This document shows, piece after piece, positions 1 to 64,000 of a stretch of 64,000 nt of DNA. Every line of letters begins with the position of its first letter. Position 1 is the stretch's first letter. The stretch lies in NCBI RefSeq assembly GCF_002251855.1, contig NZ_NOXW01000020.1:744001-808000 (forward strand). The letters run 5' to 3'. The translations under genes were made by a program, and so were the position numbers. The notes under the pieces were generated by a model. It was not told where the DNA came from. It made no database searches and saw only the letters and a program-made list of their open reading frames with translations. The DNA is from Rhodoferax sp. TH121 (GTDB taxonomy: Bacteria; Pseudomonadota; Gammaproteobacteria; Burkholderiales; Burkholderiaceae_C).

Positions 1-1184
1 GCAATGCCCATGCCGCCGCCCACGCACAGCGTGGCCAAGCCGTAGCGCAGCTTGCGGCGGTGCAACTCGTCAATTAGCGTGCCCAGAATCATGGCGCCGG
101 TAGCCCCCAGCGGGTGGCCCATCGCAATGGCGCCGCCGTTCACGTTCACCTTGTCGTGCGGCACCTTCATCTCTTTCATGAAACGCATCACCACGGCGGC
201 AAAGGCTTCATTCACCTCAAACAGGTCGATGTCGTCCACCGTGAGCCCCGCCTTGGCCAGTGCTTTGCGGGTGGCAGGCATGGGGCCGGTGAGCATGATG
301 GTCGGGTCGGCGCCGCTGAGGGCCGTAGCAACGATGCGCGCGCGCGGTGTCAGGTTGTGCGCCTTGGCGGCCGCCTCGTTGCCTACCAGCACGGCGGCTG
401 CGCCGTCCACAATGCCTGACGAATTGCCCGCGTGGTGCACATGGTGGATGCGTTCCACCTGCGGGTAGCGGGTGAGGGCCACGGCGTCAAAACCCATGCC
501 GCCCATGTCGGCAAACGCGGGCTTGAGCCCGGCCAGGCCTTCCAGTGTGGTGCCGGGTTTGATGAACTCGTCGCGCGCCAGGATGGTCAGGCCCAGTGTG
601 TCTTTCACGGGGCGCACGGATGCGTCAAAGTAACCCGCCGCCTGTGCCTTGGTGGCGCGGCGTTGGGATTCGAGTGCGTAGGCGTCTACGTCGGCGCGGG
701 TGAAGCCTTCGAGCGTGGCAATCAGGTCCGCGCCAATGCCCTGCGGCACAAAGGCGGTTTGCGAATTGGTCTCGGGGTCCATCGCCCAGGCGCCGCCGTC
801 GGAGCCAATCGGCACGCGGCTCATGCTCTCCACACCGCCGGCCACCACCAGGTCTTCCCAGCCCGAGCGCACCTTTTGGGCGGCCATGTTCACGGCCTCC
901 AGGCCGGAGGCACAAAACCGGTTGATCTGCACGCCCGCGGCCTGGAAGTCCCAGCCCGCCTTGAGCGCGGCCACTTTCGGTATGACCGAGCCCTGGTCGC
1001 CCACGGGGGACACCACGCCCATCACCACGTCGTCCACGCGGGCGGTGTCAAAGCCATTGCGCTCTTGCAGTTCGGTTAACAGGCCGGCCAACAGGGTGAC
1101 GGGCTTGACCTCGTGCAGGCTGCCATCTTTCTTGCCTTTGCCGCGCGGGGTGCGGATGGCGTCAAACACAAATGCTTCGCTCAT
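1..1184 (-). CDS. Acetyl-CoA C-acyltransferase (thiolase), 3' end cut by window edge
   Basis: Catalyses thiolytic cleavage of 3-ketoacyl-CoA, or the reverse condensation of acetyl-CoA, in the cytoplasm. About 394 residues are visible from the ATG at 1184, starting [17 protein letters not shown]. All three thiolase active-site elements are present: the nucleophile Cys near residue 91 in NRFCASG, the His near 357 in GHPLGATG, and the second Cys near 387 in CVGGGMG, so only the last few residues are missing. The gene is divergent from the acyl-CoA dehydrogenase at 1309, and a long inverted repeat lies between them, so the two are probably co-regulated for fatty-acid or acyl-CoA degradation. Whether it is a FadA type or a biosynthetic PhaA type cannot be decided here; the dehydrogenase partner favours beta-oxidation. 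Confidence 0.93.
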
Positions 1185-1253
1185 GGGGTTGTCTCCTCGG
1201 GTTTTCGTTTGCAGGTCAGAGCCTGTCTTTGTGGGCTGATTTGCAGTATATTC

Positions 1254-1281
1254 TTTTTACCAAGCAAATGCTTTGTAAAAA
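1254..1281. promoter_or_regulatory. Inverted-repeat operator between thiolase and acyl-CoA dehydrogenase genes
   Basis: Two 13-base arms (1254-1266 and 1269-1281) around a 2-base centre AA are inverted copies with a single mismatch; the inner core reads AAGCA-AA-TGCTT. It lies 28 bases before the dehydrogenase ATG, inside the divergent promoter region. Length and symmetry resemble operators of TetR-family acyl-CoA-responsive repressors, which is an inference; no regulator gene lies next to it in the window. Confidence 0.6.
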
Positions 1282-1308
1282 TAATACCCAACGACCCGAG
1301 GAAACCCC

Positions 1309-2472
1309 ATGATCGAACGCAGCCTGTTTTCCCCCGACCACGAGTCCTTCCGCGACAGCTTTCGCCGTTTTATGGAGAAAGAGATCGCGCCATTTCATGC
1401 CGACTGGGAAGAGCAGGGCTATGTGGCCCGCGAGGTGTGGAACAAGGCCGGCGAGAACGGCTACCTGTGCATGTCCATGCCTGAGGAATTTGGCGGCTCA
1501 GAGGCCGACAAGCTGTACTCCGTGATCCAGATGGAAGAGCTGGCGCGGGGGGGCTTCACTGGCATCGGCTTTGGTTTGCACAGTGAGATCGTGGCGCCCT
1601 ACATCCTGCACTACGGCACGCCCGAACAAAAAGCCAAGTACCTACCCAAGCTCGCCACCGGCGAGATGGTGGGCGCCATTGCGATGAGCGAGCCTGCTGC
1701 AGGCTCAGACTTGCAGGGCGTCAAGACCACGGCGTTGGAGCAAGCGGATGGCAGCTACCTGCTCAATGGCAGCAAGACCTTCATCACCAACGGCTGGCAT
1801 GCCGACTTGGTCATCGTGGTGGCTAAGACCAACCCCGCTGCGGGCGGCAAGGGCACCAGCCTGATGCTGGTGGAGCGCGGCATGCCGGGCTTTAGCGTGG
1901 GCAAACGCCTCAAGAAGGTGGGCATGAAGGCGCAGGACACCTCCGAGCTGTTCTTCGACAACGTGAAGCTGGGCCCCGAGCACCTGTTGGGCGGCGAAGC
2001 CTGGAAGAACAAGGGCTTTGTTTGCCTGATGCAAGAGCTGCCCTGGGAGCGCCTGCAGATTGCTGTGGGTGCGGTGGCCTCTGCGCAAGCCGCCATCGAT
2101 TGGACGGTGGACTACGTGAAAGAGCGCAAGGTGTTTGGTGCGCCCGTGGCGGCCTTCCAGAACACCCGCTTCACCCTGGCCGAGCTACAAACCGAGGTGC
2201 AGGTGGCGCGTGTGTTTGTGGACAAATGCTGCGAGCTGATTTGCCAGGACAAACTGGACACCGCTACCGCCAGCATGGCCAAGTACTGGACCACCGACCT
2301 GCAGTGCAAGGTGATGGACGAATGCGTGCAGCTGTTCGGCGGCTACGGCTATATGTGGGAATACCCGATCGCCCGCGCCTATGCCGACGCGCGCGTACAG
2401 CGCATTTACGGCGGCACCAACGAGATCATGAAAGAGGTGATCACGCGGTCCATGGGCCTGGGCGGCAAGTAA
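1309..2472 (+). CDS. Acyl-CoA dehydrogenase, long-chain/isovaleryl type
   Basis: FAD flavoprotein that introduces the trans-2 double bond into acyl-CoA and passes electrons to ETF. The 387 residues are full length for the family. The FAD and substrate region shows AIAMSEPAAGSDLQG, and the C-terminus has RIYGGTNEIMKE. The position that carries the catalytic glutamate in medium- and short-chain enzymes (YEGT) is glycine here (YGGT). Instead a glutamate sits in QELPWERL at about residue 247, the arrangement known from long-chain and isovaleryl-CoA dehydrogenases. It is divergent from the thiolase and shares its operator region. The chain length of the natural substrate cannot be read from the sequence. 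Confidence 0.93.
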   Translation: MIERSLFSPDHESFRDSFRRFMEKEIAPFHADWEEQGYVAREVWNKAGENGYLCMSMPEEFGGSEADKLYSVIQMEELARGGFTGIGFGLHSEIVAPYILHYGTPEQKAKYLPKLATGEMVGAIAMSEPAAGSDLQGVKTTALEQADGSYLLNGSKTFITNGWHADLVIVVAKTNPAAGGKGTSLMLVERGMPGFSVGKRLKKVGMKAQDTSELFFDNVKLGPEHLLGGEAWKNKGFVCLMQELPWERLQIAVGAVASAQAAIDWTVDYVKERKVFGAPVAAFQNTRFTLAELQTEVQVARVFVDKCCELICQDKLDTATASMAKYWTTDLQCKVMDECVQLFGGYGYMWEYPIARAYADARVQRIYGGTNEIMKEVITRSMGLGGK

Positions 2473-2527
2473 GCCGGGCGGGGCAGAGCTCCGCTACACT
2501 GCGGCGAAACTTTTTTGGAGCCTGCCC

Positions 2528-2995
2528 ATGACCGCTTCTGCCGCTGCCCATAGCCTCACCTTGGAACGCAACTTGCCGGTGCCGCGTGCCGCGGTCTGGC
2601 GCTGCTGGACGGAGCCCGCGCTCCTGGTGCAATGGTTTTGTCCCAAGCCTTGGGGGGTGAGCGAAGCGGTGATGGAGCTGCAGGCGGGCGGTCGCTTCTT
2701 CACCCACATGGTGGGGCCCAACGGTGAGCAGGTGCCCAACGAAGGCGTGTTCCTGGAGGTGGTGCCTGGCCGCAAGCTGGTGTTTACCGACGCCTTTCAG
2801 GCGGGCTGGGTACCGGCCAAACCCTTCATGGTGGGCGAGATCACGCTCGCTGATACACCGGAAGGCCACACCCACTATGTGGCGCGCGCCCTGCACTGGA
2901 GCGCGGAAGACAAAGCCCAGCACGAAGCCATGGGCTTCCATGAAGGCTGGGGCGCTGCCGCAGACCAACTGGTGGCATTGGCCCAAACCCTGTGA
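2528..2995 (+). CDS. SRPBCC (AHSA1-like) domain protein
   Basis: A 155-residue single-domain protein of the START/Bet v1-like SRPBCC fold, AHSA1 subgroup. Typical features are the N-terminal LERNLPVPRAAVWRCWTEP helix region, WFCPKPWGV, and the closing GFHEGWGAAADQLVALA helix. Such proteins hold small hydrophobic ligands or act in stress responses; no specific function can be assigned. Its stop codon overlaps the GTG start of the following thioesterase by four bases (GTGA), so the two are probably translationally coupled. Confidence 0.85.
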   Translation: MTASAAAHSLTLERNLPVPRAAVWRCWTEPALLVQWFCPKPWGVSEAVMELQAGGRFFTHMVGPNGEQVPNEGVFLEVVPGRKLVFTDAFQAGWVPAKPFMVGEITLADTPEGHTHYVARALHWSAEDKAQHEAMGFHEGWGAAADQLVALAQTL

Positions 2996-3423
2996 GTGCG
3001 GCCGACAGCGCGGCCACCGCGCCCGCACTTCCCAACCCCTTCCCCATCCGCGTTTACTGGGAAGACACAGATGCCGGTGGCGTGGTGTTTTATGCCAATT
3101 ACCTGAAGTTCTTCGAGCGCGCCCGCACTGAGTGGCTGCGTGCTGCGGGCGTGGGCCAGCGGGCCTTGCGCGAATCGACAGGTGCCATGTTTGTGGTGGC
3201 GGATGTGCAAATGCGCTACCTGGCCCCTGCCAAGTTGGACGACCTGATCACCGTGAGTGTGCAGGTCGCCGAGCAGGGCGCTGCCAGCATGGTGCTGGTG
3301 CAAGAGGCCTGGCGGGGCAACACGCTGTTAGCCCAGGGCCGCATTCGCATCGGCTGCGTGCAGGCCGACACCCTCAAGCCCCGGCGCATACCGGCGCAGG
3401 TGTTGCAGGCTATTGCTTCTTGA
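2992..3423 (+). CDS. YbgC/FadM-family acyl-CoA thioesterase
   Basis: Single hot-dog-fold thioesterase of 143 residues. The N-terminal YWEDTDAGGVVFYANYLKF matches the 4-hydroxybenzoyl-CoA thioesterase/YbgC signature, whose aspartate in DTDAGG is the catalytic residue in characterised members. It starts with GTG inside the stop of the preceding SRPBCC gene. YbgC is usually next to tolQRAB; no tol genes are nearby, so a general acyl-CoA thioesterase role with the upstream beta-oxidation genes is as likely. Its 3' end overlaps the convergent cadR gene by 14 bases. Confidence 0.88.
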   Translation: MSAADSAATAPALPNPFPIRVYWEDTDAGGVVFYANYLKFFERARTEWLRAAGVGQRALRESTGAMFVVADVQMRYLAPAKLDDLITVSVQVAEQGAASMVLVQEAWRGNTLLAQGRIRIGCVQADTLKPRRIPAQVLQAIAS

Positions 3424-3889
3424 CCCTGGCCTGCGCGCCGCGGGTGTGCGCGCCATGCACATGACCATGTGCCTCTCTTGGTACCGCTTGGGTGCGGGCT
3501 GCGGCAGATAGCTCATTCAAGATGCCGCAGTGCGCGGCTCCCTGCGTGACCAGGCACTGCTCGCGCAGGGCTTTGAGTTGCCGCTCCAGCGCCCGCAGAT
3601 CCTTGATGCGCTGGGCTACGTGGCCGATGTGTTCGTCCAGCAGTGCGTTGACTTGTTCACAGTTGTCTTCCGGTGCATCTTTGAAACCCAGCAGGGTGCG
3701 GATTTCGTCCAGCGTCATGTCCAGTGAGCGGCAGTGGCGGATGAAGGACAGGCGCTCCATGTGGCTGGCGCCGTAGATGCGGTAGTTTCCTTCGGTGCGC
3801 AGGGGCGTTGGCAGCAAGCCTTCGCGCTCGTAGTAGCGCACCGTCTCCACCTGGGTGCCAGTGGCCCGGGCCAGTTCACCAATCTTCAT
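3410..3889 (-). CDS. cadR: Cd(II)/Pb(II)-responsive MerR-family regulator CadR
   Basis: A 159-residue MerR-family activator. The N-terminal winged helix is MKIGELARATGTQVETVRYY, followed by the dimerisation helix. Cysteines at about 77 (DNCEQVN), 112 (REQC) and 121 (AHC) match the three-cysteine metal site of CadR/PbrR. The C-terminal tail is His-rich (AHGHVHGAH), as in CadR proteins with a second metal site. A 21-base CadR/PbrR-type dyad lies just upstream of the gene, implying autoregulation. No cadA, czc or other efflux gene is adjacent; the target must lie elsewhere or be lost. Confidence 0.9.
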   Translation of the reverse strand: MKIGELARATGTQVETVRYYEREGLLPTPLRTEGNYRIYGASHMERLSFIRHCRSLDMTLDEIRTLLGFKDAPEDNCEQVNALLDEHIGHVAQRIKDLRALERQLKALREQCLVTQGAAHCGILNELSAAARTQAVPREAHGHVHGAHTRGAQARVKKQ

Positions 3890-3918
3890 TGTCGGTTTCC
3901 CTCTTCATTCAGCGCCAA

Positions 3919-3939
3919 GCACTGTAGTGGATACAGGGT
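3919..3939 (-). promoter_or_regulatory. CadR/PbrR-type operator upstream of cadR
   Basis: Read on the minus strand the site is ACCCTGTA-TCCAC-TACAGTGC, which fits the dyad recognised by CadR/PbrR proteins (ACCCTRTAG-NNN-CTAYAGGGT form, recalled from the family). A TTAACC that could serve as the -35 box overlaps its upstream edge, as is normal for MerR promoters; the -10 is weak. Confidence 0.7.
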
Positions 3940-4103
3940 TAACCAGTGAGCCAGCCGGTCAATTTGCACGGCATTGGCAAATATGAAAACCAATCTGGGC
4001 AAATAAATACCATTCAGTTCATATGGATACTTTGCGGTATGTATATTCCGTTTGCGCCACATTTTTGGCGAGGTTGATTGATCTAACCATCATGGAGATA
4101 TCG

Positions 4104-4559
4104 ATGAAAAAGCTTTTGATTGCATCTGTTCTGTCCCTGGGCGTGGCCTTCTCTGCACAGGCCAAGGACATTGTGGATACCGCTGTGGGTGCTGGCAGCT
4201 TCAAGACATTGGCTGCAGCCCTGGGCGCAGCTGGCCTGGTGGATACCCTGAAGGGCAAGGGCCCATTCACCGTGTTCGCGCCGACTGATGAAGCCTTTGC
4301 CAAGATCCCCAAGGCTGACCTCGACGCCTTGCTGAAAGACAAAGCCAAGCTGACCGCCATCCTGACCTACCACGTGGTGCCCGGCAAGGTGATGGCCGCT
4401 GACGTGCGCGCAGGCAAGGTCAAGACCGTGCAAGGTTCTGAGCTGACTGTCTCCACCACCGGTGGTGTGATGGTGGACAACGCCAAGGTCGTCAAGACTG
4501 ACATCGTGGCAGACAACGGCGTGATCCACGTGATCGACAGCGTGGTGATTCCCAAGTAA
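4104..4559 (+). CDS. Secreted fasciclin (FAS1) domain protein
   Basis: A 151-residue protein with a clear Sec signal peptide ([20 protein letters not shown], cleavage after AQA) and a single FAS1 domain. The H1 motif region [17 protein letters not shown] and the H2 region [14 protein letters not shown] are both visible, as is the closing [12 protein letters not shown]. The ATG at 4104 is preferred over the upstream in-frame starts because GGAGAT precedes it and the signal peptide begins there. FAS1 proteins mediate adhesion or matrix contacts. In other proteobacteria they are often part of ECF sigma/ChrR light-stress clusters, which is of interest because photolyase genes follow. Confidence 0.92.
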
Positions 4560-4580
4560 ACGCCAGACGTTTTGCCCGCC

Positions 4581-4617
4581 GCCCAGGACTGCGTTGCACT
4601 CCTGGGCTTTTTGGTTT
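4581..4617 (+). terminator. Rho-independent terminator after the fasciclin gene
   Basis: GCCCAGGA at 4581-4588 pairs with TCCTGGGC at 4600-4607 across an 11-base loop and is followed immediately by a T-rich run. It lies 22 bases after the fasciclin stop and separates that gene from the chalcone-isomerase-like gene. Confidence 0.85.
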
Positions 4618-4644
4618 TAAAACAGGGCCCAGCCCACCCCCGCC

Positions 4645-5253
4645 ATGCATCTCTCGCGTCTATCGACTTCCCGCTTGCTGGTATCTTGGTGCGCAGCGCT
4701 TGCGCTGCTGTGCGCGCAGGCCGCCCTGGCCCAAACTGCCGCACCCGCTGCGTCTGCGCCCAACACCGTTGCCGCACCCGCCGAGCTGGCGCCGTACGGC
4801 GCCAACTGGCAGGCCAAAGGCAGCGGCGTCTTGCGGTTTTTTGGCTTCAAGGCGTACGACGCCACGCTCTGGCTGCCGGGCGCCGATGCGGCGTTCAGCT
4901 TTGCCAAACCCTTTGCGCTCGATATTCGCTACGCCACCGCCATCAAGGGCCGTGACATTGCCAACACCTCGCTGATTGAGCTGCAGCGCATCAGTACATC
5001 GTCGCCCGAGCAAATCCTCGCGTGGTCCAAATGGATGGAAGCGCTATTTGTGGATGTGAAGTCGGGCGACCAACTGGTGGGTGTGCACCTGCCGGGCGAG
5101 GGCGCCCGTTTCTTCATCAACGGCAAGCTGCTGGGCGAAACCGCAGACACGGCCTTCAGCGAAGCCTTTTTCAAAATCTGGCTCGACCCCAAAACCAAGC
5201 GTCCCGAGCTGCGCGCGGCCTTGCTCTCCCAGGCCGCGGAGCCTCGGCGCTAG
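4645..5253 (+). CDS. Chalcone-isomerase-like periplasmic protein
   Basis: A 202-residue protein with an N-terminal signal peptide (LLVSWCAALALLCAQAALAQ) and a chalcone-isomerase-like domain: LRFFGFKAYDATLW, RDIANTSLIEL, and a C-terminal GETADTAFSEAFFKIWLD segment. Bacterial members are not flavonoid enzymes; their activity is unknown and they are thought to bind lipids or other small ligands. It lies 18 bases upstream of a photolyase gene and appears to head the operon CHI-like, photolyase, DUF2256, phrB. In other proteobacteria this family recurs beside photolyases and ChrR-type light-stress genes. Confidence 0.85.
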   Translation: MHLSRLSTSRLLVSWCAALALLCAQAALAQTAAPAASAPNTVAAPAELAPYGANWQAKGSGVLRFFGFKAYDATLWLPGADAAFSFAKPFALDIRYATAIKGRDIANTSLIELQRISTSSPEQILAWSKWMEALFVDVKSGDQLVGVHLPGEGARFFINGKLLGETADTAFSEAFFKIWLDPKTKRPELRAALLSQAAEPRR

Positions 5254-5271
5254 ATCGCCCGGGCGGATTCC

Positions 5272-6828
5272 ATGCTGGCCCCGCGCGCCCTGGTCTGGTT
5301 CAAGCGCGACCTGCGCCTGCACGACCATGCGCCGCTGGTGGCAGCGCAGCGTAGCGGCCCAACACTTGGCCTCTTCATCATCGAGCCCGAATGCCTAAAT
5401 AGCCCTGAGTGCGATGCGCAGCATGTGGACTTTGTGCTGCGCAGCCTGCAAGAGTTGCGCGAGGCGCTGGCAGCGCGCGGCATGCCTCTGCTGGTGCGCG
5501 TGGGCTCGGCCGTGCCAGTGTTGGCGCAGCTGCACGCTGAGCTGGGCTTTGGCCAGCTGCTGAGCCACGAGGAGACCGGCCCGGGCTGGAGCTACGTGCG
5601 CGATGTGCAGGTGGGCCAGTGGTGCCAGGCGCAGCAGGTGCGGTGGCAGGAATTCACCCAGACCGGCGTGGTGCGCCGCCTGCGTAGCCGTAGCGGCTGG
5701 GCAGGGCGCTGGCAGGCGCGCATGGATGCGCCCTTGCAGCTGCTGCAAGGCGGCTTTTTGGCGGCAGCGCCGCTGGACCAGCCCGCGCTGCCCACCCTGG
5801 GCGAACTGGGCTTTGCGCCGCATGGCCGGCAGCTGCAGCGCGCAGGCGAGAAGGCCGCGCGCCGCACCCTGCAAACCTTTTTGGCCGAGCGTGGCTACGA
5901 CTACCGCAAGGCGCTCTCCAGCCCGCTGAGCGCGGAAGACGGTTGTAGCCGCCTGAGTCCGCACCTGGCCTTCGGCACCGTGTCTTTGCGCACGGTGCAC
6001 CAGGCCACCGAAGTCACCATGGCCAACACCCCGGCTCGCACACTCGCGCACGCATTGCGTGGCTTTGCTGGCAGGTTGCGCTGGCACTGCCACTTCATGC
6101 AGAAGCTGGAAGACGAGCCGGATATTGAGTTCCACAACTTTGCCCGCGTGTGCGACGGCCTGCGCGAGGATGATTTCAACCACGAGCACTTTGCCGCCTG
6201 GTGCGAGGGCCGCACTGGCTACCCCATGGTGGACGCGTGCATGCGATCCCTGCGCGCCACCGGCTGGCTGAACTTTCGCATGCGCGCCATGCTGGTGAGC
6301 TTTGCCAGCTACCACTTGTGGCTGCACTGGCGTGAACCCGGCCTGTTTCTGGCGCGGCAGTTTCTCGACTTCGAGCCCGGCATCCACTGGAGCCAAATGC
6401 AGATGCAAAGCGGCACCACCGGTATCAACACGCTGCGCATGTATTCCCCCACCAAACAGGCGCAAGACCAGGACCCCGAGGGCCTGTTCATCCGCCACTG
6501 GGTACCAGAACTGGCCCGCGTGCCCTTGCCGTATTTGGCCCAGCCCTGGACCATGGACGCCAGTATTCAGCGCCTGGCCGGCTGCACCATCGGGCAGGAT
6601 TACCCGGCGCCCATCGTCGATGAAAAGCAGGCCCTGAAAGTCGCCAAAGACCGCATGTACGGCCTGCGCCAAACACCGGCTGCGCGCGAAGAAGCGGGCG
6701 CGGTGCAGGCGCGCCACGGTTCGCGCAAAAGTGGTCTGCCCCAGACTGGCAATGGCCGCCTCGCCAAGGCAAAGCGCAGCGCCCGGGCGGCACAGGCGCC
6801 ATCGGGCCAGGGCGACCTGTTTACCTGA
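5272..6828 (+). CDS. Deoxyribodipyrimidine photolyase/cryptochrome family protein
   Basis: A 518-residue flavoprotein with canonical domain order. The N-terminal alpha/beta antenna domain starts [20 protein letters not shown]. The C-terminal FAD-binding helical domain includes [44 protein letters not shown] and the FNP-like region [18 protein letters not shown]. The NFRMR form replaces the HNRVRM of class I CPD photolyases, so the subclass is uncertain. The last roughly 60 residues are basic, Ala/Arg-rich and probably flexible. Expected role: light-driven repair of UV pyrimidine dimers. It is followed 11 bases later by the DUF2256 gene and belongs to one transcription unit with phrB. Confidence 0.9.
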
Positions 6829-6839
6829 AGAGCAAACCC

Positions 6840-6995
6840 ATGAAAAACGACAACCAAGATTTCAAGGGCAACAAGCAGTCCCTGCCCAGCAAGCCGTGCG
6901 CCGTGTGCGGCCGCACCATGACCTGGCGCAAGGCCTGGGCCAAGAACTGGGAGTCAGTGCGTTATTGCTCCGACGCCTGCCGGAGCAAGAAATGA
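6840..6995 (+). CDS. DUF2256 small zinc-ribbon-like protein
   Basis: A 51-residue protein with four cysteines arranged as PCAVCG near residues 19-24 and YCSDAC near 42-47, a zinc-ribbon pattern, and the family signature [19 protein letters not shown]2256 genes typically sit directly before cryptochrome/photolyase genes; here the stop codon overlaps the phrB start (ATGA). The tight coupling suggests a helper role for PhrB, such as cluster or DNA handling, which is inference. Its high Lys/Arg content would suit nucleic-acid binding. Confidence 0.88.
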
Positions 6996-8701
6996 GCGCG
7001 TCCGCCCCAGGCCACTCGATCCCCATGCCCACCAAGGTTCGACATCTCGTCATCGTCCTGGGCGATCAGCTCGACGCGGAGTCGTCGGCATTCGATGGCT
7101 TTGATGCCACGCATGACGTGGTGTGGATGGCCGAGGTGGCGGAAGAGTCCACGCACGTCTGGTCGGCCAAGCAACGCACGGCGGTGTTCTTGAGCGCCAT
7201 GCGCCACTTTGCCGCAGACCTGCGTGAGCGCGGCTTGCCCGTGCACTACACCGCGCTAGACGATGCCCGCAACCCCGGCACACTGGCCGCCGCGCTACAG
7301 CAGGCTATTGCCGCCTTTCAACCCACGGGCCTGGTGCTGACCGCGCCGGGCGATTGGCGCGTGTTGCACAGCCTGCGCGCGGTGGCTAGCCAGAATTCGC
7401 GGCCGCTGGATCTGCGCGACGACACACATTTCTTCAGCACCGTGCGCGAGTTCGCTGCCCACGCCCAAGGCCGCAAGCAACTGCGGTTGGAGTACTGGTA
7501 CCGCGAACTGCGGCAAAAGCACGGCATCTTGATGGAGGGCAGGGCGCCCATCGGCGGGCAGTGGAGCTTTGACGCCGACAACCGCGAATCCTTTGGCAAA
7601 GCCGGCCCAAAGAACGTGCCACCGCCTACGCGCTTTGCGCCAGACGCCATCACGCAAGAGGTCATCCATTTCGTTAGCACCCGCTTTGCCAGCCACCCCG
7701 GCACGCTGCACAGCTTTGGCTGGCCGGTAACGCGCGCGCAGGCGCTGCAGGCCTTGCAGGCTTTCATCACCGAGCGGCTGCCGCTGTTTGGCCAGTATGA
7801 AGACGCCATGTGGGCGGGCGAGGCCTGGCTCTACCACTCGCACCTGAGCTGCGCGCTCAACCTCAAGCTGCTGAACCCGCGCGAAGTGGTGCAGGCGGCA
7901 GAGGCGGCCTACCACGCGGGGCGTGCGCCCATCGCAGCGGTGGAAGGCTTTGTCCGGCAGATATTGGGCTGGCGCGAATATGTGCGCGGCATCTATTGGA
8001 CGCAGATGCCCCGCTACCTGGAGCACAACGCGCTGGACGCGCAGGCCGAATTGCCCGCCTGGTACTGGACGGGCGATACCGACATGGCCTGCCTCAAAGA
8101 CGCCATTGGCCAAACCCTGGAGCACGGCTACGCCCACCACATCCAACGCCTGATGGTGACCGGGCTGTATGCGTTGCTGCTGGGTGTGCGGCCGCAAGCC
8201 GTGCACACCTGGTACTTGGCGGTATACGTGGACGCGGTGGAGTGGGTGGAGCTACCGAACACGCTGGGCATGAGCCAGTTTGGCGACGGCGGGCTGATGA
8301 CCAGCAAGCCCTATGTGGCCAGTGGCAAGTACATCCAGCGCATGAGCAACCACTGCCAAGGCTGCCGCTTTGACCCGGCCCAATCCACCGGCTCCCAGGC
8401 CTGCCCCTTCACCACCCTGTATTGGGACTTTTTGATTCGCCACGAAGCCCTGCTCAAGCCCAACGCCCGCATGGCCATGCAGCTCAAAAACCTGGCCCGG
8501 CTGGACGCGCCCGCGCGCGACGCCATCCAGCAGCAGGCCGCCCAGCACCGGCTGGGGCAGGGTGTTTTAGTGCCAAATTGGCCTCTAGCCCAGGTAGATA
8601 CTGCGCAAGCAGCTATCAATAACGTAGCGTTTTGGGCGGGGCTGGCTGCTGTCAGGCCTCGCCCGTCGCCAGCTCAAAGCCTTCGTCCAGCCAGCCGGTG
8701 A
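6992..8701 (+). CDS. phrB: FeS-containing bacterial cryptochrome/(6-4) photolyase PhrB
   Basis: A 569-residue member of the FeS-BCP family (DUF523-free, PhrB type). It opens [13 protein letters not shown]. The C-terminal half has [21 protein letters not shown] and [10 protein letters not shown] with a further Cys in SQACPFTT, giving the four cysteines expected to ligate a 4Fe-4S cluster. Characterised homologues repair (6-4) photoproducts with FAD and a ribolumazine chromophore. The start at 6992 overlaps the DUF2256 stop; ATG 7025 is an alternative. The C-terminus is odd: the family normally ends near residue 525, but here an intergenic repeat (8571-8633) is read through, adding a tail and making the gene overlap the convergent rhodanese gene by 50 bases. 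Confidence 0.92.
8571..8633 (+). repeat. Dispersed 3'-end repeat, copy A
   Basis: Shares with the other copies GCCAAATTGGC, CTCTAGCCC, GTAGATACTGCGCAAGCAGCTAT and a closing GTAGCG; the longest shared run is given here in two parts: GTAGATACTGCG and CAAGCAGCTAT. CTGC-GCAA-GCAG forms a GNRA-capped stem. It lies inside the last codons of phrB, in the same orientation as that gene. Confidence 0.85.
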
Positions 8702-9050
8702 TGCCACCGGCCATGATCTTCACCGGCCGGCCCAGCCGCGCCAGCCGCAGGGCGCCACGGGCGGCGCCGTTGCAGTGGGGGCCGGCGCAGTAGGTCACAA
8801 ACAGGGTGCCGGCCGGCCACTGGGCCATCTTGCTTTCCACGATCTTGCCGTGCGGCAGGTTGATGGCGCCGGGCACATGGCCGCGCGCAAACAGGGCCGG
8901 GGAGCGCACATCCAGCAGCACAAAGTCTGCGCCCTGGGCCAGTGCATCGTGCGTGTCCCAGCAGTCGGCTTCAAAGGTGAATTCGGCCGCAAAGTGCGCC
9001 TCGGCCAGGGCAGAAGGGGCGGCAGGGATGGCGGTGACTGCGGTGGGCAT
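8652..9050 (-). CDS. Rhodanese-like domain protein
   Basis: A 132-residue single rhodanese domain. The typical DFVLLDVRSPALFARGHVPG and the active-site loop with Cys in VTYCAGPHCNGA are present, followed by [13 protein letters not shown]. The catalytic Cys suggests sulfurtransferase activity, though substrates are unknown. It is transcribed divergently from ftrA, a pairing seen in other Burkholderiales, so FtrA may control it. The 3' end overlaps the end of phrB by 50 bases. Confidence 0.9.
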   Translation of the reverse strand: MPTAVTAIPAAPSALAEAHFAAEFTFEADCWDTHDALAQGADFVLLDVRSPALFARGHVPGAINLPHGKIVESKMAQWPAGTLFVTYCAGPHCNGAARGALRLARLGRPVKIMAGGITGWLDEGFELATGEA

Positions 9051-9129
9051 TTCGGTTTCTCCGGTGGGTGGTTGATGCCTCTATGGTGTTGGTGCGGGCC
9101 GCTTTCTACAATTGGCGCAAAAGCCATTT

Positions 9130-10131
9130 ATGACAAAAAACACGCCAAACCTGCAATCCGCGCCAACGGCACCTTCGCCCACCACCGGCCCGCTGGTGGT
9201 GGCGCCTGTATACGACGGGCTTTGTACCTTTGAGTTTTCCATCGTGGCCGAAATCTTTGGCTTGCACCGGCCCGAGATGGGCCCGGGCTGGTACCGCTTT
9301 GCCAGCGCCGCCATCGAGCCCGGCCCGCTGCGCGCCCACGGCGGCCTGCGCGTGAGCTGCGATGGCGATGCCAGCCTGCTGGAGCAGGCCGACCTCATCG
9401 TCATGGCGGGGTGGAAGGGTGCGCAAGTGCCCGTACCGGACGGACTCAGCCAGCGCTTGCGCGTCGCCTGGCAGCGCGGAGCGCGGCTCGCGTCCATCTG
9501 CTCCGGTGCCTTTGTGCTGGCGGCCACCGGCCTGCTGGACGGCAAACGCGCCGCCACCCACTGGCGCTACGCCAAGGCGCTGCAGGCGCGCCACCCCAGC
9601 GTGGAGGTAGACGCCAGCGTGCTCTATGCGGAGGGCGACCGGGTCTACACGTCTGCTGGCAGCGCCGCGGGCATGGATTTGATGCTGCACATCGTGCGCA
9701 GCGACTTTGGGGTGGATGCCGCCAACAGCGTGGCCCGCCGCCTCGTCATGCCACCGCACCGCAGCGGCGGCCAAGCCCAGTTCATCGAACGCCCCGTGCC
9801 GCAAGACGGCGACCAGCGCCTGGTGCAACTGCTGGAGCAGGTGCGCACCGACCTGCAAGCGCCATGGACGGTAGACCAGATGGCCAGCCGCGTGGCCATG
9901 AGCCCGCGTACCTTTTTGCGCCGCTTTGTGGAGCTCACCGGTCAGTCCCCCGGGCAATGGGTGGTGGCCGAACGTGTGGAACACGCCAAGCGCCTGCTCG
10001 AAGGCAGCGCGCTATCGGTGGAACGCATTGCTACCGAGGTGGGGCTAGGCAGCTTGCAGGCGCTGCGGCACCACTTTCAGCAGCAACTAGGGCTGTCGCC
10101 GCGAGAATACCGGGGGATGTTTGGAAGGTAA
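9130..10131 (+). CDS. ftrA: GlxA/FtrA-type AraC-family transcriptional regulator
   Basis: A 333-residue regulator with an N-terminal DJ-1/PfpI-like glutamine-amidotransferase-fold sensor domain (VVAPVYDGLCTFEFSIVAEI, and LASICSGAFVLAATGLL carrying the Cys elbow). The C-terminal AraC double helix-turn-helix includes MASRVAMSPRTFLRRF and IATEVGLGSLQALRHHF. The ATG at 9130 is chosen over an upstream TTG. It is divergent from the rhodanese gene, the likely regulated partner. The stop codon TAA coincides with the first bases of repeat copy B. Confidence 0.9.
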   Translation: MTKNTPNLQSAPTAPSPTTGPLVVAPVYDGLCTFEFSIVAEIFGLHRPEMGPGWYRFASAAIEPGPLRAHGGLRVSCDGDASLLEQADLIVMAGWKGAQVPVPDGLSQRLRVAWQRGARLASICSGAFVLAATGLLDGKRAATHWRYAKALQARHPSVEVDASVLYAEGDRVYTSAGSAAGMDLMLHIVRSDFGVDAANSVARRLVMPPHRSGGQAQFIERPVPQDGDQRLVQLLEQVRTDLQAPWTVDQMASRVAMSPRTFLRRFVELTGQSPGQWVVAERVEHAKRLLEGSALSVERIATEVGLGSLQALRHHFQQQLGLSPREYRGMFGR

Positions 10132-10184
10132 ATTGGCAGATAAGCCCTGTGCTTATTGCGCGAGCAGCTATGAAATAGATAGCG
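10130..10184 (+). repeat. Dispersed 3'-end repeat, copy B
   Basis: Begins at the ftrA stop codon: AAATTGGC, then TTATTGCGCGAGCAGC and a perfect GCTAT/ATAGC hairpin. The loop is GCGA, again a GNRA sequence. It is most similar to copy C at 14252, sharing GCGCGA and AGCTATGAAATA. Confidence 0.8.
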
Positions 10185-10201
10185 CACGAGTTCGTGTAGA
10201 G

Positions 10202-10223
10202 CATGCCGTTCTGTTGCGGCATG
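10202..10223. terminator. Hairpin between convergent ftrA and a small ORF
   Basis: CATGCCG at 10202-10208 pairs with CGGCATG at 10217-10223. There is no strong T run, so it may be a weak bidirectional terminator or a 3'-end stabiliser. Confidence 0.4.
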
Positions 10224-10262
10224 TTCAAATCCACACCTTGCCACCTGCAAATCAGTTATGCC

Positions 10263-10478
10263 TCAGTCTCTTGGTCTGGAGATGACAGCGCTTTTGGATC
10301 TACCGATTAGTTCACTGGCAATTTCTGAGGCAATACGACGGCTCGCCAGATCTGTATTGAACTGGTCCTCACGCAAGAGCTCTGCACAGGTCATCAATTC
10401 GTCCCGGGTTGCGTTCAAGCCGACAACTGCCTCCAGCAATGCCTCGCGCGCCAGTTCATTCTTGTTCACGCCGTCCAT
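10263..10478 (-). CDS. Small hypothetical protein
   Basis: A 71-residue reading frame beginning MDGVNKNELAREALLEAV, predicted to be largely helical and hydrophilic, with no motif I recognise. It lies 80 bases downstream of the chemoreceptor gene on the same strand and shares its A/T-rich composition. A weak GGGGAT lies 10 bases before the ATG. The overlapping plus-strand frame looks like a shadow. It may belong to the same acquired segment. Confidence 0.45.
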   Translation of the reverse strand: MDGVNKNELAREALLEAVVGLNATRDELMTCAELLREDQFNTDLASRRIASEIASELIGRSKSAVISRPRD

Positions 10479-10558
10479 ATTCCATATCCCCGATATTGAC
10501 TAGGAATGGGTAAGAAACCATCGCTGCAGTTTATTGGTTTAAAGCTCGTGGCCTCACA

Positions 10559-12325
10559 CTAAAAACTCGCCCAATTCTCGTCGCCAGCAGCCACACCCGC
10601 ACGGGTGGCCAACTTTGGCGTGTGCTGCAATGGCACCGGACTCGGCCGACTCGTTCGGTTGGCAATTCCTACTGGGGAGCGCTTCTTTTCCCCCACAAGC
10701 ACGTCGTTGGCACTTCTTGCTGCGCGCACTGGGGTAGGCTTGGGCTTGACTTGTTCCGATGGTTCGTGCCCAAGCGTAAATAGACTCACTGTCTCTACCA
10801 ACTCTCCTGCCTGGCTCTTCAGGCTGCTGGCGGCGGCGGCCATCTGTTCTACCAATGCAGCGTTTTGCTGTGTAACCTGGTCCATCTGCTGAACCGCTTC
10901 ACCAATTTGTCCCACGCCAGAGGCCTGTTCGCTGCTTGCCGCACTAATTTCACCCATGATGTCAGTGACTCGTTTTATGGAGTCCACAACTTCAGTCATG
11001 GTCTCTCCCGCCTGATCAACCAAGACAGAGCCTTGCTCCACTCGCTCAACACTCGCACCAATCAAAGTCTTAATCTCTCGCGCGGCTTCTGCAGACCGTC
11101 CAGCCAGGCTGCGTACTTCACTCGCTACGACGGCAAATCCTCTGCCTTGTTCACCGGCTCTAGCGGCTTCCACTGCTGCATTCAGTGCAAGGATGTTGGT
11201 CTGGAAGGCAATGCCATCGATGACAGAAATGATGTCTGAAATCTTGCGACTTGATTCATTGATTCCTTTCATGGTCTCGACTACCTGACCCACCACGTCG
11301 CCACCCTTGACCGCGACGACAGACGCGTTGACAGCCAACTGGCTGGCCTGTCGCGCGTTTTCTGCGTTCTGTTTGACAGTCGAAGCAAGCTCCTCCATGG
11401 AAGCAGCCGTTTCTTCGAGTGCACTGGCTTGTTGCTCAGTACGCGCACTCAAATCATGATTCCCAGAAGCTATTTCGGCGCTTGCCGTAGAAACACCTTC
11501 CGAGCCTTGGCGTACGCTACTCACCACACGAGTAAGAGAGCTCTGCATCCGTGCAACTGCCGCCATGACACTGGTCGTATCGCCGGCTCGCACCACGAGC
11601 TGGCTAGACAGGTCGCCATCGGCCACTTTTCCAACAACATTGCAGAGCTCAGCGGGTTCGCTGCCAAGTGCGTTTGTCAGGCTGCGGGTAATGAGCACGC
11701 CAGCGGTGATTGCGGCTGCAAGGGCCAGGAGGCACCCCAGCATCAAGTAACTGCGCTGCGCTGCGTAGTCGGCTTGGCTGGCGGCCACAATTTTGGCGGC
11801 TTGATCTGACGTGTAAGTCGAGTACTTCTCGGATACCGCCACCAACTTTGCCAATAGCGGCCGGCACTCGGCGTTCATTTTGGCGATAGCTTCTTCGCGC
11901 TTGCCACTCAGCGCCATATCCACGATGGACAGCGCCACAGGCGAATAGGCCAACTCAATGTCAGCAATTTCGGCAACCATTTTTTTGGCTTCTTCAGTAG
12001 TCCCTGGCTGTTCAGCAAGTTTCTTGAGCTTCGCCAGATTCGTTCCCACATCGGTATGGGCCTTGGTAACAACAGCCTTTTCCACACCTTGGTCCGCGGG
12101 GTTGCTCACCAGTACCAAGTTGCGCGCGGCAATTGCGCGGAGGTCTATGGCCTCACGAACCAAGTGTGCCGTTTCCGCGCTAGCGTTAACTCCGTTGACG
12201 TAGGATTCAAAGCGTTCATTTGCGTCGCCCAAATCTTTGATCGACAACGCTGCAATCAGCAACACCAGAAAGGCAAGCCCACCAAACGCCCAAGTAAGTT
12301 TTGCTCGTACGGTCAATTTGTTCAT
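10559..12325 (-). CDS. Methyl-accepting chemotaxis protein
   Basis: A 588-residue chemoreceptor. It has a transmembrane helix at about 10-30 ([18 protein letters not shown]) and a periplasmic four-helix-bundle ligand domain to about 185. A second membrane helix ([20 protein letters not shown]) is followed by HAMP and the long coiled-coil signalling domain, whose tip reads [20 protein letters not shown]. The extreme C-terminus is NWASF, a variant of the NWETF tether that recruits CheR/CheB. The start at 12325 ([10 protein letters not shown]) is chosen because the upstream extension has no receptor-like sequence. Codon use and base composition are more A/T-rich than the surroundings. The ligand is unknown. 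Confidence 0.93.
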
Positions 12326-12498
12326 TAAGTGTCTCCAAGCGACTGTATTTTTTCGAATGGGCGAAATCCCGCCGCGTCTCGTGCCGCGCTTACAGCGCAT
12401 CAAGAGACACCGGGCAAACACTCTGAGAAGAGGTGCTACCGTAGTTGTATTCTCGGGAGAGACTAGGGGATATGAAATCCCTCGAATGGAGGGTTTAT

Positions 12499-12516
12499 CT
12501 AATACGTTTGTATTAG
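12499..12516. promoter_or_regulatory. Inverted repeat between PAS-LuxR and chemoreceptor genes
   Basis: CTAATAC-GTTT-GTATTAG has perfect 7-base arms. It lies 5 bases after the stop of the PAS-LuxR gene and about 175 bases upstream of the chemoreceptor start. It could be an operator for the neighbouring regulator or a weak terminator; no T run follows on the minus strand. Confidence 0.4.
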
Positions 12517-12520
12517 TTTT

Positions 12521-13930
12521 TCACTTGTTTGTAGGCGAAATTGCATGGTCTACAGCAAAGCGAATGACCTCTGCGGTGCTATGCAGGCCGAGCTTGACCA
12601 TCATTTTTTGACGATGGGATATCACTGTATTGGTCGCAACGTTCAGTTTCTTCGCAATCTGGGCGGACGTCATGCCCTCTGCAATCATCGCGAGAATCTG
12701 ACTTTCTCGTTTCGTCAAGCTCGCTAGCACGGCCGTGGATTCGCTTCTCTTGGCCGAACTGTCTTTGATGAGACCTTCGATCTGTCTGAGCAAGTCCAAT
12801 CCCTGCTCATTCAGGCGTTTGCGTTGGGTGACGTCTTGGGCCGTGCCAATCATTCGAATTGGCTTACCGTCTTTCTCTCTAGAGGTCACCTTGCCAAAGA
12901 CCGAGACGTTTACCCAGTGCCCCTCCTTGTGCTTCAACCGAAGTTCACTTTCAAATCGTGCGGTTGCTCCGTGTAAATGGGCGGAGATTTTTTGCTTGTA
13001 GAGCTTCAGGTCACCGGGATGGACCAGTCCTAGCCAAAGGTCTTTTCTGGCACCCAGTTCTTGATGGGTATAGCCCAAAATGTCTGACCACCGATGCCCA
13101 GGCGTCACCCGGCGTTCGATAACATTCCAGTCCCATAAGACCAGTCCAGACCCCATGAGTGCAAGGTTCAACCGCTCCTCATTCTCCCGCAGGCTCTGCT
13201 CAATTTCTTTGATTTCCGTGACGTCGCGACCTACGGATTGAATTTCTTGAAGATTGCCGTTGGTGTCGAATAGTCCCCGGTTTACGAATTGAAACCAACG
13301 CCACTCACCCGTCCCTATCTGTACTCTGTTTTCGATGGTGACAACCTGATTGGTAAGCGACATCGTCCCCAGCTTTTCGACAACGATGGGCAGATCGTCC
13401 GGGTGGGCAACAGGTTGCCAGCGAAATCCAATCAACGCTTCGCGGGATTTTCCGAACAAGCGGCAGTACACCTCATTGACGAAGCTAAACGTTCCATCCG
13501 GGAAAAACCGGGAAATAGCCTCGGTTTGGTCTTGGACAATCGTTCGATGGACTTCAAGTTCCTCTTGCAAAGCGCGGCGCTCGGTTTCATCAACGAAAGA
13601 ACCGAAGAAAATTTCAGGTTGCCCCTTGACTTGCGCAATATTGCATTGAAACCAGCCAGCGCTGCCGTCTTTGCGTTTGCGAGGGTGTAGCCCTGTGTAC
13701 GCCTTTTCTTGGCTGAGGGTCGCTTTTACTTTATTGGCAAACAAGTCGTAGCTGCTTTGGTCAATAAACAGGACACGTGTTGGCTGGCCAATCAATTCGC
13801 CGGACTCATAACCAAACATTTGGTGGAAGGCGTCATTGGCCCACACAATGTGTTGGTCCTTTGCCGCCAGAAGCGCATTGAAGTCGCTGTTGAGAATAGC
13901 CGAGGAATAATTAAGGAGAGATGCATCCAT
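12521..13930 (-). CDS. Multi-PAS sensor with C-terminal LuxR-type DNA-binding domain
   Basis: A 469-residue one-component regulator. Three PAS domains can be followed: IVWANDAFHQMFGYESGELI, then FSFVNEVYCRLFGKSREALI, then a third ending in a PAC-like motif (KDGKPIRMIGTAQDVTQRK). The C-terminal LuxR/FixJ helix-turn-helix is LTKRESQILAMIAEGMTSAQ followed by IAKKLNVATNTVISHRQKMM. No kinase or receiver domain is present, so it senses and regulates directly. The ATG at 13930 is used because the longer frame begins with TTG and lacks PAS-like sequence. It lies upstream of the chemoreceptor on the same strand and is a candidate controller. Composition is A/T-richer than the genome average here. Confidence 0.88.
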   Translation of the reverse strand: MDASLLNYSSAILNSDFNALLAAKDQHIVWANDAFHQMFGYESGELIGQPTRVLFIDQSSYDLFANKVKATLSQEKAYTGLHPRKRKDGSAGWFQCNIAQVKGQPEIFFGSFVDETERRALQEELEVHRTIVQDQTEAISRFFPDGTFSFVNEVYCRLFGKSREALIGFRWQPVAHPDDLPIVVEKLGTMSLTNQVVTIENRVQIGTGEWRWFQFVNRGLFDTNGNLQEIQSVGRDVTEIKEIEQSLRENEERLNLALMGSGLVLWDWNVIERRVTPGHRWSDILGYTHQELGARKDLWLGLVHPGDLKLYKQKISAHLHGATARFESELRLKHKEGHWVNVSVFGKVTSREKDGKPIRMIGTAQDVTQRKRLNEQGLDLLRQIEGLIKDSSAKRSESTAVLASLTKRESQILAMIAEGMTSAQIAKKLNVATNTVISHRQKMMVKLGLHSTAEVIRFAVDHAISPTNK

Positions 13931-14415
13931 GGGGGTCACATTGCCAGGGTGATGGGTTGTAGTCTTCGTTGGTTTGAAGATGGGCGCAATCGACTTGGAA
14001 CCGATCCCCCCATGGCAGCCAAGACCTTTAAAGCGCGCTGTCCGCGCAAGCAGCAAGAACTCGAATGACGATAACAAATGAAGTCAGGCAAGAGTCCTGG
14101 GGTCTCGTTGGAGATCGAACTTGTTCGATAAAAGGGGACGGCACGCATAACCCCGAAGATACCTGACCGGTACTTGGGTGCATGTACTGGCGATGGGATA
14201 ACACTGTTTCCACCATGTAGGGACCGCCGCTCGCATAGCGCGAATTTATATGCCAAATTGGCCTATAGCGATTATGAATATTGCGCGAACAGCTATGAAA
14301 TACATAGCGTTTCCAATGTCGCCTGGCTGCGCATTCCTAATTGTCTTCCCCTTGCGCATAATGCATCTGCCAGCGAACGTACACAAGTTTTTCCACCCAA
14401 CCCTAGGAGATTCCC
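13931..14415. other. 485-base intergenic region
   Basis: Separates the divergent PAS-LuxR and VOC genes. It contains repeat copy C at 14252-14311 and presumably both promoters. The remainder (13931-14250) shows no convincing gene; the minus-strand frame running through it lacks an ATG and any family signature. Confidence 0.6.
14252..14311 (+). repeat. Dispersed repeat, copy C
   Basis: GCCAAATTGGC, then ATTGCGCGAACAGC and a perfect GCTAT/ATAGC hairpin. It is the only intergenic copy not at the 3' end of a neighbouring gene. It forms a direct repeat with copy B across the A/T-rich segment. Confidence 0.8.
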
Positions 14416-14784
14416 ATGGCCAACGCCCTGAACTGGTTTGAGATTCCCGTTTCCGATTTCGGACGCGCGCAAGCGTTTTACGAAACCATCTTGGGGACCA
14501 AGATGGAGCGCATGGACATGGGGCCCACGGTGATGGGGATGATCCCTGCCGACCAAGCCTCTGTGGGTGGGGCCATCGTGTTTGACGGGACCAGCCAGCC
14601 TTCTGCCAACGGCACGGTGGTCTACCTCAACGGGGGCGCAGACTTGGCCCCCATCTTGGGTCGTGTGGAAGCCGCGGGCGGCCGCATCTTGGTGCCCAAA
14701 ACCGAAATCGGCAACGACTTCGGTTTCTTTGCCCACTTTCTGGATTCCGAGGGGAACAAGGTGGGCCTGCACTCCATGGCGTGA
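14416..14784 (+). CDS. VOC-family (glyoxalase-like) protein
   Basis: A 122-residue single VOC domain protein opening MANALNWFEIPVSDFGRAQA and ending FAHFLDSEGNKVGLHSMA, with the beta-alpha-beta-beta-beta repeats of the glyoxalase/bleomycin-resistance fold. A GGAGA ribosome site precedes the ATG. The subgroup is often annotated as a lactoylglutathione-lyase homologue, but several canonical glyoxalase I metal ligands are not obvious, so the reaction is unknown. Confidence 0.87.
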   Translation: MANALNWFEIPVSDFGRAQAFYETILGTKMERMDMGPTVMGMIPADQASVGGAIVFDGTSQPSANGTVVYLNGGADLAPILGRVEAAGGRILVPKTEIGNDFGFFAHFLDSEGNKVGLHSMA

Positions 14785-14827
14785 GGCCGCAAGCAAACCT
14801 TTTACCGTTGTAGTCAAACGCAATGCA

Positions 14828-15433
14828 TCAGAGCTCCGATGCATCTTTGGCATCGTGTTTCTTGAATACAACGGCGGTAGAGCAGGCCGCTTCCGTGATG
14901 GACAGGTAGACCGATACATCAAGATTGTCCGAGGCCCATTGGACAGATTGCTGGACGCTGTTGCCCGTGTCGAATTGGCCGTTCGTAGCCTGTTTGCCTT
15001 GCCAAGCTTCGAGTGCTGCGATGGTGTCTGACCATGGGGTGCGGGCGCGGCATTGTGCGTCAGGGGCGTTGCTCACTAGTTCAATGCGTTGCACCAGACC
15101 GCTTTTCACATAGAAGGTGGTGTCGAAGGTCTCTGTTCCGATGTAAGCATCACGTTGGATCCAACGGCCCCGGGTGTTCCGGGGGCCTACAGCAGGCTTG
15201 GCGACTTTCTCCAAGGTGCGGATGCTGCCAATCAGATCGCGCTCAGGTGCCATCAGCAAGTCGCCATACAGTTCACACACGCGCCCGCACCCGGCGGGCT
15301 GGGTGACAGACCAAGCCGGTGCCCAAAACAAGGTGGAGACCCACAAGACGTGGTGTATCCAGGGGCGGGCATGGTTGCGCTTGGCGCTTGGTTTGGGTTG
15401 GTTCGGGAGGCTAATCATTCGGTTCATCGTCAT
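14828..15433 (-). CDS. Hypothetical exported protein
   Basis: About 201 residues from the first ATG (15433), which overlaps the end of the UspA gene; ATGs at 15427 and 15418 are alternatives. A hydrophobic segment (WIHHVLWVSTLFWAPAWS) after a basic N-terminus looks like a signal sequence or anchor. The mature part has several Cys (AGCGRVCELYG, DAQCRARTP, EAACSTAVVF) that could form disulfides. I recognise no family. Position as third gene after clcA and uspA suggests one operon. Confidence 0.7.
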   Translation of the reverse strand: MTMNRMISLPNQPKPSAKRNHARPWIHHVLWVSTLFWAPAWSVTQPAGCGRVCELYGDLLMAPERDLIGSIRTLEKVAKPAVGPRNTRGRWIQRDAYIGTETFDTTFYVKSGLVQRIELVSNAPDAQCRARTPWSDTIAALEAWQGKQATNGQFDTGNSVQQSVQWASDNLDVSVYLSITEAACSTAVVFKKHDAKDASEL

Positions 15434-15956
15434 TGCGGGTGCCCAATTCCCGAACGGGAGTGCGGTTGTGAAAGGGGCGTCGCAGGAGGCTGTTGCGTTT
15501 GGCGCGCAATGGGCGATCCTTGCAGACCAGCACCGGAACGGTGGCCTTGGATATGAGCCCCGGGACAATGCTGCCATTGAGCAGGCGCACCACGGCGTTG
15601 TGGTCTTCGTTGCCCACCACGATCAGGTCGCAGTGCCGTTTGATGGCGGCGTCGGCCACTGCGTGGGCGGCATCACCTGCCATGGCGGTTGCGCGGTGGC
15701 TGTGCACCCCGCAGCGCTCTGCCCACGCGCTTGCAGCGGCCAGCAAGCGCGAGGTTTCCGCAGCCGCTTTGGCCTGCAAGCTTTCAGCAGACCCATCGAC
15801 CACCGGGAGCATGTCCACAGCAGGGTAGTCGTAGTGCGGCAGCACCCCGAAGAAAAATATGTCGGCACGTTGGGTTTGTGCCATTTCAATGGCGTGGTCG
15901 ATGGCGGATTGGGTGACGGGACGGTCGTCCACCACGACCAGGATTTTTCGGACCAT
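15411..15956 (-). CDS. Universal stress protein (UspA family)
   Basis: A 181-residue Usp domain protein: MVRKILVVVDDRPVTQSAID at the start and DLIVVGNEDHNAVVRLLNGS near the end. The ATP-binding motif G-2x-G-9x-G(S/T) is degenerate because the second glycine is missing, although GNED and NGS remain, so nucleotide binding is uncertain. It lies 9 bases downstream of clcA. A chloride channel/UspA pairing suggests a shared role in pH or ionic stress, which is inference. Confidence 0.87.
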   Translation of the reverse strand: MVRKILVVVDDRPVTQSAIDHAIEMAQTQRADIFFFGVLPHYDYPAVDMLPVVDGSAESLQAKAAAETSRLLAAASAWAERCGVHSHRATAMAGDAAHAVADAAIKRHCDLIVVGNEDHNAVVRLLNGSIVPGLISKATVPVLVCKDRPLRAKRNSLLRRPFHNRTPVRELGTRNDDEPND

Positions 15957-15965
15957 AACGAAACC

Positions 15966-17282
15966 TCAGGCTTTGGGCAGGCGGGTGAGTTGTAGTTCTG
16001 CCAGCGACGTGTACAAGGGCGCACTGATAAGGCGCGACACGGCACTGGCAAACAGGGCGCTGGCCATCAGGCTCAGCACCAGGGCGTGGCCGTCCACCAT
16101 TTCCATGACGATGATGAACGCGGTGAGCGGGGCTTGGGTGACTGCGGCCAAAAAAGCGGCCATGCCCAAGGCGATGAGGGTGGGCGGGTTGGCGTACGCA
16201 GTCCATTGCGCCACATCGCCGCCCACCGCGCCACCAATGGCCAGCGAGGGTGCAAAGATGCCACCGGGTACGCCCGCCCAGGCGGTGAGCCAGGTGGTCA
16301 CGAACTTGAGCAGCACATACAGGGAGCTGGTGTCACCGGTGTTCTCCAGTGAGGCTTTCGTATGCGCGTAGCCGCTGCCAAAGGTGTCGCCCGCTGTAAC
16401 CACGCCAATCACGGCAATGCTTAACCCGCATGCTGCGGCAAAGGCCACCGGCCGTGCCCTGCGCTGCGCGCTGAACCAGTCCAGTGAATTGCCGGCCAAT
16501 GACACCACCAGCAAGCGGGCAAACAAACCGCCCAGAAGGCCGCAGGCCAGCGATACCAGGATGCCCGGTAGCAGCGCATTCCAGCCAAACCCCTCTACCT
16601 TGATGACACCAAAGTAGCTGCCATTCCCGTAGGCCGAGATACCCATCAGTCCCGCCAGCACGATGGCGGCAATGGTGAGGCCGTGGTTGCGCTGTTCCGG
16701 TTTGCGGGTGAGCTCTTCAATGGCAAACATCACGCCGCCCAGAGGCGTATTGAAGGCCGCAGCAATGCCGGCTGCACCTCCCGCCACCAGCAAGCTGTGT
16801 TCACTGATCTGGGAGCGCTTGGGCAACCAGCGGCGTACGCTGTGCATCACACCCGCTGCAATCTGCACCGACGGACCTTCGCGCCCCAGTGACAAACCGC
16901 CCAGCAGCCCCCAAGCGGTGAGCACCACCTTGGCCACTGCCAGGCGCAGGGATACAAATAGGCCGCGTGTGTTGTCGTTCACGCTGGGGTCTTGTGCCGC
17001 CATCACTTGCGGAATGCCGGACCCGGCTGCGCCAGGCGCGTAGCGCCGAGTGACCCACACGATGGCTGCTGCGGTGAGTGGCGTCCACAGCAAGGGGGCC
17101 CACCAATAGCTGGATTGCAGGGAGAAGAAGAGGGCGAGCGCGTGCTCGCTGAGCCAGGTGAAGCCCACCACGGAAAGCCCCGCCAGCGCGGCAAAGGCGA
17201 TAAACAGGGCGCGGCCACGCCACAGGTGGACGTCGTATAGCTCGTTGCGGAAGGCCGAATAAATATGGGGGTGCGGTCGCAT
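15966..17282 (-). CDS. clcA: ClC-family chloride channel/antiporter
   Basis: A 438-residue integral membrane protein with the three signatures of ClC proteins: GSGIPQV near residue 75, GREGPSVQ (the gating glutamate) near 120, and GIFAPSLAIGG near 325. About ten hydrophobic segments follow the family plan and there is no C-terminal CBS pair. Members exchange chloride for protons and help survive acid. The start is MRPHPHIYSAF at 17282; the much longer open frame to 18194 is antisense to the dapB-like gene and not real. The promoter is shared with the divergent dapB-like gene and holds two palindromes. Confidence 0.92.
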   Translation of the reverse strand: MRPHPHIYSAFRNELYDVHLWRGRALFIAFAALAGLSVVGFTWLSEHALALFFSLQSSYWWAPLLWTPLTAAAIVWVTRRYAPGAAGSGIPQVMAAQDPSVNDNTRGLFVSLRLAVAKVVLTAWGLLGGLSLGREGPSVQIAAGVMHSVRRWLPKRSQISEHSLLVAGGAAGIAAAFNTPLGGVMFAIEELTRKPEQRNHGLTIAAIVLAGLMGISAYGNGSYFGVIKVEGFGWNALLPGILVSLACGLLGGLFARLLVVSLAGNSLDWFSAQRRARPVAFAAACGLSIAVIGVVTAGDTFGSGYAHTKASLENTGDTSSLYVLLKFVTTWLTAWAGVPGGIFAPSLAIGGAVGGDVAQWTAYANPPTLIALGMAAFLAAVTQAPLTAFIIVMEMVDGHALVLSLMASALFASAVSRLISAPLYTSLAELQLTRLPKA

Positions 17283-17326
17283 TGTCTGGCTGCCCGTGGG
17301 GGTGTTTTTGCAAATCATACATTGAT

Positions 17327-17363
17327 ACAAATGTAATTTGTTATATTTGCACAAATGTATTTG
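17327..17363. promoter_or_regulatory. Paired palindromes in the clcA/dapB-like divergent promoter
   Basis: ACAAAT-GTA-ATTTGT (17327-17341) and CAAAT-GT-ATTTG (17352-17363) are perfect inverted repeats with the same ACAAATGTA core, offset by 24 bases. They sit in an A/T-rich promoter stretch between the divergent starts, suggesting a dimeric regulator such as the nearby MarR protein. Confidence 0.6.
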
Positions 17364-17390
17364 AAAAACGAACAACCCGAGGAGACACCT

Positions 17391-18149
17391 ATGAAAGTGG
17401 GATTGATCGGATACGGCAAGGCGGGCAGCGCAGTGGCCCAGGTGTTGAGTGAAGACCCGCGCTACGCGCTGCAGTGGATTGCCACGCGCAGCGGTACTCC
17501 AGCTGCGGTAACGCTGGGTGACGCCCGTGTTCCCGTCACCGCGTTGTCCAAAGACAGCCTGGCGGACTGGCTGGACCAGCACCCGGTGGATGCTTTGGTG
17601 GATTTTTCGAACGCGGCATCGGCGGCTATTTACGCAGATGAAGTGGCGCGCCGCAGGCTGATGCTGGTTACGGCCATTTCGTCCTACGACGACGCGCAGC
17701 TGGCGGCCATCCGTGCACTGGGAACACACACGCGGGTGCTGTGTTCGCCCAACATCACCGTGGGTATCAACTTTTTGATCATGGCCGCGCGCCTGCTGCG
17801 CGAGATTGCGCCGTTCGCCGATGTGGAGATTTTGGAGCAGCATTTTCGGGACAAACCGGAGGTGTCTGGCACGGCCAAAAAGATTGCCGAGAGCTTGGAC
17901 GTGGGCGGCGACAAAATCACGTCCATGCGCCTGGGGGGCATCGTGGGGCACCACGAGGTGATATTCGGTTTTCCGTACCAAACCGTGCGGCTCATTCACG
18001 ACTCCATCAAGCGGGAGGCCTTTGGTACCGGGGCTGCGTTTGCCCTGAACGAATTGCGCCACTGTGCGCCCGGTTTTTACACCTTTGATGACTTGCTGAT
18101 GAAGCGGGTGCGTGCGCACTTGCTGACCGGCGCTGCTACAGCGGACTAG
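17391..18149 (+). CDS. DapB-like dihydrodipicolinate reductase family protein
   Basis: A 252-residue NAD(P)-dependent reductase-like protein. The Rossmann motif is MKVGLIGYGKAGSAVAQVL and the C-terminal domain carries EQHFRDKPEVSGTAKKI. Aligned with DapB, this keeps the catalytic His and Lys of the HHRHK motif (as HFRDK) and SGT. It has lost the Pro of APSGT, and the second His is Phe. It is therefore probably a paralogue or variant rather than the housekeeping lysine-pathway DapB. The ATG at 17391 follows a GAGGAGA ribosome site. It is divergent from clcA and followed by a marR gene 59 bases downstream. Confidence 0.82.
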   Translation: MKVGLIGYGKAGSAVAQVLSEDPRYALQWIATRSGTPAAVTLGDARVPVTALSKDSLADWLDQHPVDALVDFSNAASAAIYADEVARRRLMLVTAISSYDDAQLAAIRALGTHTRVLCSPNITVGINFLIMAARLLREIAPFADVEILEQHFRDKPEVSGTAKKIAESLDVGGDKITSMRLGGIVGHHEVIFGFPYQTVRLIHDSIKREAFGTGAAFALNELRHCAPGFYTFDDLLMKRVRAHLLTGAATAD

Positions 18150-18208
18150 CCGCTCTGTGGCGAGGGGGCGATTTATGATGCGGGCACCTTCCACAGCCCG
18201 GTGTGTTC

Positions 18209-18697
18209 ATGAAAGCCTCCCTGCCATCCACCAACCCTATCGACCCCGCCGCGCTGGCGCTGCGGCAATTTCGTGTGGTGTTCAATGCAGTCCGCACGCA
18301 TTTCAGGCAGGTAGAGACAGACACCGGTCTGGGCGGCGCCCAAGTCTGGGCGTTGAGTTTGATTCGGCAGCACCCCGGCTTGGGTGTGGGGGAAATTGCT
18401 ACCCGCATGGACATTCACCAGTCCACCGCCAGTAACCTGATCAAGGTGCTGCTGAAGAAAGAGCTGATCACCATGCTGAAGTCCGAACAGGACAAGCGTG
18501 TGGTGGAATTGCGTGTGACGCCCGAAGGCAAGAAAGCCTTGAAGAAAATGCCCGGCCCATTCGAAGGCGTGCTACCCGATGCCTTGCGGCAGCTGGACGA
18601 TGCAACCTTGAACAACCTGAACCGTGATCTGGCCAAGCTGGTGGTGTTGTTGGCGGCAGATGATGAGGCTGGCAACATCCCGCTGGCGCATCTATAG
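18209..18697 (+). CDS. MarR-family transcriptional regulator
   Basis: A 162-residue winged-helix regulator: VWALSLIRQHPGLGVGEIAT, then IHQSTASNLIKVLLKKELI as the recognition region and a wing at SEQDKRVVELRVTPEGKKAL. ATG 18209 is preferred to the GTG six bases earlier. It lies directly after the dapB-like gene in the same direction and is the best local candidate to bind the paired palindromes at 17327-17363. Its 3' end overlaps the GGDEF relic by a few bases. Confidence 0.9.
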   Translation: MKASLPSTNPIDPAALALRQFRVVFNAVRTHFRQVETDTGLGGAQVWALSLIRQHPGLGVGEIATRMDIHQSTASNLIKVLLKKELITMLKSEQDKRVVELRVTPEGKKALKKMPGPFEGVLPDALRQLDDATLNNLNRDLAKLVVLLAADDEAGNIPLAHL

Positions 18698-19015
18698 GGT
18701 ACTGACGGTTCCGTACGCAAACAGCCTATACCGGTTTTTGCCTGCAATTTTGGCGTCGTACATGGCCTGGTCGGCCTGGCGTAGTAGATCGCCGGCAGAG
18801 CAAGGCTGGCCCGTGTAGATGGTGGCGCCCACGCTGGTGGTGCAGATGTGGGTGATATCCGATAGCTGGTAGGGACGGGCCAGACTGTCGATGATTTTTT
18901 GCATCACGGTTTCGACCCAGGCAGACGCGTGTGTCTCATGGTCTTGCTGGCTGTTCAGAATGACCACGAACTCGTCGCCTCCAAAACGTGCCACGGTGTC
19001 GGAGTCGCGCACACA
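18692..19015 (-). pseudogene. GGDEF diguanylate cyclase relic, 5' end deleted
   Basis: Only the C-terminal half of a GGDEF domain remains: CVRDSDTVARFGGDEFVV, then LLRQADQAMYDAKIAGKNRY. The motif GGDEF and an RxxD inhibitory-site motif (RDSD) are intact, but the N-terminal half of the catalytic domain and any sensor region are missing. Reading upstream past about 19012, the sequence becomes antisense to a LysR fragment. It is probably non-functional. The GGDEF domain of the gene at 22696 shows what a complete one looks like. Confidence 0.85.
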
Positions 19016-19430
19016 TGGCACCGAGGCGGTGCCGCTCTTGTCGGCTCCCCTGGCACCGGTGTGTGCCCCCTCGGTGGCCAGCCGGATCCACACCTTGCGT
19101 GATTTAGGGCGTGAAACCTTGCTGCGCTCGTACCGTGCGGACGAGTGGGGCGCTTGGTTCCAGGCGGCAGGGCTGGCGCCACCGCGGTTGACGGGCCCGA
19201 TGTTTGATTCCTCCCTGGTACTGGCCGATGCTGCTGCGCAGGGTGCTGGGGTGGCCTTGCTGCCGGTGCGTCTGTTCAGCCGCGACCTGCAGGGCGGACG
19301 CCTGGTGCGCTTGTTCGAGGCCCAGGTGGAGCTGGGCAGCTACTGGCTGACACGCCTGAAGACGCGACGCGAGTCCGATGCCATGCTGGCTTTTCGCAGC
19401 TGGTTGGTGCAGCGATGCCAGGTGCCGTAA
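19010..19430 (+). pseudogene. LysR-family regulator relic, 5' end deleted
   Basis: Encodes only the C-terminal part of a GcvA-type LysR effector domain: EAVPLLSAPLAPVCAPS, ETLLRSYRADEWGAWFQAAG, and GAGVALLPVRLFSRDL. The DNA-binding N-terminus and first part of the effector domain, about 180 residues, are absent. The fragment begins exactly where the GGDEF relic ends on the other strand, so both genes lost their 5' halves in one event. Confidence 0.85.
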
Positions 19431-19455
19431 CGCAGCTTGTCTACCCCGGCGCCAA

Positions 19456-20733
19456 TCAGGCGTTTTTGTGCGCCAGCCGGGCCAGCAAGTCGGCCGCTGT
19501 GTGCAGACCGCGGGTCGTCCGGTTCCACCATTGCGAGAAAGAGGCGCAGGACTGTTCGACGGTGGGAAACAGCGTTGGCTCGGGTGTGCAGGTGGCCCAC
19601 GGTACTAGCCAGTGGCTTAGGTGAGGCTCGGCCGTGCTGCGTACCGTGCGGGCGGCAGCCAAGGCTTGGCCTACGGCGGCCGCGTCGCCGTACCAGCAAA
19701 CTGGAGTGAGAGCCGCCATGCGGGTCCCCACAAAGCGCCAGCGTCGTTCGCTCCACGGCCTCGCACGGTGAAAGTCGCCCAGGTACAGCCCCAGTACAAG
19801 GGTGTCTGGTGCCAGATCGGCAGGTAGTTCACCCAGGCTCCAAGGGTGGACCAACCATACATCACGCCCCGCGACTTGTGTGGCATTTGGGGGCGTGGCA
19901 CCCAGCGCACTCGGCGGTTGGGTGTGTCGATCCGGCTCTGCGTGCAGTGCCACTGGTGGCACGTCTAGTGGCGGGGTTGCCAACGCCAGCGGGCCACGTG
20001 CCAAGAGGTCCAAGGCTTCGTAGGAGGTGTCGATGGCGCTGCCCGGGCTGTGCCAAGGCGGCGGGGCGAAGCGCGCTACGCTGTCGGCATTGAAGAGGTA
20101 AGGCTTGCTGCTGCCAGTGCCTGCCACCCATTGCCAGCTCAGGTGGTTGCTGGCCAGGTCGCCATCGAGCAGGTGGGCATACAGCCAGTCCGCGCCGGCC
20201 CGCCAATGCACCTTGCGCAGATGGACCACATAACTGGCCAGCCACATGCGCGCGTGGTTGTGCAAGGTGCCAGTGGCATAGAGGGTGTGTACCGCCATGT
20301 CCACGACCGGCACGCCGGTGCGGCCTTCGCGAACGTCGGCGGGCAACTCGGGAGTGTAGGCCTGCTCGGGCAGGGGGCCTTCGTGCAGGGAGCGGAAGAT
20401 ATCCGCGCCCCGGTGTTGCCAGACGTGGCGGTAAAACGCGCGCCAGCCCAGCTCGTAAACAAACTTGTGTTGAATGTCGATCGCGTGGACAGCGTTGACT
20501 GCGGTCAGCACCTCGGCCAAGCTGACAAAGCCATGGCTGATATACGGAGACAACCCGCTGACTGCGCCATCCAGCGCATTGCGGGTGCGGGCATAACGCT
20601 CTGGGTTCACCGCTCTTATCCGTTGGTGCGCGGCTGCCAATGTGGGCAACAGAGGGCCCGGATCGAACGCTGGCTCTGTGTCAACCGCAGGCAGGCCTTG
20701 GGCGGGGGCTCCGGTGTGGTGCATTCGCTTCAC
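19456..20733 (-). CDS. Photolyase-like protein with N-terminal FAD domain and novel C-terminal domain
   Basis: A 425-residue protein related to DNA photolyases but lacking the N-terminal antenna domain. It starts almost directly with the FAD-binding helical domain: TRNALDGAVSGLSPYISHGF, GRTGVPVVDMAVHTLYATG, TLHNHARMWLASYVVHL and LLDGDLASNHLSWQWVAGTG. After about residue 240 comes a linker and a roughly 150-residue C-terminal region (DVWLVHPWSLGELP, GLYLGDFHRARPWSERRWRF, SFSQWWNRTTRGL) that could be an alpha/beta module placed after, rather than before, the FAD domain. Activity is unknown; repair or a blue-light receptor role are both possible. It is convergent with the LysR relic; repeat copy D lies just upstream. 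Confidence 0.82.
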   Translation of the reverse strand: MKRMHHTGAPAQGLPAVDTEPAFDPGPLLPTLAAAHQRIRAVNPERYARTRNALDGAVSGLSPYISHGFVSLAEVLTAVNAVHAIDIQHKFVYELGWRAFYRHVWQHRGADIFRSLHEGPLPEQAYTPELPADVREGRTGVPVVDMAVHTLYATGTLHNHARMWLASYVVHLRKVHWRAGADWLYAHLLDGDLASNHLSWQWVAGTGSSKPYLFNADSVARFAPPPWHSPGSAIDTSYEALDLLARGPLALATPPLDVPPVALHAEPDRHTQPPSALGATPPNATQVAGRDVWLVHPWSLGELPADLAPDTLVLGLYLGDFHRARPWSERRWRFVGTRMAALTPVCWYGDAAAVGQALAAARTVRSTAEPHLSHWLVPWATCTPEPTLFPTVEQSCASFSQWWNRTTRGLHTAADLLARLAHKNA

Positions 20734-20752
20734 GGTGAATCACCTATGTCAG

Positions 20753-20804
20753 GATATTGCTACAAAATCAGGAGCTGCTTGCGCAGTATCTACAGGAATT
20801 TCGA
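20753..20804 (-). repeat. Dispersed 3'-end repeat, copy D
   Basis: On the minus strand: TAGATACTGCGCAAGCAGC followed by a GCTC...GTAGC stem. It begins at the base after the stop of the DMT transporter gene and runs in its direction. CTGC-GCAA-GCAG is intact. Confidence 0.85.
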
Positions 20805-21722
20805 CTACTTTTCTTGTGTAACCCACCAGATGCCAACGCTGACCAGCAGCAGTGCCACAAGGTACTTCCACTCCAGCAGGGACTCGCCCAGAAACAGCGC
20901 CGACAGGCAGGCGCCAAACACGGGAATCAGAAAGTTGTAGACCGCTACGGTGCTGACCCGGTTGTATTTGAGCAGCACGCCCCACAGGGCAAACGCGACG
21001 GCCGATAGCAGTGCCATGTAGACCAGCAGCAGGCTGGGCGCGAGCGTGAACGCTGCAATGTGGCCGCCTGCGACCCAGCCAATCAGCACCAGCACCACGC
21101 CGCCGATGCCAAGCTGGTAGCCGGTCATGACGACCGAGTCCATGCCCTGGGAGATGCGCTTGCCGTACAGGGACGCGGAGGACAGCACCAACGCGGCCAG
21201 CACGATGAAGCCTTCCCCAAGCAGCGTGAATTCACCCTCGGTAGCCGCGCCGCCCAGCAGTCCGCCGATGTTTACCGCCAGCACCCCGGCAAAGCCCAAC
21301 GCGCACCCCAGCAGCTTGCGCCAGGTGAGGGTGTCGTTGTGGTACACAAAATGCGCCAGAAGCACGCTGAAGAACACGCCAGATGCATTGAGGATGGATC
21401 CTTTGACTCCCGTGGTGTGAGCCAGGCCGATGTAGAAAAAGATGTACTGCAGCGTGGTCTGCAAGACCCCCAGCAGTGCGACCTGGCCGGTCTGTGCGCG
21501 CGGCAGCAAGAGCGCTTTGCCAGACAGTTTTGCAAATACCAGCAGCAAGAGCCCGGCGCCGACAAAGCGGTAGCCGGCAAATAGCATTTGTTCGGCAAGG
21601 TCACCGCGGCCGATCTCTAGCAGTGCGTAACCTTGCTTGATGGCGGGGTAGGCACTACCCCAGAGCAGACAGCACAGGCCTGCGAGAACAAAAACGGTGC
21701 GTGGACGGGTAAAAAAAGACAC
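20805..21722 (-). CDS. DMT-superfamily (EamA) transporter
   Basis: A 305-residue inner-membrane protein with about ten hydrophobic helices and two EamA repeats. The first opens FVLAGLCCLLWGSAYPAIKQ and the second includes GFIVLAALVLSSASLYGKR and FLIPVFGACLSALFLGESL. Family members export amino acids or other metabolites; the substrate is unknown. It lies just downstream of the acyltransferase gene on the same strand, 25 bases apart. Confidence 0.9.
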   Translation of the reverse strand: MSFFTRPRTVFVLAGLCCLLWGSAYPAIKQGYALLEIGRGDLAEQMLFAGYRFVGAGLLLLVFAKLSGKALLLPRAQTGQVALLGVLQTTLQYIFFYIGLAHTTGVKGSILNASGVFFSVLLAHFVYHNDTLTWRKLLGCALGFAGVLAVNIGGLLGGAATEGEFTLLGEGFIVLAALVLSSASLYGKRISQGMDSVVMTGYQLGIGGVVLVLIGWVAGGHIAAFTLAPSLLLVYMALLSAVAFALWGVLLKYNRVSTVAVYNFLIPVFGACLSALFLGESLLEWKYLVALLLVSVGIWWVTQEK

Positions 21723-21747
21723 GGCGGTAAAAAGAAGCGTGCGCGGC

Positions 21748-22689
21748 TTAGCCGTGCACGGAAGTGGAAGAAGTGTCAGCCGCTGAAGGCGCTACGTCTG
21801 CTTGGTGCAGGGCAGCGAGTTGGCTGTCCTTCGCGCGCCAGAGCTCGGCTACCCAGGCGGAGAAGTCGGCGCGGAATTTTGGGTCTTGCCCGTAGTCGCC
21901 GCCCACGAGCCTGGGCGGAACGGGGATGGCGTGCACGCGCACCACCACGCGGTGCACCTTGCCGCAGAGAAACCCCCAGAACGTGGGAACGCCTTCGGGG
22001 TAGTAAATCGTTACGTCCAGAATGGACTGGAATTTGTCCCCCATGGCCTGCAGTGCCAGTGCCAAGCCACCGGCTTTGGGTTTGAGCAGGTACTGGTAGG
22101 GCGATTGCTGCTGGGCGTGTTTGGCTGTGGTGAAGCGGGTGCCTTCCAGAAAGTTCATCACGCTGGTCGGTATAAGGGAGAACTTGGCGCAGGCCTTGCG
22201 GGTGGTTTCCTGGTCCTTGCCGCGCATCTCGGGGTGCTTTTTGAGGAAGGCTTCGCTGTGGCGGCGCATGAAGGGGAATTCGAGCGCCCACCACGCCAGA
22301 CCCATGATGGGCACCCAGATGAGCTGCTGCTTGAGGAAAAACTTAAGCAGTGGAATCCGGCGGTTCAGCAGATGCTGCAGGGCAAAGATGTCCACCCAGG
22401 ACTGGTGGTTGCTGCTCACCATGTACCAGCTGTGCGGCTCCAGCCCGTCAATGCCCTGCACATCCCACACGGTGCGCTGGGTCAGGCGCATCCAGCCGCT
22501 GTTGCAGCTTATCCAGCCTTCGGCAATCGACAGAATGACAGGGTCCAGCGCCAGACGTACGGCCCTGAAGGGCAGCACCAGTTTGACGGCGGCCAACACA
22601 AATAGTAGTGGCACCCAGCACAGGATGTTGAGCAGCAGCAGGGTAAATGCAAGGGCCCCCAAAAGGGGCGCAGGCAGGAAGTTCAGCAT
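21748..22689 (-). CDS. Membrane acyltransferase (YihG/PlsC family)
   Basis: A 313-residue acyltransferase with an N-terminal membrane helix (LLGALAFTLLLLNILCW). The PlsC motif I NHQSWVD carries the HX4D catalytic pair, and EGTRFT is motif III. Length and the flanking LKFFLKQQLIWVPIMGLAWW segment match YihG-type 1-acyl-glycerol-3-phosphate acyltransferases of the inner membrane. The expected role is phosphatidic acid synthesis or acyl-chain remodelling. It is followed by the DMT transporter and preceded by the GGDEF gene, all on the minus strand. Confidence 0.9.
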   Translation of the reverse strand: MLNFLPAPLLGALAFTLLLLNILCWVPLLFVLAAVKLVLPFRAVRLALDPVILSIAEGWISCNSGWMRLTQRTVWDVQGIDGLEPHSWYMVSSNHQSWVDIFALQHLLNRRIPLLKFFLKQQLIWVPIMGLAWWALEFPFMRRHSEAFLKKHPEMRGKDQETTRKACAKFSLIPTSVMNFLEGTRFTTAKHAQQQSPYQYLLKPKAGGLALALQAMGDKFQSILDVTIYYPEGVPTFWGFLCGKVHRVVVRVHAIPVPPRLVGGDYGQDPKFRADFSAWVAELWRAKDSQLAALHQADVAPSAADTSSTSVHG

Positions 22690-22695
22690 GGATTC

Positions 22696-24741
22696 TCAGG
22701 GTTCAAAGAAACACAGCGTGTTTCTGCCACGGGCCTTGGCCTGGTACATGGCGGTATCGGCTTGTTTCAACAGCTCACTGGGGGCAGCGCTTTCGCCTTT
22801 GAACAGTGTAATGCCGATGCTGGGGGTCGTGGTGTGTAGGGTTTGTTTGAGCGCGTACGGCTCATTCAGGCTGGCCAGGATTTTGTGACCCACCGTGGTA
22901 GCGTGCAGGCGCGCCTCCTCAAAGTCTGGACTGAGGTCCTGGATCAGCACCACAAACTCGTCGCCACCCAGTCGCGCCACCGTGTCCACTGCGCGGATGC
23001 TTTGCTGCAGGCGCCGAGCCACCTCTTGCAGCAGCAGGTCGCCCACATCGTGGCCATGCGTGTCGTTGAGCTGCTTGAACTGGTCCAGGTCGAGGAACAT
23101 CAGCGCCCCGTGTTCGCCTTTGCGTTGGCTGGCGCCCATGGCTTGCTGCAGTCGGTCGGTCAGCAGGCGGCGGTTGGGCAGGCCAGTCAGCGTGTCGTGG
23201 AAGGCGAGGTGGCGTATCGCTTCCTCGGCGCTCTTGCGTTCGCTGATGTCTCGGGCAATGGCAATAAACCGCTCTTCCTCGCCCGGAACCGTGGGTTTGC
23301 GTACCACGGACAATTCAAACCACAGCTTGCCGGCGGGCAGCTCCAGGCTGTACTGCTTGCCGTGGGAACCCCCGGTTGTTCGGGCTTCCTGCAGGGCTGA
23401 CATACAGGCGTCAGCTGCATCCTTGGGCAGCACCTCATTGACCGTACAACCCATCAGTACTTCCGGAGCGTGTGCCAGCAAGGCTGTGTTGCGGCTATGT
23501 ACTGCGCGGTAATGTCCTGCTGCGCTGAATTCAAACAACAGATCTGGCATGGCGGTCAGCGTGGCTTGCAATTCCGCCTGGGTGGCGTGCAGCTGCGCCT
23601 CGGCCTGCTTGCGGCCGGAGATGTCCATCAGTGTGCCCACCATCCGCTGTGGCGCGCCGTCTTTGCTGAATTGCACCACTTTGCCCCGGCTGCTGAGCCA
23701 CATCCAGCGCCCATCGGTGTGGCGCGCGCGGTATTCAGCCTGGTAGGCCGGGGCGGCACCGGTCAGGTGGGCGCGCATGGCCTGCATGGCGGAGGCCAGA
23801 TCATCCGGGTGGACCAAGTGGCCCCAAGCACGGGCCTGCTCACTTTCTTTAGGATCTCGGCCCAGCATTTGGCAGGCGCGCTCGTCCAGGTAGTAGCCGC
23901 GTTCACTGGTCAGGTCGTGGTCCCACCGGCCCAGGTCGGCGCCCATGATGGCCAGCTCCAACTGCTCGGTGGTGTCGCGCAGCAGAGCCTCGGCCACCTT
24001 GCGCTCCTGAATGTTGCGGGCAACGCCCAGCACACCAATGATGTGTCCTTGTCCGTCGCGCATGGGGGTTTTGGTGACCTCGAACAGGTCCCCGTGCGGG
24101 TTGATTTGGGTGGGGGTGTTGTCTTCGAAGGTGACGGCCTTGCCGGCCTGGATGGCCCACCGGTCCGAGGCGGTAAATATTTCCACCACTTGGTCGTCGA
24201 GCCAGTGTGCGTCACGCGTGCCAATAATGTCCTCAGGGGGAACACCCAGTGTGGCGGCAAAAGCGTCGTTGCAGATCAGGTAGACGCCGTCGATGTCTTT
24301 GAGCCACACTTGGAAGGGAATAGTGAGCAACAGGTTGCGCAACAGGGCTTCGTTTTTGCGCAATGCGGCGCGTGAGGCGCGTTCAGCCGTGATGTCCTCC
24401 ACGGTGCCCTCGTAGAACAGCAGTGTGCCCTGTTCGTCGCGCACAGCGTGCGCATGTTCACGCACCCACATGGTCTGACCCGTTTTGAGCCGGGCCATCT
24501 CGGATACAAAGTTGGTGACTTGTCCGTGCTCGTGCATGAGCTCGGCAAATCGCTCGCGCCGCTGTGGTTGGATGTAGGGGTTGCGGTGCGCCTCAGGATC
24601 GGCCTGCATCTCCTCTTGGCTCTTATAGCCATTGAGCCGCAGGAAGGCCATGTTCACCTGCAGCAATTTTCCCTCTGGGCTACTGCGGTACGCCCCGATT
24701 GGCAGCTGCTCAAAGAGGCTGGAGCTTGCGCTGGTGGGCAT
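22696..24741 (-). CDS. Multi-PAS diguanylate cyclase
   Basis: A 681-residue sensor enzyme that should make cyclic di-GMP. Four PAS/PAC units can be traced from LPIGAYRSSPEGKLLQVNMA through VYLICNDAFAATLGVPPEDI, a third around LGRWDHDLTSERGYYLDERA, and a fourth before the catalytic domain. The GGDEF domain begins HDTLTGLPNRRLLTDRL, with the intact active loop ARLGGDEFVVL and an RxxD allosteric site (RAVD). There is no EAL domain and no transmembrane helix, so it senses cytoplasmic signals. It ends 6 bases before the acyltransferase gene. Confidence 0.93.
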   Translation of the reverse strand: MPTSASSSLFEQLPIGAYRSSPEGKLLQVNMAFLRLNGYKSQEEMQADPEAHRNPYIQPQRRERFAELMHEHGQVTNFVSEMARLKTGQTMWVREHAHAVRDEQGTLLFYEGTVEDITAERASRAALRKNEALLRNLLLTIPFQVWLKDIDGVYLICNDAFAATLGVPPEDIIGTRDAHWLDDQVVEIFTASDRWAIQAGKAVTFEDNTPTQINPHGDLFEVTKTPMRDGQGHIIGVLGVARNIQERKVAEALLRDTTEQLELAIMGADLGRWDHDLTSERGYYLDERACQMLGRDPKESEQARAWGHLVHPDDLASAMQAMRAHLTGAAPAYQAEYRARHTDGRWMWLSSRGKVVQFSKDGAPQRMVGTLMDISGRKQAEAQLHATQAELQATLTAMPDLLFEFSAAGHYRAVHSRNTALLAHAPEVLMGCTVNEVLPKDAADACMSALQEARTTGGSHGKQYSLELPAGKLWFELSVVRKPTVPGEEERFIAIARDISERKSAEEAIRHLAFHDTLTGLPNRRLLTDRLQQAMGASQRKGEHGALMFLDLDQFKQLNDTHGHDVGDLLLQEVARRLQQSIRAVDTVARLGGDEFVVLIQDLSPDFEEARLHATTVGHKILASLNEPYALKQTLHTTTPSIGITLFKGESAAPSELLKQADTAMYQAKARGRNTLCFFEP

Positions 24742-24760
24742 GGGCGGAGGCCCTCTGGCT

Positions 24761-25537
24761 CTACTTCAGGCTGCCGGACAAAAACTGGGCCAAACGTTCG
24801 CTCTTGGGGCGTGCCAGTACTTCGGTCGGATGGCCTTCCTCTTCTACCTGGCCCTTGTGCAAAAAGACCAGGTGGTTGGCTACTTCGCGGGCAAAGCCCA
24901 TTTCATGGGTGACCACCACCATGGTGCGGCCTTCCTGGGCCAGATTTTTCATAACCTTGAGCACTTCGGACACCAGTTCGGGATCGAGTGCGCTGGTCGG
25001 CTCATCAAACAGCATGACTTCGGGTTCCACGGCGAGCGCACGCGCAATCGCCACGCGTTGCTGCTGGCCACCGCTCATGTGGGCTGGGTAGCGGTCTTCC
25101 ACACCCGACAAGCCCACCTTGGTGAGGTACTTGCGGGCCGTCTCTACTGCCTGTTCTTTGGGTATGCCCAGCACATGTACCGGGACTTCGATGATGTTCT
25201 GCAGCACCGTCATGTGGGCCCAAAGGTTGAAATGCTGAAACACCATGGCCAGTTTGGTGCGCAGGCGCTGCAGTTGCTTGGGGTCTTTCGCTTGAAGTTC
25301 ACCCTTGGTGTCAGGGTGCAGCAGCAGTTCTTCCCCTGCGACGTGGATGCGGCCCTGGTGAGGCTTTTCCAGCATGTTGATGCAGCGAAGGAAGGTGCTT
25401 TTGCCGGAGCCAGAGCTGCCGATGATGCTAATCACATCACCTGCATGGGCTGTTAAGGAAACACCTTTGAGCACTTCGTTGCTGCCAAAGCGCTTGTGGA
25501 TGTTTTCGACCTGGAGTTTGAGGGGCTTGGTAGTCAT
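24761..25537 (-). CDS. aotP: Basic amino-acid ABC transporter ATPase (AotP/HisP)
   Basis: A 258-residue ATP-binding subunit starting [20 protein letters not shown]. Walker A is [11 protein letters not shown], the signature [15 protein letters not shown], and Walker [13 protein letters not shown], as in the polar amino-acid importer subfamily of HisP. It is the last gene of a five-gene operon (binding protein, two permeases, M14-like protein, ATPase). That order matches aotJQMOP, the arginine/ornithine importer of pseudomonads. The start at 25537 is chosen over an upstream in-frame ATG lacking homology. Confidence 0.92.
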
Positions 25538-25574
25538 GGTGCAAACGGGGGCGTAAGGTGGCGATGCTGCGGGC

Positions 25575-26705
25575 TTATGCTCCCAGCAGTTCGCCAGTTC
25601 GGAAGGGGGTGGCACCGGCTATCTTGCCGATTTCGGCGCCGGAAAGGGCGTAACGATCGCGCACGCGGGCATAGAAGATGCCATCGACACCAGCCACCAC
25701 GCGGTGGGTGGTATTGGCGATCGGATCAATTACGTCGGCCACCAAATCACCCACGCGCAGCGCCTGGCCAACGTCGGCCAGGTAGACCACTACGCCTGGC
25801 ACCGGGGTACGCAGGGTCTCTGAGCCTGCCAAAGGCGTTGCCGGGCAGAGGGCAGCTGGAATCAATGGTGGTTGTGAGCAGGCCAGCACCTGGATGTGCT
25901 GCAAGAAAGCCCGGACCGCTTGCGCATCCTCTTGGGCCCAGGCGTGGGTGACATCGGCTTCGCCGCGCAACTCGATGGTGGTGCTGTTGCAGCCCTGCGG
26001 CAGGGGCGCAGAAATACCCTCAGCGCGCAGGGCTTCCGCAAGTTGCCACCAAGCGCCTGACAAACATTCGTCGAACGGGCCACTGCCCGAGTTTTTGGCC
26101 AGCAGGATGGCGCGGGCCTTGAGCAGATGGGCCAAGGGCGCCAGCTGGGGCCAGCAGGGTTCCTCGGTATAAAAATGCATCACGCCTTCGCAGTCGCAGT
26201 GCAGGTCCAGCACGTAGTCGGCGTCATGGGCCAAGATCAGCAGCGTGCGGCGCAGGCTTTGCAGTTCGGTGCCGGGTTGCCACTGGCGCAGGTAGGCGGC
26301 CATGGCACGGCGGACTGTGGCCACGTTCTCAGCGGCATCCGGCCCTATCAGGGCCTTGATTTCCTGGAACACAGCCTTGGCCATGTCCGGGTAGTGGCGG
26401 TTGAAATTTTCGCTGCTGGCCAGCTCAAAGCGGCCCATCGGCTTGTGGTCCACGCGCTGGGCCAGGCCAATTGGATTGGCCACGGGGACCAGGATGACTT
26501 CTCCCTGAATCTGGCCGGCCGCGTCTGCAGCATCTAGCAAAGACCGCAGGTGGTGGGCCACTAGCATGCCTGGCAGCTCTTCGGCGTGCAGGCTCGCTTG
26601 GATGTAGACCTTGGGGCCCTGGCCCCGCGTTCCGTAGTGAAAGCTGCTCAGGCTGCGGTGGCTGCCCAGGCTGTTGGAGAGCAAGGGGTGGTCAATGCGT
26701 TGCAT
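25575..26705 (-). CDS. aotO: Succinylglutamate desuccinylase/aspartoacylase-family protein (AotO-like)
   Basis: A 376-residue member of the M14-related AstE/AspA family. The zinc ligands are recognisable as HxxE in [10 protein letters not shown] near residue 40 and a later His in DLHCDCEGV, with ELRGEADVT toward the active site. A C-terminal domain carries the lipoyl-like [20 protein letters not shown]. Its place between the permeases and ATPase of a basic amino-acid importer is that of AotO, whose role is not established; deacylation of an imported N-acyl amino acid is plausible. Confidence 0.87.
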
Positions 26706-26711
26706 GGCGGT

Positions 26712-27425
26712 TCAGTGCGTGCGGGGAGCCAGGTAGGCCAGGAAGCGTTTCTCTGCCAGCCGGAAGATGCCGATCAGGCAGAAGGACGCAATCAGGTAAA
26801 TCACTGCAGCGGCAAGATAGGCTTCAAACGGCAGGTAGTAGTCCGAGTAGACCCGGCTGGCCGCTGCTGTGACGTCCAGCATGCTGGGAACGGCGCTGGC
26901 CAGGCTGGTGCTTTGCAGCATCATGACCACCTCGTTGCTGTAGGCCGGCAGGGTGCGGCGAAGCGCACTGGGCAGCACGATGTGGCGCATGACTTGAAAC
27001 CGGCTCATGCCGTAAGCCTGGGCGGACTCAATCTCGCCCGCTGCTGTTTCGCGGATGGCGCCTGCCAGCATTTCAGCGGTGTAGCCTGCGGTGTTGAGGC
27101 TGAACGCCAACAGGGCGCAGAAGAAGGGTTCTTTGAAATGTGTCCAGGGCCATACATCATCCCATCGCGCCTGGATCCATTCGAGTTGACCCAGACCGTA
27201 GTAAATGAGGTAAACCTGAATCAGCAGCGGCGTGCCACGGATGACGTAGGTGTAGGCCCCAACGATCCAGCGCAACGGGGCCCATGGGCCAGTCAGCAAA
27301 AGCGCAAAAATCAGTGCCAGGATGGCGCCAATGCCCAGCGAGGAGAACAGTAGCCCCAGCGTGGTGAGGATACCGGTGGCGTAGAGCTCCAGATTCTGGG
27401 GCTCAAAGATCACATGCCATTTCAT
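26712..27425 (-). CDS. aotM: Basic amino-acid ABC transporter permease (AotM/HisM)
   Basis: A 237-residue permease of the His/Glu/Gln/Arg subfamily with about five membrane helices. It begins NLELYATGILTTLGLLFSSL, and the cytoplasmic EAA loop is ESAQAYGMSRFQVMRHIVLP. It overlaps the aotQ stop by four bases, indicating a coupled heterodimeric channel. The final stop is 6 bases before aotO. Confidence 0.92.
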   Translation of the reverse strand: MKWHVIFEPQNLELYATGILTTLGLLFSSLGIGAILALIFALLLTGPWAPLRWIVGAYTYVIRGTPLLIQVYLIYYGLGQLEWIQARWDDVWPWTHFKEPFFCALLAFSLNTAGYTAEMLAGAIRETAAGEIESAQAYGMSRFQVMRHIVLPSALRRTLPAYSNEVVMMLQSTSLASAVPSMLDVTAAASRVYSDYYLPFEAYLAAAVIYLIASFCLIGIFRLAEKRFLAYLAPRTH

Positions 27426-28108
27426 AGTTCACCCCGCTTGGTGCCCAAGCTGTAGCGCGCATTGAGTTTGCGCAGTGCGTACAGTGAAATGGTGGTGTAC
27501 ACGAGGAACAGGGCGGCAGTGAACAGGAAGAATGCAAACGGCGAGCGCGTGGCCGCACTGGCTTGTTTCGAGAGGTAGGTCATTTCCTTCAAGCCAATCA
27601 GGCTGACCAACGCGGTGGATTTGATCAACACCAGCCAGTTGTTGGTGAAGCCGGGCAGGGCGTAGCGCACCATCTGCGGCAGGGTGATGCGCAAGAATGC
27701 CTGCACGGGATGCATGCCGTAGGCGACCGCAGCTTCCATCTGGCCTTTGGGGATGGCGAGAATGGCGCCGCGGAAAGTTTCCGTCATGTAGGCACCATAG
27801 ATAAAGCCCAGTGTGAGCACGCCGGCCAAAAAGGGGTTGATGTCGACAGTAGCCTTGCTACCGGCGAGTTCAAGAAGGTGGTTGAGTCCGATGGTTCCGC
27901 CGTAGAACACGAGCAGCATGACAACCAGATCGGGAACACCCCGGATGACGGTGGTGTACGTTGCCGCCACGGTGCCCAACAACGGGCGGCCGGAGAGTTT
28001 GGCGCTGGCGCCCAGCAGGCCCAGCACAATGGCGACCAGCAGTGCACAGAGCGAGACGCCGACTGTCAGGACCGAGCCTTGCAGGATGGCGACGTAATAA
28101 GCATTCAT
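27422..28108 (-). CDS. aotQ: Basic amino-acid ABC transporter permease (AotQ/HisQ)
   Basis: A 228-residue permease, partner of AotM. It begins MNAYYVAILQGSVLTVGVSL and its EAA loop is EAAVAYGMHPVQAFLRITLP. The start at 28108 (MNAYYVAIL) is preferred to an upstream alternative that would run into the intercistronic hairpin. It is separated from the binding-protein gene by that hairpin. Confidence 0.92.
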   Translation of the reverse strand: MNAYYVAILQGSVLTVGVSLCALLVAIVLGLLGASAKLSGRPLLGTVAATYTTVIRGVPDLVVMLLVFYGGTIGLNHLLELAGSKATVDINPFLAGVLTLGFIYGAYMTETFRGAILAIPKGQMEAAVAYGMHPVQAFLRITLPQMVRYALPGFTNNWLVLIKSTALVSLIGLKEMTYLSKQASAATRSPFAFFLFTAALFLVYTTISLYALRKLNARYSLGTKRGEL

Positions 28109-28128
28109 GAGGGGCTGGGCAATTAACA

Positions 28129-28156
28129 CAACGGGGCGCAAACATGCGCCCCGTTG
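28129..28156. terminator. Intercistronic hairpin between aotJ and aotQ
   Basis: CAACGGGGCGCA (28129-28140) and TGCGCCCCGTTG (28145-28156) form a perfect 12-base stem with an AACA loop. It lacks a T run on the minus strand. This is the usual position of a hairpin that stabilises the binding-protein mRNA and reduces permease expression. Confidence 0.75.
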
Positions 28157-28174
28157 TGGTGAGCGGTTACAAGG

Positions 28175-29020
28175 TTATTCGCCGTAAACGTCGATGTTGT
28201 ACTTGGCAAAGTACTTGTCGTTGATGGTCTTGTAGGTGCCGTTGCCACGGATTGCCTTGATCGCGTCGTTCAACTCGGCCTTGAGCTTGTCTTCGCCTTT
28301 GCGCAAGGCGATACCAGCGCCATAGCCGTAATACTTGGGATCCTTCAGGTCAGGACCGACCAGTTCGTACTTGGCGCCTTCAGGCTTGGAGAGGAAACCA
28401 CCGGTGACTTCCATGTAGTCGGCCACAGTACCGTCCAGACGGCCGGACTTGATGTCCAGGTAGACCTGGTCTTGGGCTTCGTAGGAGTTCACGATCACGC
28501 CAGCAGGCTTCAGGTCGCCCAGGGCGTATTTCTCTTGGGTGGAACCCTTCAGAACACCAATCTTCTTGCCTTTGATGGAGGCTGCGTCTGTGAACTTCAC
28601 ACCTTTTTTCAGCACCAGGCGGCTGGGGGTGTTGTAGTACTTGTCGGTGAAATCCACTTCCTTCAGGCGATCGTCGGTGATGGACATGGAAGAAATGATG
28701 ACGTCGTATTTCTTGGCGTTCAGGCCGGGAATCATGCTGTCCCAGACTTGCTCCACGAACTCGCATTTGCGCTTGATCTGCTCGCACAGGGCGTTGGCGA
28801 TCTCCACGTCAAAGCCTGTAGGTTGACCGTCTGCCGATTTGAAGGTGAACGGTTCGTAGGTCGGATCGATAGCGACTTTGAGGGGCCCCACTTCAGGTGC
28901 GGGGGCTGCAGCAGCGGGGGCCGATGCGGGGGCAGCAGGCGCTGCAGGAGCAGCTTCTTCTTTTTTGCCACAGGCAGCCAAAACGGAGGTCACTGCCAGT
29001 GCCAGCAGGAGTTTCTTCAT
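28175..29020 (-). CDS. aotJ: Basic amino-acid ABC transporter binding lipoprotein (AotJ/HisJ)
   Basis: A 281-residue solute-binding protein. The signal sequence MKKLLLALAVTSVLAACGKK contains a lipobox (VLAAC), so it is lipid-anchored. An Ala/Pro-rich linker (about residues 23-45) precedes the type II binding domain starting LKVAIDPTYEPFTFK, with DGQPTGFDVEIANALC and VDFTDKYYNTPSRLVL. This matches HisJ/ArgT/AotJ binding proteins for arginine, ornithine, lysine or histidine. It is the first gene of the aot operon. Confidence 0.93.
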   Translation of the reverse strand: MKKLLLALAVTSVLAACGKKEEAAPAAPAAPASAPAAAAPAPEVGPLKVAIDPTYEPFTFKSADGQPTGFDVEIANALCEQIKRKCEFVEQVWDSMIPGLNAKKYDVIISSMSITDDRLKEVDFTDKYYNTPSRLVLKKGVKFTDAASIKGKKIGVLKGSTQEKYALGDLKPAGVIVNSYEAQDQVYLDIKSGRLDGTVADYMEVTGGFLSKPEGAKYELVGPDLKDPKYYGYGAGIALRKGEDKLKAELNDAIKAIRGNGTYKTINDKYFAKYNIDVYGE

Positions 29021-29290
29021 GAATAAGTCCTTTGGAATACCGGAAACGCATTCCCGGCGGTTTGAAAATGTAAGAAAAATCATTCTACGGGCTAAGCAGA
29101 GCAAATTTGATGCCGCCCCACGACAGTGCATTGGGGTTTTTACCGTGGAAATTCAGGCATTTCGCGCTTTCGGCTGACAAGTGGCCTGCAAAGTTCCGAT
29201 TGCGCTTTGTATGCGCCCTGCCGTTTGTCCCTGAAAAATGCATTGGGTAATGCAAAACCTTACACTCTAGGGTTACCCCCGGATTCCCCC

Positions 29291-31669
29291 ATGAACGCCC
29301 CAGTCGACGTCTCTTTTTTCGCGCGCGCTGCCAAGCCGCTGTCCAGCTACCGCAAGTACTGGGCCGCTCGTTTTGGCACGGCCCCAGTGCTACCCATGAG
29401 CCGTGCGGAGATGGACAAGCTGGGCTGGGACAGCTGCGATATTGTTTTGGTCACGGGTGACGCCTATGTGGACCACCCCAGTTTTGGCATGGCAGTGATT
29501 GGTCGCATGCTCGAAGCGCAAGGGTTCCGGGTCGGCATCATCGCCCAGCCCGATTGGACCAGTGCTGAGGCCTTCAAGGTGCTGGGCAAGCCCAATCTTT
29601 TCTGGGGCGTGACCGCGGGCAACATGGATTCCATGATCAACCGCTATACCGCGGACCGCAAAATTCGTAGTGACGACGCCTACACGCCAGGCGACGTGGG
29701 CGGTAAACGCCCCGACCGTGCCGCCATCGTCTACAGCCAACGCTGCCGCGAAGCCTTCAAAGACACCCCCATCATCTTGGGCGGCATTGAAGGTTCCTTG
29801 CGCCGCATCGCCCACTACGATTACTGGAGCGACAAGGTGCGCCGTAGCATTGTGGTGGATGCCAAGTGCGATCTGTTGCTGTACGGCAATGCTGAGCGCG
29901 CGATTGTCGAAATCGCCCACCGGCTTGCTGCTAAGGAGCCGGTGGAGCAGATCACCGACGTGCGCGGTACCGCCTTCTTCCGCCGCGAAACGCCGGAAGG
30001 CTGGTTCGAGATCACCTCCACCACGGTGGACGAGCCGGGTCGCGTGGAAGCCCACATCAACCCCTACATGACGACCTCGGAGCAGGCAAGCGCCAATGGC
30101 GCCACCTGTTCCAAGGAAGACGAAGCCCAGCGGGTGGCAGAAAAAGCTACAAAAGAAGGAGCTGTTCGCGCAGTATCCATGCGGGCTGAAGGCATAAAAC
30201 CCTTGAATTTTGTACCCAACCCCGCGTTGCATGGCCTGGGCAAGTACAAGGTGCCGCCGCGCGAACGCTCGGTCATTCGCCTGCCCAGCTACGAGCAGGT
30301 CAAGAGCGACCCCATCCTCTACGCCCACGCCAACCGCGTGCTGCACATGGAGACCAATCCCGGCAATGCCCGTGCCTTGGTGCAGGCACACGGGGAGGGC
30401 GCAACGGCGCGCGACGTCTGGATCAACCCACCGCCCATCCCGTTGACCACGGCCGAGATGGACATGGTGTTTGACCTGCCCTACGCCCGCAGCCCGCACC
30501 CCAGCTACGCTGACGAAAACGGCAGCCACGACGGTGCGACCAAAATCCCGGCCTGGGAAATGATCCGTTTCAGTGTGAACATCATGCGTGGCTGCTTCGG
30601 CGGCTGCACCTTCTGCTCCATCACCGAGCACGAAGGTCGCATCATCCAGAGCCGATCGGAAGAGTCCATCATCAAAGAGGTCGAAGACATCCGCGACAAG
30701 GTCAAGGGCTTTACCGGCACCATTTCCGACTTGGGCGGCCCCACAGCCAATATGTACCGCCTGGGCTGCCGCAGCCCCGAGATCGAGGCGGCTTGTCGCA
30801 AACCGAGCTGCGTCTATCCCGGCATCTGCCAGAACCTGACCACCAACCACGACCCGCTGATCAAAATTTACCGCCGTGCGCGCGCGCTCAAGGGCATCAA
30901 GAAAATCCTGATAGGTTCTGGCCTGCGCTATGACTTGGCCGTGAAGAGCCCGGAGTATGTGAAAGAACTGGTGCAGCACCACGTGGGCGGCTATCTCAAG
31001 ATCGCGCCTGAGCACACCGAGCAGGGCCCGCTGACCAAGATGATGAAGCCGGGCATCGGCAGCTATGACAAGTTCAAGCAGTTGTTCGAGAAGTTCAGTG
31101 CCGAGGCGGGCAAGAAGCAGTTCCTGATTCCGTACTTCATTGCCGCCCACCCCGGCACCACGGATGAAGACATGATGAACTTGGCCATCTGGCTCAAGAA
31201 AAATGGCTTTCGCGCGGACCAGGTACAGACCTTCTACCCCAGCCCCATGGCCACGGCCACGGCCATGTACCACTCAGGCCGCAACACCCTCAAGCGCGTG
31301 CACCGTACCGCGCAGAGTGAGGACGAGACTGTGGACATCGTGCGGGGTGAAAAACGCCGTCGCCTGCACAAGGCGTTTCTGCGCTACCACGACCCCAATA
31401 ACTGGCCGGTGTTGCGCGAAGCGCTGAAGGCGATGGGGCGGGCAGATCTGATCGGCAATGGCAAGCACCACCTGATCCCTACCTTCCAGCCGCTGACCGA
31501 TGGCGGCTACCAAAGTGCCCGCAAGAAAAACTCGACCGCGGCGCCAGCCAAGGCGTCGACGCCTGTAAAACCCGTCAAAGGCCGCATGCTCACCCAGCAC
31601 ACTGGTTTGCCCCCGCGCGTGACCGGTTCGGCCAAGCCCAGTGCCAAACTGAACCGCAAGCCGCGCTGA
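29291..31669 (+). CDS. ygiQ: YgiQ-family radical SAM protein
   Basis: A 792-residue radical SAM enzyme of unknown substrate. The N-terminal YgiQ domain begins near [20 protein letters not shown], and the radical SAM CX3CX2C cluster motif is [17 protein letters not shown] at about residue 440. YgiQ of E. coli is about 740 residues. Part of the surplus here is a segment at about residues 283-305 ([16 protein letters not shown]) that is encoded by an in-frame copy of the dispersed repeat (30143-30193). The disordered Lys/Ala/Pro-rich C-terminal tail accounts for the rest. The ATG at 29291 is preferred; upstream in-frame codons lack homology. It is convergent with yiaA. Confidence 0.93.
30143..30193 (-). 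repeat. Dispersed repeat, copy E, inside ygiQ
   Basis: GCTACAAAAG, GGAGCTG and GCGCAGTATC match copy D almost base for base. In repeat orientation it is antisense to ygiQ. The reading frame stays open through it. Confidence 0.82.
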
Positions 31670-31680
31670 GCGGCTCAGCG
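31664..31680. terminator. Hairpin overlapping the ygiQ stop codon
   Basis: CGCTGAG-CGG-CTCAGCG has perfect 7-base arms spanning the ygiQ stop and the gap to the convergent yiaA. No T run; a possible bidirectional 3'-end structure. Confidence 0.4.
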
Positions 31681-31687
31681 GGGTTGC

Positions 31688-32119
31688 TTACTCCAGTGCG
31701 CTGCTCTCGCTGGCGCCTTGGGCCTTTTTGTCGCGCACATTTTTTTGCACCGTGACGGCGGCGTACAAGGCCAGCACAAACGACATGGCGTAGTACCCTT
31801 TTTCTGACAGCAGCAGGGTGGCGTTCCACAGGCCTGTGGCCAGCAAGAGCAGTGACAGGCCCACGGCGCCGTAGCAAATGCCATAGTAGGCGCCAGACAC
31901 CGGAATGCCTTCGAGCTTGTCACGTACACACTTTTGTAGCGAGACAGCGGCAAACAATCCGAAAGCCAGCAAGGTGAAGTAGTAGCCTTTTTCGTTCAGC
32001 TGCATTTCAGCGTTCCACAAACCCAGCAGAAAACCGGCCGTGCCCAAGCCCAGGCAGGCAAAGGTGGCGCCTACGTATGCGCCCGAGGAGGATTGTGGAA
32101 ACTGGATCGAAGTTTTCAT
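31688..32119 (-). CDS. YiaA/YiaB-type inner-membrane protein with duplicated domain
   Basis: A 143-residue membrane protein with four hydrophobic helices arranged as a tandem repeat of the YiaAB two-helix domain. The repeated signatures are [20 protein letters not shown] followed by LQKCVRDK, and [20 protein letters not shown] followed by VQKNVRDK. The function of the family is unknown. It is transcribed convergently with ygiQ and divergently from the secreted hypothetical at 32256. Confidence 0.85.
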
Positions 32120-32255
32120 GGTGATGGTGTGACAGTAAGGGACGATGATTACAAACCAAGAGTTGCCGCTGCCTGTAAGGCGCTAAGCTATTGTTATGGG
32201 AGGCAAAATTTGCCGTCGCCATTCTCTCAATAAATTGCACGGCAATATTACAAAA

Positions 32256-32900
32256 ATGATCAGGGTAATCACGCGATATGCAATCTTTGTGCTGGTGCAC
32301 GGCGCGGTACTGGCGCAGCCACCGGTGCAGTTCAACAACAGCCCACAAGCACTGCAGCAATACGAAGCCAGTACGCTGGACAGCTTGACGGAACGCTGTA
32401 CGGCCAGCAAGACTGAGCACTACCAATCGCCCGAAGAGGTGCGATCCTTGCGCAATGGTTATGTTGACGTTGCTGACCAGAACCCGCAAACCGGGCTGTA
32501 TTCCATCTTTGTGTTTGATCAGGACAAGCGCAGCTTCACCTTGATCGATGGGCAGGTGCTAAAACCCAACGGTCGTTTGTGGCTGCGCTTGGCTTTGCCG
32601 CGCGACTATGGTCGGTGTCGCATAGTGCGTGACGCGCAAGGGGCTGAGCGCCTTGAAGTGGTGCATCTGGAGCGCAACTATGTGTCCGATGTGCAACGAA
32701 TACAGCGTCTGCGCAAAGAATCTCTGGATTTGGCTGTCACCTTAGCCGCCACGCCTCAGCCCGCCATTTGCCAAGATGCCAAGTTGGCTGGCCGCGTGTG
32801 GGTCGACGGTAAGCCGCATGCCCTGACAAGCTGTCCCGACGTACAGCTGGCACTGCACACGCGTATGCGCAAGCTGGTGCGCAAGGTATTCGAGCGCTGA
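32256..32900 (+). CDS. Secreted hypothetical protein
   Basis: About 214 residues from ATG 32256, with an N-terminal signal peptide (MIRVITRYAIFVLVHGAVLA, cleavage near LAQ). The mature protein has a short coiled-coil-like stretch (VQRIQRLRKESLDLAVTLAA) and a few conserved-looking cysteines (ERCTAS, GRCRIV, AICQDA, TSCPDV) that could pair. I recognise no family. It stands alone upstream of the glycogen operon, with its own gap of about 180 bases to glgB. Confidence 0.72.
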   Translation: MIRVITRYAIFVLVHGAVLAQPPVQFNNSPQALQQYEASTLDSLTERCTASKTEHYQSPEEVRSLRNGYVDVADQNPQTGLYSIFVFDQDKRSFTLIDGQVLKPNGRLWLRLALPRDYGRCRIVRDAQGAERLEVVHLERNYVSDVQRIQRLRKESLDLAVTLAATPQPAICQDAKLAGRVWVDGKPHALTSCPDVQLALHTRMRKLVRKVFER

Positions 32901-32995
32901 TACCCATGCTGCAATGGCCCGAGTTGTTCTCTGATGTGTCGGTAACTTCCGACAATGTGGGTTACATATTGCCTTGCCGTGTTTGCCCAAGGGTT

Positions 32996-33023
32996 TTGAC
33001 TAAATAAACTCTCTTGATAATGT
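32996..33023 (+). promoter_or_regulatory. Candidate sigma-70 promoter for the glycogen operon
   Basis: TTGACT at 32996-33001 with TAATGT at 33018-33023 (16-base spacing), or GATAAT at 33016, in the only A/T-rich stretch before glgB. The start lies about 60 bases downstream. Confidence 0.45.
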
Positions 33024-33084
33024 ACTAAGCTGTCCGTCAACCAGAGACAAGCGCTGGCATCCTGGATGCTGGCGCACCCACACC

Positions 33085-35286
33085 ATGACGCTTCAAGACC
33101 ACGACCTGTCCGCACTGACGCGGGCGGAGCACGCCGATCCTTTCAGTGTGCTCGGAATGCATAGCCGCCCGGATGGATTGGCAGTGCATGCGCTTCTGCC
33201 GGGGGCTGAACAAGTCGAATTGGTCGACAGGGCCAGCGGCCAAGTGCGTGCCACGCTGCAGCGACTGGCAGGCGACGTAGTGTTTGGCACGGTGCTGGCT
33301 GAGTCGGCTCCGTTTGCGTACCAGTTGCGGGTTCAGTGGGTGGACGGCCCGCAACAGCTGATCAACGACCCGTACAGCTTTCCTTTGGTCTTGCAAGACT
33401 TGGACCTCTGGCTGCTGGCCGAAGGCACGCACCAGCGTCCGTTTGAATGCCTTGGGGCACACTTGGTCTGCATCAACGGCGTGTCGGGTGCGAGTTTTGC
33501 AGTCTGGGCGCCCAACGCGCGCCGCGTGTCGGTGGTGGGTTCGTTCAACCAGTGGGATGGTCGGCGACACCCCATGCGCTTGCGGCGCGAGTGTGGCGTG
33601 TGGGAAATCTTTATCCCTGATGTTGCGCAGGGTGATCTCTACAAGTTTGAGATCTTGGGCGCGCAAGGCCAAATCGCCGTCAAGGCTGACCCCTTTGCTT
33701 TCCATGCTCAGCTGCGGCCAGACACCGCTAGCGTGGTCTACCCGTTGCCGCCGCGCCTGCCCATGCGCGTGGAACGGGCTGCGGCCAACGCGTTAGACAA
33801 ACCCATCAGCATTTACGAGGTGCATTTGGGCTCCTGGCGCAAGGCCGATGGCTGGCGCTGGCTCAGCTACCGCGAGCTGGCTGACACGCTGATCCCTTAC
33901 GCCAAAGAGATGGGCTTCACCCACCTGGAGCTGCTGCCCGTCAGCGAACACCCGTTTGACGGTTCCTGGGGCTACCAGCCACTGGGCTTGTTCGCCCCCA
34001 CCTCGCGCTTTGGCACACCGGAGGACTTCAAGTATTTTGTGGACGCAGCCCATGCGGTTGGCTTGGGCGTGATTCTGGACTGGGTGCCCGCGCATTTCCC
34101 CAGCGACGCGCATGGCCTGGCCGAGTTTGACGGCACGCACCTGTATGAATACGCCGACCCCAAGGAAGGTTTTCACCAGGACTGGAACACGCTGATCTAC
34201 AACTTTGGCCGTACCGAGGTGCGCAATTTTTTGGTCAGCAACGCGCTCTACTGGCTGGAGCGCTACGGTATCGACGGTCTGCGCGTGGATGCCGTAGCCT
34301 CCATGCTGTACCGCGACTACAGCCGCCAGGAAGGTCAGTGGATTCCCAACAAGCATGGCGGGCGCGAAAACTTGGAGGCCATCGAATTCCTGCGCCGCAT
34401 GAACCACTCCGTGGGCACCGAGCGGCCCGGCTCCATCACACTGGCCGAAGAGTCCACCGCCTTCCCCGGCGTGAGCCGCCCGCCGAGTGGGGACCTGCAA
34501 AGCGGCGGGCTGGGTTTTCACTACAAGTGGAACATGGGCTGGATGCACGACACGCTGAAGTACGCCTCGCTGGACCCGGTACACCGTCGTCACCACCATA
34601 ACCAGCTGACCTTCGGGCTGATGTACGCTTTCACCGAGAACTTTGTGCTGCCGCTCTCGCACGACGAGGTGGTGCACGGCAAAGGTTCGCTCCTGGGCAA
34701 GATGCCGGGCGACGAATGGCAGCGCTTTGCCAACCTGCGCGCGCTCTATGGCTTCATGTGGGCCTACCCCGGCAAGAAGCTGCTGTTCATGGGCGGCGAG
34801 CTGGCCCAACCCACCGAATGGGCGGATGGCTCCGAGCTGTCCTGGTCACTGGAGCAGAAGCCGGCCCACCAAGGCGTGCAGCGTCTGGTGCGGGATTTAA
34901 ACCGTGTCTACCAAGCCTTCCCGGCATTGCACCAGCAGGATGTGCAGGGCGGAGGGTTCGAATGGATTGCGCATGAAGATGCCTCCCAGTCGGTGGTGGC
35001 CTTTGCACGCCATGGCCTGCGGGGCGAATGTGCGGTGGTGGTGTGCAACTTCACGCCTCTGCCGCGCCATGGCTACCGCATTGGCATGCCCCATGCTGGC
35101 ACTTGGCGCGAGTTGATCAATACGGATAACGCCGTCTATGGCGGCAGCGGTGTGGGCAATGGCGAGCTGGCGACTGAGGCGGTGGCCGACCATGGTCGCT
35201 CCCAATCGGTGGTCTTGAGTTTGCCTCCGCTGGCATGCCTGCTGCTTACCCCCGTAGTCCCTGCTATACGCCACCTGGACCCCTGA
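33085..35286 (+). CDS. glgB: 1,4-alpha-glucan branching enzyme
   Basis: A 733-residue glycogen branching enzyme of GH13. Two N-terminal beta domains (first from [11 protein letters not shown]; second with [20 protein letters not shown]) precede the catalytic barrel. The nucleophile Asp lies in [18 protein letters not shown] and the acid/base Glu in [33 protein letters not shown] follows. It transfers alpha-1,4 segments to alpha-1,6 branch points in the cytoplasm. It is the first of six co-directional glycogen genes, 4 bases before glgX. Confidence 0.96.
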
Positions 35287-35290
35287 CTAC

Positions 35291-39030
<3,740 letters not shown>

Positions 39031-39079
39031 TTTTTTGCCCCTACAAAGACACCCCAAAAAAAACCACGAGGAGACCACC

Positions 39080-40387
<1,308 letters not shown>

Positions 40388-40436
40388 GCCGCTGCGCTGC
40401 CATTGCAACGTCTACGCCATTTTGAAGAAAGAGCCC

Positions 40437-41906
40437 ATGCGCATCCTGCAAGCCAGTGCCGAGATATTCCCCCTGCTCAAAACCGGCGGGTTGGCCGACA
40501 TTGCGGGGGCGCTGCCGGCTGCCCTGCAAGAGGCCGGCTGCGATGTGCGGGTGATGCTGCCGGGTTTTCCCGCCATCAGCGCCGGGCTCGAGGGCGCGAT
40601 GCCTGTGGCTAGCTTCGCCATGCCCTGGGGCGAGCGCGTGGAGGTGGTCTACGGAACCCTGCCTGCGCTGGCCCGTGGCGCTCAAACCTTGGGCGCCTAC
40701 GTGCTCATGGCGCCTGGCTTGTATGACCGACCCGGCAACCCCTATGAGGACGCCAATAAGCGCGCCTATGCCGACAACCACCGCCGCTTTGCCGCGCTAG
40801 GCCTGGCCGCTGCCCATGTCGCGCACGGGCTGGACGCACACTGGCGCCCCCAGTTGGTGCACAGCCACGACTGGCATGCCGCGCTGGCGCCGGCCTGTCT
40901 GGCCCTGTGGAACGAGGGGCAGGGCCCGCGTGTGCCTTCGGTCTACACCGTGCACAACCTGGCCTACCAAGGCGTGTTTGGTCCCGAGCTGTTTGGCGAT
41001 CTGGGCTTGCCGGGCCGCGCCTTCCATGTGCATGGCATGGAATTCCACGGCAATCTGTCCTTCATGAAGGCAGGCCTGTTCTATGCGGACCACATCACCA
41101 CCGTGAGCCCCACCTATGCCCAGGAAATCCAGGGGCCGGAACAGGGATGCGGACTCGATGGCCTGCTGCGTGCGCGCCAGCAGCAGCTCAGCGGCATCCT
41201 CAATGCGGTGGACGACTCCGTCTGGAGCCCCAGCTCCGACGCCTTGATCAAGCACTCCTTCGATATACGCCACATGGCGGGCAAGGCGCAAAACAAGGCC
41301 TTGCTGCAAGCTGAAATGGGCTTGGCGGTGGAGCCCGATGCCCCACTGTTTGCGGTGGTGAGCCGACTGACCGACCAGAAAGGCCTGCCCTTGGTGCTGG
41401 CCGCGGTGGACGAGATCGTGTCCCGCGGTGGCCAGTTGCTGGTGCTGGGCAGTGGCGAAACTTGGCTGGAGCAGGCCTTTGTGGCGCAAGCGCGTGACCA
41501 TGTTGGCCGTGTGGCCGTGAAGCTGGGCTATGACGAGGCCTTTGCCCACCGCATCTTTGCGGGCAGTGACGTGACGCTGGTGCCGTCGCGCTTTGAGCCT
41601 TGCGGCCTGACCCAGATGTATGGCCTCAAGTACGGCAGCTTGCCGCTGGTGCGCCGCGTAGGCGGCTTGGCCGACACGGTGGTCGACAGCGACCTCGAAA
41701 CCCTGGAAGACAAGACCGCCACTGGCTTTGTCTTCGACGCCTTTGACGAAACCCACTACCGACGCGCGGTACGCCGGGCCTTTGCGCTCTACCACCGCAA
41801 GGCCGAATGGAACCGCGTGCGCCATACGGGCATGAAGCTTGCCTTCGATTGGACTACCGCCGCCGGGCACTACACCGCGCTTTACCAAAAGCTCATTCAC
41901 CTATGA
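40437..41906 (+). CDS. glgA: Glycogen synthase (ADP-glucose type)
   Basis: A 489-residue GT5 glycosyltransferase. The N-terminal [16 protein letters not shown] contains the KxGGL ADP-glucose motif, [11 protein letters not shown] is typical, and the C-terminal [20 protein letters not shown] holds the catalytic E-X7-E region. It extends alpha-1,4 chains using ADP-glucose. ATG 40437 begins the conserved [13 protein letters not shown], so the upstream TTG is not used. The stop overlaps the glgP start (ATGA). Confidence 0.96.
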
Positions 41907-44383
41907 CAACGATCTCTACCCCGACCGTGCAAACCCCCGTGAACTTTGAATTTGACGCGCCCGGCCGCGACCTCGAATCCCTGAAACGTTCCATCGCCAA
42001 CAAACTCATGTTCGTGGTGGGCAAAGACCCGGAAGCCGCCCGCCCCGAAGACTGGCTGCATGCGGCGGCCTACGCTGTACGTGACCAGCTGGTCGAGCGC
42101 TGGATGACCACCACCCGCGCCCAGTACGCCCAGGACGCCAAGCGCGTGTACTACCTCAGCATGGAGTTTTTGATCGGCCGCACATTCAGCAATGCCATGC
42201 TGGCCGTGGGCCTGCGCGAGCGGGTCAAACAAGCCTTGGCGGATTTTGGTGTGGACATCGACGCGGTCACCGAGCTGGAACCCGACGCTGCTTTGGGCAA
42301 CGGTGGATTGGGCCGACTGGCAGCGTGCTTTCTGGATTCCATGGCCACGCTCAACATTCCCGGTTTTGGCTACGGCATCCGCTATGACTACGGCATGTTC
42401 AAGCAAACCATTGTGGACGGCCGGCAGGTTGAAGTGCCCGACTACTGGCTCACCCACGGCAACCCTTGGGAGTTTCCGCGCCCTGAGGTGACCTACCGCG
42501 TGCAGTTTGGCGGCCATGTGATCAAAGAGGGTGAGGTCTACAAGTGGGTGGACAGCCACGATGTGCAGGCCATGGCCTATGACACCATCATTCCCGGCTA
42601 CGCCACCAAGGCCACCAACACCTTGCGCCTGTGGTCTGCCAAGGCCACGCAAGAGATTGACTTGGGCGCCTTCAACCGCGGCAACTACATGGCGGCGGTG
42701 GAGACCAAAAATCACTCCGAGAACGTCTCTCGCGTGCTCTACCCGGACGACTCCACGCCCTCGGGCCGCGAGCTGCGCTTGCACCAGGAATACTTCTTCT
42801 GCAGCGCCAGCGTGCAAGACTTGCTGCGGCGGTATCTGCGCACGCACAACAACTTTGAGAACCTGCCCAACAAGGTCAGCATCCACCTCAATGACACGCA
42901 CCCGGTGTTGGCCATTCCTGAACTCATGCGCTTGTTGCTGGACGAGCACCACCTGCCTTGGGCCGACGCCTGGCGCCTGTGCCAAGGCGTGTTCAGCTAC
43001 ACCAACCACACCCTCATGCACGAGGCGCTGGAGACCTGGCCGGTGGAGATGATGGGCCGCATCCTGCCTCGCCACCTGCAGATCATTTACGACATCAACG
43101 CCCAGTTTTTGCACCAGATTTCGCTGCGCGGCGGCAGCCCCGAGCTGTTGCGCAAGGTCAGCTTGGTGGACGAGGCGGGCGAGCGCCGCGTGCGCATGGC
43201 CTACCTGGCTGTCATCACCAGCCACTCGGTCAATGGCGTGTCGGCCTTGCACTCCGAGCTGATGAAGGAAAGCATCTTCTTTGACTTTGCCAAGCTCTGG
43301 CCCGAGCGCTTCAACAACAAAACCAACGGCATCACCCCGCGCCGCTGGCTGGCGCAGGCCAACCCCGCCTTGTCGGCCGTGCTGGACAAGCAGGTCGGCA
43401 CTGGCTGGCGCCGTGACCTGACCCAGCTCAGCGGCCTGAACGCGGTGCTGACGCAACCCAAAGTCATCGAGGCCTTCCAGGGCGCCAAGCTCGCCAACAA
43501 GCAGCGTCTCGCCGCCTGGGTGCAGGCCAATATGGGCCTGACCGTCCCCACCGATGCGCTCTACGACGTGCAAGTCAAGCGCATTCACGAATACAAGCGC
43601 CAGCTGCTCAATGTGCTGCATGTCATCACCCGCTACCTGCGCATCATCCACAACCCCGGCGCGGTGACGGTGCCTCGCGTGGTAGTGTTTGCGGGCAAGG
43701 CCGCATCGGCCTACCACATGGCCAAGCAGATCATTCACCTGATCAACAGCGTGGCCAAGGTGGTGAACAACGACCCGCGCGTGGGTAACCTGCTCAAGGT
43801 GGTGTTCATCCCCAACTACAGCGTGAGCCTTGCCGAACGCATCATCCCGGCGGCTGATTTGTCGGAGCAAATCTCCACCGCGGGCACGGAGGCATCAGGC
43901 ACCGGCAATATGAAGTTCGCCCTGAACGGTGCGCTCACCATCGGCACGCTGGACGGGGCCAACGTCGAAATCCTGGAGAACGTGGGTGCCGACAACATCT
44001 TTATCTTCGGCCTGACCACGCCGCAAGTGGCCGCAACCCGCGCCGCGGGCTACCAGCCACGCGCGATTGCCGAGGGCAACGCCGAGCTGACGGCGGTGCT
44101 CGAAGCCATCCGCGATGGCGTCTTCAGCCCCGATGAGCCCGGCCGCTTCCAGGCCATCTATGATCTGCTGGTGAACTGGGGCGACCACTACCTGCTGCTG
44201 GCCGACTATGCGGCCTACATTGCCGCACAAGAGCAGGTGGATGTGGCTTACCAAAACAAGGAAGCCTGGACCATCAAAGCCCTGCGCAACGTGGCTGCTA
44301 TGGGCCCGTTCTCTGCGGACCGTACGATTGGCGAATACGCAGACAAGATCTGGAAAAGCAAGCCGCTCGAACTGGCGAGCTAG
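41903..44383 (+). CDS. glgP: Glycogen/starch alpha-glucan phosphorylase
   Basis: An 826-residue GT35 phosphorylase. The pyridoxal-phosphate Lys lies in [17 protein letters not shown]; other signatures are [18 protein letters not shown] and [13 protein letters not shown]. It releases glucose-1-phosphate from glycogen ends. It overlaps glgA by four bases, so synthase and phosphorylase are co-translated, with turnover controlled by allostery rather than by separate transcription. Repeat copy F follows 12 bases after the stop. Confidence 0.96.
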
Positions 44384-44394
44384 GTGGCGGACAG

Positions 44395-44466
44395 GGCCAA
44401 TTTCACAAGAAGTTGGCCTCTCGCCCCCGTGGATACTGCGCAAGCAGCTATCAATTAGATAGTGCT
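44395..44466 (+). repeat. Dispersed 3'-end repeat, copy F (most complete)
   Basis: GGCCAA and TTGGCC arms enclose a 12-base loop (hairpin 1), then GGATACTGCGCAAGCAGC with the CTGC-GCAA-GCAG stem (hairpin 2), then GCTAT...ATAGT (hairpin 3). It starts 12 bases after glgP and has the same orientation. Confidence 0.88.
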
Positions 44467-44747
44467 CAGGCGTTTCGCCAGAGTATGTAGCTGCCTAGCA
44501 GCGCAATGTTTCCCACGACGGACAGCCAGAAAACCATCTGAAAACTCCGCTTCGCTGTCTTGTGCCGCAGCACCCGCTGGGCCAGCCACGCGGCAGGCCA
44601 GCCACCCAACAGGCTGAGCAAGTGCAAGGTGTTTTCCGGGGTGCGCCACTGGCCGGTGCGGGCAGCGTATTTGTCGCGCGCGTAGAGCGCGAAGGTGAGC
44701 AGATTAAGGGTGGCCCAGGCGGCAAGCCACAGGGCCACGGCGGACAC
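44466..44747 (-). CDS. DUF1294 membrane protein
   Basis: A 93-residue protein with three hydrophobic segments and the DUF1294 signature: YARDKYAARTGQWRTPENTL, LLSLLGGWPAAWLAQRVLRH and KTAKRSFQMVFWL. Function unknown; longer relatives carry a cold-shock domain, absent here. It begins with GTG immediately after the yebC stop codon, so it is probably expressed from the yebC transcript. Confidence 0.85.
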   Translation of the reverse strand: MSAVALWLAAWATLNLLTFALYARDKYAARTGQWRTPENTLHLLSLLGGWPAAWLAQRVLRHKTAKRSFQMVFWLSVVGNIALLGSYILWRNA

Positions 44748-45461
44748 TTATCCGCCCAGCGCCACGTAGACGTTCTGCACGTCGTCGTTGCCGTCAATCG
44801 CGGCGAGGAAGGCTTCGACTTCTTCCAGCGCTTCGGCGCTGAGGCTACTGGGGTCTACGGGGTTTTTGGCCTTGTAGCCCAGCTTGGCGGACAGCACGTT
44901 GAAGCCGAAGTTGGGCAGGGCGCGGCTCACCAGGTCCAGGTCGGTCGGGTCGGTGTAGAAGACGGTGTTGCCTTCTTCGTCGCCGGGCTCAAAGTCTTGG
45001 GCACCGGCTTCGATGGCCGCCACTTCAGCATCCGAGTCGGCGGCGGTGGGGGCGGCTTCGATCATGCCCAGGTGGTTGAAGTCCCAGGCCACCGAGCCGC
45101 TGGTGCCGAGCTGGCCCTTGCGGAACAACACGCGCATCTCGGGGGCGGTGCGCTTCACGTTGTCGGTCAGGCATTCCACCATCACGGCCACTTGGTGCGG
45201 GGCAAAGCCTTCGTAAATCACGTGTTCGTAGTTGACGACTTCACCGGTCAGGCCTGCCCCCTTTTTGATGGCGCGGTCCAGCGTGTCCTTGGGCATGGAG
45301 ACCTTGCGGGCCTGCTCCACCACCAGGCGCAGCTTGGCGTTGGCGGCGGGGTCAGCACCGCCGCGAGCGGCCACCGTAATTTCTTTCACCAGCTTGGTAA
45401 ACAGCCGGCCTTTGGCATCGGCCACCAGGGCCTTGCCCTTTGCTTTCCATTGCGCGCCCAT
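44748..45461 (-). CDS. yebC: YebC/PmpR-family transcriptional regulator/translation factor
   Basis: A 237-residue YebC/TACO1 protein. It has the usual N-terminal [20 protein letters not shown] and [20 protein letters not shown], the central [20 protein letters not shown], and an acidic C-terminal third. Family members were described as DNA-binding regulators and more recently as ribosome-associated factors for difficult peptide bonds. ATG 45461 begins the conserved MGAQWKAKG. It is followed by the DUF1294 gene with no gap. Confidence 0.95.
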
Positions 45462-45492
45462 AGCGAGTCTTTCTGAGTTGTTCGGGGGAATT

Positions 45493-46560
45493 TTACTTGG
45501 CAGGCTGCGCGGGCAGAGCCGCGCTGCTGCTGCGCCACTGGGCGATGCGCAGCTCCACCTGCGTGTGGAAGGCGTAGCTGGCCAGCAGCGCCAGCGCCCA
45601 GGCCACCGCGGTGAAGGGCAGGGCCCAATCGGTGTCGCCAATCTCCAGCACCGCCCACAGTGCGTTCGCCAATAGCAACACCGAGAAGTGCACCAGAAAC
45701 AGCGCGTAGGAGCTGTTGCTGAGGCGGCGCACCCAGGCGTCCACCCGGCGCGGCAGGTGCATTGGTGTGCTGCCAAAACTGGCTAGCACAGTGGACACGC
45801 CCAGGGCCAGCGCAATGCGCTCGCGGAACTCCAGTGCCAGCGCACCCAGCCCGGCGGACACGGTGCCCAGGTACAGCGCCAGCGCGTAGCCGCTGTGGCG
45901 TGTGCGCAGCCCAGCCCACCACGCCAGCGCGCCCAGGCCGTAGGCGCCAAAGAAGTACAGGGCCCAGACGTCGTAGTCCGCATCCAGGTTGAACCAGGTG
46001 AGCGAGGCCACCGCCATAGCGGCCACCAGCGCACAGGCGACCCAGCGATTGCCGCGCGACAACCACAGGAGCAGTGCCAACAGGGCGTAGAGCTGGAAGT
46101 CGATGGCCACATACCAGACGCCGGCCGACAACGAGTCCACCCCCAGCACGCTGTGCAGCAGGCTGGCGTGGGCCAGCCACTGGGCCAACTGGGGGGAGGC
46201 GGGCACCAGGTCGCCGTCCAGATGCGGGCGGGCCAAGGCCGAGCACAACACGGTGATCAGCAAGGCTGCCACAAAGGGCAGCACCAGCCGTTCGTAACGC
46301 TGCCACAGGGTGCGCAGCAGGCCTTGGCGCAGGCCACCCTGGCCCAGGCTGCGTGCTGCCAGGTAGCCGGCCACGACCAAAAACACCTGCACCGCCATGC
46401 GGGCGTAGTCGATGAACCAGGCCGCTACCTCGGGGGCGGCTTGGGCGGTGGCGTCAGAAAGGGGGCCGTAGAGAGCGAAGTGGTGCAGGACGATGAACTG
46501 GGCAGCCACAATTTTGAGCAGGTCGATCAGGCGGTAGGCAGGGCGTTGCAGCGGCATCAA
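45493..46560 (-). CDS. OafA/YrhL-type membrane acyltransferase
   Basis: A 355-residue acyltransferase_3 family protein with about ten hydrophobic helices. The conserved first helix carries [20 protein letters not shown] and a later helix has [19 protein letters not shown]. Members acylate surface polysaccharides, lipid A or peptidoglycan precursors. There are no polysaccharide genes nearby, so the acceptor is unknown. Confidence 0.85.
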
Positions 46561-46600
46561 ATCAAAAAAACAAAGCGCGCGCCTGCAAAAGCGCAGGCGC

Positions 46601-47524
46601 CTAGTTCATCGTGTACAGGGGGATGTCCTTGGCCGTGGCCAGGGCGTCCAGTTGTTGGCGGGTTTTGCCGGCCAGGTAGGCGGCGATGGCCGTGTGCGTC
46701 TCGGGGGCGAACATGGCCAGAATGTGCGATTGTCGCAGACCCACTTCGGCCGCCAGCGCCGCGGCAAAGTGCGGCTCCAGCGCGGCCAGCGCCACACGGC
46801 CGTCTTGGCAGGGGTAGACCCGGTAGCCCGCATGGCCGCCACCCACCGCGGCGCCGGGGGCTGTCAGGCCCCAGGTGCGCGGCAGCGCCAGGTAGCCCGC
46901 CGCCGCCGACAGCGCTACCTCTTGAACCACGCCCTTGCCCTTTTGCAGCTGCAGAAGCCGTGCCTGCAGCACGGCTTCTGAGGCCATGAGCGAGCCCGCC
47001 ATGTCCGCATACAGCGTGGGCGGCAGGTCCAGGCCGGTGACCAAATCGTTTTCGGCCAGGTAGGTCAGGTCGTGGCCGGGCTCCTCAGCGCGGGCGCCGG
47101 GGGCGCCCACGATGGCTACCAGGCTGAGCTGGGGGTACTGCTTGTGTAGCGCTTTCCACTCCAGCCCCAGCTTCTTCAGGGCCGAGGGGCGAAACGATGT
47201 GAGCAGCACATCGGTCTTGGCCAGTGCCCGGTGCAGGGCCTTTTGGCCGGCTTCGGTTTTGAGGTCGGCGTGGCTGACCTTCATGCCTGCGTGCATCACG
47301 TCGTAGGCGGCGCGGTTGTACAGGCCCATGGGGTCGCCACTCGTGCCCTTGGGGGCGCTGGGGTGGGGCGGCGGCTCCAGCTTGGTGCAGCTCGCGCCCA
47401 TGTCGCGGCAGCGCATCAGGGCGGCGGGCCCCGGCAGGTTCAGCGCCAGGCTGAGGATGCGCACGCCCTTGAGCGGGCGCAGGGCGGACGTTTTGGTGGC
47501 GGCGATGGGGGGCTTGGTGTTCAT
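46601..47524 (-). CDS. CaiB/BaiF-type CoA-transferase family protein
   Basis: A 307-residue family III CoA-transferase or 2-methylacyl-CoA racemase homologue: LKGVRILSLALNLPGPAALM, GHDLTYLAENDLVTG (with the catalytic-type Asp) and CQDGRVALAALEPHF. Family members usually have 360-400 residues, so this is short, mainly in the C-terminal region. The racemase/transferase subtype is uncertain. Repeat copy G lies just upstream of its start. Confidence 0.82.
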   Translation of the reverse strand: MNTKPPIAATKTSALRPLKGVRILSLALNLPGPAALMRCRDMGASCTKLEPPPHPSAPKGTSGDPMGLYNRAAYDVMHAGMKVSHADLKTEAGQKALHRALAKTDVLLTSFRPSALKKLGLEWKALHKQYPQLSLVAIVGAPGARAEEPGHDLTYLAENDLVTGLDLPPTLYADMAGSLMASEAVLQARLLQLQKGKGVVQEVALSAAAGYLALPRTWGLTAPGAAVGGGHAGYRVYPCQDGRVALAALEPHFAAALAAEVGLRQSHILAMFAPETHTAIAAYLAGKTRQQLDALATAKDIPLYTMN

Positions 47525-47528
47525 GAAT

Positions 47529-47590
47529 TTGCTATCAAAATAGAAGCTGCTTGCGCAGGGGGTGCGGGCTTTGGAGGCTATTTTGATACC
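47529..47590 (-). repeat. Dispersed 3'-end repeat, copy G
   Basis: Minus-strand CTGCGCAAGCAGC core, flanked by an extra long inverted repeat: TATCAAAATAG (47533-47543) and CTATTTTGATA (47578-47588). It begins 6 bases after the flavodoxin stop, in its orientation. Confidence 0.8.
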
Positions 47591-47596
47591 AAAACG

Positions 47597-48055
47597 CTAG
47601 CCCGCTGTCGCCAGTTGGACTGCCCAGGCTTTGAGCCAGGCCACGGCATCGTCTTCGGGCTGGCTGGTTTCCATGGCGTCCAGCCCGCAGATCTCGCCCA
47701 CGCGCTGGGCGCCCAGGTCACGCAGGCGCTCGTCAAACTGCTTGCCGCCGCCCAGGTAGCTATCACCATAGCTGCTGTCACCCAGCGCCACCAGGCCGTA
47801 GCGCACATGGCCCAGGTACTTGGCCTGCGCGTCCAGCGAATGGAACAGCGCCTGTGCGTTGTCGGGCACATCGCCCACGCCGGTGGTGCTAGTGCAAATG
47901 ATAAAGGTGCCGGGCTGGTCGAACACGGTGATGTCCAGCCCGTCCATGGGCAGCACGTCGATAGTGGCGCCTATGTCGTCGGCGCAGAACTGCAGGGCTT
48001 GGGCGACGCTGCTGGCATTGCCATGCATGGTGCCCACGAGGATGGTGATCTGCAT
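47597..48055 (-). CDS. Flavodoxin (MioC-like)
   Basis: A 152-residue flavodoxin-fold FMN protein. The phosphate loop GTMHGNAS at about residues 8-15 and the two flavin loops STTGVGDVPDN and LGDSSYGDSYLGGG are present. MioC-like flavodoxins donate electrons to enzymes such as biotin synthase; the partner here is unknown. A weak purine-rich ribosome site precedes the ATG. It is divergent from the exonuclease gene. Confidence 0.9.
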   Translation of the reverse strand: MQITILVGTMHGNASSVAQALQFCADDIGATIDVLPMDGLDITVFDQPGTFIICTSTTGVGDVPDNAQALFHSLDAQAKYLGHVRYGLVALGDSSYGDSYLGGGKQFDERLRDLGAQRVGEICGLDAMETSQPEDDAVAWLKAWAVQLATAG

Positions 48056-48161
48056 ACGAAGAGGTGAAAGAAGCAGAGGAAAGGGGGATTGGCGCCGATG
48101 GTAGCGGCAATAATGTCGGCCTACCCGGCAACGGGATTCCCGTCATTTGCAGGTGCCCCCC

Positions 48162-49238
48162 GTGACCCAACCCCAAGATTCGCAGCTGGGCTTTGCCTTT
48201 TTGGCCGAGCTGCCCACCCTGGACCTCGCGCCGCCCAAGCGCACAGCCCGCGCGGCCAAGGCCGCCCCCAAAGCCCCAAGCAGCAAAGCCGCCCCTGCAC
48301 CCACCCCGTCAGCACCAGCCGCACCGGCTCCCGCGCTGGACGCCGAAGCCATGGCCCAGGCGCTGGAAGCCCACCCCGACTACCGGGTGCAGCGCCGCCT
48401 GGTGCCCCGGCTCGATTGGCCCGGTACGGCGCAGGGCGAGGTCAAACGCATCCTGGTGCTGGACACCGAAACCACCGGCTTGGATCAGGCACGCGAAAAA
48501 ATCATCGAACTCGCGTTGCTGCGCGTGGACGTGGACACCGCCACCGGCCTGCCCGTGGGCGCGGTGAAGGTGTACGACGGTCTGGAAGACCCGGGCAAGC
48601 CGATTCCGCCCGAGGTGGTGGCGATCACCGGCATCACCGATGCCGATGTGCAAGGCCAGGCGCTGGACGAAGCCCGTGTGGCGGAGCTGCTAGAGGGCGT
48701 GGACGTGGTGATTGCCCACAACGCGGGCTTTGACCGCCCCTTTGTGGAGAGCCGCCTACCCGCGTTTGCCAAGGTGGCCTGGGCCTGTTCGTTTGCCGAT
48801 ATCGACTGGAAAGCCCAGGGCCGCAGCTCGGCCAAGTTGGAGAGCCTGGCCCAAGCGCTGGGCTTGTTTTATGACGCCCACCGGGCCGAGATGGACTGCC
48901 ACGCGCTCTTGGCGGTGCTGGCCGCACCGTTGCCGCAAGGGCGTTGCACTGCGCTGGCCCACCTGCTGGAGGCGGCCCGCAACCCCAGCTACCGCCTGAG
49001 CGCAACCAACGCCCCCTTCGAGGCCAAAGACCTGCTCAAAGCGCGCGGCTACCGTTGGAACGCCGACCAGCGCGTCTGGGCCACGCGGCTGAGCGATGAC
49101 GCCGCGCTGCATGCCGAATTCGACTGGCTGCGCGGTGAGGTCTACAACCACCGCCACGCTGCGGTACAGATCGAGAAGCTGGACGCGCTGGCCAAGTACT
49201 CGGCCCGCAGTGGCCTCACCAGCCACCATCAGCTCTAG
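48162..49238 (+). CDS. DEDDh 3'-5' exonuclease domain protein
   Basis: About 358 residues. A low-complexity Ala/Pro/Lys-rich N-terminal region (roughly 15-60) precedes a DnaQ-like exonuclease domain with all acidic motifs: LVLDTETTGLD, HNAGFDRPF and AEMDCHALL. The C-terminal region holds a separate module (ARGYRWNADQRVWATRLS). It resembles DNA polymerase III epsilon paralogues that act in repair rather than in the replisome. The start is uncertain among GTG 48162 and 48153; 48162 has an AGGTG ribosome site. Confidence 0.88.
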   Translation: MTQPQDSQLGFAFLAELPTLDLAPPKRTARAAKAAPKAPSSKAAPAPTPSAPAAPAPALDAEAMAQALEAHPDYRVQRRLVPRLDWPGTAQGEVKRILVLDTETTGLDQAREKIIELALLRVDVDTATGLPVGAVKVYDGLEDPGKPIPPEVVAITGITDADVQGQALDEARVAELLEGVDVVIAHNAGFDRPFVESRLPAFAKVAWACSFADIDWKAQGRSSAKLESLAQALGLFYDAHRAEMDCHALLAVLAAPLPQGRCTALAHLLEAARNPSYRLSATNAPFEAKDLLKARGYRWNADQRVWATRLSDDAALHAEFDWLRGEVYNHRHAAVQIEKLDALAKYSARSGLTSHHQL

Positions 49239-49246
49239 GCGCTGCC

Positions 49247-49840
49247 GTGGCTGACCCCCAACAAGGGCTGCTGCAGAGCGTGCAGCTGGGCGTGGCCCGC
49301 AAGGTGCAGATCAGCAGGCGCAGCATCCTCACCGCCATCCACAAGACCCCGGTAGCCGGCCCGGTACCCGTGCAGCCGCTAGGTTTGCTGGGCGATGAGC
49401 AGGCCGACCTTTCGGTGCACGGCGGGCTGGACAAGGCGGTGTATGCCTACCCCAGCGAGCACTACGCCTTTTGGCAGCAGGCCCGGCGCGAGGCCGGCGT
49501 GGCCGACATGGACGATGCCTTGCCGTTTGGCAGCATGGGCGAGAACCTCACGCTGCGCGGCCTGCTGGAGACCGATGTGTGGGTGGGCGACGTGCTGCGT
49601 TTTGCCCACTGCGCGCTGCGCGTGGTGCAGCCGCGTGAACCCTGCTTCAAGTTCAACGCCGCCATGGGCTTCAACACCGCCGTCAAGGCCATGGCGCTGA
49701 GCGGGCGCTGTGGCTTCTACCTGGCGGTGAACGAGCCTGGCAGCGTGCAGGCGGGTGAATCCTTCACGGTGGAGCCTGGCCCGCGCCAGATGGGCATTCC
49801 AGAGCTCTTCAAAGCCAAACTTTTCAAACATCTGCGCTGA
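49247..49840 (+). CDS. MOSC-domain protein (YiiM-like)
   Basis: A 197-residue MOSC domain protein. It has GDEQADLSVHGGLDKAVYAY, FGSMGENLTLRG and the conserved Cys in QPREPCFKFN. Homologues such as YiiM detoxify N-hydroxylated bases with a molybdenum cofactor. It begins with GTG 8 bases after the exonuclease stop and is followed 4 bases later by the EamA gene, so the three probably form one transcription unit. Confidence 0.9.
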   Translation: MADPQQGLLQSVQLGVARKVQISRRSILTAIHKTPVAGPVPVQPLGLLGDEQADLSVHGGLDKAVYAYPSEHYAFWQQARREAGVADMDDALPFGSMGENLTLRGLLETDVWVGDVLRFAHCALRVVQPREPCFKFNAAMGFNTAVKAMALSGRCGFYLAVNEPGSVQAGESFTVEPGPRQMGIPELFKAKLFKHLR

Positions 49841-49844
49841 ACGC

Positions 49845-50711
49845 ATGGGCTCCCTCGCTTCTTTCACCCCCTTGTTCTTTGTGGCGCTGTGGAGCACCGG
49901 CTTCATCGGTGCCAAGTTTGGCCTGCCCGATGCGCAGCCGCTGACGTTTCTGAGCCTGCGCTACGCCATCGTGTTGGTGCTGATGGGGGCGCTGGCCTGG
50001 GCCACGCGCGCGCCCTGGCCGCGTACAGCGCGGGAGTGGCTGCACATCGGTGTGTCGGGCCTGCTGGTGCATGCGGTGTACCTGGGGGGTGTGTTCATTG
50101 CCATTGGCCACGGCCTGCCAGCTGGTGTGACGGCGCTGGTGGTGGGGCTGCAGCCGGTGCTCACGGCACTGGGGGCCGGTGCCTTGTTGGGCGAACGGGT
50201 GCGACCCGTGCAGTGGCTGGGTCTGGCGCTGGGCTTTGTGGGGGTGGGTTTGGTGGTGGCGCACAAGGTGGGGGCCGGTGCAAGCGGTGATGCCTTGCTC
50301 GGCATGCTGCTGCCGGTGGTGGTGGCGTTGCTGGCGATCACTGCGGGCACCCTGTACCAGAAGCGCTATTGCCAGTCGTTTGATCTGCGCACCGGCTCCG
50401 TGATCCAGTTTCTGCCGAGCTTGGTGGCCACGCTGCTGGTGGCCGGCCTGACCGAGACCCTGCAGGTGCGCTGGACGGGTGCGTTTGTGTTTGCGCTGGC
50501 CTGGCTGGTGCTGGTGCTCTCGCTGGGCGCGGTGAGTCTGCTCAATGTGTTGATTCGCAGTGGCAGCGCGGTCAATGTCGCCAGCCTGTTTTACCTGGTG
50601 CCACCGTGCACGGCGCTGATTGCCTGGGCCCTGTTTGGCGAAACGCTGACCGGCCTGGCTCTGCTGGGCATGGGCGTGACGGTGTTTGGCGTGTGGCTGG
50701 CGCGCAAGTGA
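49845..50711 (+). CDS. EamA/DMT-family transporter
   Basis: A 288-residue inner-membrane protein with about ten helices and two EamA halves: FVALWSTGFIGAKFGLPDAQ at the start, and NVASLFYLVPPCTALIAWAL followed by FGETLTGLALLG near the end. The substrate is unknown. ATG 49845 is used; the earlier open frame overlaps the MOSC gene. Repeat copy H follows 12 bases after the stop. Confidence 0.9.
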   Translation: MGSLASFTPLFFVALWSTGFIGAKFGLPDAQPLTFLSLRYAIVLVLMGALAWATRAPWPRTAREWLHIGVSGLLVHAVYLGGVFIAIGHGLPAGVTALVVGLQPVLTALGAGALLGERVRPVQWLGLALGFVGVGLVVAHKVGAGASGDALLGMLLPVVVALLAITAGTLYQKRYCQSFDLRTGSVIQFLPSLVATLLVAGLTETLQVRWTGAFVFALAWLVLVLSLGAVSLLNVLIRSGSAVNVASLFYLVPPCTALIAWALFGETLTGLALLGMGVTVFGVWLARK

Positions 50712-50723
50712 TGGTGTCTTAGT

Positions 50724-50790
50724 GAAAGTCGGCTCTAGCCCTTGTGGAATATGCGCGAACAGCTATTGAATAAATAGCAAATTGGTGCCA
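50724..50790 (+). repeat. Dispersed 3'-end repeat, copy H
   Basis: CTCTAGCCC, then ATGCGCGAACAGC and a perfect GCTAT/ATAGC hairpin. It lies 12 bases after the EamA stop, same orientation. The GNRA stem is weakened (C opposite A) as in copy C. Confidence 0.8.
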
Positions 50791-50900
50791 CTCGGCCGGT
50801 GCGCAGTAGAGCGCCTGGCGCCAGGGTTTCAGTTTCCTTTCACTGCTTTACCTAGCTTTCCCTATTGCGGCAGCGGCGGGCACCGCGCACCATTCTTCCC

Positions 50901-51587
50901 ATGCAGTTGTTATTGGTGGAAGACGATCTGGACCTGGTGGATGCGCTGAGCCGCGTGCTCGCCTCGCGCGGCCTGGCGCCGGTGTGCTGCGCCGATGGGC
51001 AGGAGGCCCTGGCCCTGGTGCGCAAGCGCAGCTTCGACGTGATCGTGCTGGACCTGAGTCTGCCGGGCATGGACGGGCTGGAGGTGCTGCAGCGCATCCG
51101 CGACGCAGGCATGCGCGTGCCGGTATTGGTCGTCACCGCCCGGGGCACCCCGGTCGAGCGTGTGCAGGGCCTCACCGTGGGTGCCGACGACTACCTCACC
51201 AAACCCTTTGACACTGAAGAGCTGGTGGCCCGCATCAAAGCCCTGGTCCGGCGCAGCCAGGGCGTGGAGGAATTCCGCTGCGGCCATCTGCAGCTGGATA
51301 CAGTCACCGGAGCCGTGTTGCGCTCGGGCCGCCCGCTGGACATTGCCCCGCGGGAGGCCGCCATGCTGCGCACCCTGATGACCCGTCCGGGCCGCCCGGT
51401 CTCGCGCGATGACCTGTTTGCTGCCGTGTTTGGCGACGACGCCAGCCAGCAGGCCGACGCGGTGGACGTGCTGGCCCACCGCCTGCGCAAGCGCCTGCTG
51501 GGCACGGGCACCACGTTGCTCACCATGCGGGGCGTGGGTTACCTGCTGGTCGACGAGCTGGCCAGTCCGGCGCAGGAGCCCGCATGA
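50901..51587 (+). CDS. OmpR-family response regulator (TctD-like)
   Basis: A 228-residue response regulator. The receiver domain (MQLLLVEDDLDLVDALSRVL) has acidic pocket D8/D9, phospho-acceptor Asp at about 51 (VIVLDLSLPGMDG), Thr79 and Lys101 (YLTKPF). The C-terminal OmpR winged helix is PREAAMLRTLMTRPGRPVSR and ends TMRGVGYLL. It overlaps the histidine kinase by four bases (ATGA). It probably controls the downstream ABC transporter. Confidence 0.93.
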   Translation: MQLLLVEDDLDLVDALSRVLASRGLAPVCCADGQEALALVRKRSFDVIVLDLSLPGMDGLEVLQRIRDAGMRVPVLVVTARGTPVERVQGLTVGADDYLTKPFDTEELVARIKALVRRSQGVEEFRCGHLQLDTVTGAVLRSGRPLDIAPREAAMLRTLMTRPGRPVSRDDLFAAVFGDDASQQADAVDVLAHRLRKRLLGTGTTLLTMRGVGYLLVDELASPAQEPA

Positions 51588-52684
51588 ACGAAGCGCCCAT
51601 GCCCGGCCGGCAGGGTGCGTCTATGCGCCTGCGCATGACCGCAGCTGCCAGCGCCCTGGCTTTGCTAGCGGCGCTGGGCGGTGCCATGCTGGCCGGAGCT
51701 TTGCCGCATACCGAGGCCGCTTCTTGGTGGCTCGCGCTGCTGGCGGGCGTGGGTCTGCTGCTGGCGCTGGCCTGGTGGCTGGCCGGGCGCAGCCTGGCGC
51801 CGGTGCACCGATTGGCTGCGACCGTCGCCGCGCGCCGCCCCCATGAGACGGCCTTGCTGGAGCGCGCACCGGCGCCCGAGCTGGAGGCCTTGGTGCGCGG
51901 GCTCAACAGCCAGTGGCAGCAACAACAGACGGCGCTGGACCAGCAGCAGCGCTTCATTGCCGAAGCCTCGCACCAGCTGCGTACGCCGCTTGCCGTGCTC
52001 AAGACCCAGCTGCAGGGCACGATCGCTGGCGAGCTGCAGACGGCCGAGACCCTGCCCAAGATGTTGCGCACCGTGGACCGCGCCTCGCACCTGGCCAACC
52101 AGCTGCTCTCCAAGGCCAAGGTGGACCAGAAGCTGCAGAACGCGCAATGGGCCGATGTGGATCTGCAACAGATTGCCAGCGAGGTACTGGTGGAGTGCGC
52201 ACCGCTGGTGGCACGCAAGCGCCTGGACGTGTCGCTGGAAGCGCTGCCGGTGCGCCTGCACACCGACGGCTGGTTGGTCGGTGAGCTGCTGCGCAACCTG
52301 GTGGCCAACGCGATTCACCAGAGTGCCCCGGGGAGCAGCCTGGGCGTGGTGATCCGCTACCTGCCCACCGAGGTGGAGCTGCTGGTGTGGGACAACGCGG
52401 GCGGCATTGACGAAGGCGTGCGCGAGCGCCTGTTCATGCCCTTTGAGTCCGCCAGCGGCGGCACAGGCGTGGGCCTGGGCTTGTCGATCTGCAAGCAGAT
52501 TGCAGTGTCCATGCAGGCCAGCCTGGACCTCTACAACCGCATGCAACACGGTGTGGTGGTGGGCGTGGATGCCGTGGTGCGCTGGCCCTTGCCCGAGGGG
52601 CAGGCACCGGGCGCGGCGCCGTCACCAATGGCAGCCGTGCATTCACAGCCGCTCTCGCACGCCGCGCTGCGGGTGCCCGCATGA
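51584..52684 (+). CDS. Sensor histidine kinase with minimal periplasmic loop
   Basis: A 366-residue kinase. Two transmembrane helices (about 18-40 and 48-68) are joined by only about seven periplasmic residues (PHTEAAS). A short HAMP-like linker precedes the H-box SHQLRTPLAVLK (His at about 130). The catalytic domain has the N-box NLVANAIHQSAPG, DNAGGIDEG and GTGVGLGLSI. A basic Ala/Pro-rich tail follows. With no room for a periplasmic sensor domain, it may respond to membrane partners, perhaps the co-transcribed transporter. It overlaps the regulator before it and the ATPase after it (ATGA both). Confidence 0.92.
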   Translation: MNEAPMPGRQGASMRLRMTAAASALALLAALGGAMLAGALPHTEAASWWLALLAGVGLLLALAWWLAGRSLAPVHRLAATVAARRPHETALLERAPAPELEALVRGLNSQWQQQQTALDQQQRFIAEASHQLRTPLAVLKTQLQGTIAGELQTAETLPKMLRTVDRASHLANQLLSKAKVDQKLQNAQWADVDLQQIASEVLVECAPLVARKRLDVSLEALPVRLHTDGWLVGELLRNLVANAIHQSAPGSSLGVVIRYLPTEVELLVWDNAGGIDEGVRERLFMPFESASGGTGVGLGLSICKQIAVSMQASLDLYNRMQHGVVVGVDAVVRWPLPEGQAPGAAPSPMAAVHSQPLSHAALRVPA

Positions 52685-53772
52685 GCCAGGGGCTGCACTT
52701 GCTGGGCATTGAAAAAACCTATGCCAATGGTTACCGCGCGCTGCGCGGCGTGCACCTGCGTGTGCCCGAGCGTCGGCTGACTACCTTGCTGGGGCCGTCG
52801 GGTTGCGGCAAGAGCACCTTGCTGCGCCTGATTGCCGGGCTGGAGCGGCCTGATGCCGGCCAGATCGTGTTTCGCGGCGAAGACTTGACCCATTGCCCGG
52901 CCGACCAGCGCGATATGAGCCTGGTGTTCCAGAGTTATGCCTTGTTTCCCTATTTGTCGGTGCAAGACAACGTGCGCTACGGCCTCAAGGCACAAGGCCT
53001 GTCTGCCGCCGCGCAGGCGGAGCGGGCGGCGCAGGCCCTCGCGCTGGTGGGCTTGGGCGGGTTCGAAGACCGTATGCCGCACGAACTGTCAGGCGGTCAG
53101 CAGCAGCGCACCGCGCTGGCGCGTGCACTGGCCCTGCAGCCCGCACTGGTGTTGCTGGACGAGCCGCTGTCCAACCTGGATGCCAACCTGCGCCGCCATA
53201 TCCGCGAAGACATTCGCCAGCTGCAGCAGCGGCTTGGGCTCACGGTGCTCTACGTCACCCACGACCATGCGGAGGCCATGTCGGTCAGCGACCAGGTGGT
53301 GGTGATGCAGGAGGGCCGGGTGGTGCAGATTGGCTCGCCGCGCGAGATTTACGAGCAACCCCAGACCGAGTTTGTGGCTGGCTTCATGGGCGACTCTGCG
53401 GTGTTTGAAGCGCACTGCGATGGCGCAGGCCAGATTCGCCTGGGGCCGCTCACGCTGGACCTAGGGGTACCACTGCGGCAGGGCGCGGTGCGCCTGATCG
53501 TGCGCCCGCAGGCCTGGTGCATGGCCCCGGCAGGCGCGCAAGGCCTGGCGGGCAAGGTGGAGCGCAGTGCGTACCTGGGCCGCAGCACCGAGACCTGGGT
53601 GCTCACCGCCCTGGGCAGCCTGTTGGTCATTTCCGATCAACAGGCTGCCTGCCACGCGGTGGGCGCGCCGGTCAGTCTTTTTCTTTCCCGCAAAGGGGTG
53701 AGCGTGCTCTTGCCCCAAACCCTTTCGACCCCCCAGACCATCCCGGTCTTTCAATCCAGGAGACATCCATGA
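52681..53772 (+). CDS. ABC transporter ATPase 1 (AfuC/FbpC-like)
   Basis: A 363-residue ATP-binding subunit of the iron/phosphosugar/spermidine importer class. Walker A GPSGCGKSTLLRLIAGLE, signature LSGGQQQRTALARAL and Walker B LVLLDEPLSNLD, with a C-terminal TOBE-type regulatory domain from about residue 240. It is translationally coupled to the kinase before it and to the binding-protein gene after it (ATGA both). A paralogous ATPase closes the operon. Confidence 0.92.
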   Translation: MSQGLHLLGIEKTYANGYRALRGVHLRVPERRLTTLLGPSGCGKSTLLRLIAGLERPDAGQIVFRGEDLTHCPADQRDMSLVFQSYALFPYLSVQDNVRYGLKAQGLSAAAQAERAAQALALVGLGGFEDRMPHELSGGQQQRTALARALALQPALVLLDEPLSNLDANLRRHIREDIRQLQQRLGLTVLYVTHDHAEAMSVSDQVVVMQEGRVVQIGSPREIYEQPQTEFVAGFMGDSAVFEAHCDGAGQIRLGPLTLDLGVPLRQGAVRLIVRPQAWCMAPAGAQGLAGKVERSAYLGRSTETWVLTALGSLLVISDQQAACHAVGAPVSLFLSRKGVSVLLPQTLSTPQTIPVFQSRRHP

Positions 53773-54794
53773 AAAAAAACCAATTGCTCGTACTAGCCGC
53801 CATGGCCACGGCCGGCGTGTCTGCCCACGCCCAGGCGGGTGGCGAAGTCAACATCATTTGCTCGGGGCAGGCCCCCTGGTGCAGCATGGTGGCGGTGACG
53901 TTTGAGAAGAGCCAGGGCATCAAGGTCAACATGACACCCAAGGGTTCGGGGGAAGCTGTGGCCCAGCTCATGGCCGAGCGCGCCAACCCCAAGACCGACA
54001 TCTTTTTTGGTGGCACGGGCGACCCGCATTTGGTGGCGGCCGAGCAAAACCTGACGCAGGAGTACAAGTCGCCCCTGTTGCCCAAGCTCTATGACTGGGC
54101 CCAAAGGCAGGCAGCACAGTCCGGTTACAAAACCGTGGGCATTTATTCCGGCCCACTGGGCTTTGGCTACAACACCGAACTGCTGGCCAAGAAAAAGCTG
54201 CCCGTTCCCAAGACGTGGGCGGACCTCATCAAGCCCGAGTACAAGGGCGAAATCCAGTCCGCCAACCCATCGTCCAGTGGTACGGCCTACACCATGATCG
54301 CCACGCTGGTGCAACTGATGGGCGAGGACAAGGCCTATGACTACCTGGGCAAGCTGCACAAAAACATTGCGACCTACCAGCGCTCGGGCGTGGGCCCCAT
54401 CAAGGCGGTGGCGCGCGGCGAGGCGGCCATTTCCATCAGCTTTGTGCACGACGGCCCCGGTGAGAAGGCGCAAGGTTTTCCGCTGGAAACCATCACCCCC
54501 AGCGATGGTACGGGCGCAGAGATTGGCTCCATGTCCATCGTGCGTGGTGCGCGCAATCTGGAGAATGCCAAGAAGTTCTACGACTGGGCGCTGACCCCGG
54601 GCGCCCAGGCTCTTGGTGCGGCCACGCTGCAGTTCCAGCTGCCATCCAACCGCGAAACCAAGGTAGACCCGCGTGTGCCAGACTTCCGCAAGATCAAGAT
54701 GATTGACTACGACTACGCCAAGTACGGCCAGGCGGCCGAGCGCAAGCGCCTGATCCAGCGCTGGGAGCGTGACGTCAACGGCCAGGGCCGCTAA
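53769..54794 (+). CDS. ABC transporter solute-binding protein (AfuA-like)
   Basis: A 341-residue periplasmic binding protein with a signal peptide (LLVLAAMATAGVSAHAQA). The mature region has NIICSGQAPWCSMVAVTFEK, SGEAVAQLMAERANPKTD, FFGGTGDPHLVAAE, and TVGIYSGPLGFGYNTELL, the pattern of AfuA-like proteins first called iron-binding and later shown in some bacteria to bind hexose phosphates. It lacks the tyrosine pair of FbpA iron ligands as far as I can see, so the substrate is open. Confidence 0.88.
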   Translation: MKKNQLLVLAAMATAGVSAHAQAGGEVNIICSGQAPWCSMVAVTFEKSQGIKVNMTPKGSGEAVAQLMAERANPKTDIFFGGTGDPHLVAAEQNLTQEYKSPLLPKLYDWAQRQAAQSGYKTVGIYSGPLGFGYNTELLAKKKLPVPKTWADLIKPEYKGEIQSANPSSSGTAYTMIATLVQLMGEDKAYDYLGKLHKNIATYQRSGVGPIKAVARGEAAISISFVHDGPGEKAQGFPLETITPSDGTGAEIGSMSIVRGARNLENAKKFYDWALTPGAQALGAATLQFQLPSNRETKVDPRVPDFRKIKMIDYDYAKYGQAAERKRLIQRWERDVNGQGR

Positions 54795-54868
54795 GCCGCG
54801 CCAGCGCACTGCCTCCTCGCCCCCGCCGCGCCAAGCGGCGGGCTGTGCCCTGTAATTCATCGATCTCC

Positions 54869-57070
54869 ATGACACATACACACCCGTGGCGCCTGCGCCG
54901 CGCGATCGCCCTGTGGGCGGCGCTGGGCTTGGTCGCCTTTATGCTGCTGCCCTGGTACTTCCTTCAAAACGGCGGCTTGTGGGGCGCCATGCCCGGCATC
55001 TGGGGCAAGGCAGACACCGCCAGTGCCTGGGTGCAGGCTTGGAGCCACCACCGCGTCTGGCTCTGGTCGGGCCTGGCCGGGCTGCTGCTGGCCGGTGCGG
55101 CCGCGCTCAGTGCTGAGCCACGTAGCCAAGGCCTGCTGCTGTGCAGCGGTGCCACGGTGGGCCTGGCCGGGGTCTTGCTGAGTGGCTTTGCCATTGGCAT
55201 GGTGGGCTGGTCCTGGGACTGGCTCAATGCCATGTGGGGTTCCACGGAGTGGACCCAACCCGGCATGGGCTGGGGCGGTTTTGTGGTGGTGCTGAGCCTG
55301 CTGGCACTGCTGGCCATCGGCGTGGCGCGGCTGGGGGGCTTCAAGGGCGATGCCTTTGTCGCTGGCGCGGTGCTGGTATGTGCCGCGCTGCTGGCGCTGT
55401 TTGTGGTCTACCCGGTCATCAAGTCGCTCATGGGCAGCGTGCTGAATGACGAAGGCCAGTTTGCACTGGGCGCCTTGTGGGAGCGTATTGGCACGGCGCG
55501 CATCTGGGGGCTGGGCTGTGTGACCGGAGGCGGGCGCTGTGGCGTGGCCTGGAACACGCTGGGCCTGGCCTTGATGACGGCGGCCGGCACCACGTTCTTG
55601 GGCACGCTGATTGCGCTGTGGGCCGAGCGCGAGGCCAAGCGCTTGGCGCGTCCACTTAACATCCTGGCCATGTTGCCCATCATCACGCCGCCCTTTGTGG
55701 TGGGCTTGGGTCTCATCCTATTGTTTGGCCGCGCCGGGCTCTACAACCAGTTCATGGAGTGGGCCTTTGGTATTGAGCCTACGCGCTGGTTCTACGGCTT
55801 TTTTGGCGTCTGGCTGGCTCAGCTGTTTGCCTTCACACCGATTGCCTTCATGATCATGCGCGGCGTGGTGCAGGGCGTAAGCCCGTCCATGGAGGAGGCC
55901 TCGCAAACCCTGCGCGCCAACCGCATGCAAACCTTTTGGAGCGTGACGTTGCCGCTGCTCAAGCCGGGCTTGGCCAACGCCTTTCTGGTCGGCTTCATCG
56001 AGAGCATGGCGGACTTTGGCAACCCTATCGTGGTGGGCGGGCAGTTTGCGGTGCTGTCCACCGAAATCTTCTTTGCCATCGTTGGCTCCTCGCTGGACCC
56101 TGGTATGGCCGCGGCCCTCTCGCTGATCCTGACGCTGTTTGCGTTGGCGGTGTTCTTCATCCAGCGCCGGGTGCTGGGCAAGGGCAGCTACACCACGGTG
56201 GCGGGGAAAGGCGACGCTGGTTTGCCCATGCCGCTGCCAGACGGCATCCGCAAGCTGTGCCTCGGGGTAGCGGGGCCGTGGTTGCTGTTCACGCTGGTGG
56301 TCTATTTGTTTGCCTTTGCGGGCGGCTTTGTGCAGACTTGGGGGCGCGACTACACGCTCACGTTGAACCACTTCCGCACCGCGTTTGACGTGCAGTGGGG
56401 CGACTATGGCTGGGTTTGGGCCGGAACGGCCTGGAACTCGCTGTTCACTACCTTGTCATTGGCCGCCATGGCGGCGCCCATCTGCGCCGGTATGGGCCTC
56501 TTGATTGCATGGTTGCTGGCACGTACCGAGTTTCGGGGCAAGGCGACGTTTGAGTTTTCCGCTTTGCTGACCTTTGCGGTGCCGGGTACGGTGCTGGGGG
56601 TGAGCTACATCCTTGCCTTCAATGTGCCACCGGTGGAGCTGACGGGGACTGGCCTCATCATCGTGCTGTGCTTTGTGTTCCGCAATCTGCCGGTGGGCGT
56701 GCGTGCCGGTACGGCGGCCTTCAAGCAGTTGGACCGATCGCTGGATGAGGCCTCACTCATGCTGCGTGCCAACACGCTCACCACACTGCGCCTGGTGGTG
56801 CTGCCGCTCATCAAGTCGGCGCTGGTGGCGGCGCTGGTGTATTCCTTTGTGCGCTCCATCACCACGGTATCGGCGGTGATCTTTCTGGTCACGGCGAAAT
56901 ACGAGCTGTCCACCACCTACATCATTGGCCGCGTGGGCAATGGCGACTACGGCGTGGCGTTGGCCTATTGCACGGTGCTCATCGTGCTGATGTCGCTCAG
57001 CACGCTGCTGGTGCAGGCCCTGGTGGGCGAACGCAAGCTGGGCCGCCGGGCAACACCGGCCGCACATTGA
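54869..57070 (+). CDS. ABC transporter permease, fused two-domain type (AfuB-like)
   Basis: A 733-residue membrane protein containing two binding-protein-dependent transport domains fused in one chain. EAA loops are visible at about residue 345 (EEASQTLRANRMQTFWSVTL) and about 640 (DEASLMLRANTLTTLRLVVL). The N-terminal roughly 180 residues add extra helices before the first domain. It has the organisation of AfuB/FbpB-type permeases. ATG 54869 (MTHTHPWRLRR) is preferred to the ATG 24 bases earlier. It is flanked by the binding-protein gene and ATPase 2. Confidence 0.9.
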   Translation: MTHTHPWRLRRAIALWAALGLVAFMLLPWYFLQNGGLWGAMPGIWGKADTASAWVQAWSHHRVWLWSGLAGLLLAGAAALSAEPRSQGLLLCSGATVGLAGVLLSGFAIGMVGWSWDWLNAMWGSTEWTQPGMGWGGFVVVLSLLALLAIGVARLGGFKGDAFVAGAVLVCAALLALFVVYPVIKSLMGSVLNDEGQFALGALWERIGTARIWGLGCVTGGGRCGVAWNTLGLALMTAAGTTFLGTLIALWAEREAKRLARPLNILAMLPIITPPFVVGLGLILLFGRAGLYNQFMEWAFGIEPTRWFYGFFGVWLAQLFAFTPIAFMIMRGVVQGVSPSMEEASQTLRANRMQTFWSVTLPLLKPGLANAFLVGFIESMADFGNPIVVGGQFAVLSTEIFFAIVGSSLDPGMAAALSLILTLFALAVFFIQRRVLGKGSYTTVAGKGDAGLPMPLPDGIRKLCLGVAGPWLLFTLVVYLFAFAGGFVQTWGRDYTLTLNHFRTAFDVQWGDYGWVWAGTAWNSLFTTLSLAAMAAPICAGMGLLIAWLLARTEFRGKATFEFSALLTFAVPGTVLGVSYILAFNVPPVELTGTGLIIVLCFVFRNLPVGVRAGTAAFKQLDRSLDEASLMLRANTLTTLRLVVLPLIKSALVAALVYSFVRSITTVSAVIFLVTAKYELSTTYIIGRVGNGDYGVALAYCTVLIVLMSLSTLLVQALVGERKLGRRATPAAH

Positions 57071-57093
57071 ACTACTTTTGAACGGGTATCCCC

Positions 57094-58158
57094 ATGACAC
57101 ATACAAACACAGGCACGAATACAGGTATTTCTTTCCGCCAGGTCGTCAAACGTTACGGCGGTGCCGATAGTCCGTTGGTCGTGCGCGGCATCGACTTTGA
57201 TGTGCCCAAGGGCACGCTGACCACCATTCTGGGCCCCTCCGGTTGCGGCAAGACCACCACGCTGCGCATGATTGCGGGCCTGGAGACGCCCAGCGGCGGG
57301 CAAATCTTCATCGATGGGCGCGACGTGACCCAGTTGGGGCCAGCCGAGCGCAATGTGAGCATGGTGTTCCAGAGTTATGCGCTGTTCCCGCACATGACGG
57401 TCCTGGGCAATGTGGCTTATGGCCTCAACGTGAGTGGCGTGCCCAAGGCGGAGGTAAGTGACCGTGCCCGCGCGGCCATGGCCATCGTGGGCCTGGCTGG
57501 CTATGAGGCGCGTTATCCGGCCGAATTGTCGGGCGGGCAGCAACAACGGGTGGCACTGGCGCGTGCCCTGGTGCTGGAGCCTTCGGTCCTGCTGTTCGAC
57601 GAGCCACTGTCCAACCTGGACGCACGCTTGCGCCGCTCCATGCGCGAAGAAATTCGCGGCCTGCAGCAGCGCCTCAAGCTCACGGTGGCCTATGTCACGC
57701 ACGACCAAAGCGAGGCGCTGGCGGTGAGCGACCAGATCATCGTGATGGACGGCGGCCTGATCGTGCAGGCCGGTAGTCCGCGCGAGCTGTATGAGAACCC
57801 CAAGACGGAGTTCGTGGCCGGTTTCATGGGCGAGGCCGTGCTGCTGGATGGGGTCTGCGAGTCGGAGGGCGCAGTACGCCTGGGCCCGCTCACCCTGCGC
57901 ACACCGCAGCGCGTGGCCACCGGCCCGGTCAAAGTGGCGATCCGTCCCGAGGCCTGGGCGGTACATGATGGCCACGGGCACGGGCTGCTGGGCACGGTGT
58001 CCAAAGCGGCCTACCTGGGCAGCTTCCAGGAGCTGACGGTGGATACCAGTCTGGGCGAGATTTTTGTGGTGTCGTCGGACGCGCAGGGTAGCTGGAGCAG
58101 TGGCGACGCGGTGACCTTGCAGCTGTCTGAGCGCGGGGTGTCGGTGGTGGCGGTCTAG
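57094..58158 (+). CDS. ABC transporter ATPase 2 (AfuC/FbpC-like)
   Basis: A 354-residue paralogue of the ATPase at 52681. Walker A GPSGCGKTTTLRMIAGLE, signature [15 protein letters not shown], Walker B VLLFDEPLSNLD, and the same C-terminal TOBE-like region. It begins MTHTNTGTNTG, similar to the permease start. Two complete ATPases with one fused permease is more than a usual importer needs; they could form a heterodimer or serve alternative permeases. Confidence 0.92.
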   Translation: MTHTNTGTNTGISFRQVVKRYGGADSPLVVRGIDFDVPKGTLTTILGPSGCGKTTTLRMIAGLETPSGGQIFIDGRDVTQLGPAERNVSMVFQSYALFPHMTVLGNVAYGLNVSGVPKAEVSDRARAAMAIVGLAGYEARYPAELSGGQQQRVALARALVLEPSVLLFDEPLSNLDARLRRSMREEIRGLQQRLKLTVAYVTHDQSEALAVSDQIIVMDGGLIVQAGSPRELYENPKTEFVAGFMGEAVLLDGVCESEGAVRLGPLTLRTPQRVATGPVKVAIRPEAWAVHDGHGHGLLGTVSKAAYLGSFQELTVDTSLGEIFVVSSDAQGSWSSGDAVTLQLSERGVSVVAV

Positions 58159-58167
58159 GCAGGTTGG

Positions 58168-58240
58168 AGGCCATTTTTTGAAAGAAATTGGCCTTTAGGC
58201 TACGTAGATACTGCGCGAGTAGCTACTGAATGTATAGCAA
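58168..58240 (+). repeat. Dispersed 3'-end repeat, copy I
   Basis: AGGCCA...TTGGCCT (hairpin 1), then AGATACTGCGCGAGTAGC in which CTGC-GCGA-GTAG keeps the stem through a G-U pair and a GNRA loop. It lies 10 bases after the ATPase 2 stop, same orientation. Confidence 0.86.
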
Positions 58241-58241
58241 G

Positions 58242-59090
58242 TCAGGCCGCTTCGCGTGCCATGCCTTGTGTCAGTGACAGGGTGTGGGCGGCTTCGCGCA
58301 GGTAGTTTCGTACATCGGTCATTTGCGGACCCACGTGCCGGTCGATACGGCGGATGTAGGGGCAGGTGAGGGTGGCCAGTGCGGTGTTGTCCGGCCCGAG
58401 GATGGGGAATGAAATGTCGATCACCCCCAGCGTTTGCGCACTGTCGCGCTCCAGGTAGCCGCGCTCGCGGATGCTGGCCAGCGTGGCTTGTAGCTCGGCT
58501 TCGGTAATGGGTACTTCGCCATCCAGTGGCGTGTGTTCGGCCAGCATGCGGCGATAGCTGCCCTCGTCGGCATAGGCCAGCAGCAGGTGGCCCGAGGCAG
58601 TGTCCAGCAGGCCCACGCGCGCACCGCGTTGCACCGCAAAGCTCCAGCCACTGGGGCTGTTGATCTGGGCGCTGATGAGCACGTTGCCGCGGTCGTAGAC
58701 CCCCATGTGGCAGGACTGTTCTGCCTTGCGGGCAAAGTCGTCCATCACCGGCAGGGCCTGGTTGATCAGGCGGCTCAGCGGCGGGTGCATATTGGCCAGC
58801 GCAAACAACTTGAGGCTGAGCGCATAGCGGTCACCAGACGCGTTGCGCATCACGTACTGCCGCGCCACGAGACGCTCCAGCATGCGGTAGATCTCACTAG
58901 CGCTGCGGTCCATCTCTTTCACGATTTCGGCGCGTGTCAGGCCGTGTGGCTGCGTCGCCAGCAACTCCAGAATGTCCAGCCCCTTGTCCAGCGCTGGCGC
59001 GCGGTAGCGGTCTTCCGGGGGCAGGCTCGATTCGTCCTGGTCTTCGGTCTTGGCGGGGCGGCCGCGCGGCTTGGCGGGAGACGTGGTCAT
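58242..59090 (-). CDS. IclR-family transcriptional regulator
   Basis: A 282-residue IclR-type regulator. The N-terminal winged helix is ALDKGLDILELLATQPHGLT, then AEIVKEMDRSASEIYRMLER. The effector domain contains CHMGVYDRGNVLISAQINSP and LDTASGHLLLAYAD. A charged 25-residue N-terminal extension precedes it. It is divergent from the deoxysugar operon at 59239, with two tandem palindromes in the promoter between, and is the likely repressor or activator of that operon. Its stop is just beyond repeat copy I, which belongs to the other strand. Confidence 0.92.
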   Translation of the reverse strand: MTTSPAKPRGRPAKTEDQDESSLPPEDRYRAPALDKGLDILELLATQPHGLTRAEIVKEMDRSASEIYRMLERLVARQYVMRNASGDRYALSLKLFALANMHPPLSRLINQALPVMDDFARKAEQSCHMGVYDRGNVLISAQINSPSGWSFAVQRGARVGLLDTASGHLLLAYADEGSYRRMLAEHTPLDGEVPITEAELQATLASIRERGYLERDSAQTLGVIDISFPILGPDNTALATLTCPYIRRIDRHVGPQMTDVRNYLREAAHTLSLTQGMAREAA

Positions 59091-59185
59091 GGTTGGGGGG
59101 CTTTCGGGTGAAGGTTTATAGCAGGGCCCTGGGGCTCTAGGGTAAGTACTAGGCCGTGGACGGACAAAGCTGCCTATGATTTCGC

Positions 59186-59216
59186 TTCATACATGAATAG
59201 TTTGTTCATATTTGAA
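59186..59216. promoter_or_regulatory. Tandem palindromes in the IclR/deoxysugar-operon promoter
   Basis: TTCAT-AC-ATGAA (59186-59197) and TTCA-TATT-TGAA (59205-59216) have centres 19 bases apart and lie 20-50 bases before the dehydrogenase ATG. Such repeated short dyads fit binding by an IclR tetramer. Confidence 0.55.
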
Positions 59217-59238
59217 TTATTAAACCGGAGTCAGCAGC

Positions 59239-60000
59239 ATGGGTCAAGGGCGTTTGCAAGGTAAAACAGTGCTCATCACGGCAGCGGCGCAAGGCATTGG
59301 CCGGGCCAGTGCCTTGGCCTGCGCTGCAGAAGGCGCCCGCGTGATTGCCACCGACATCAATCAGGCCTTTTTGGACAGCCTAGCGGCCGAGCACAGCAAC
59401 ATCCAGGTGGAGCTGCTGGATGTGCGCAGTGACGCCGCCGTGGCGGCCCTGGCCGCGCGCACCCCAGCACTGGACGCGCTGTTCAACTGCGCCGGCATGG
59501 TGGCCAACGGCAGCATGTTGGACTGCACCGAGGCCGACTGGGACCTGAGCTTTGACCTGAACGTCAAAAGCATGTTCCGCATGACGCGCGCCTACTTGCC
59601 CGCCATGCTGGCCAAGGCGGAAACCCAAGCCTGCAGTGTCTCCATCATCAACATGGCGTCCATGGCCTCCAGCATCAAAGGCTTTGCCAACCGCTGCGCA
59701 TATGGGGCCACCAAGGCGGCAGTGATTGGCCTGACCAAGTCACTGGCGGCCGACTATGTCAAGGCCGGTTTGCGCGCCAATGCGCTGTGCCCCGGTACGG
59801 TGGACACGCCCTCGCTGCGCGGGCGCATTGCCAGCGCGGCTGACCCGGTGCAGGCCGAGAAGGATTTCATCGCGCGCCAGCCCATGGGGCGCTTGGCGGC
59901 GGTGGACGACATCACGCCTTTGGTGGTGTTTCTGGCCAGCGATGAGTCCCGCTTTGTGACGGGGCAGGCGCTGCTGGTCGACGGTGGTGTCACCATCTGA
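59239..60000 (+). CDS. SDR-family dehydrogenase, probable 2-keto-3-deoxy-L-fuconate dehydrogenase
   Basis: A 253-residue short-chain dehydrogenase. The NAD motif is [19 protein letters not shown], with IATDIN favouring NAD. The catalytic triad region is [20 protein letters not shown] followed by TKAAVIGL, and [10 protein letters not shown] is present. It is strikingly like human BDH2/DHRS6 and its bacterial relatives that oxidise 2-keto-3-deoxy-L-fuconate. The FAH-type hydrolase and sugar ABC importer in the same operon support that reaction. Confidence 0.88.
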
Positions 60001-60028
60001 TGATGTCCACTGCAACAAGGGCCTGACT

Positions 60029-61522
60029 GTGACAGCACTGGTTTCCGTACAAAACCTCAGCAAATCGTTTCCGGGCGTGCGTGCGCTCGATGGCGTGCGC
60101 TTTGACCTGATGCCCGGTGAGGTGCATGCCCTGATGGGCGAGAACGGCGCGGGGAAGTCCACGCTGATGAAAATCCTGGCCGGCGTCTACCGCAAGGACA
60201 GCGGCGAGGTGCTGCTGGATGGCAAGCCGGTCGAAATCGAAAGCCCGGCGCATGCGCAGTCGCTGGCCATCGGCATCATCCACCAGGAGCTGCACCTGAT
60301 GGCCCACCTGACGGCGGCGCAAAACATCTTTCTGGGCCGCGAGCCGCGCAAGGCGGGCGGGCTGCTGCTGGACGAAGCGCAGCTCAACCGCGATGCGCAG
60401 GCGCTGTTCGACCGCCTCAAGCTGGCGCTGGCACCCACCACCATCATTGGCGAGCTGACGGTGGCGCGCCAGCAGATGGTGGAGATTGCCAAAGCCCTGT
60501 CGCACAAGTCGCGAGTGCTCATCATGGACGAGCCCACCGCGGCGCTGAACAACGCCGAGATTGAAGAACTCTTTCGCATCATCCGCCAGCTCAAGGCCGA
60601 GGGTGTGGGCATTGTCTACATCTCGCACAAGATGGACGAGATCCAGCGCATCGCTGACCGTATTACTGTGATGCGTGACGGTGCTTACATTGCCACCGTA
60701 CCGTCTGCAACTCCCATGGCAGAGGTGATTGCGATGATGGTTGGGCGCAAGCTGGGCGCCACCGAAAAGCAGATTCCCGATACCTCGGCCAACGAGGTGT
60801 TGCTGGATGTGCGGGGCCTGAATCGGGGCCGTGCCATCCGTGACGTGAGCTTCACCGTGCGCCGTGGCGAGATTCTGGGTTTTGCCGGCCTCATGGGAGC
60901 AGGGCGCACCGAGGTGGCGCGTGCCGTGTTCGGGGCCGATCCCATCGATTCAGGGGAGGTGTGGGTGGGTGGCAAGCGCATCCGGCTGACATCGCCCGAA
61001 GATGCGGTCCAGGCCGGTATTGGCTATTTGTCGGAAGACCGTAAGCACTTCGGGCTGGCCACCGGCATGGACGTGGAGTCCAACATCACACTGCCCAGCC
61101 TCAAGCGCTGGCTGACCTGGGGGGTGTTCCTCAACCAACCCGCCATCCGTCGTATCGGCGAGCAGATGGTGGAGAAACTGCGCATCAAAACGCCGTCACT
61201 CACGCAGATTGCCAAGCTGCTGTCCGGCGGTAACCAGCAGAAGGTGGTGATTGCCAAATGGCTGGTGCAGGACTGCGAAGTGCTGATTTTTGATGAACCT
61301 ACGCGCGGCATTGACGTGGGCGCCAAGAGCGAGATTTACAAGCTGCTCAATGAGCTGGCTGCGCAAGGGCGCGCCATCATCGTGATCTCCAGCGAGCTGC
61401 CCGAGGTACTGCTGCTGAGTCACCGCATTGTGGTGATGTGCGAAGGCCGCATCACCGGTGAAGTGCGCGGAGACGAAGCCACGCAGGAAAGCCTGATGGC
61501 CCTGGCCACGCGGCGTGATTGA
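60029..61522 (+). CDS. Sugar ABC transporter ATPase (RbsA-type, two ABC domains)
   Basis: A 497-residue tandem ATPase of the carbohydrate CUT2 family. Domain 1: Walker [19 protein letters not shown] and Walker [12 protein letters not shown]. Domain 2: modified Walker [19 protein letters not shown], signature [15 protein letters not shown] and Walker [13 protein letters not shown]. The asymmetric second Walker A is normal for RbsA/AraG/XylG. GTG 60029 starts the conserved [16 protein letters not shown], 28 bases after the dehydrogenase stop. Confidence 0.93.
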
Positions 61523-61546
61523 TTCGGAAAAATACAAGGTTTTGCC

Positions 61547-62548
61547 ATGACACAAACAAATTCCTCTCCCTCCTGGCTGGCGCGCCTCTCCGGTGGCCAG
61601 GCCAAACAAAAGCTGCTGGCTTTTGCCAGCCTGATTGCCTTGATCCTGGTGTTTACCGTGCTCAAGCCCGATGCCTTCATGACGCAGGACAACATCATCG
61701 GCATCTTGCAGTCCACCACGGTGATTGGTGTGTTGGCGATCGCCAGCACCTTCATCATCATCACCTCGGGCATCGATCTGTCGGTGGGCGTGCTGATGAC
61801 TTTCTGCGCCGTGATGGCGGGTGTCTTTATGGTGAACCTGGGCATGCCCATGCCACTGGGCGTGGTGTGTGCGTTGGCCATGGGGGCCTTGTCGGGCTGT
61901 GTGTCTGGTCTGGCCATCACCAAGCTCAAGGTGCCACCCTTCATTGCCACGCTGGGCATGATGATGTTGCTAAAGGGGCTGTCGCTGCTGATCACCCAGA
62001 CCCGCCCGATCTACTTCAGTGATGTGGAGGGCTTTGACCAAATCTCGCTGGGTTCGTTGCTGGGGGATGTGTTTCCGTCGATGCCGATTCCCAATGGCGT
62101 GCTGATCCTGTTTCTGGTCGCCATCGTCAGCGCGGTGGTGTTGAACAAAACCGCGCTGGGCCGCTATACCTTTGCCCTGGGCAGCAACGAAGAAGCCGTG
62201 CGCCTGTCGGGGGTCAACGTGGACCGCTGGAAGGTCATCATCTACACCTTCTCGGGCGGGATCTGCGGTATTGCTGGTTTGCTGATTGCTTCCCGCCTCA
62301 ATTCCGCACAGCCTGCGCTGGGCCAGGGCTACGAGCTGGATGCGATTGCTGCCGTGGTGATTGGCGGCACCTCGTTGAGCGGCGGTGTGGGCACGATTCT
62401 GGGCACCATCATCGGCGCTTTCATCATGAGCGTGCTGATCAACGGCCTGCGCATCATGTCGGTGGCGCAGGAGTGGCAAATGGTGTTGACCGGACTGATC
62501 ATCATCCTGGCCGTCTACACCGACAACCTGCGCCGCAACAAGAAATAA
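61547..62548 (+). CDS. Sugar ABC transporter permease (RbsC-type)
   Basis: A 333-residue CUT2 permease with eight to ten helices. It contains the family signature ALGSNEEAVRLSGVNVDRWK, and GYELDAIAAVVIGGTSLSGG followed by VGTILGTIIGAFI. The N-terminus is cytoplasmic and Ser/Gln-rich. It lies 24 bases after the ATPase gene and should form a homodimeric channel. Confidence 0.93.
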   Translation: MTQTNSSPSWLARLSGGQAKQKLLAFASLIALILVFTVLKPDAFMTQDNIIGILQSTTVIGVLAIASTFIIITSGIDLSVGVLMTFCAVMAGVFMVNLGMPMPLGVVCALAMGALSGCVSGLAITKLKVPPFIATLGMMMLLKGLSLLITQTRPIYFSDVEGFDQISLGSLLGDVFPSMPIPNGVLILFLVAIVSAVVLNKTALGRYTFALGSNEEAVRLSGVNVDRWKVIIYTFSGGICGIAGLLIASRLNSAQPALGQGYELDAIAAVVIGGTSLSGGVGTILGTIIGAFIMSVLINGLRIMSVAQEWQMVLTGLIIILAVYTDNLRRNKK

Positions 62549-62643
62549 GGAGACCGCGCCACACCCCATGCCCTTCACTTTGACCCCGTGTTTTTCCTTT
62601 CCGTGATTCCGTGTGACATAACTTTTTTCAACAGGAGACAACC

Positions 62644-63585
62644 ATGAACGCAAAAAGAAAACTGCTGGCCCTGACGGCTGGTTTGGCACTGGCTGGTTTT
62701 TCCAGCTTCGCATCGGCCCAGGAGATTTACATCCCGCTGGTGTCCAAAGGCTTTCAGCACCAGTTCTGGCAAGCTGTGAAGCAGGGCGCTGACCAGGCTG
62801 CCAAGGATTACAAGGTGAAGGTGACCTTTGAAGGCCCTGAAACTGAGCAACAGGTGGACAAGCAGATCGACATGTTGTCGGCTGCCATGGCCAAGAAGCC
62901 CGCTGCCATCGGTTTTGCCGCGCTGGACAGCAAGGCCGCCATTCCGCTGCTGAAGAAGGCCCAGGCCGCCAAGGTGCCTGTAATTGCCTTTGACTCTGGC
63001 GTGGACAGCGACATTCCCGTGACCACCGCCACCACTAACAACGTCTCTGCCGCCGCCCTAGCTGCCGACAAGATGGCCGAGAAGATCGGTGGCGAAGGCG
63101 AAGTGGCCGTGATTGCCCACGACCAGACCAGCCGCACCGGTGTGGACCGCCGCGATGGTTTCCTGAACCAGATCAAGGCCAAGTACCCCAAGATCAAGGT
63201 GGTGGACGTGCAATACGGTGGTGATCAGCTGAAGTCCGCTGAAATCGCCAAGGCCCTGGTGCAGGCACATCCCAAGCTCAAGGGTATTTTTGGTACCAAT
63301 GAGCCAGGCGCTATCGGCGCCGGCAAAGGCATCAAGGAAGCCAAGAAGACCGGCGTGACCATCATCGGGTTTGACTCCGGCAAGGCGCAGAAGGACATGA
63401 TCAATGACGGCACCATTGCCGGCTCGATCACCCAGAACCCCGTGGGCATTGGCTACAAGACCGTGGAAGCCGCTGTGAAGACACTCAAGGGTGAAAAACT
63501 GCCCAAGATCATCGACACCGGTTTCTACTACTACGACAAGAGCAACATGAGCGATCCCAAAATCGCTGCCGTTCTTTACGACTGA
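62644..63585 (+). CDS. Sugar ABC transporter binding protein (RbsB-type)
   Basis: A 313-residue periplasmic binding protein with a signal peptide ending FASAQ. The CUT2/type I fold is clear from IYIPLVSKGFQHQFWQAVKQ, GADQAAKDYKVKVTFEGPE, VIAFDSGVDSDIPVTTATTN, and GFDSGKAQKDMINDGTIAGS. A GGAGACA ribosome site precedes the ATG. The ligand is probably a pentose or 6-deoxyhexose such as L-fucose, judged from the catabolic genes around it. Confidence 0.92.
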   Translation: MNAKRKLLALTAGLALAGFSSFASAQEIYIPLVSKGFQHQFWQAVKQGADQAAKDYKVKVTFEGPETEQQVDKQIDMLSAAMAKKPAAIGFAALDSKAAIPLLKKAQAAKVPVIAFDSGVDSDIPVTTATTNNVSAAALAADKMAEKIGGEGEVAVIAHDQTSRTGVDRRDGFLNQIKAKYPKIKVVDVQYGGDQLKSAEIAKALVQAHPKLKGIFGTNEPGAIGAGKGIKEAKKTGVTIIGFDSGKAQKDMINDGTIAGSITQNPVGIGYKTVEAAVKTLKGEKLPKIIDTGFYYYDKSNMSDPKIAAVLYD

Positions 63586-63612
63586 AATCACCCCCTGAGC
63601 GGCTCTGCCGCT

Positions 63613-63643
63613 CCCCCCTCTCTCGCCTTTGGCGGGAGGGGGG
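63613..63643. terminator. GC-rich hairpin after the binding-protein gene
   Basis: CCCCCCTC (63613-63620) pairs with GAGGGGGG (63636-63643), with an inner CGCC/GGCG stem and a TTT loop. It has no T tail and is preceded by a second small hairpin (GAGCGGC...GCCGCTC). The whole 63586-63670 stretch has the look of an extragenic repeat common in related genomes, as far as I recall. Confidence 0.5.
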
Positions 63644-63715
63644 CGCACCCGGTGGCCTGGCAGAGCCAGTTCCACGGGTGCCCTGAGTTGGAATGTTGAC
63701 TAAAAAGGAAAGACT

Positions 63716-64000
63716 GTGAAACTTCTACGCTACGGATTGCCAGGTCAGGAAAAGCCCGGTGTATTGGATGCCCAGGGCCGCGTGCGCGACCTCTCCGGGC
63801 ACATTGCTGATGTGGCCGGTGCCGCGCTGCTGCCTGAGAGCCTGGCGCGTTTGCGTGGTGTGAATATTGAGAGCCTGCCGCTGGTGGCCGGCACTCCGCA
63901 GAAAGACTTGCGCCTGGGCGCCTGCGTGGGCAACGTGGGCAAGTTCATCTGCATCGGCCTGAACTACTCTGACCATGCAGCCGAGAGCGGCATGCAGGTG
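63716..64000 (+). CDS. Fumarylacetoacetate-hydrolase-family protein, 3' end cut by window edge
   Basis: The first 95 residues are visible. It starts with GTG 63716 after an AAAGGAAAG ribosome site: MKLLRYGLPGQEKPGVLDAQ, later VGNVGKFICIGLNYSDHAAE, the hallmark of FAH-family proteins. Members with this N-terminus act as 2,4-diketo-3-deoxy-L-fuconate hydrolases in the oxidative L-fucose pathway, although databases often call them ureidoglycolate lyase. The active-site metal ligands lie beyond the window. Gene order after the CUT2 importer supports the deoxysugar role. Confidence 0.88.
   Translation, partial: MKLLRYGLPGQEKPGVLDAQGRVRDLSGHIADVAGAALLPESLARLRGVNIESLPLVAGTPQKDLRLGACVGNVGKFICIGLNYSDHAAESGMQV

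Follow-up and report, generated by a model that had tools for sequence, protein, structure and literature searches.

Rhodoferax sp. TH121 and related Comamonadaceae carry a genome-wide DNA word that is spelled in dialects. The phenomenon itself is well supported and its mechanism moderately so. The word is likely read as DNA. Tentatively, and by analogy with known systems, we interpret it as an uptake tag by which self DNA is recognised in natural transformation. With the same reserve we propose that Comamonadaceae chromosomes may hold an unrecognised third self-DNA signal system, whose putative reader would have re-spelled the sites in place, codons and amino acids included.

The window (the whole 64-kb stretch of DNA that was analysed) had been annotated with nine copies of a dispersed repeat, and all nine were found where that initial annotation had placed them. 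The core stands above chance: GATACTGCGCAAGCAGC with ≤3 mismatches gave 5 matches in the window vs 0.45 expected, and 0/100 shuffles reached 5. The nine copies score 41–63 bits with a profile HMM, and pairs of them are 63–84% alike over at least 34 nt. They are located as follows.

Copy A, 8563..8637, + strand: 3' end of a photolyase-related gene (6896-8701, PF04244), in frame; 63.2 bits.
Copy B, 10119..10190, + strand: overlaps the stop of an AraC-type gene (9130-10131); 43.8 bits.
Copy C, 14240..14314, + strand: gap between divergent genes, the sole such case among 53 sampled copies; 56.4 bits.
Copy D, 20752..20823, - strand: tandem gap between EamA and photolyase-type genes, overlapping the EamA stop; 41.1 bits.
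Copy E, 30141..30213, - strand: antisense in the variable linker of a YgiQ-type radical SAM gene (29291-31669, + strand; Pfam); 43.9 bits.
Copy F, 44395..44468, + strand: 3' of a carbohydrate-phosphorylase gene (41903-44383); 57.7 bits.
Copy G, 47523..47597, - strand: spacer between flavodoxin and CoA-transferase genes, filled by the copy; 49.0 bits.
Copy H, 50717..50787, + strand: 3' of an EamA gene; 55.9 bits.
Copy I, 58171..58247, + strand: between a convergent ABC transporter gene and IclR-type gene; 56.7 bits.

The family is not purely intergenic, since copy E lies within a gene (29291-31669), presumably ygiQ. In four other named loci (L052, L076, L079, L080) a copy of the word lies at about the same offset (≤30 nt) in this gene. 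At the copy F site an element is found at the same place in three close congeners with 96–97% identical protein, and none was found in nine more distant congener loci, indicating that sites are also gained or lost.

The existence of further copies outside the window was confirmed on a genome-wide scale. The pattern TGCGCRARYAGCT-N10-TAGC with ≤2 mismatches gave ∼574 matches (290 + 284 by strand) in the 3.99 Mb genome, while the reversed pattern, used as a control in the same genome, gave 11 (5 + 6). Several of the 2-mismatch matches in ORFs are probably due to chance. If each copy is ∼70 bp, the family occupies roughly 40 kb, or 1% of the 3.99 Mb chromosome. The two strands are used equally. 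Replication-strand bias was considered and dropped, given the full counts of 290:284 and sampled stretches that hold exact reverse copies. The profile HMM was built from 39 copies, including the nine of the window, and matches below 30 bits were excluded. In 464 kb it recognised 53 copies at or above this threshold. Nine of them are those of the window; the other 44 come from 400 kb of other contigs and lie outside the training set. Match scores range from 30 to 67 bits over a conserved length of ∼55–70 bp, and the best score in reversed sequence was 9.8 bits. The word has CAAATNGGCC on the left and AGCTAY-N6-7-RTAGC on the right, and these outer parts vary least between genera. The middle 20–25 bp constitute the dialect.

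The positions of the 53 HMM copies relative to genes were examined in the 464 kb using a simple codon-usage gene caller. Tandem gaps hold 14 copies on the strand of the genes and 10 on the opposite strand, convergent gaps hold 13, and divergent gaps hold one. The remaining 15/53 copies are inside ORFs, 10 antisense and 5 sense. A stop codon lies ≤31 nt from the edge of 33 of the 37 copies in tandem or convergent gaps (median 1 nt). Divergent gaps comprise 26% of the intergenic bases yet hold only 1/38 intergenic copies (P = 1e-4), a clear deficit; promoter gaps are avoided. Positive supercoils pile up at gene ends, and the main rival to the uptake reading, which we consider doubtful, is a chromosome-organising or supercoiling site at which a nucleoid protein, gyrase or something similar would bind the word at gene ends and co-evolve with it. 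Its placement near stop codons and in convergent gaps, the avoidance of promoter gaps and the use of either strand would fit such a site.

The initial annotation had read the family as a selected RNA or a structured mobile repeat and not as random intergenic sequence. A selected genome-wide family was borne out; an RNA with a GNRA-capped hairpin was not, in view of the lack of covariation, a fold of two pairs and the absence of an Rfam match. The letters of its three hairpins are as described, although hairpin 1 (GGCCAA/TTGGCC) is present in few copies. The middle loop does have GNRA letters; GCGA, assigned to two copies, occurs as well over the mismatched stem of copies C, E and H. Hairpins 2 and 3 did not behave as conserved pairs in 39 copies: 79.8% of the alignment cells were paired vs 80.6% with partners shuffled, and 495/500 shuffles had a covariation score at least as high. 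When partners were slid by 1–3 columns 8–53% were paired, which is what a consensus-derived structure would give, and 30 of the 39 alignment rows had been retrieved by a pattern in which both stems are partly fixed. RNAalifold gave a consensus of only two base pairs for 83 copies of the source genome on either strand. There was no Rfam match in the window at the gathering score and none at copy F at E values up to 10.

A structured RNA at mRNA 3' ends, perhaps read from the opposite strand, is on these grounds highly improbable. Some features do point that way. There is a central stem in some dialects, and on the strand of the initial annotation its A-C mismatches exceed G-T mismatches, 54 vs 24 (63/107 copies; P = 0.0005, uncorrected); on the other strand these would form wobble pairs. 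Folding z-scores average -0.58 and -0.51 on the two strands (standard error 0.15), slightly more stable than shuffled sequences, and in two congeners changed pairs preserve the left hairpin of copy F. However, sense and antisense placement is about equal, and there are antisense copies in the ygiQ-type gene, cobC and fabD. The nearly equal use of the two strands in tandem gaps also argues against an RNA function of the sense strand. In some other genera the centre of the word is a near-perfect inverted repeat. Hairpin potential is thus a property of some dialects and is not general.

The extra left hairpin of copy F (hairpin 1; window 44395-44430) reads GGCGGATT/AATCTGCC in two congeners and has one mismatch in a third. 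These changed pairs suggest a terminator-like hairpin at the end of the phosphorylase gene that uses the left part of the word.

Dialects were characterized in ten relatives with 80 kb sampled from each. Nine gave a profile, making ten with the source genome (G000); the tenth relative, G302, had too few matches. The centre is spelled CCTCGTGGATACTGCGCAA in the source genome, CGGCGTATTTATTGCCTAA in G329, CCCTACAGCCATCTGCGC in G438 and AGCGCTTG-N5-CAAGCGC in G309, G369 and G314, and G414 is intermediate between the last of these and the source-genome spelling. Dialect classes were defined by us once the profiles had been seen, without a tree, and one class is common to several genera (G309, G369, G314, G413, G303). 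Copies mostly preferred the profile of their own genome in a test that is partly circular, the profiles being drawn from the same stretches, and that left out the G303 and G418 profiles: 57/58 in G000, 20/20 in G329, 19/19 in G438, 16/16 in both G309 and G369, 13/14 in G414, 27/32 in G314 and only 4/9 in G413.

Orthologous sites follow the dialect of the genome in which they reside. Sites of at least 15 bits in genomes with a profile of their own (9/28 fabH-fabD, 6/15 cobS and 8/16 cobC) were assigned to a class, which was that of their own genome in 8/9, 5/6 and 7/8 cases, respectively, a total of 20/23; the other 3/23 mismatched. None of 2000 permutations, which ignore kinship, was as high: their summed scores averaged 498 and peaked at 651, compared with 749 for the real assignment. 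The stretches behind the G000 profile exclude L034 but include L045, which carries the cobS and cobC sites of G000, and a G414 stretch overlaps the cobC locus of that genome; concordance is 18/21 once the two G000 sites on which their own profile was trained are set aside. The loci left out of these counts are 2/30 fabD loci without a fabD start motif, 5/20 cobC loci without a usable cobS stretch, and 4/20 loci without a match to the motif searched at cobC (G437, G329, G368, G407).

The junction of fabD with fabH, the latter named from its C-terminal motif, carries an element of at least 15 bits in 15/28 genomes. In 14 of these 15 the element overlies the fabH stop and the spacer is 51–63 nt; in G329 it lies farther along a spacer of 122 nt. 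The other 13/28 junctions score below 15 bits, some of them in repeat-rich genomes (G438, G301). Among six repeat-poor genomes with a readable junction five have spacers of 13–44 nt, and the sixth, G340, has 59 nt and scores 2 bits. The difference in length between filled and repeat-poor spacers makes insertion possible at this junction.

Among the coding copies the evidence on insertion is clearest at cobC. The cobC copy scores 46 bits, and its protein stretch is free of gaps in 34 aligned homologues (34 of 120 listed), so transposition fails to explain the coding copies. CTA CAA AGA is found at the site in 15/16 genomes and GAT TTG, from the left part of the word, in 13/16; the element scored ∼15 bits or more in 13/16. 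Both AGA and CTA are rare: roughly counted over 811–1869 codons per genome, AGA makes up ≤9.6% of those for Arg and CTA ≤8.1% of those for Leu. The FabD copy scores 33 bits and is likewise free of gaps among 35 close homologues aligned (of 120 listed; one is the query's own protein). Several more distant genera have a FabD that is shorter by a few residues beside the repeat site, which leaves CobC as the clean case against insertion. At cobS the dialect is translated in frame, and the protein reads ALALVLAAQAAMVLVA in the source genome and ALALVYQALGALVLIA in G309. In following the dialect, orthologous sites use rare codons in cobC and altered amino acids in cobS. Insertion in the ygiQ-type gene was rejected as a test case, its linker being too variable to judge.

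Two observations were made at these loci. At the fabD site (L162-L189) genera alternate between a G+C-rich spelling and a repeat-like one rich in A+T, with similar protein. At L045 three copies lie within 5 kb (1559-6433) of a cobalamin gene cluster, comprising a gene taken as cobD-like, cobS and cobC, and all three are in reading frames.

Persistence at orthologous sites, a prevailing spelling in each genome and re-spelling in frame argue against plain transposition at those sites and point toward a trans-acting reader of DNA. The mobile repeat proposed initially finds no support in the coding copies, with no gap at cobC, or in the sites that persist in place across genera; intergenic copies may still have arisen by insertion.

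A REP/REPIN-like element, spread and maintained by a resident RAYT-like Y1 transposase, is for similar reasons unlikely. Y1_Tnp (PF01797) was matched in 28/30 repeat-rich genomes vs 84/120 others, and the fabH-fabD spacers of 51–63 nt in 14/15 filled and 13–44 nt in 5/6 repeat-poor genomes would agree with insertion. REPs also resemble the Rhodoferax family in high copy number, location at gene 3' ends, scarcity in promoter gaps and some intragenic copies (PMC3733652), and in the inverted-repeat centre of some dialects. On the other hand, the gap-free copy at cobC, with rare codons conserved across genera, and the changes of spelling in place are not what such elements would be expected to leave. 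The RAYT-like gene of the source genome is not flanked by copies; within 1.5 kb of this single Y1_Tnp gene there was only one pattern match, with 3 mismatches. G433 has 248 matches to the word without a Y1_Tnp match. We also saw no invariant hairpin flanked by a GTAG tag, which sets the word apart from the GTAG and CGTC families of REPs. G314 has 20 Y1_Tnp matches, many of them near-identical copies or split halves; an IS200-type expansion that has nothing to do with the word is the probable cause.

Concerted evolution of the dispersed copies by gene conversion, acting through the conserved outer parts and without any function, we regard as very unlikely. It could account for the prevailing spelling in each genome and for the nearly constant length of the centre, with which conversion would keep reading frames. 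But copies in the window that are 63–84% alike are rather dissimilar for frequent conversion, the conserved rare codons at cobC need a constraint, and avoidance of promoters would go unexplained.

The distribution of the word over genomes was determined by pattern counts. With the source-genome spelling and ≤1 mismatch, an order-wide sample of 300 genomes gave a clear excess over the control only within the source family, in 4/9 members drawn (G000, G093, G204, G294); with this spelling the other families of Burkholderiales in that sample did not rise above background. Within the source family 30/150 genomes were repeat-rich with up to 899 matches per genome, extending the family to other genomes of the Comamonadaceae. 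Rich was our own cut of at least 60 matches and at least 3 times the control, and a poor genome may hold a dialect missed by the pattern. Copies were also seen in 15/80 named loci fetched for the ygiQ-type gene, including Rhodoferax, Polaromonas, Variovorax, Simplicispira, Ottowia and Comamonas. A DNA-level search in six relatives gave no match. The FabD of the source genome is 97% identical to that of an uncultured Rhodoferax and 95% identical to one Rhodoferax saidenbachensis entry.

By queries with single copies, the repeat appears to be chromosome-bound. The copy F query matched 2 of 72,556 plasmid records, both from Comamonadaceae and over half of the query or less, the copy A query matched 0 of 50,697 phage records, and no copy was found in 50 kb of a Polaromonas naphthalenivorans plasmid. 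The conserved genes fabD, cobC and cobS and the ygiQ-type gene carry the word.

These data bear on the supercoiling site in both directions. The central inverted repeat of several dialects suggests a dimeric reader, and maintenance in place at orthologous sites would suit a chromosomal binding site. Against it, 120/150 genomes of the family are not rich in the source or a near dialect, so the word seems dispensable, matches per genome range from background to 899, and no candidate reader was found.

An uptake tag would accommodate the observations in the following way. A putative trans-acting DNA-binding factor, possibly part of the competence machinery, would read the centre of the word. As the specificity of this reader drifted, the sites would drift along by substitution, driven by the more frequent uptake and recombination of fragments that carry the right word. 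The length of 55–70 bp is long for a site that evolves by substitution and counts against the uptake reading, and a DNA-binding protein unrelated to uptake would fit nearly as well.

The competence gene comEC was identified in 30/30 repeat-rich genomes and 114/120 others (144/150 overall). Found in rich and poor genomes alike, its presence does not separate the two sets. One of the 16 genomes, G302, has common codons at the cobC site. Its comEC matches fall in three consecutive pieces in different frames (L234, 8740-9544), while neighbouring ORFs look open. Its density of 73 elements per Mb is the lowest, compared with 112–400 in five genomes of the same dialect class, yet it keeps a good fabH-fabD element of 34 bits. 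The link between a broken comEC and decay of sites is suggestive but not proof, as this is a single case that could be an assembly error.

The closest known behaviour, judged by analogy, is that of DUS with their dialects in the Neisseriaceae and USS in the Pasteurellaceae. DUS and USS reach a length of up to 12 bp. With 55–70 bp as opposed to 9–12 bp the Rhodoferax word is at least five times longer, and it differs further in its conserved outer parts and variable centre, in its strong preference for stop codons and in belonging to another bacterial family. DUS and USS raise uptake or transformation and are bound by a pilin receptor such as ComP; the Rhodoferax word is likened to them by its sequence pattern. 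DUS are recorded as 10-mers and USS with nine positions. DUS are described as present in thousands of copies, with dialects conserved within species and with intragenic as well as intergenic sites in permissive places (PMC3630211). In the account given there, likenesses to the Rhodoferax word include hundreds to thousands of chromosomal copies making up about 1% of the chromosome, permissive sites between and within genes (here 15/53 in ORFs), dialects that are constant within species and differ between genera, and, for DUS, use in gene-end hairpins (PMC3630211).

If the uptake reading is true, the Comamonadaceae would be a third case of uptake words, with long words and re-spelling in place across many genera. 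We know of no third bacterial family with uptake words. The system would make it possible to study how hundreds of sites evolve together with their reader and, from cobS, to what extent a DNA signal can set the sequence of a protein. Were the reader not for uptake, the word would reveal an extensive and unstudied system of chromosome addressing in a common family of bacteria. Pasteurellaceae and Neisseriaceae have uptake words (PMC7811141), and no paper on such words in the family studied here was found in the open-licence literature. Six core words of the source-genome spelling had no relevant match in open-licence full texts (one was an unrelated zebrafish text). When the family or its genera were searched together with repeats, RNA motifs or uptake words, the only relevant entries among the matches listed were the Polaromonas naphthalenivorans motif pair and BRE.

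The P. naphthalenivorans motif pair ATAGCT(N)22CAAAAG is a statistical motif from the same bacterial family, with 101/125 copies intergenic and often near genes (PMC5217627). Its reverse complement, CTTTTG(N)22AGCTAT, shares the spacing of CTNNAG(N)22AGCTA in the Rhodoferax word and was found nowhere in 400 kb of the source genome or 1.1 Mb of named loci. Judging from this spacing the motif pair may be a trace of the Rhodoferax word family. BRE is a dispersed repeat of ∼90 bp in Betaproteobacteria including Comamonadaceae, with copies in genes too, 69% G+C in Bordetella, tandem arrays and 1–29 copies per genome (PMC3110155). As described there, it differs from the Rhodoferax word in composition, copy number and host range, a distinction made on its published description; the Rhodoferax core is at background outside its own family. 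Rickettsia palindromic elements are also read in frame inside genes (PMC3733652), but these are insertions, whereas the cobC frame carries the word without an insertion.

Two further observations concern the window. The linker of the ygiQ-type gene (window 30141-30213; loci L061, L067, L070) is a hot spot for peptide-coding repeats; apart from the word, it encodes RPEPVEG and LPL(A)GEGRG(E/Q)G peptides in Polaromonas and Hydrogenophaga, apparently from further dispersed repeats. The genes at 52681-53772 and 57094-58158, the latter encoding an ABC transporter ATPase, form a similar pair 4.44 kb apart, with DNA 71–74% identical over several stretches.
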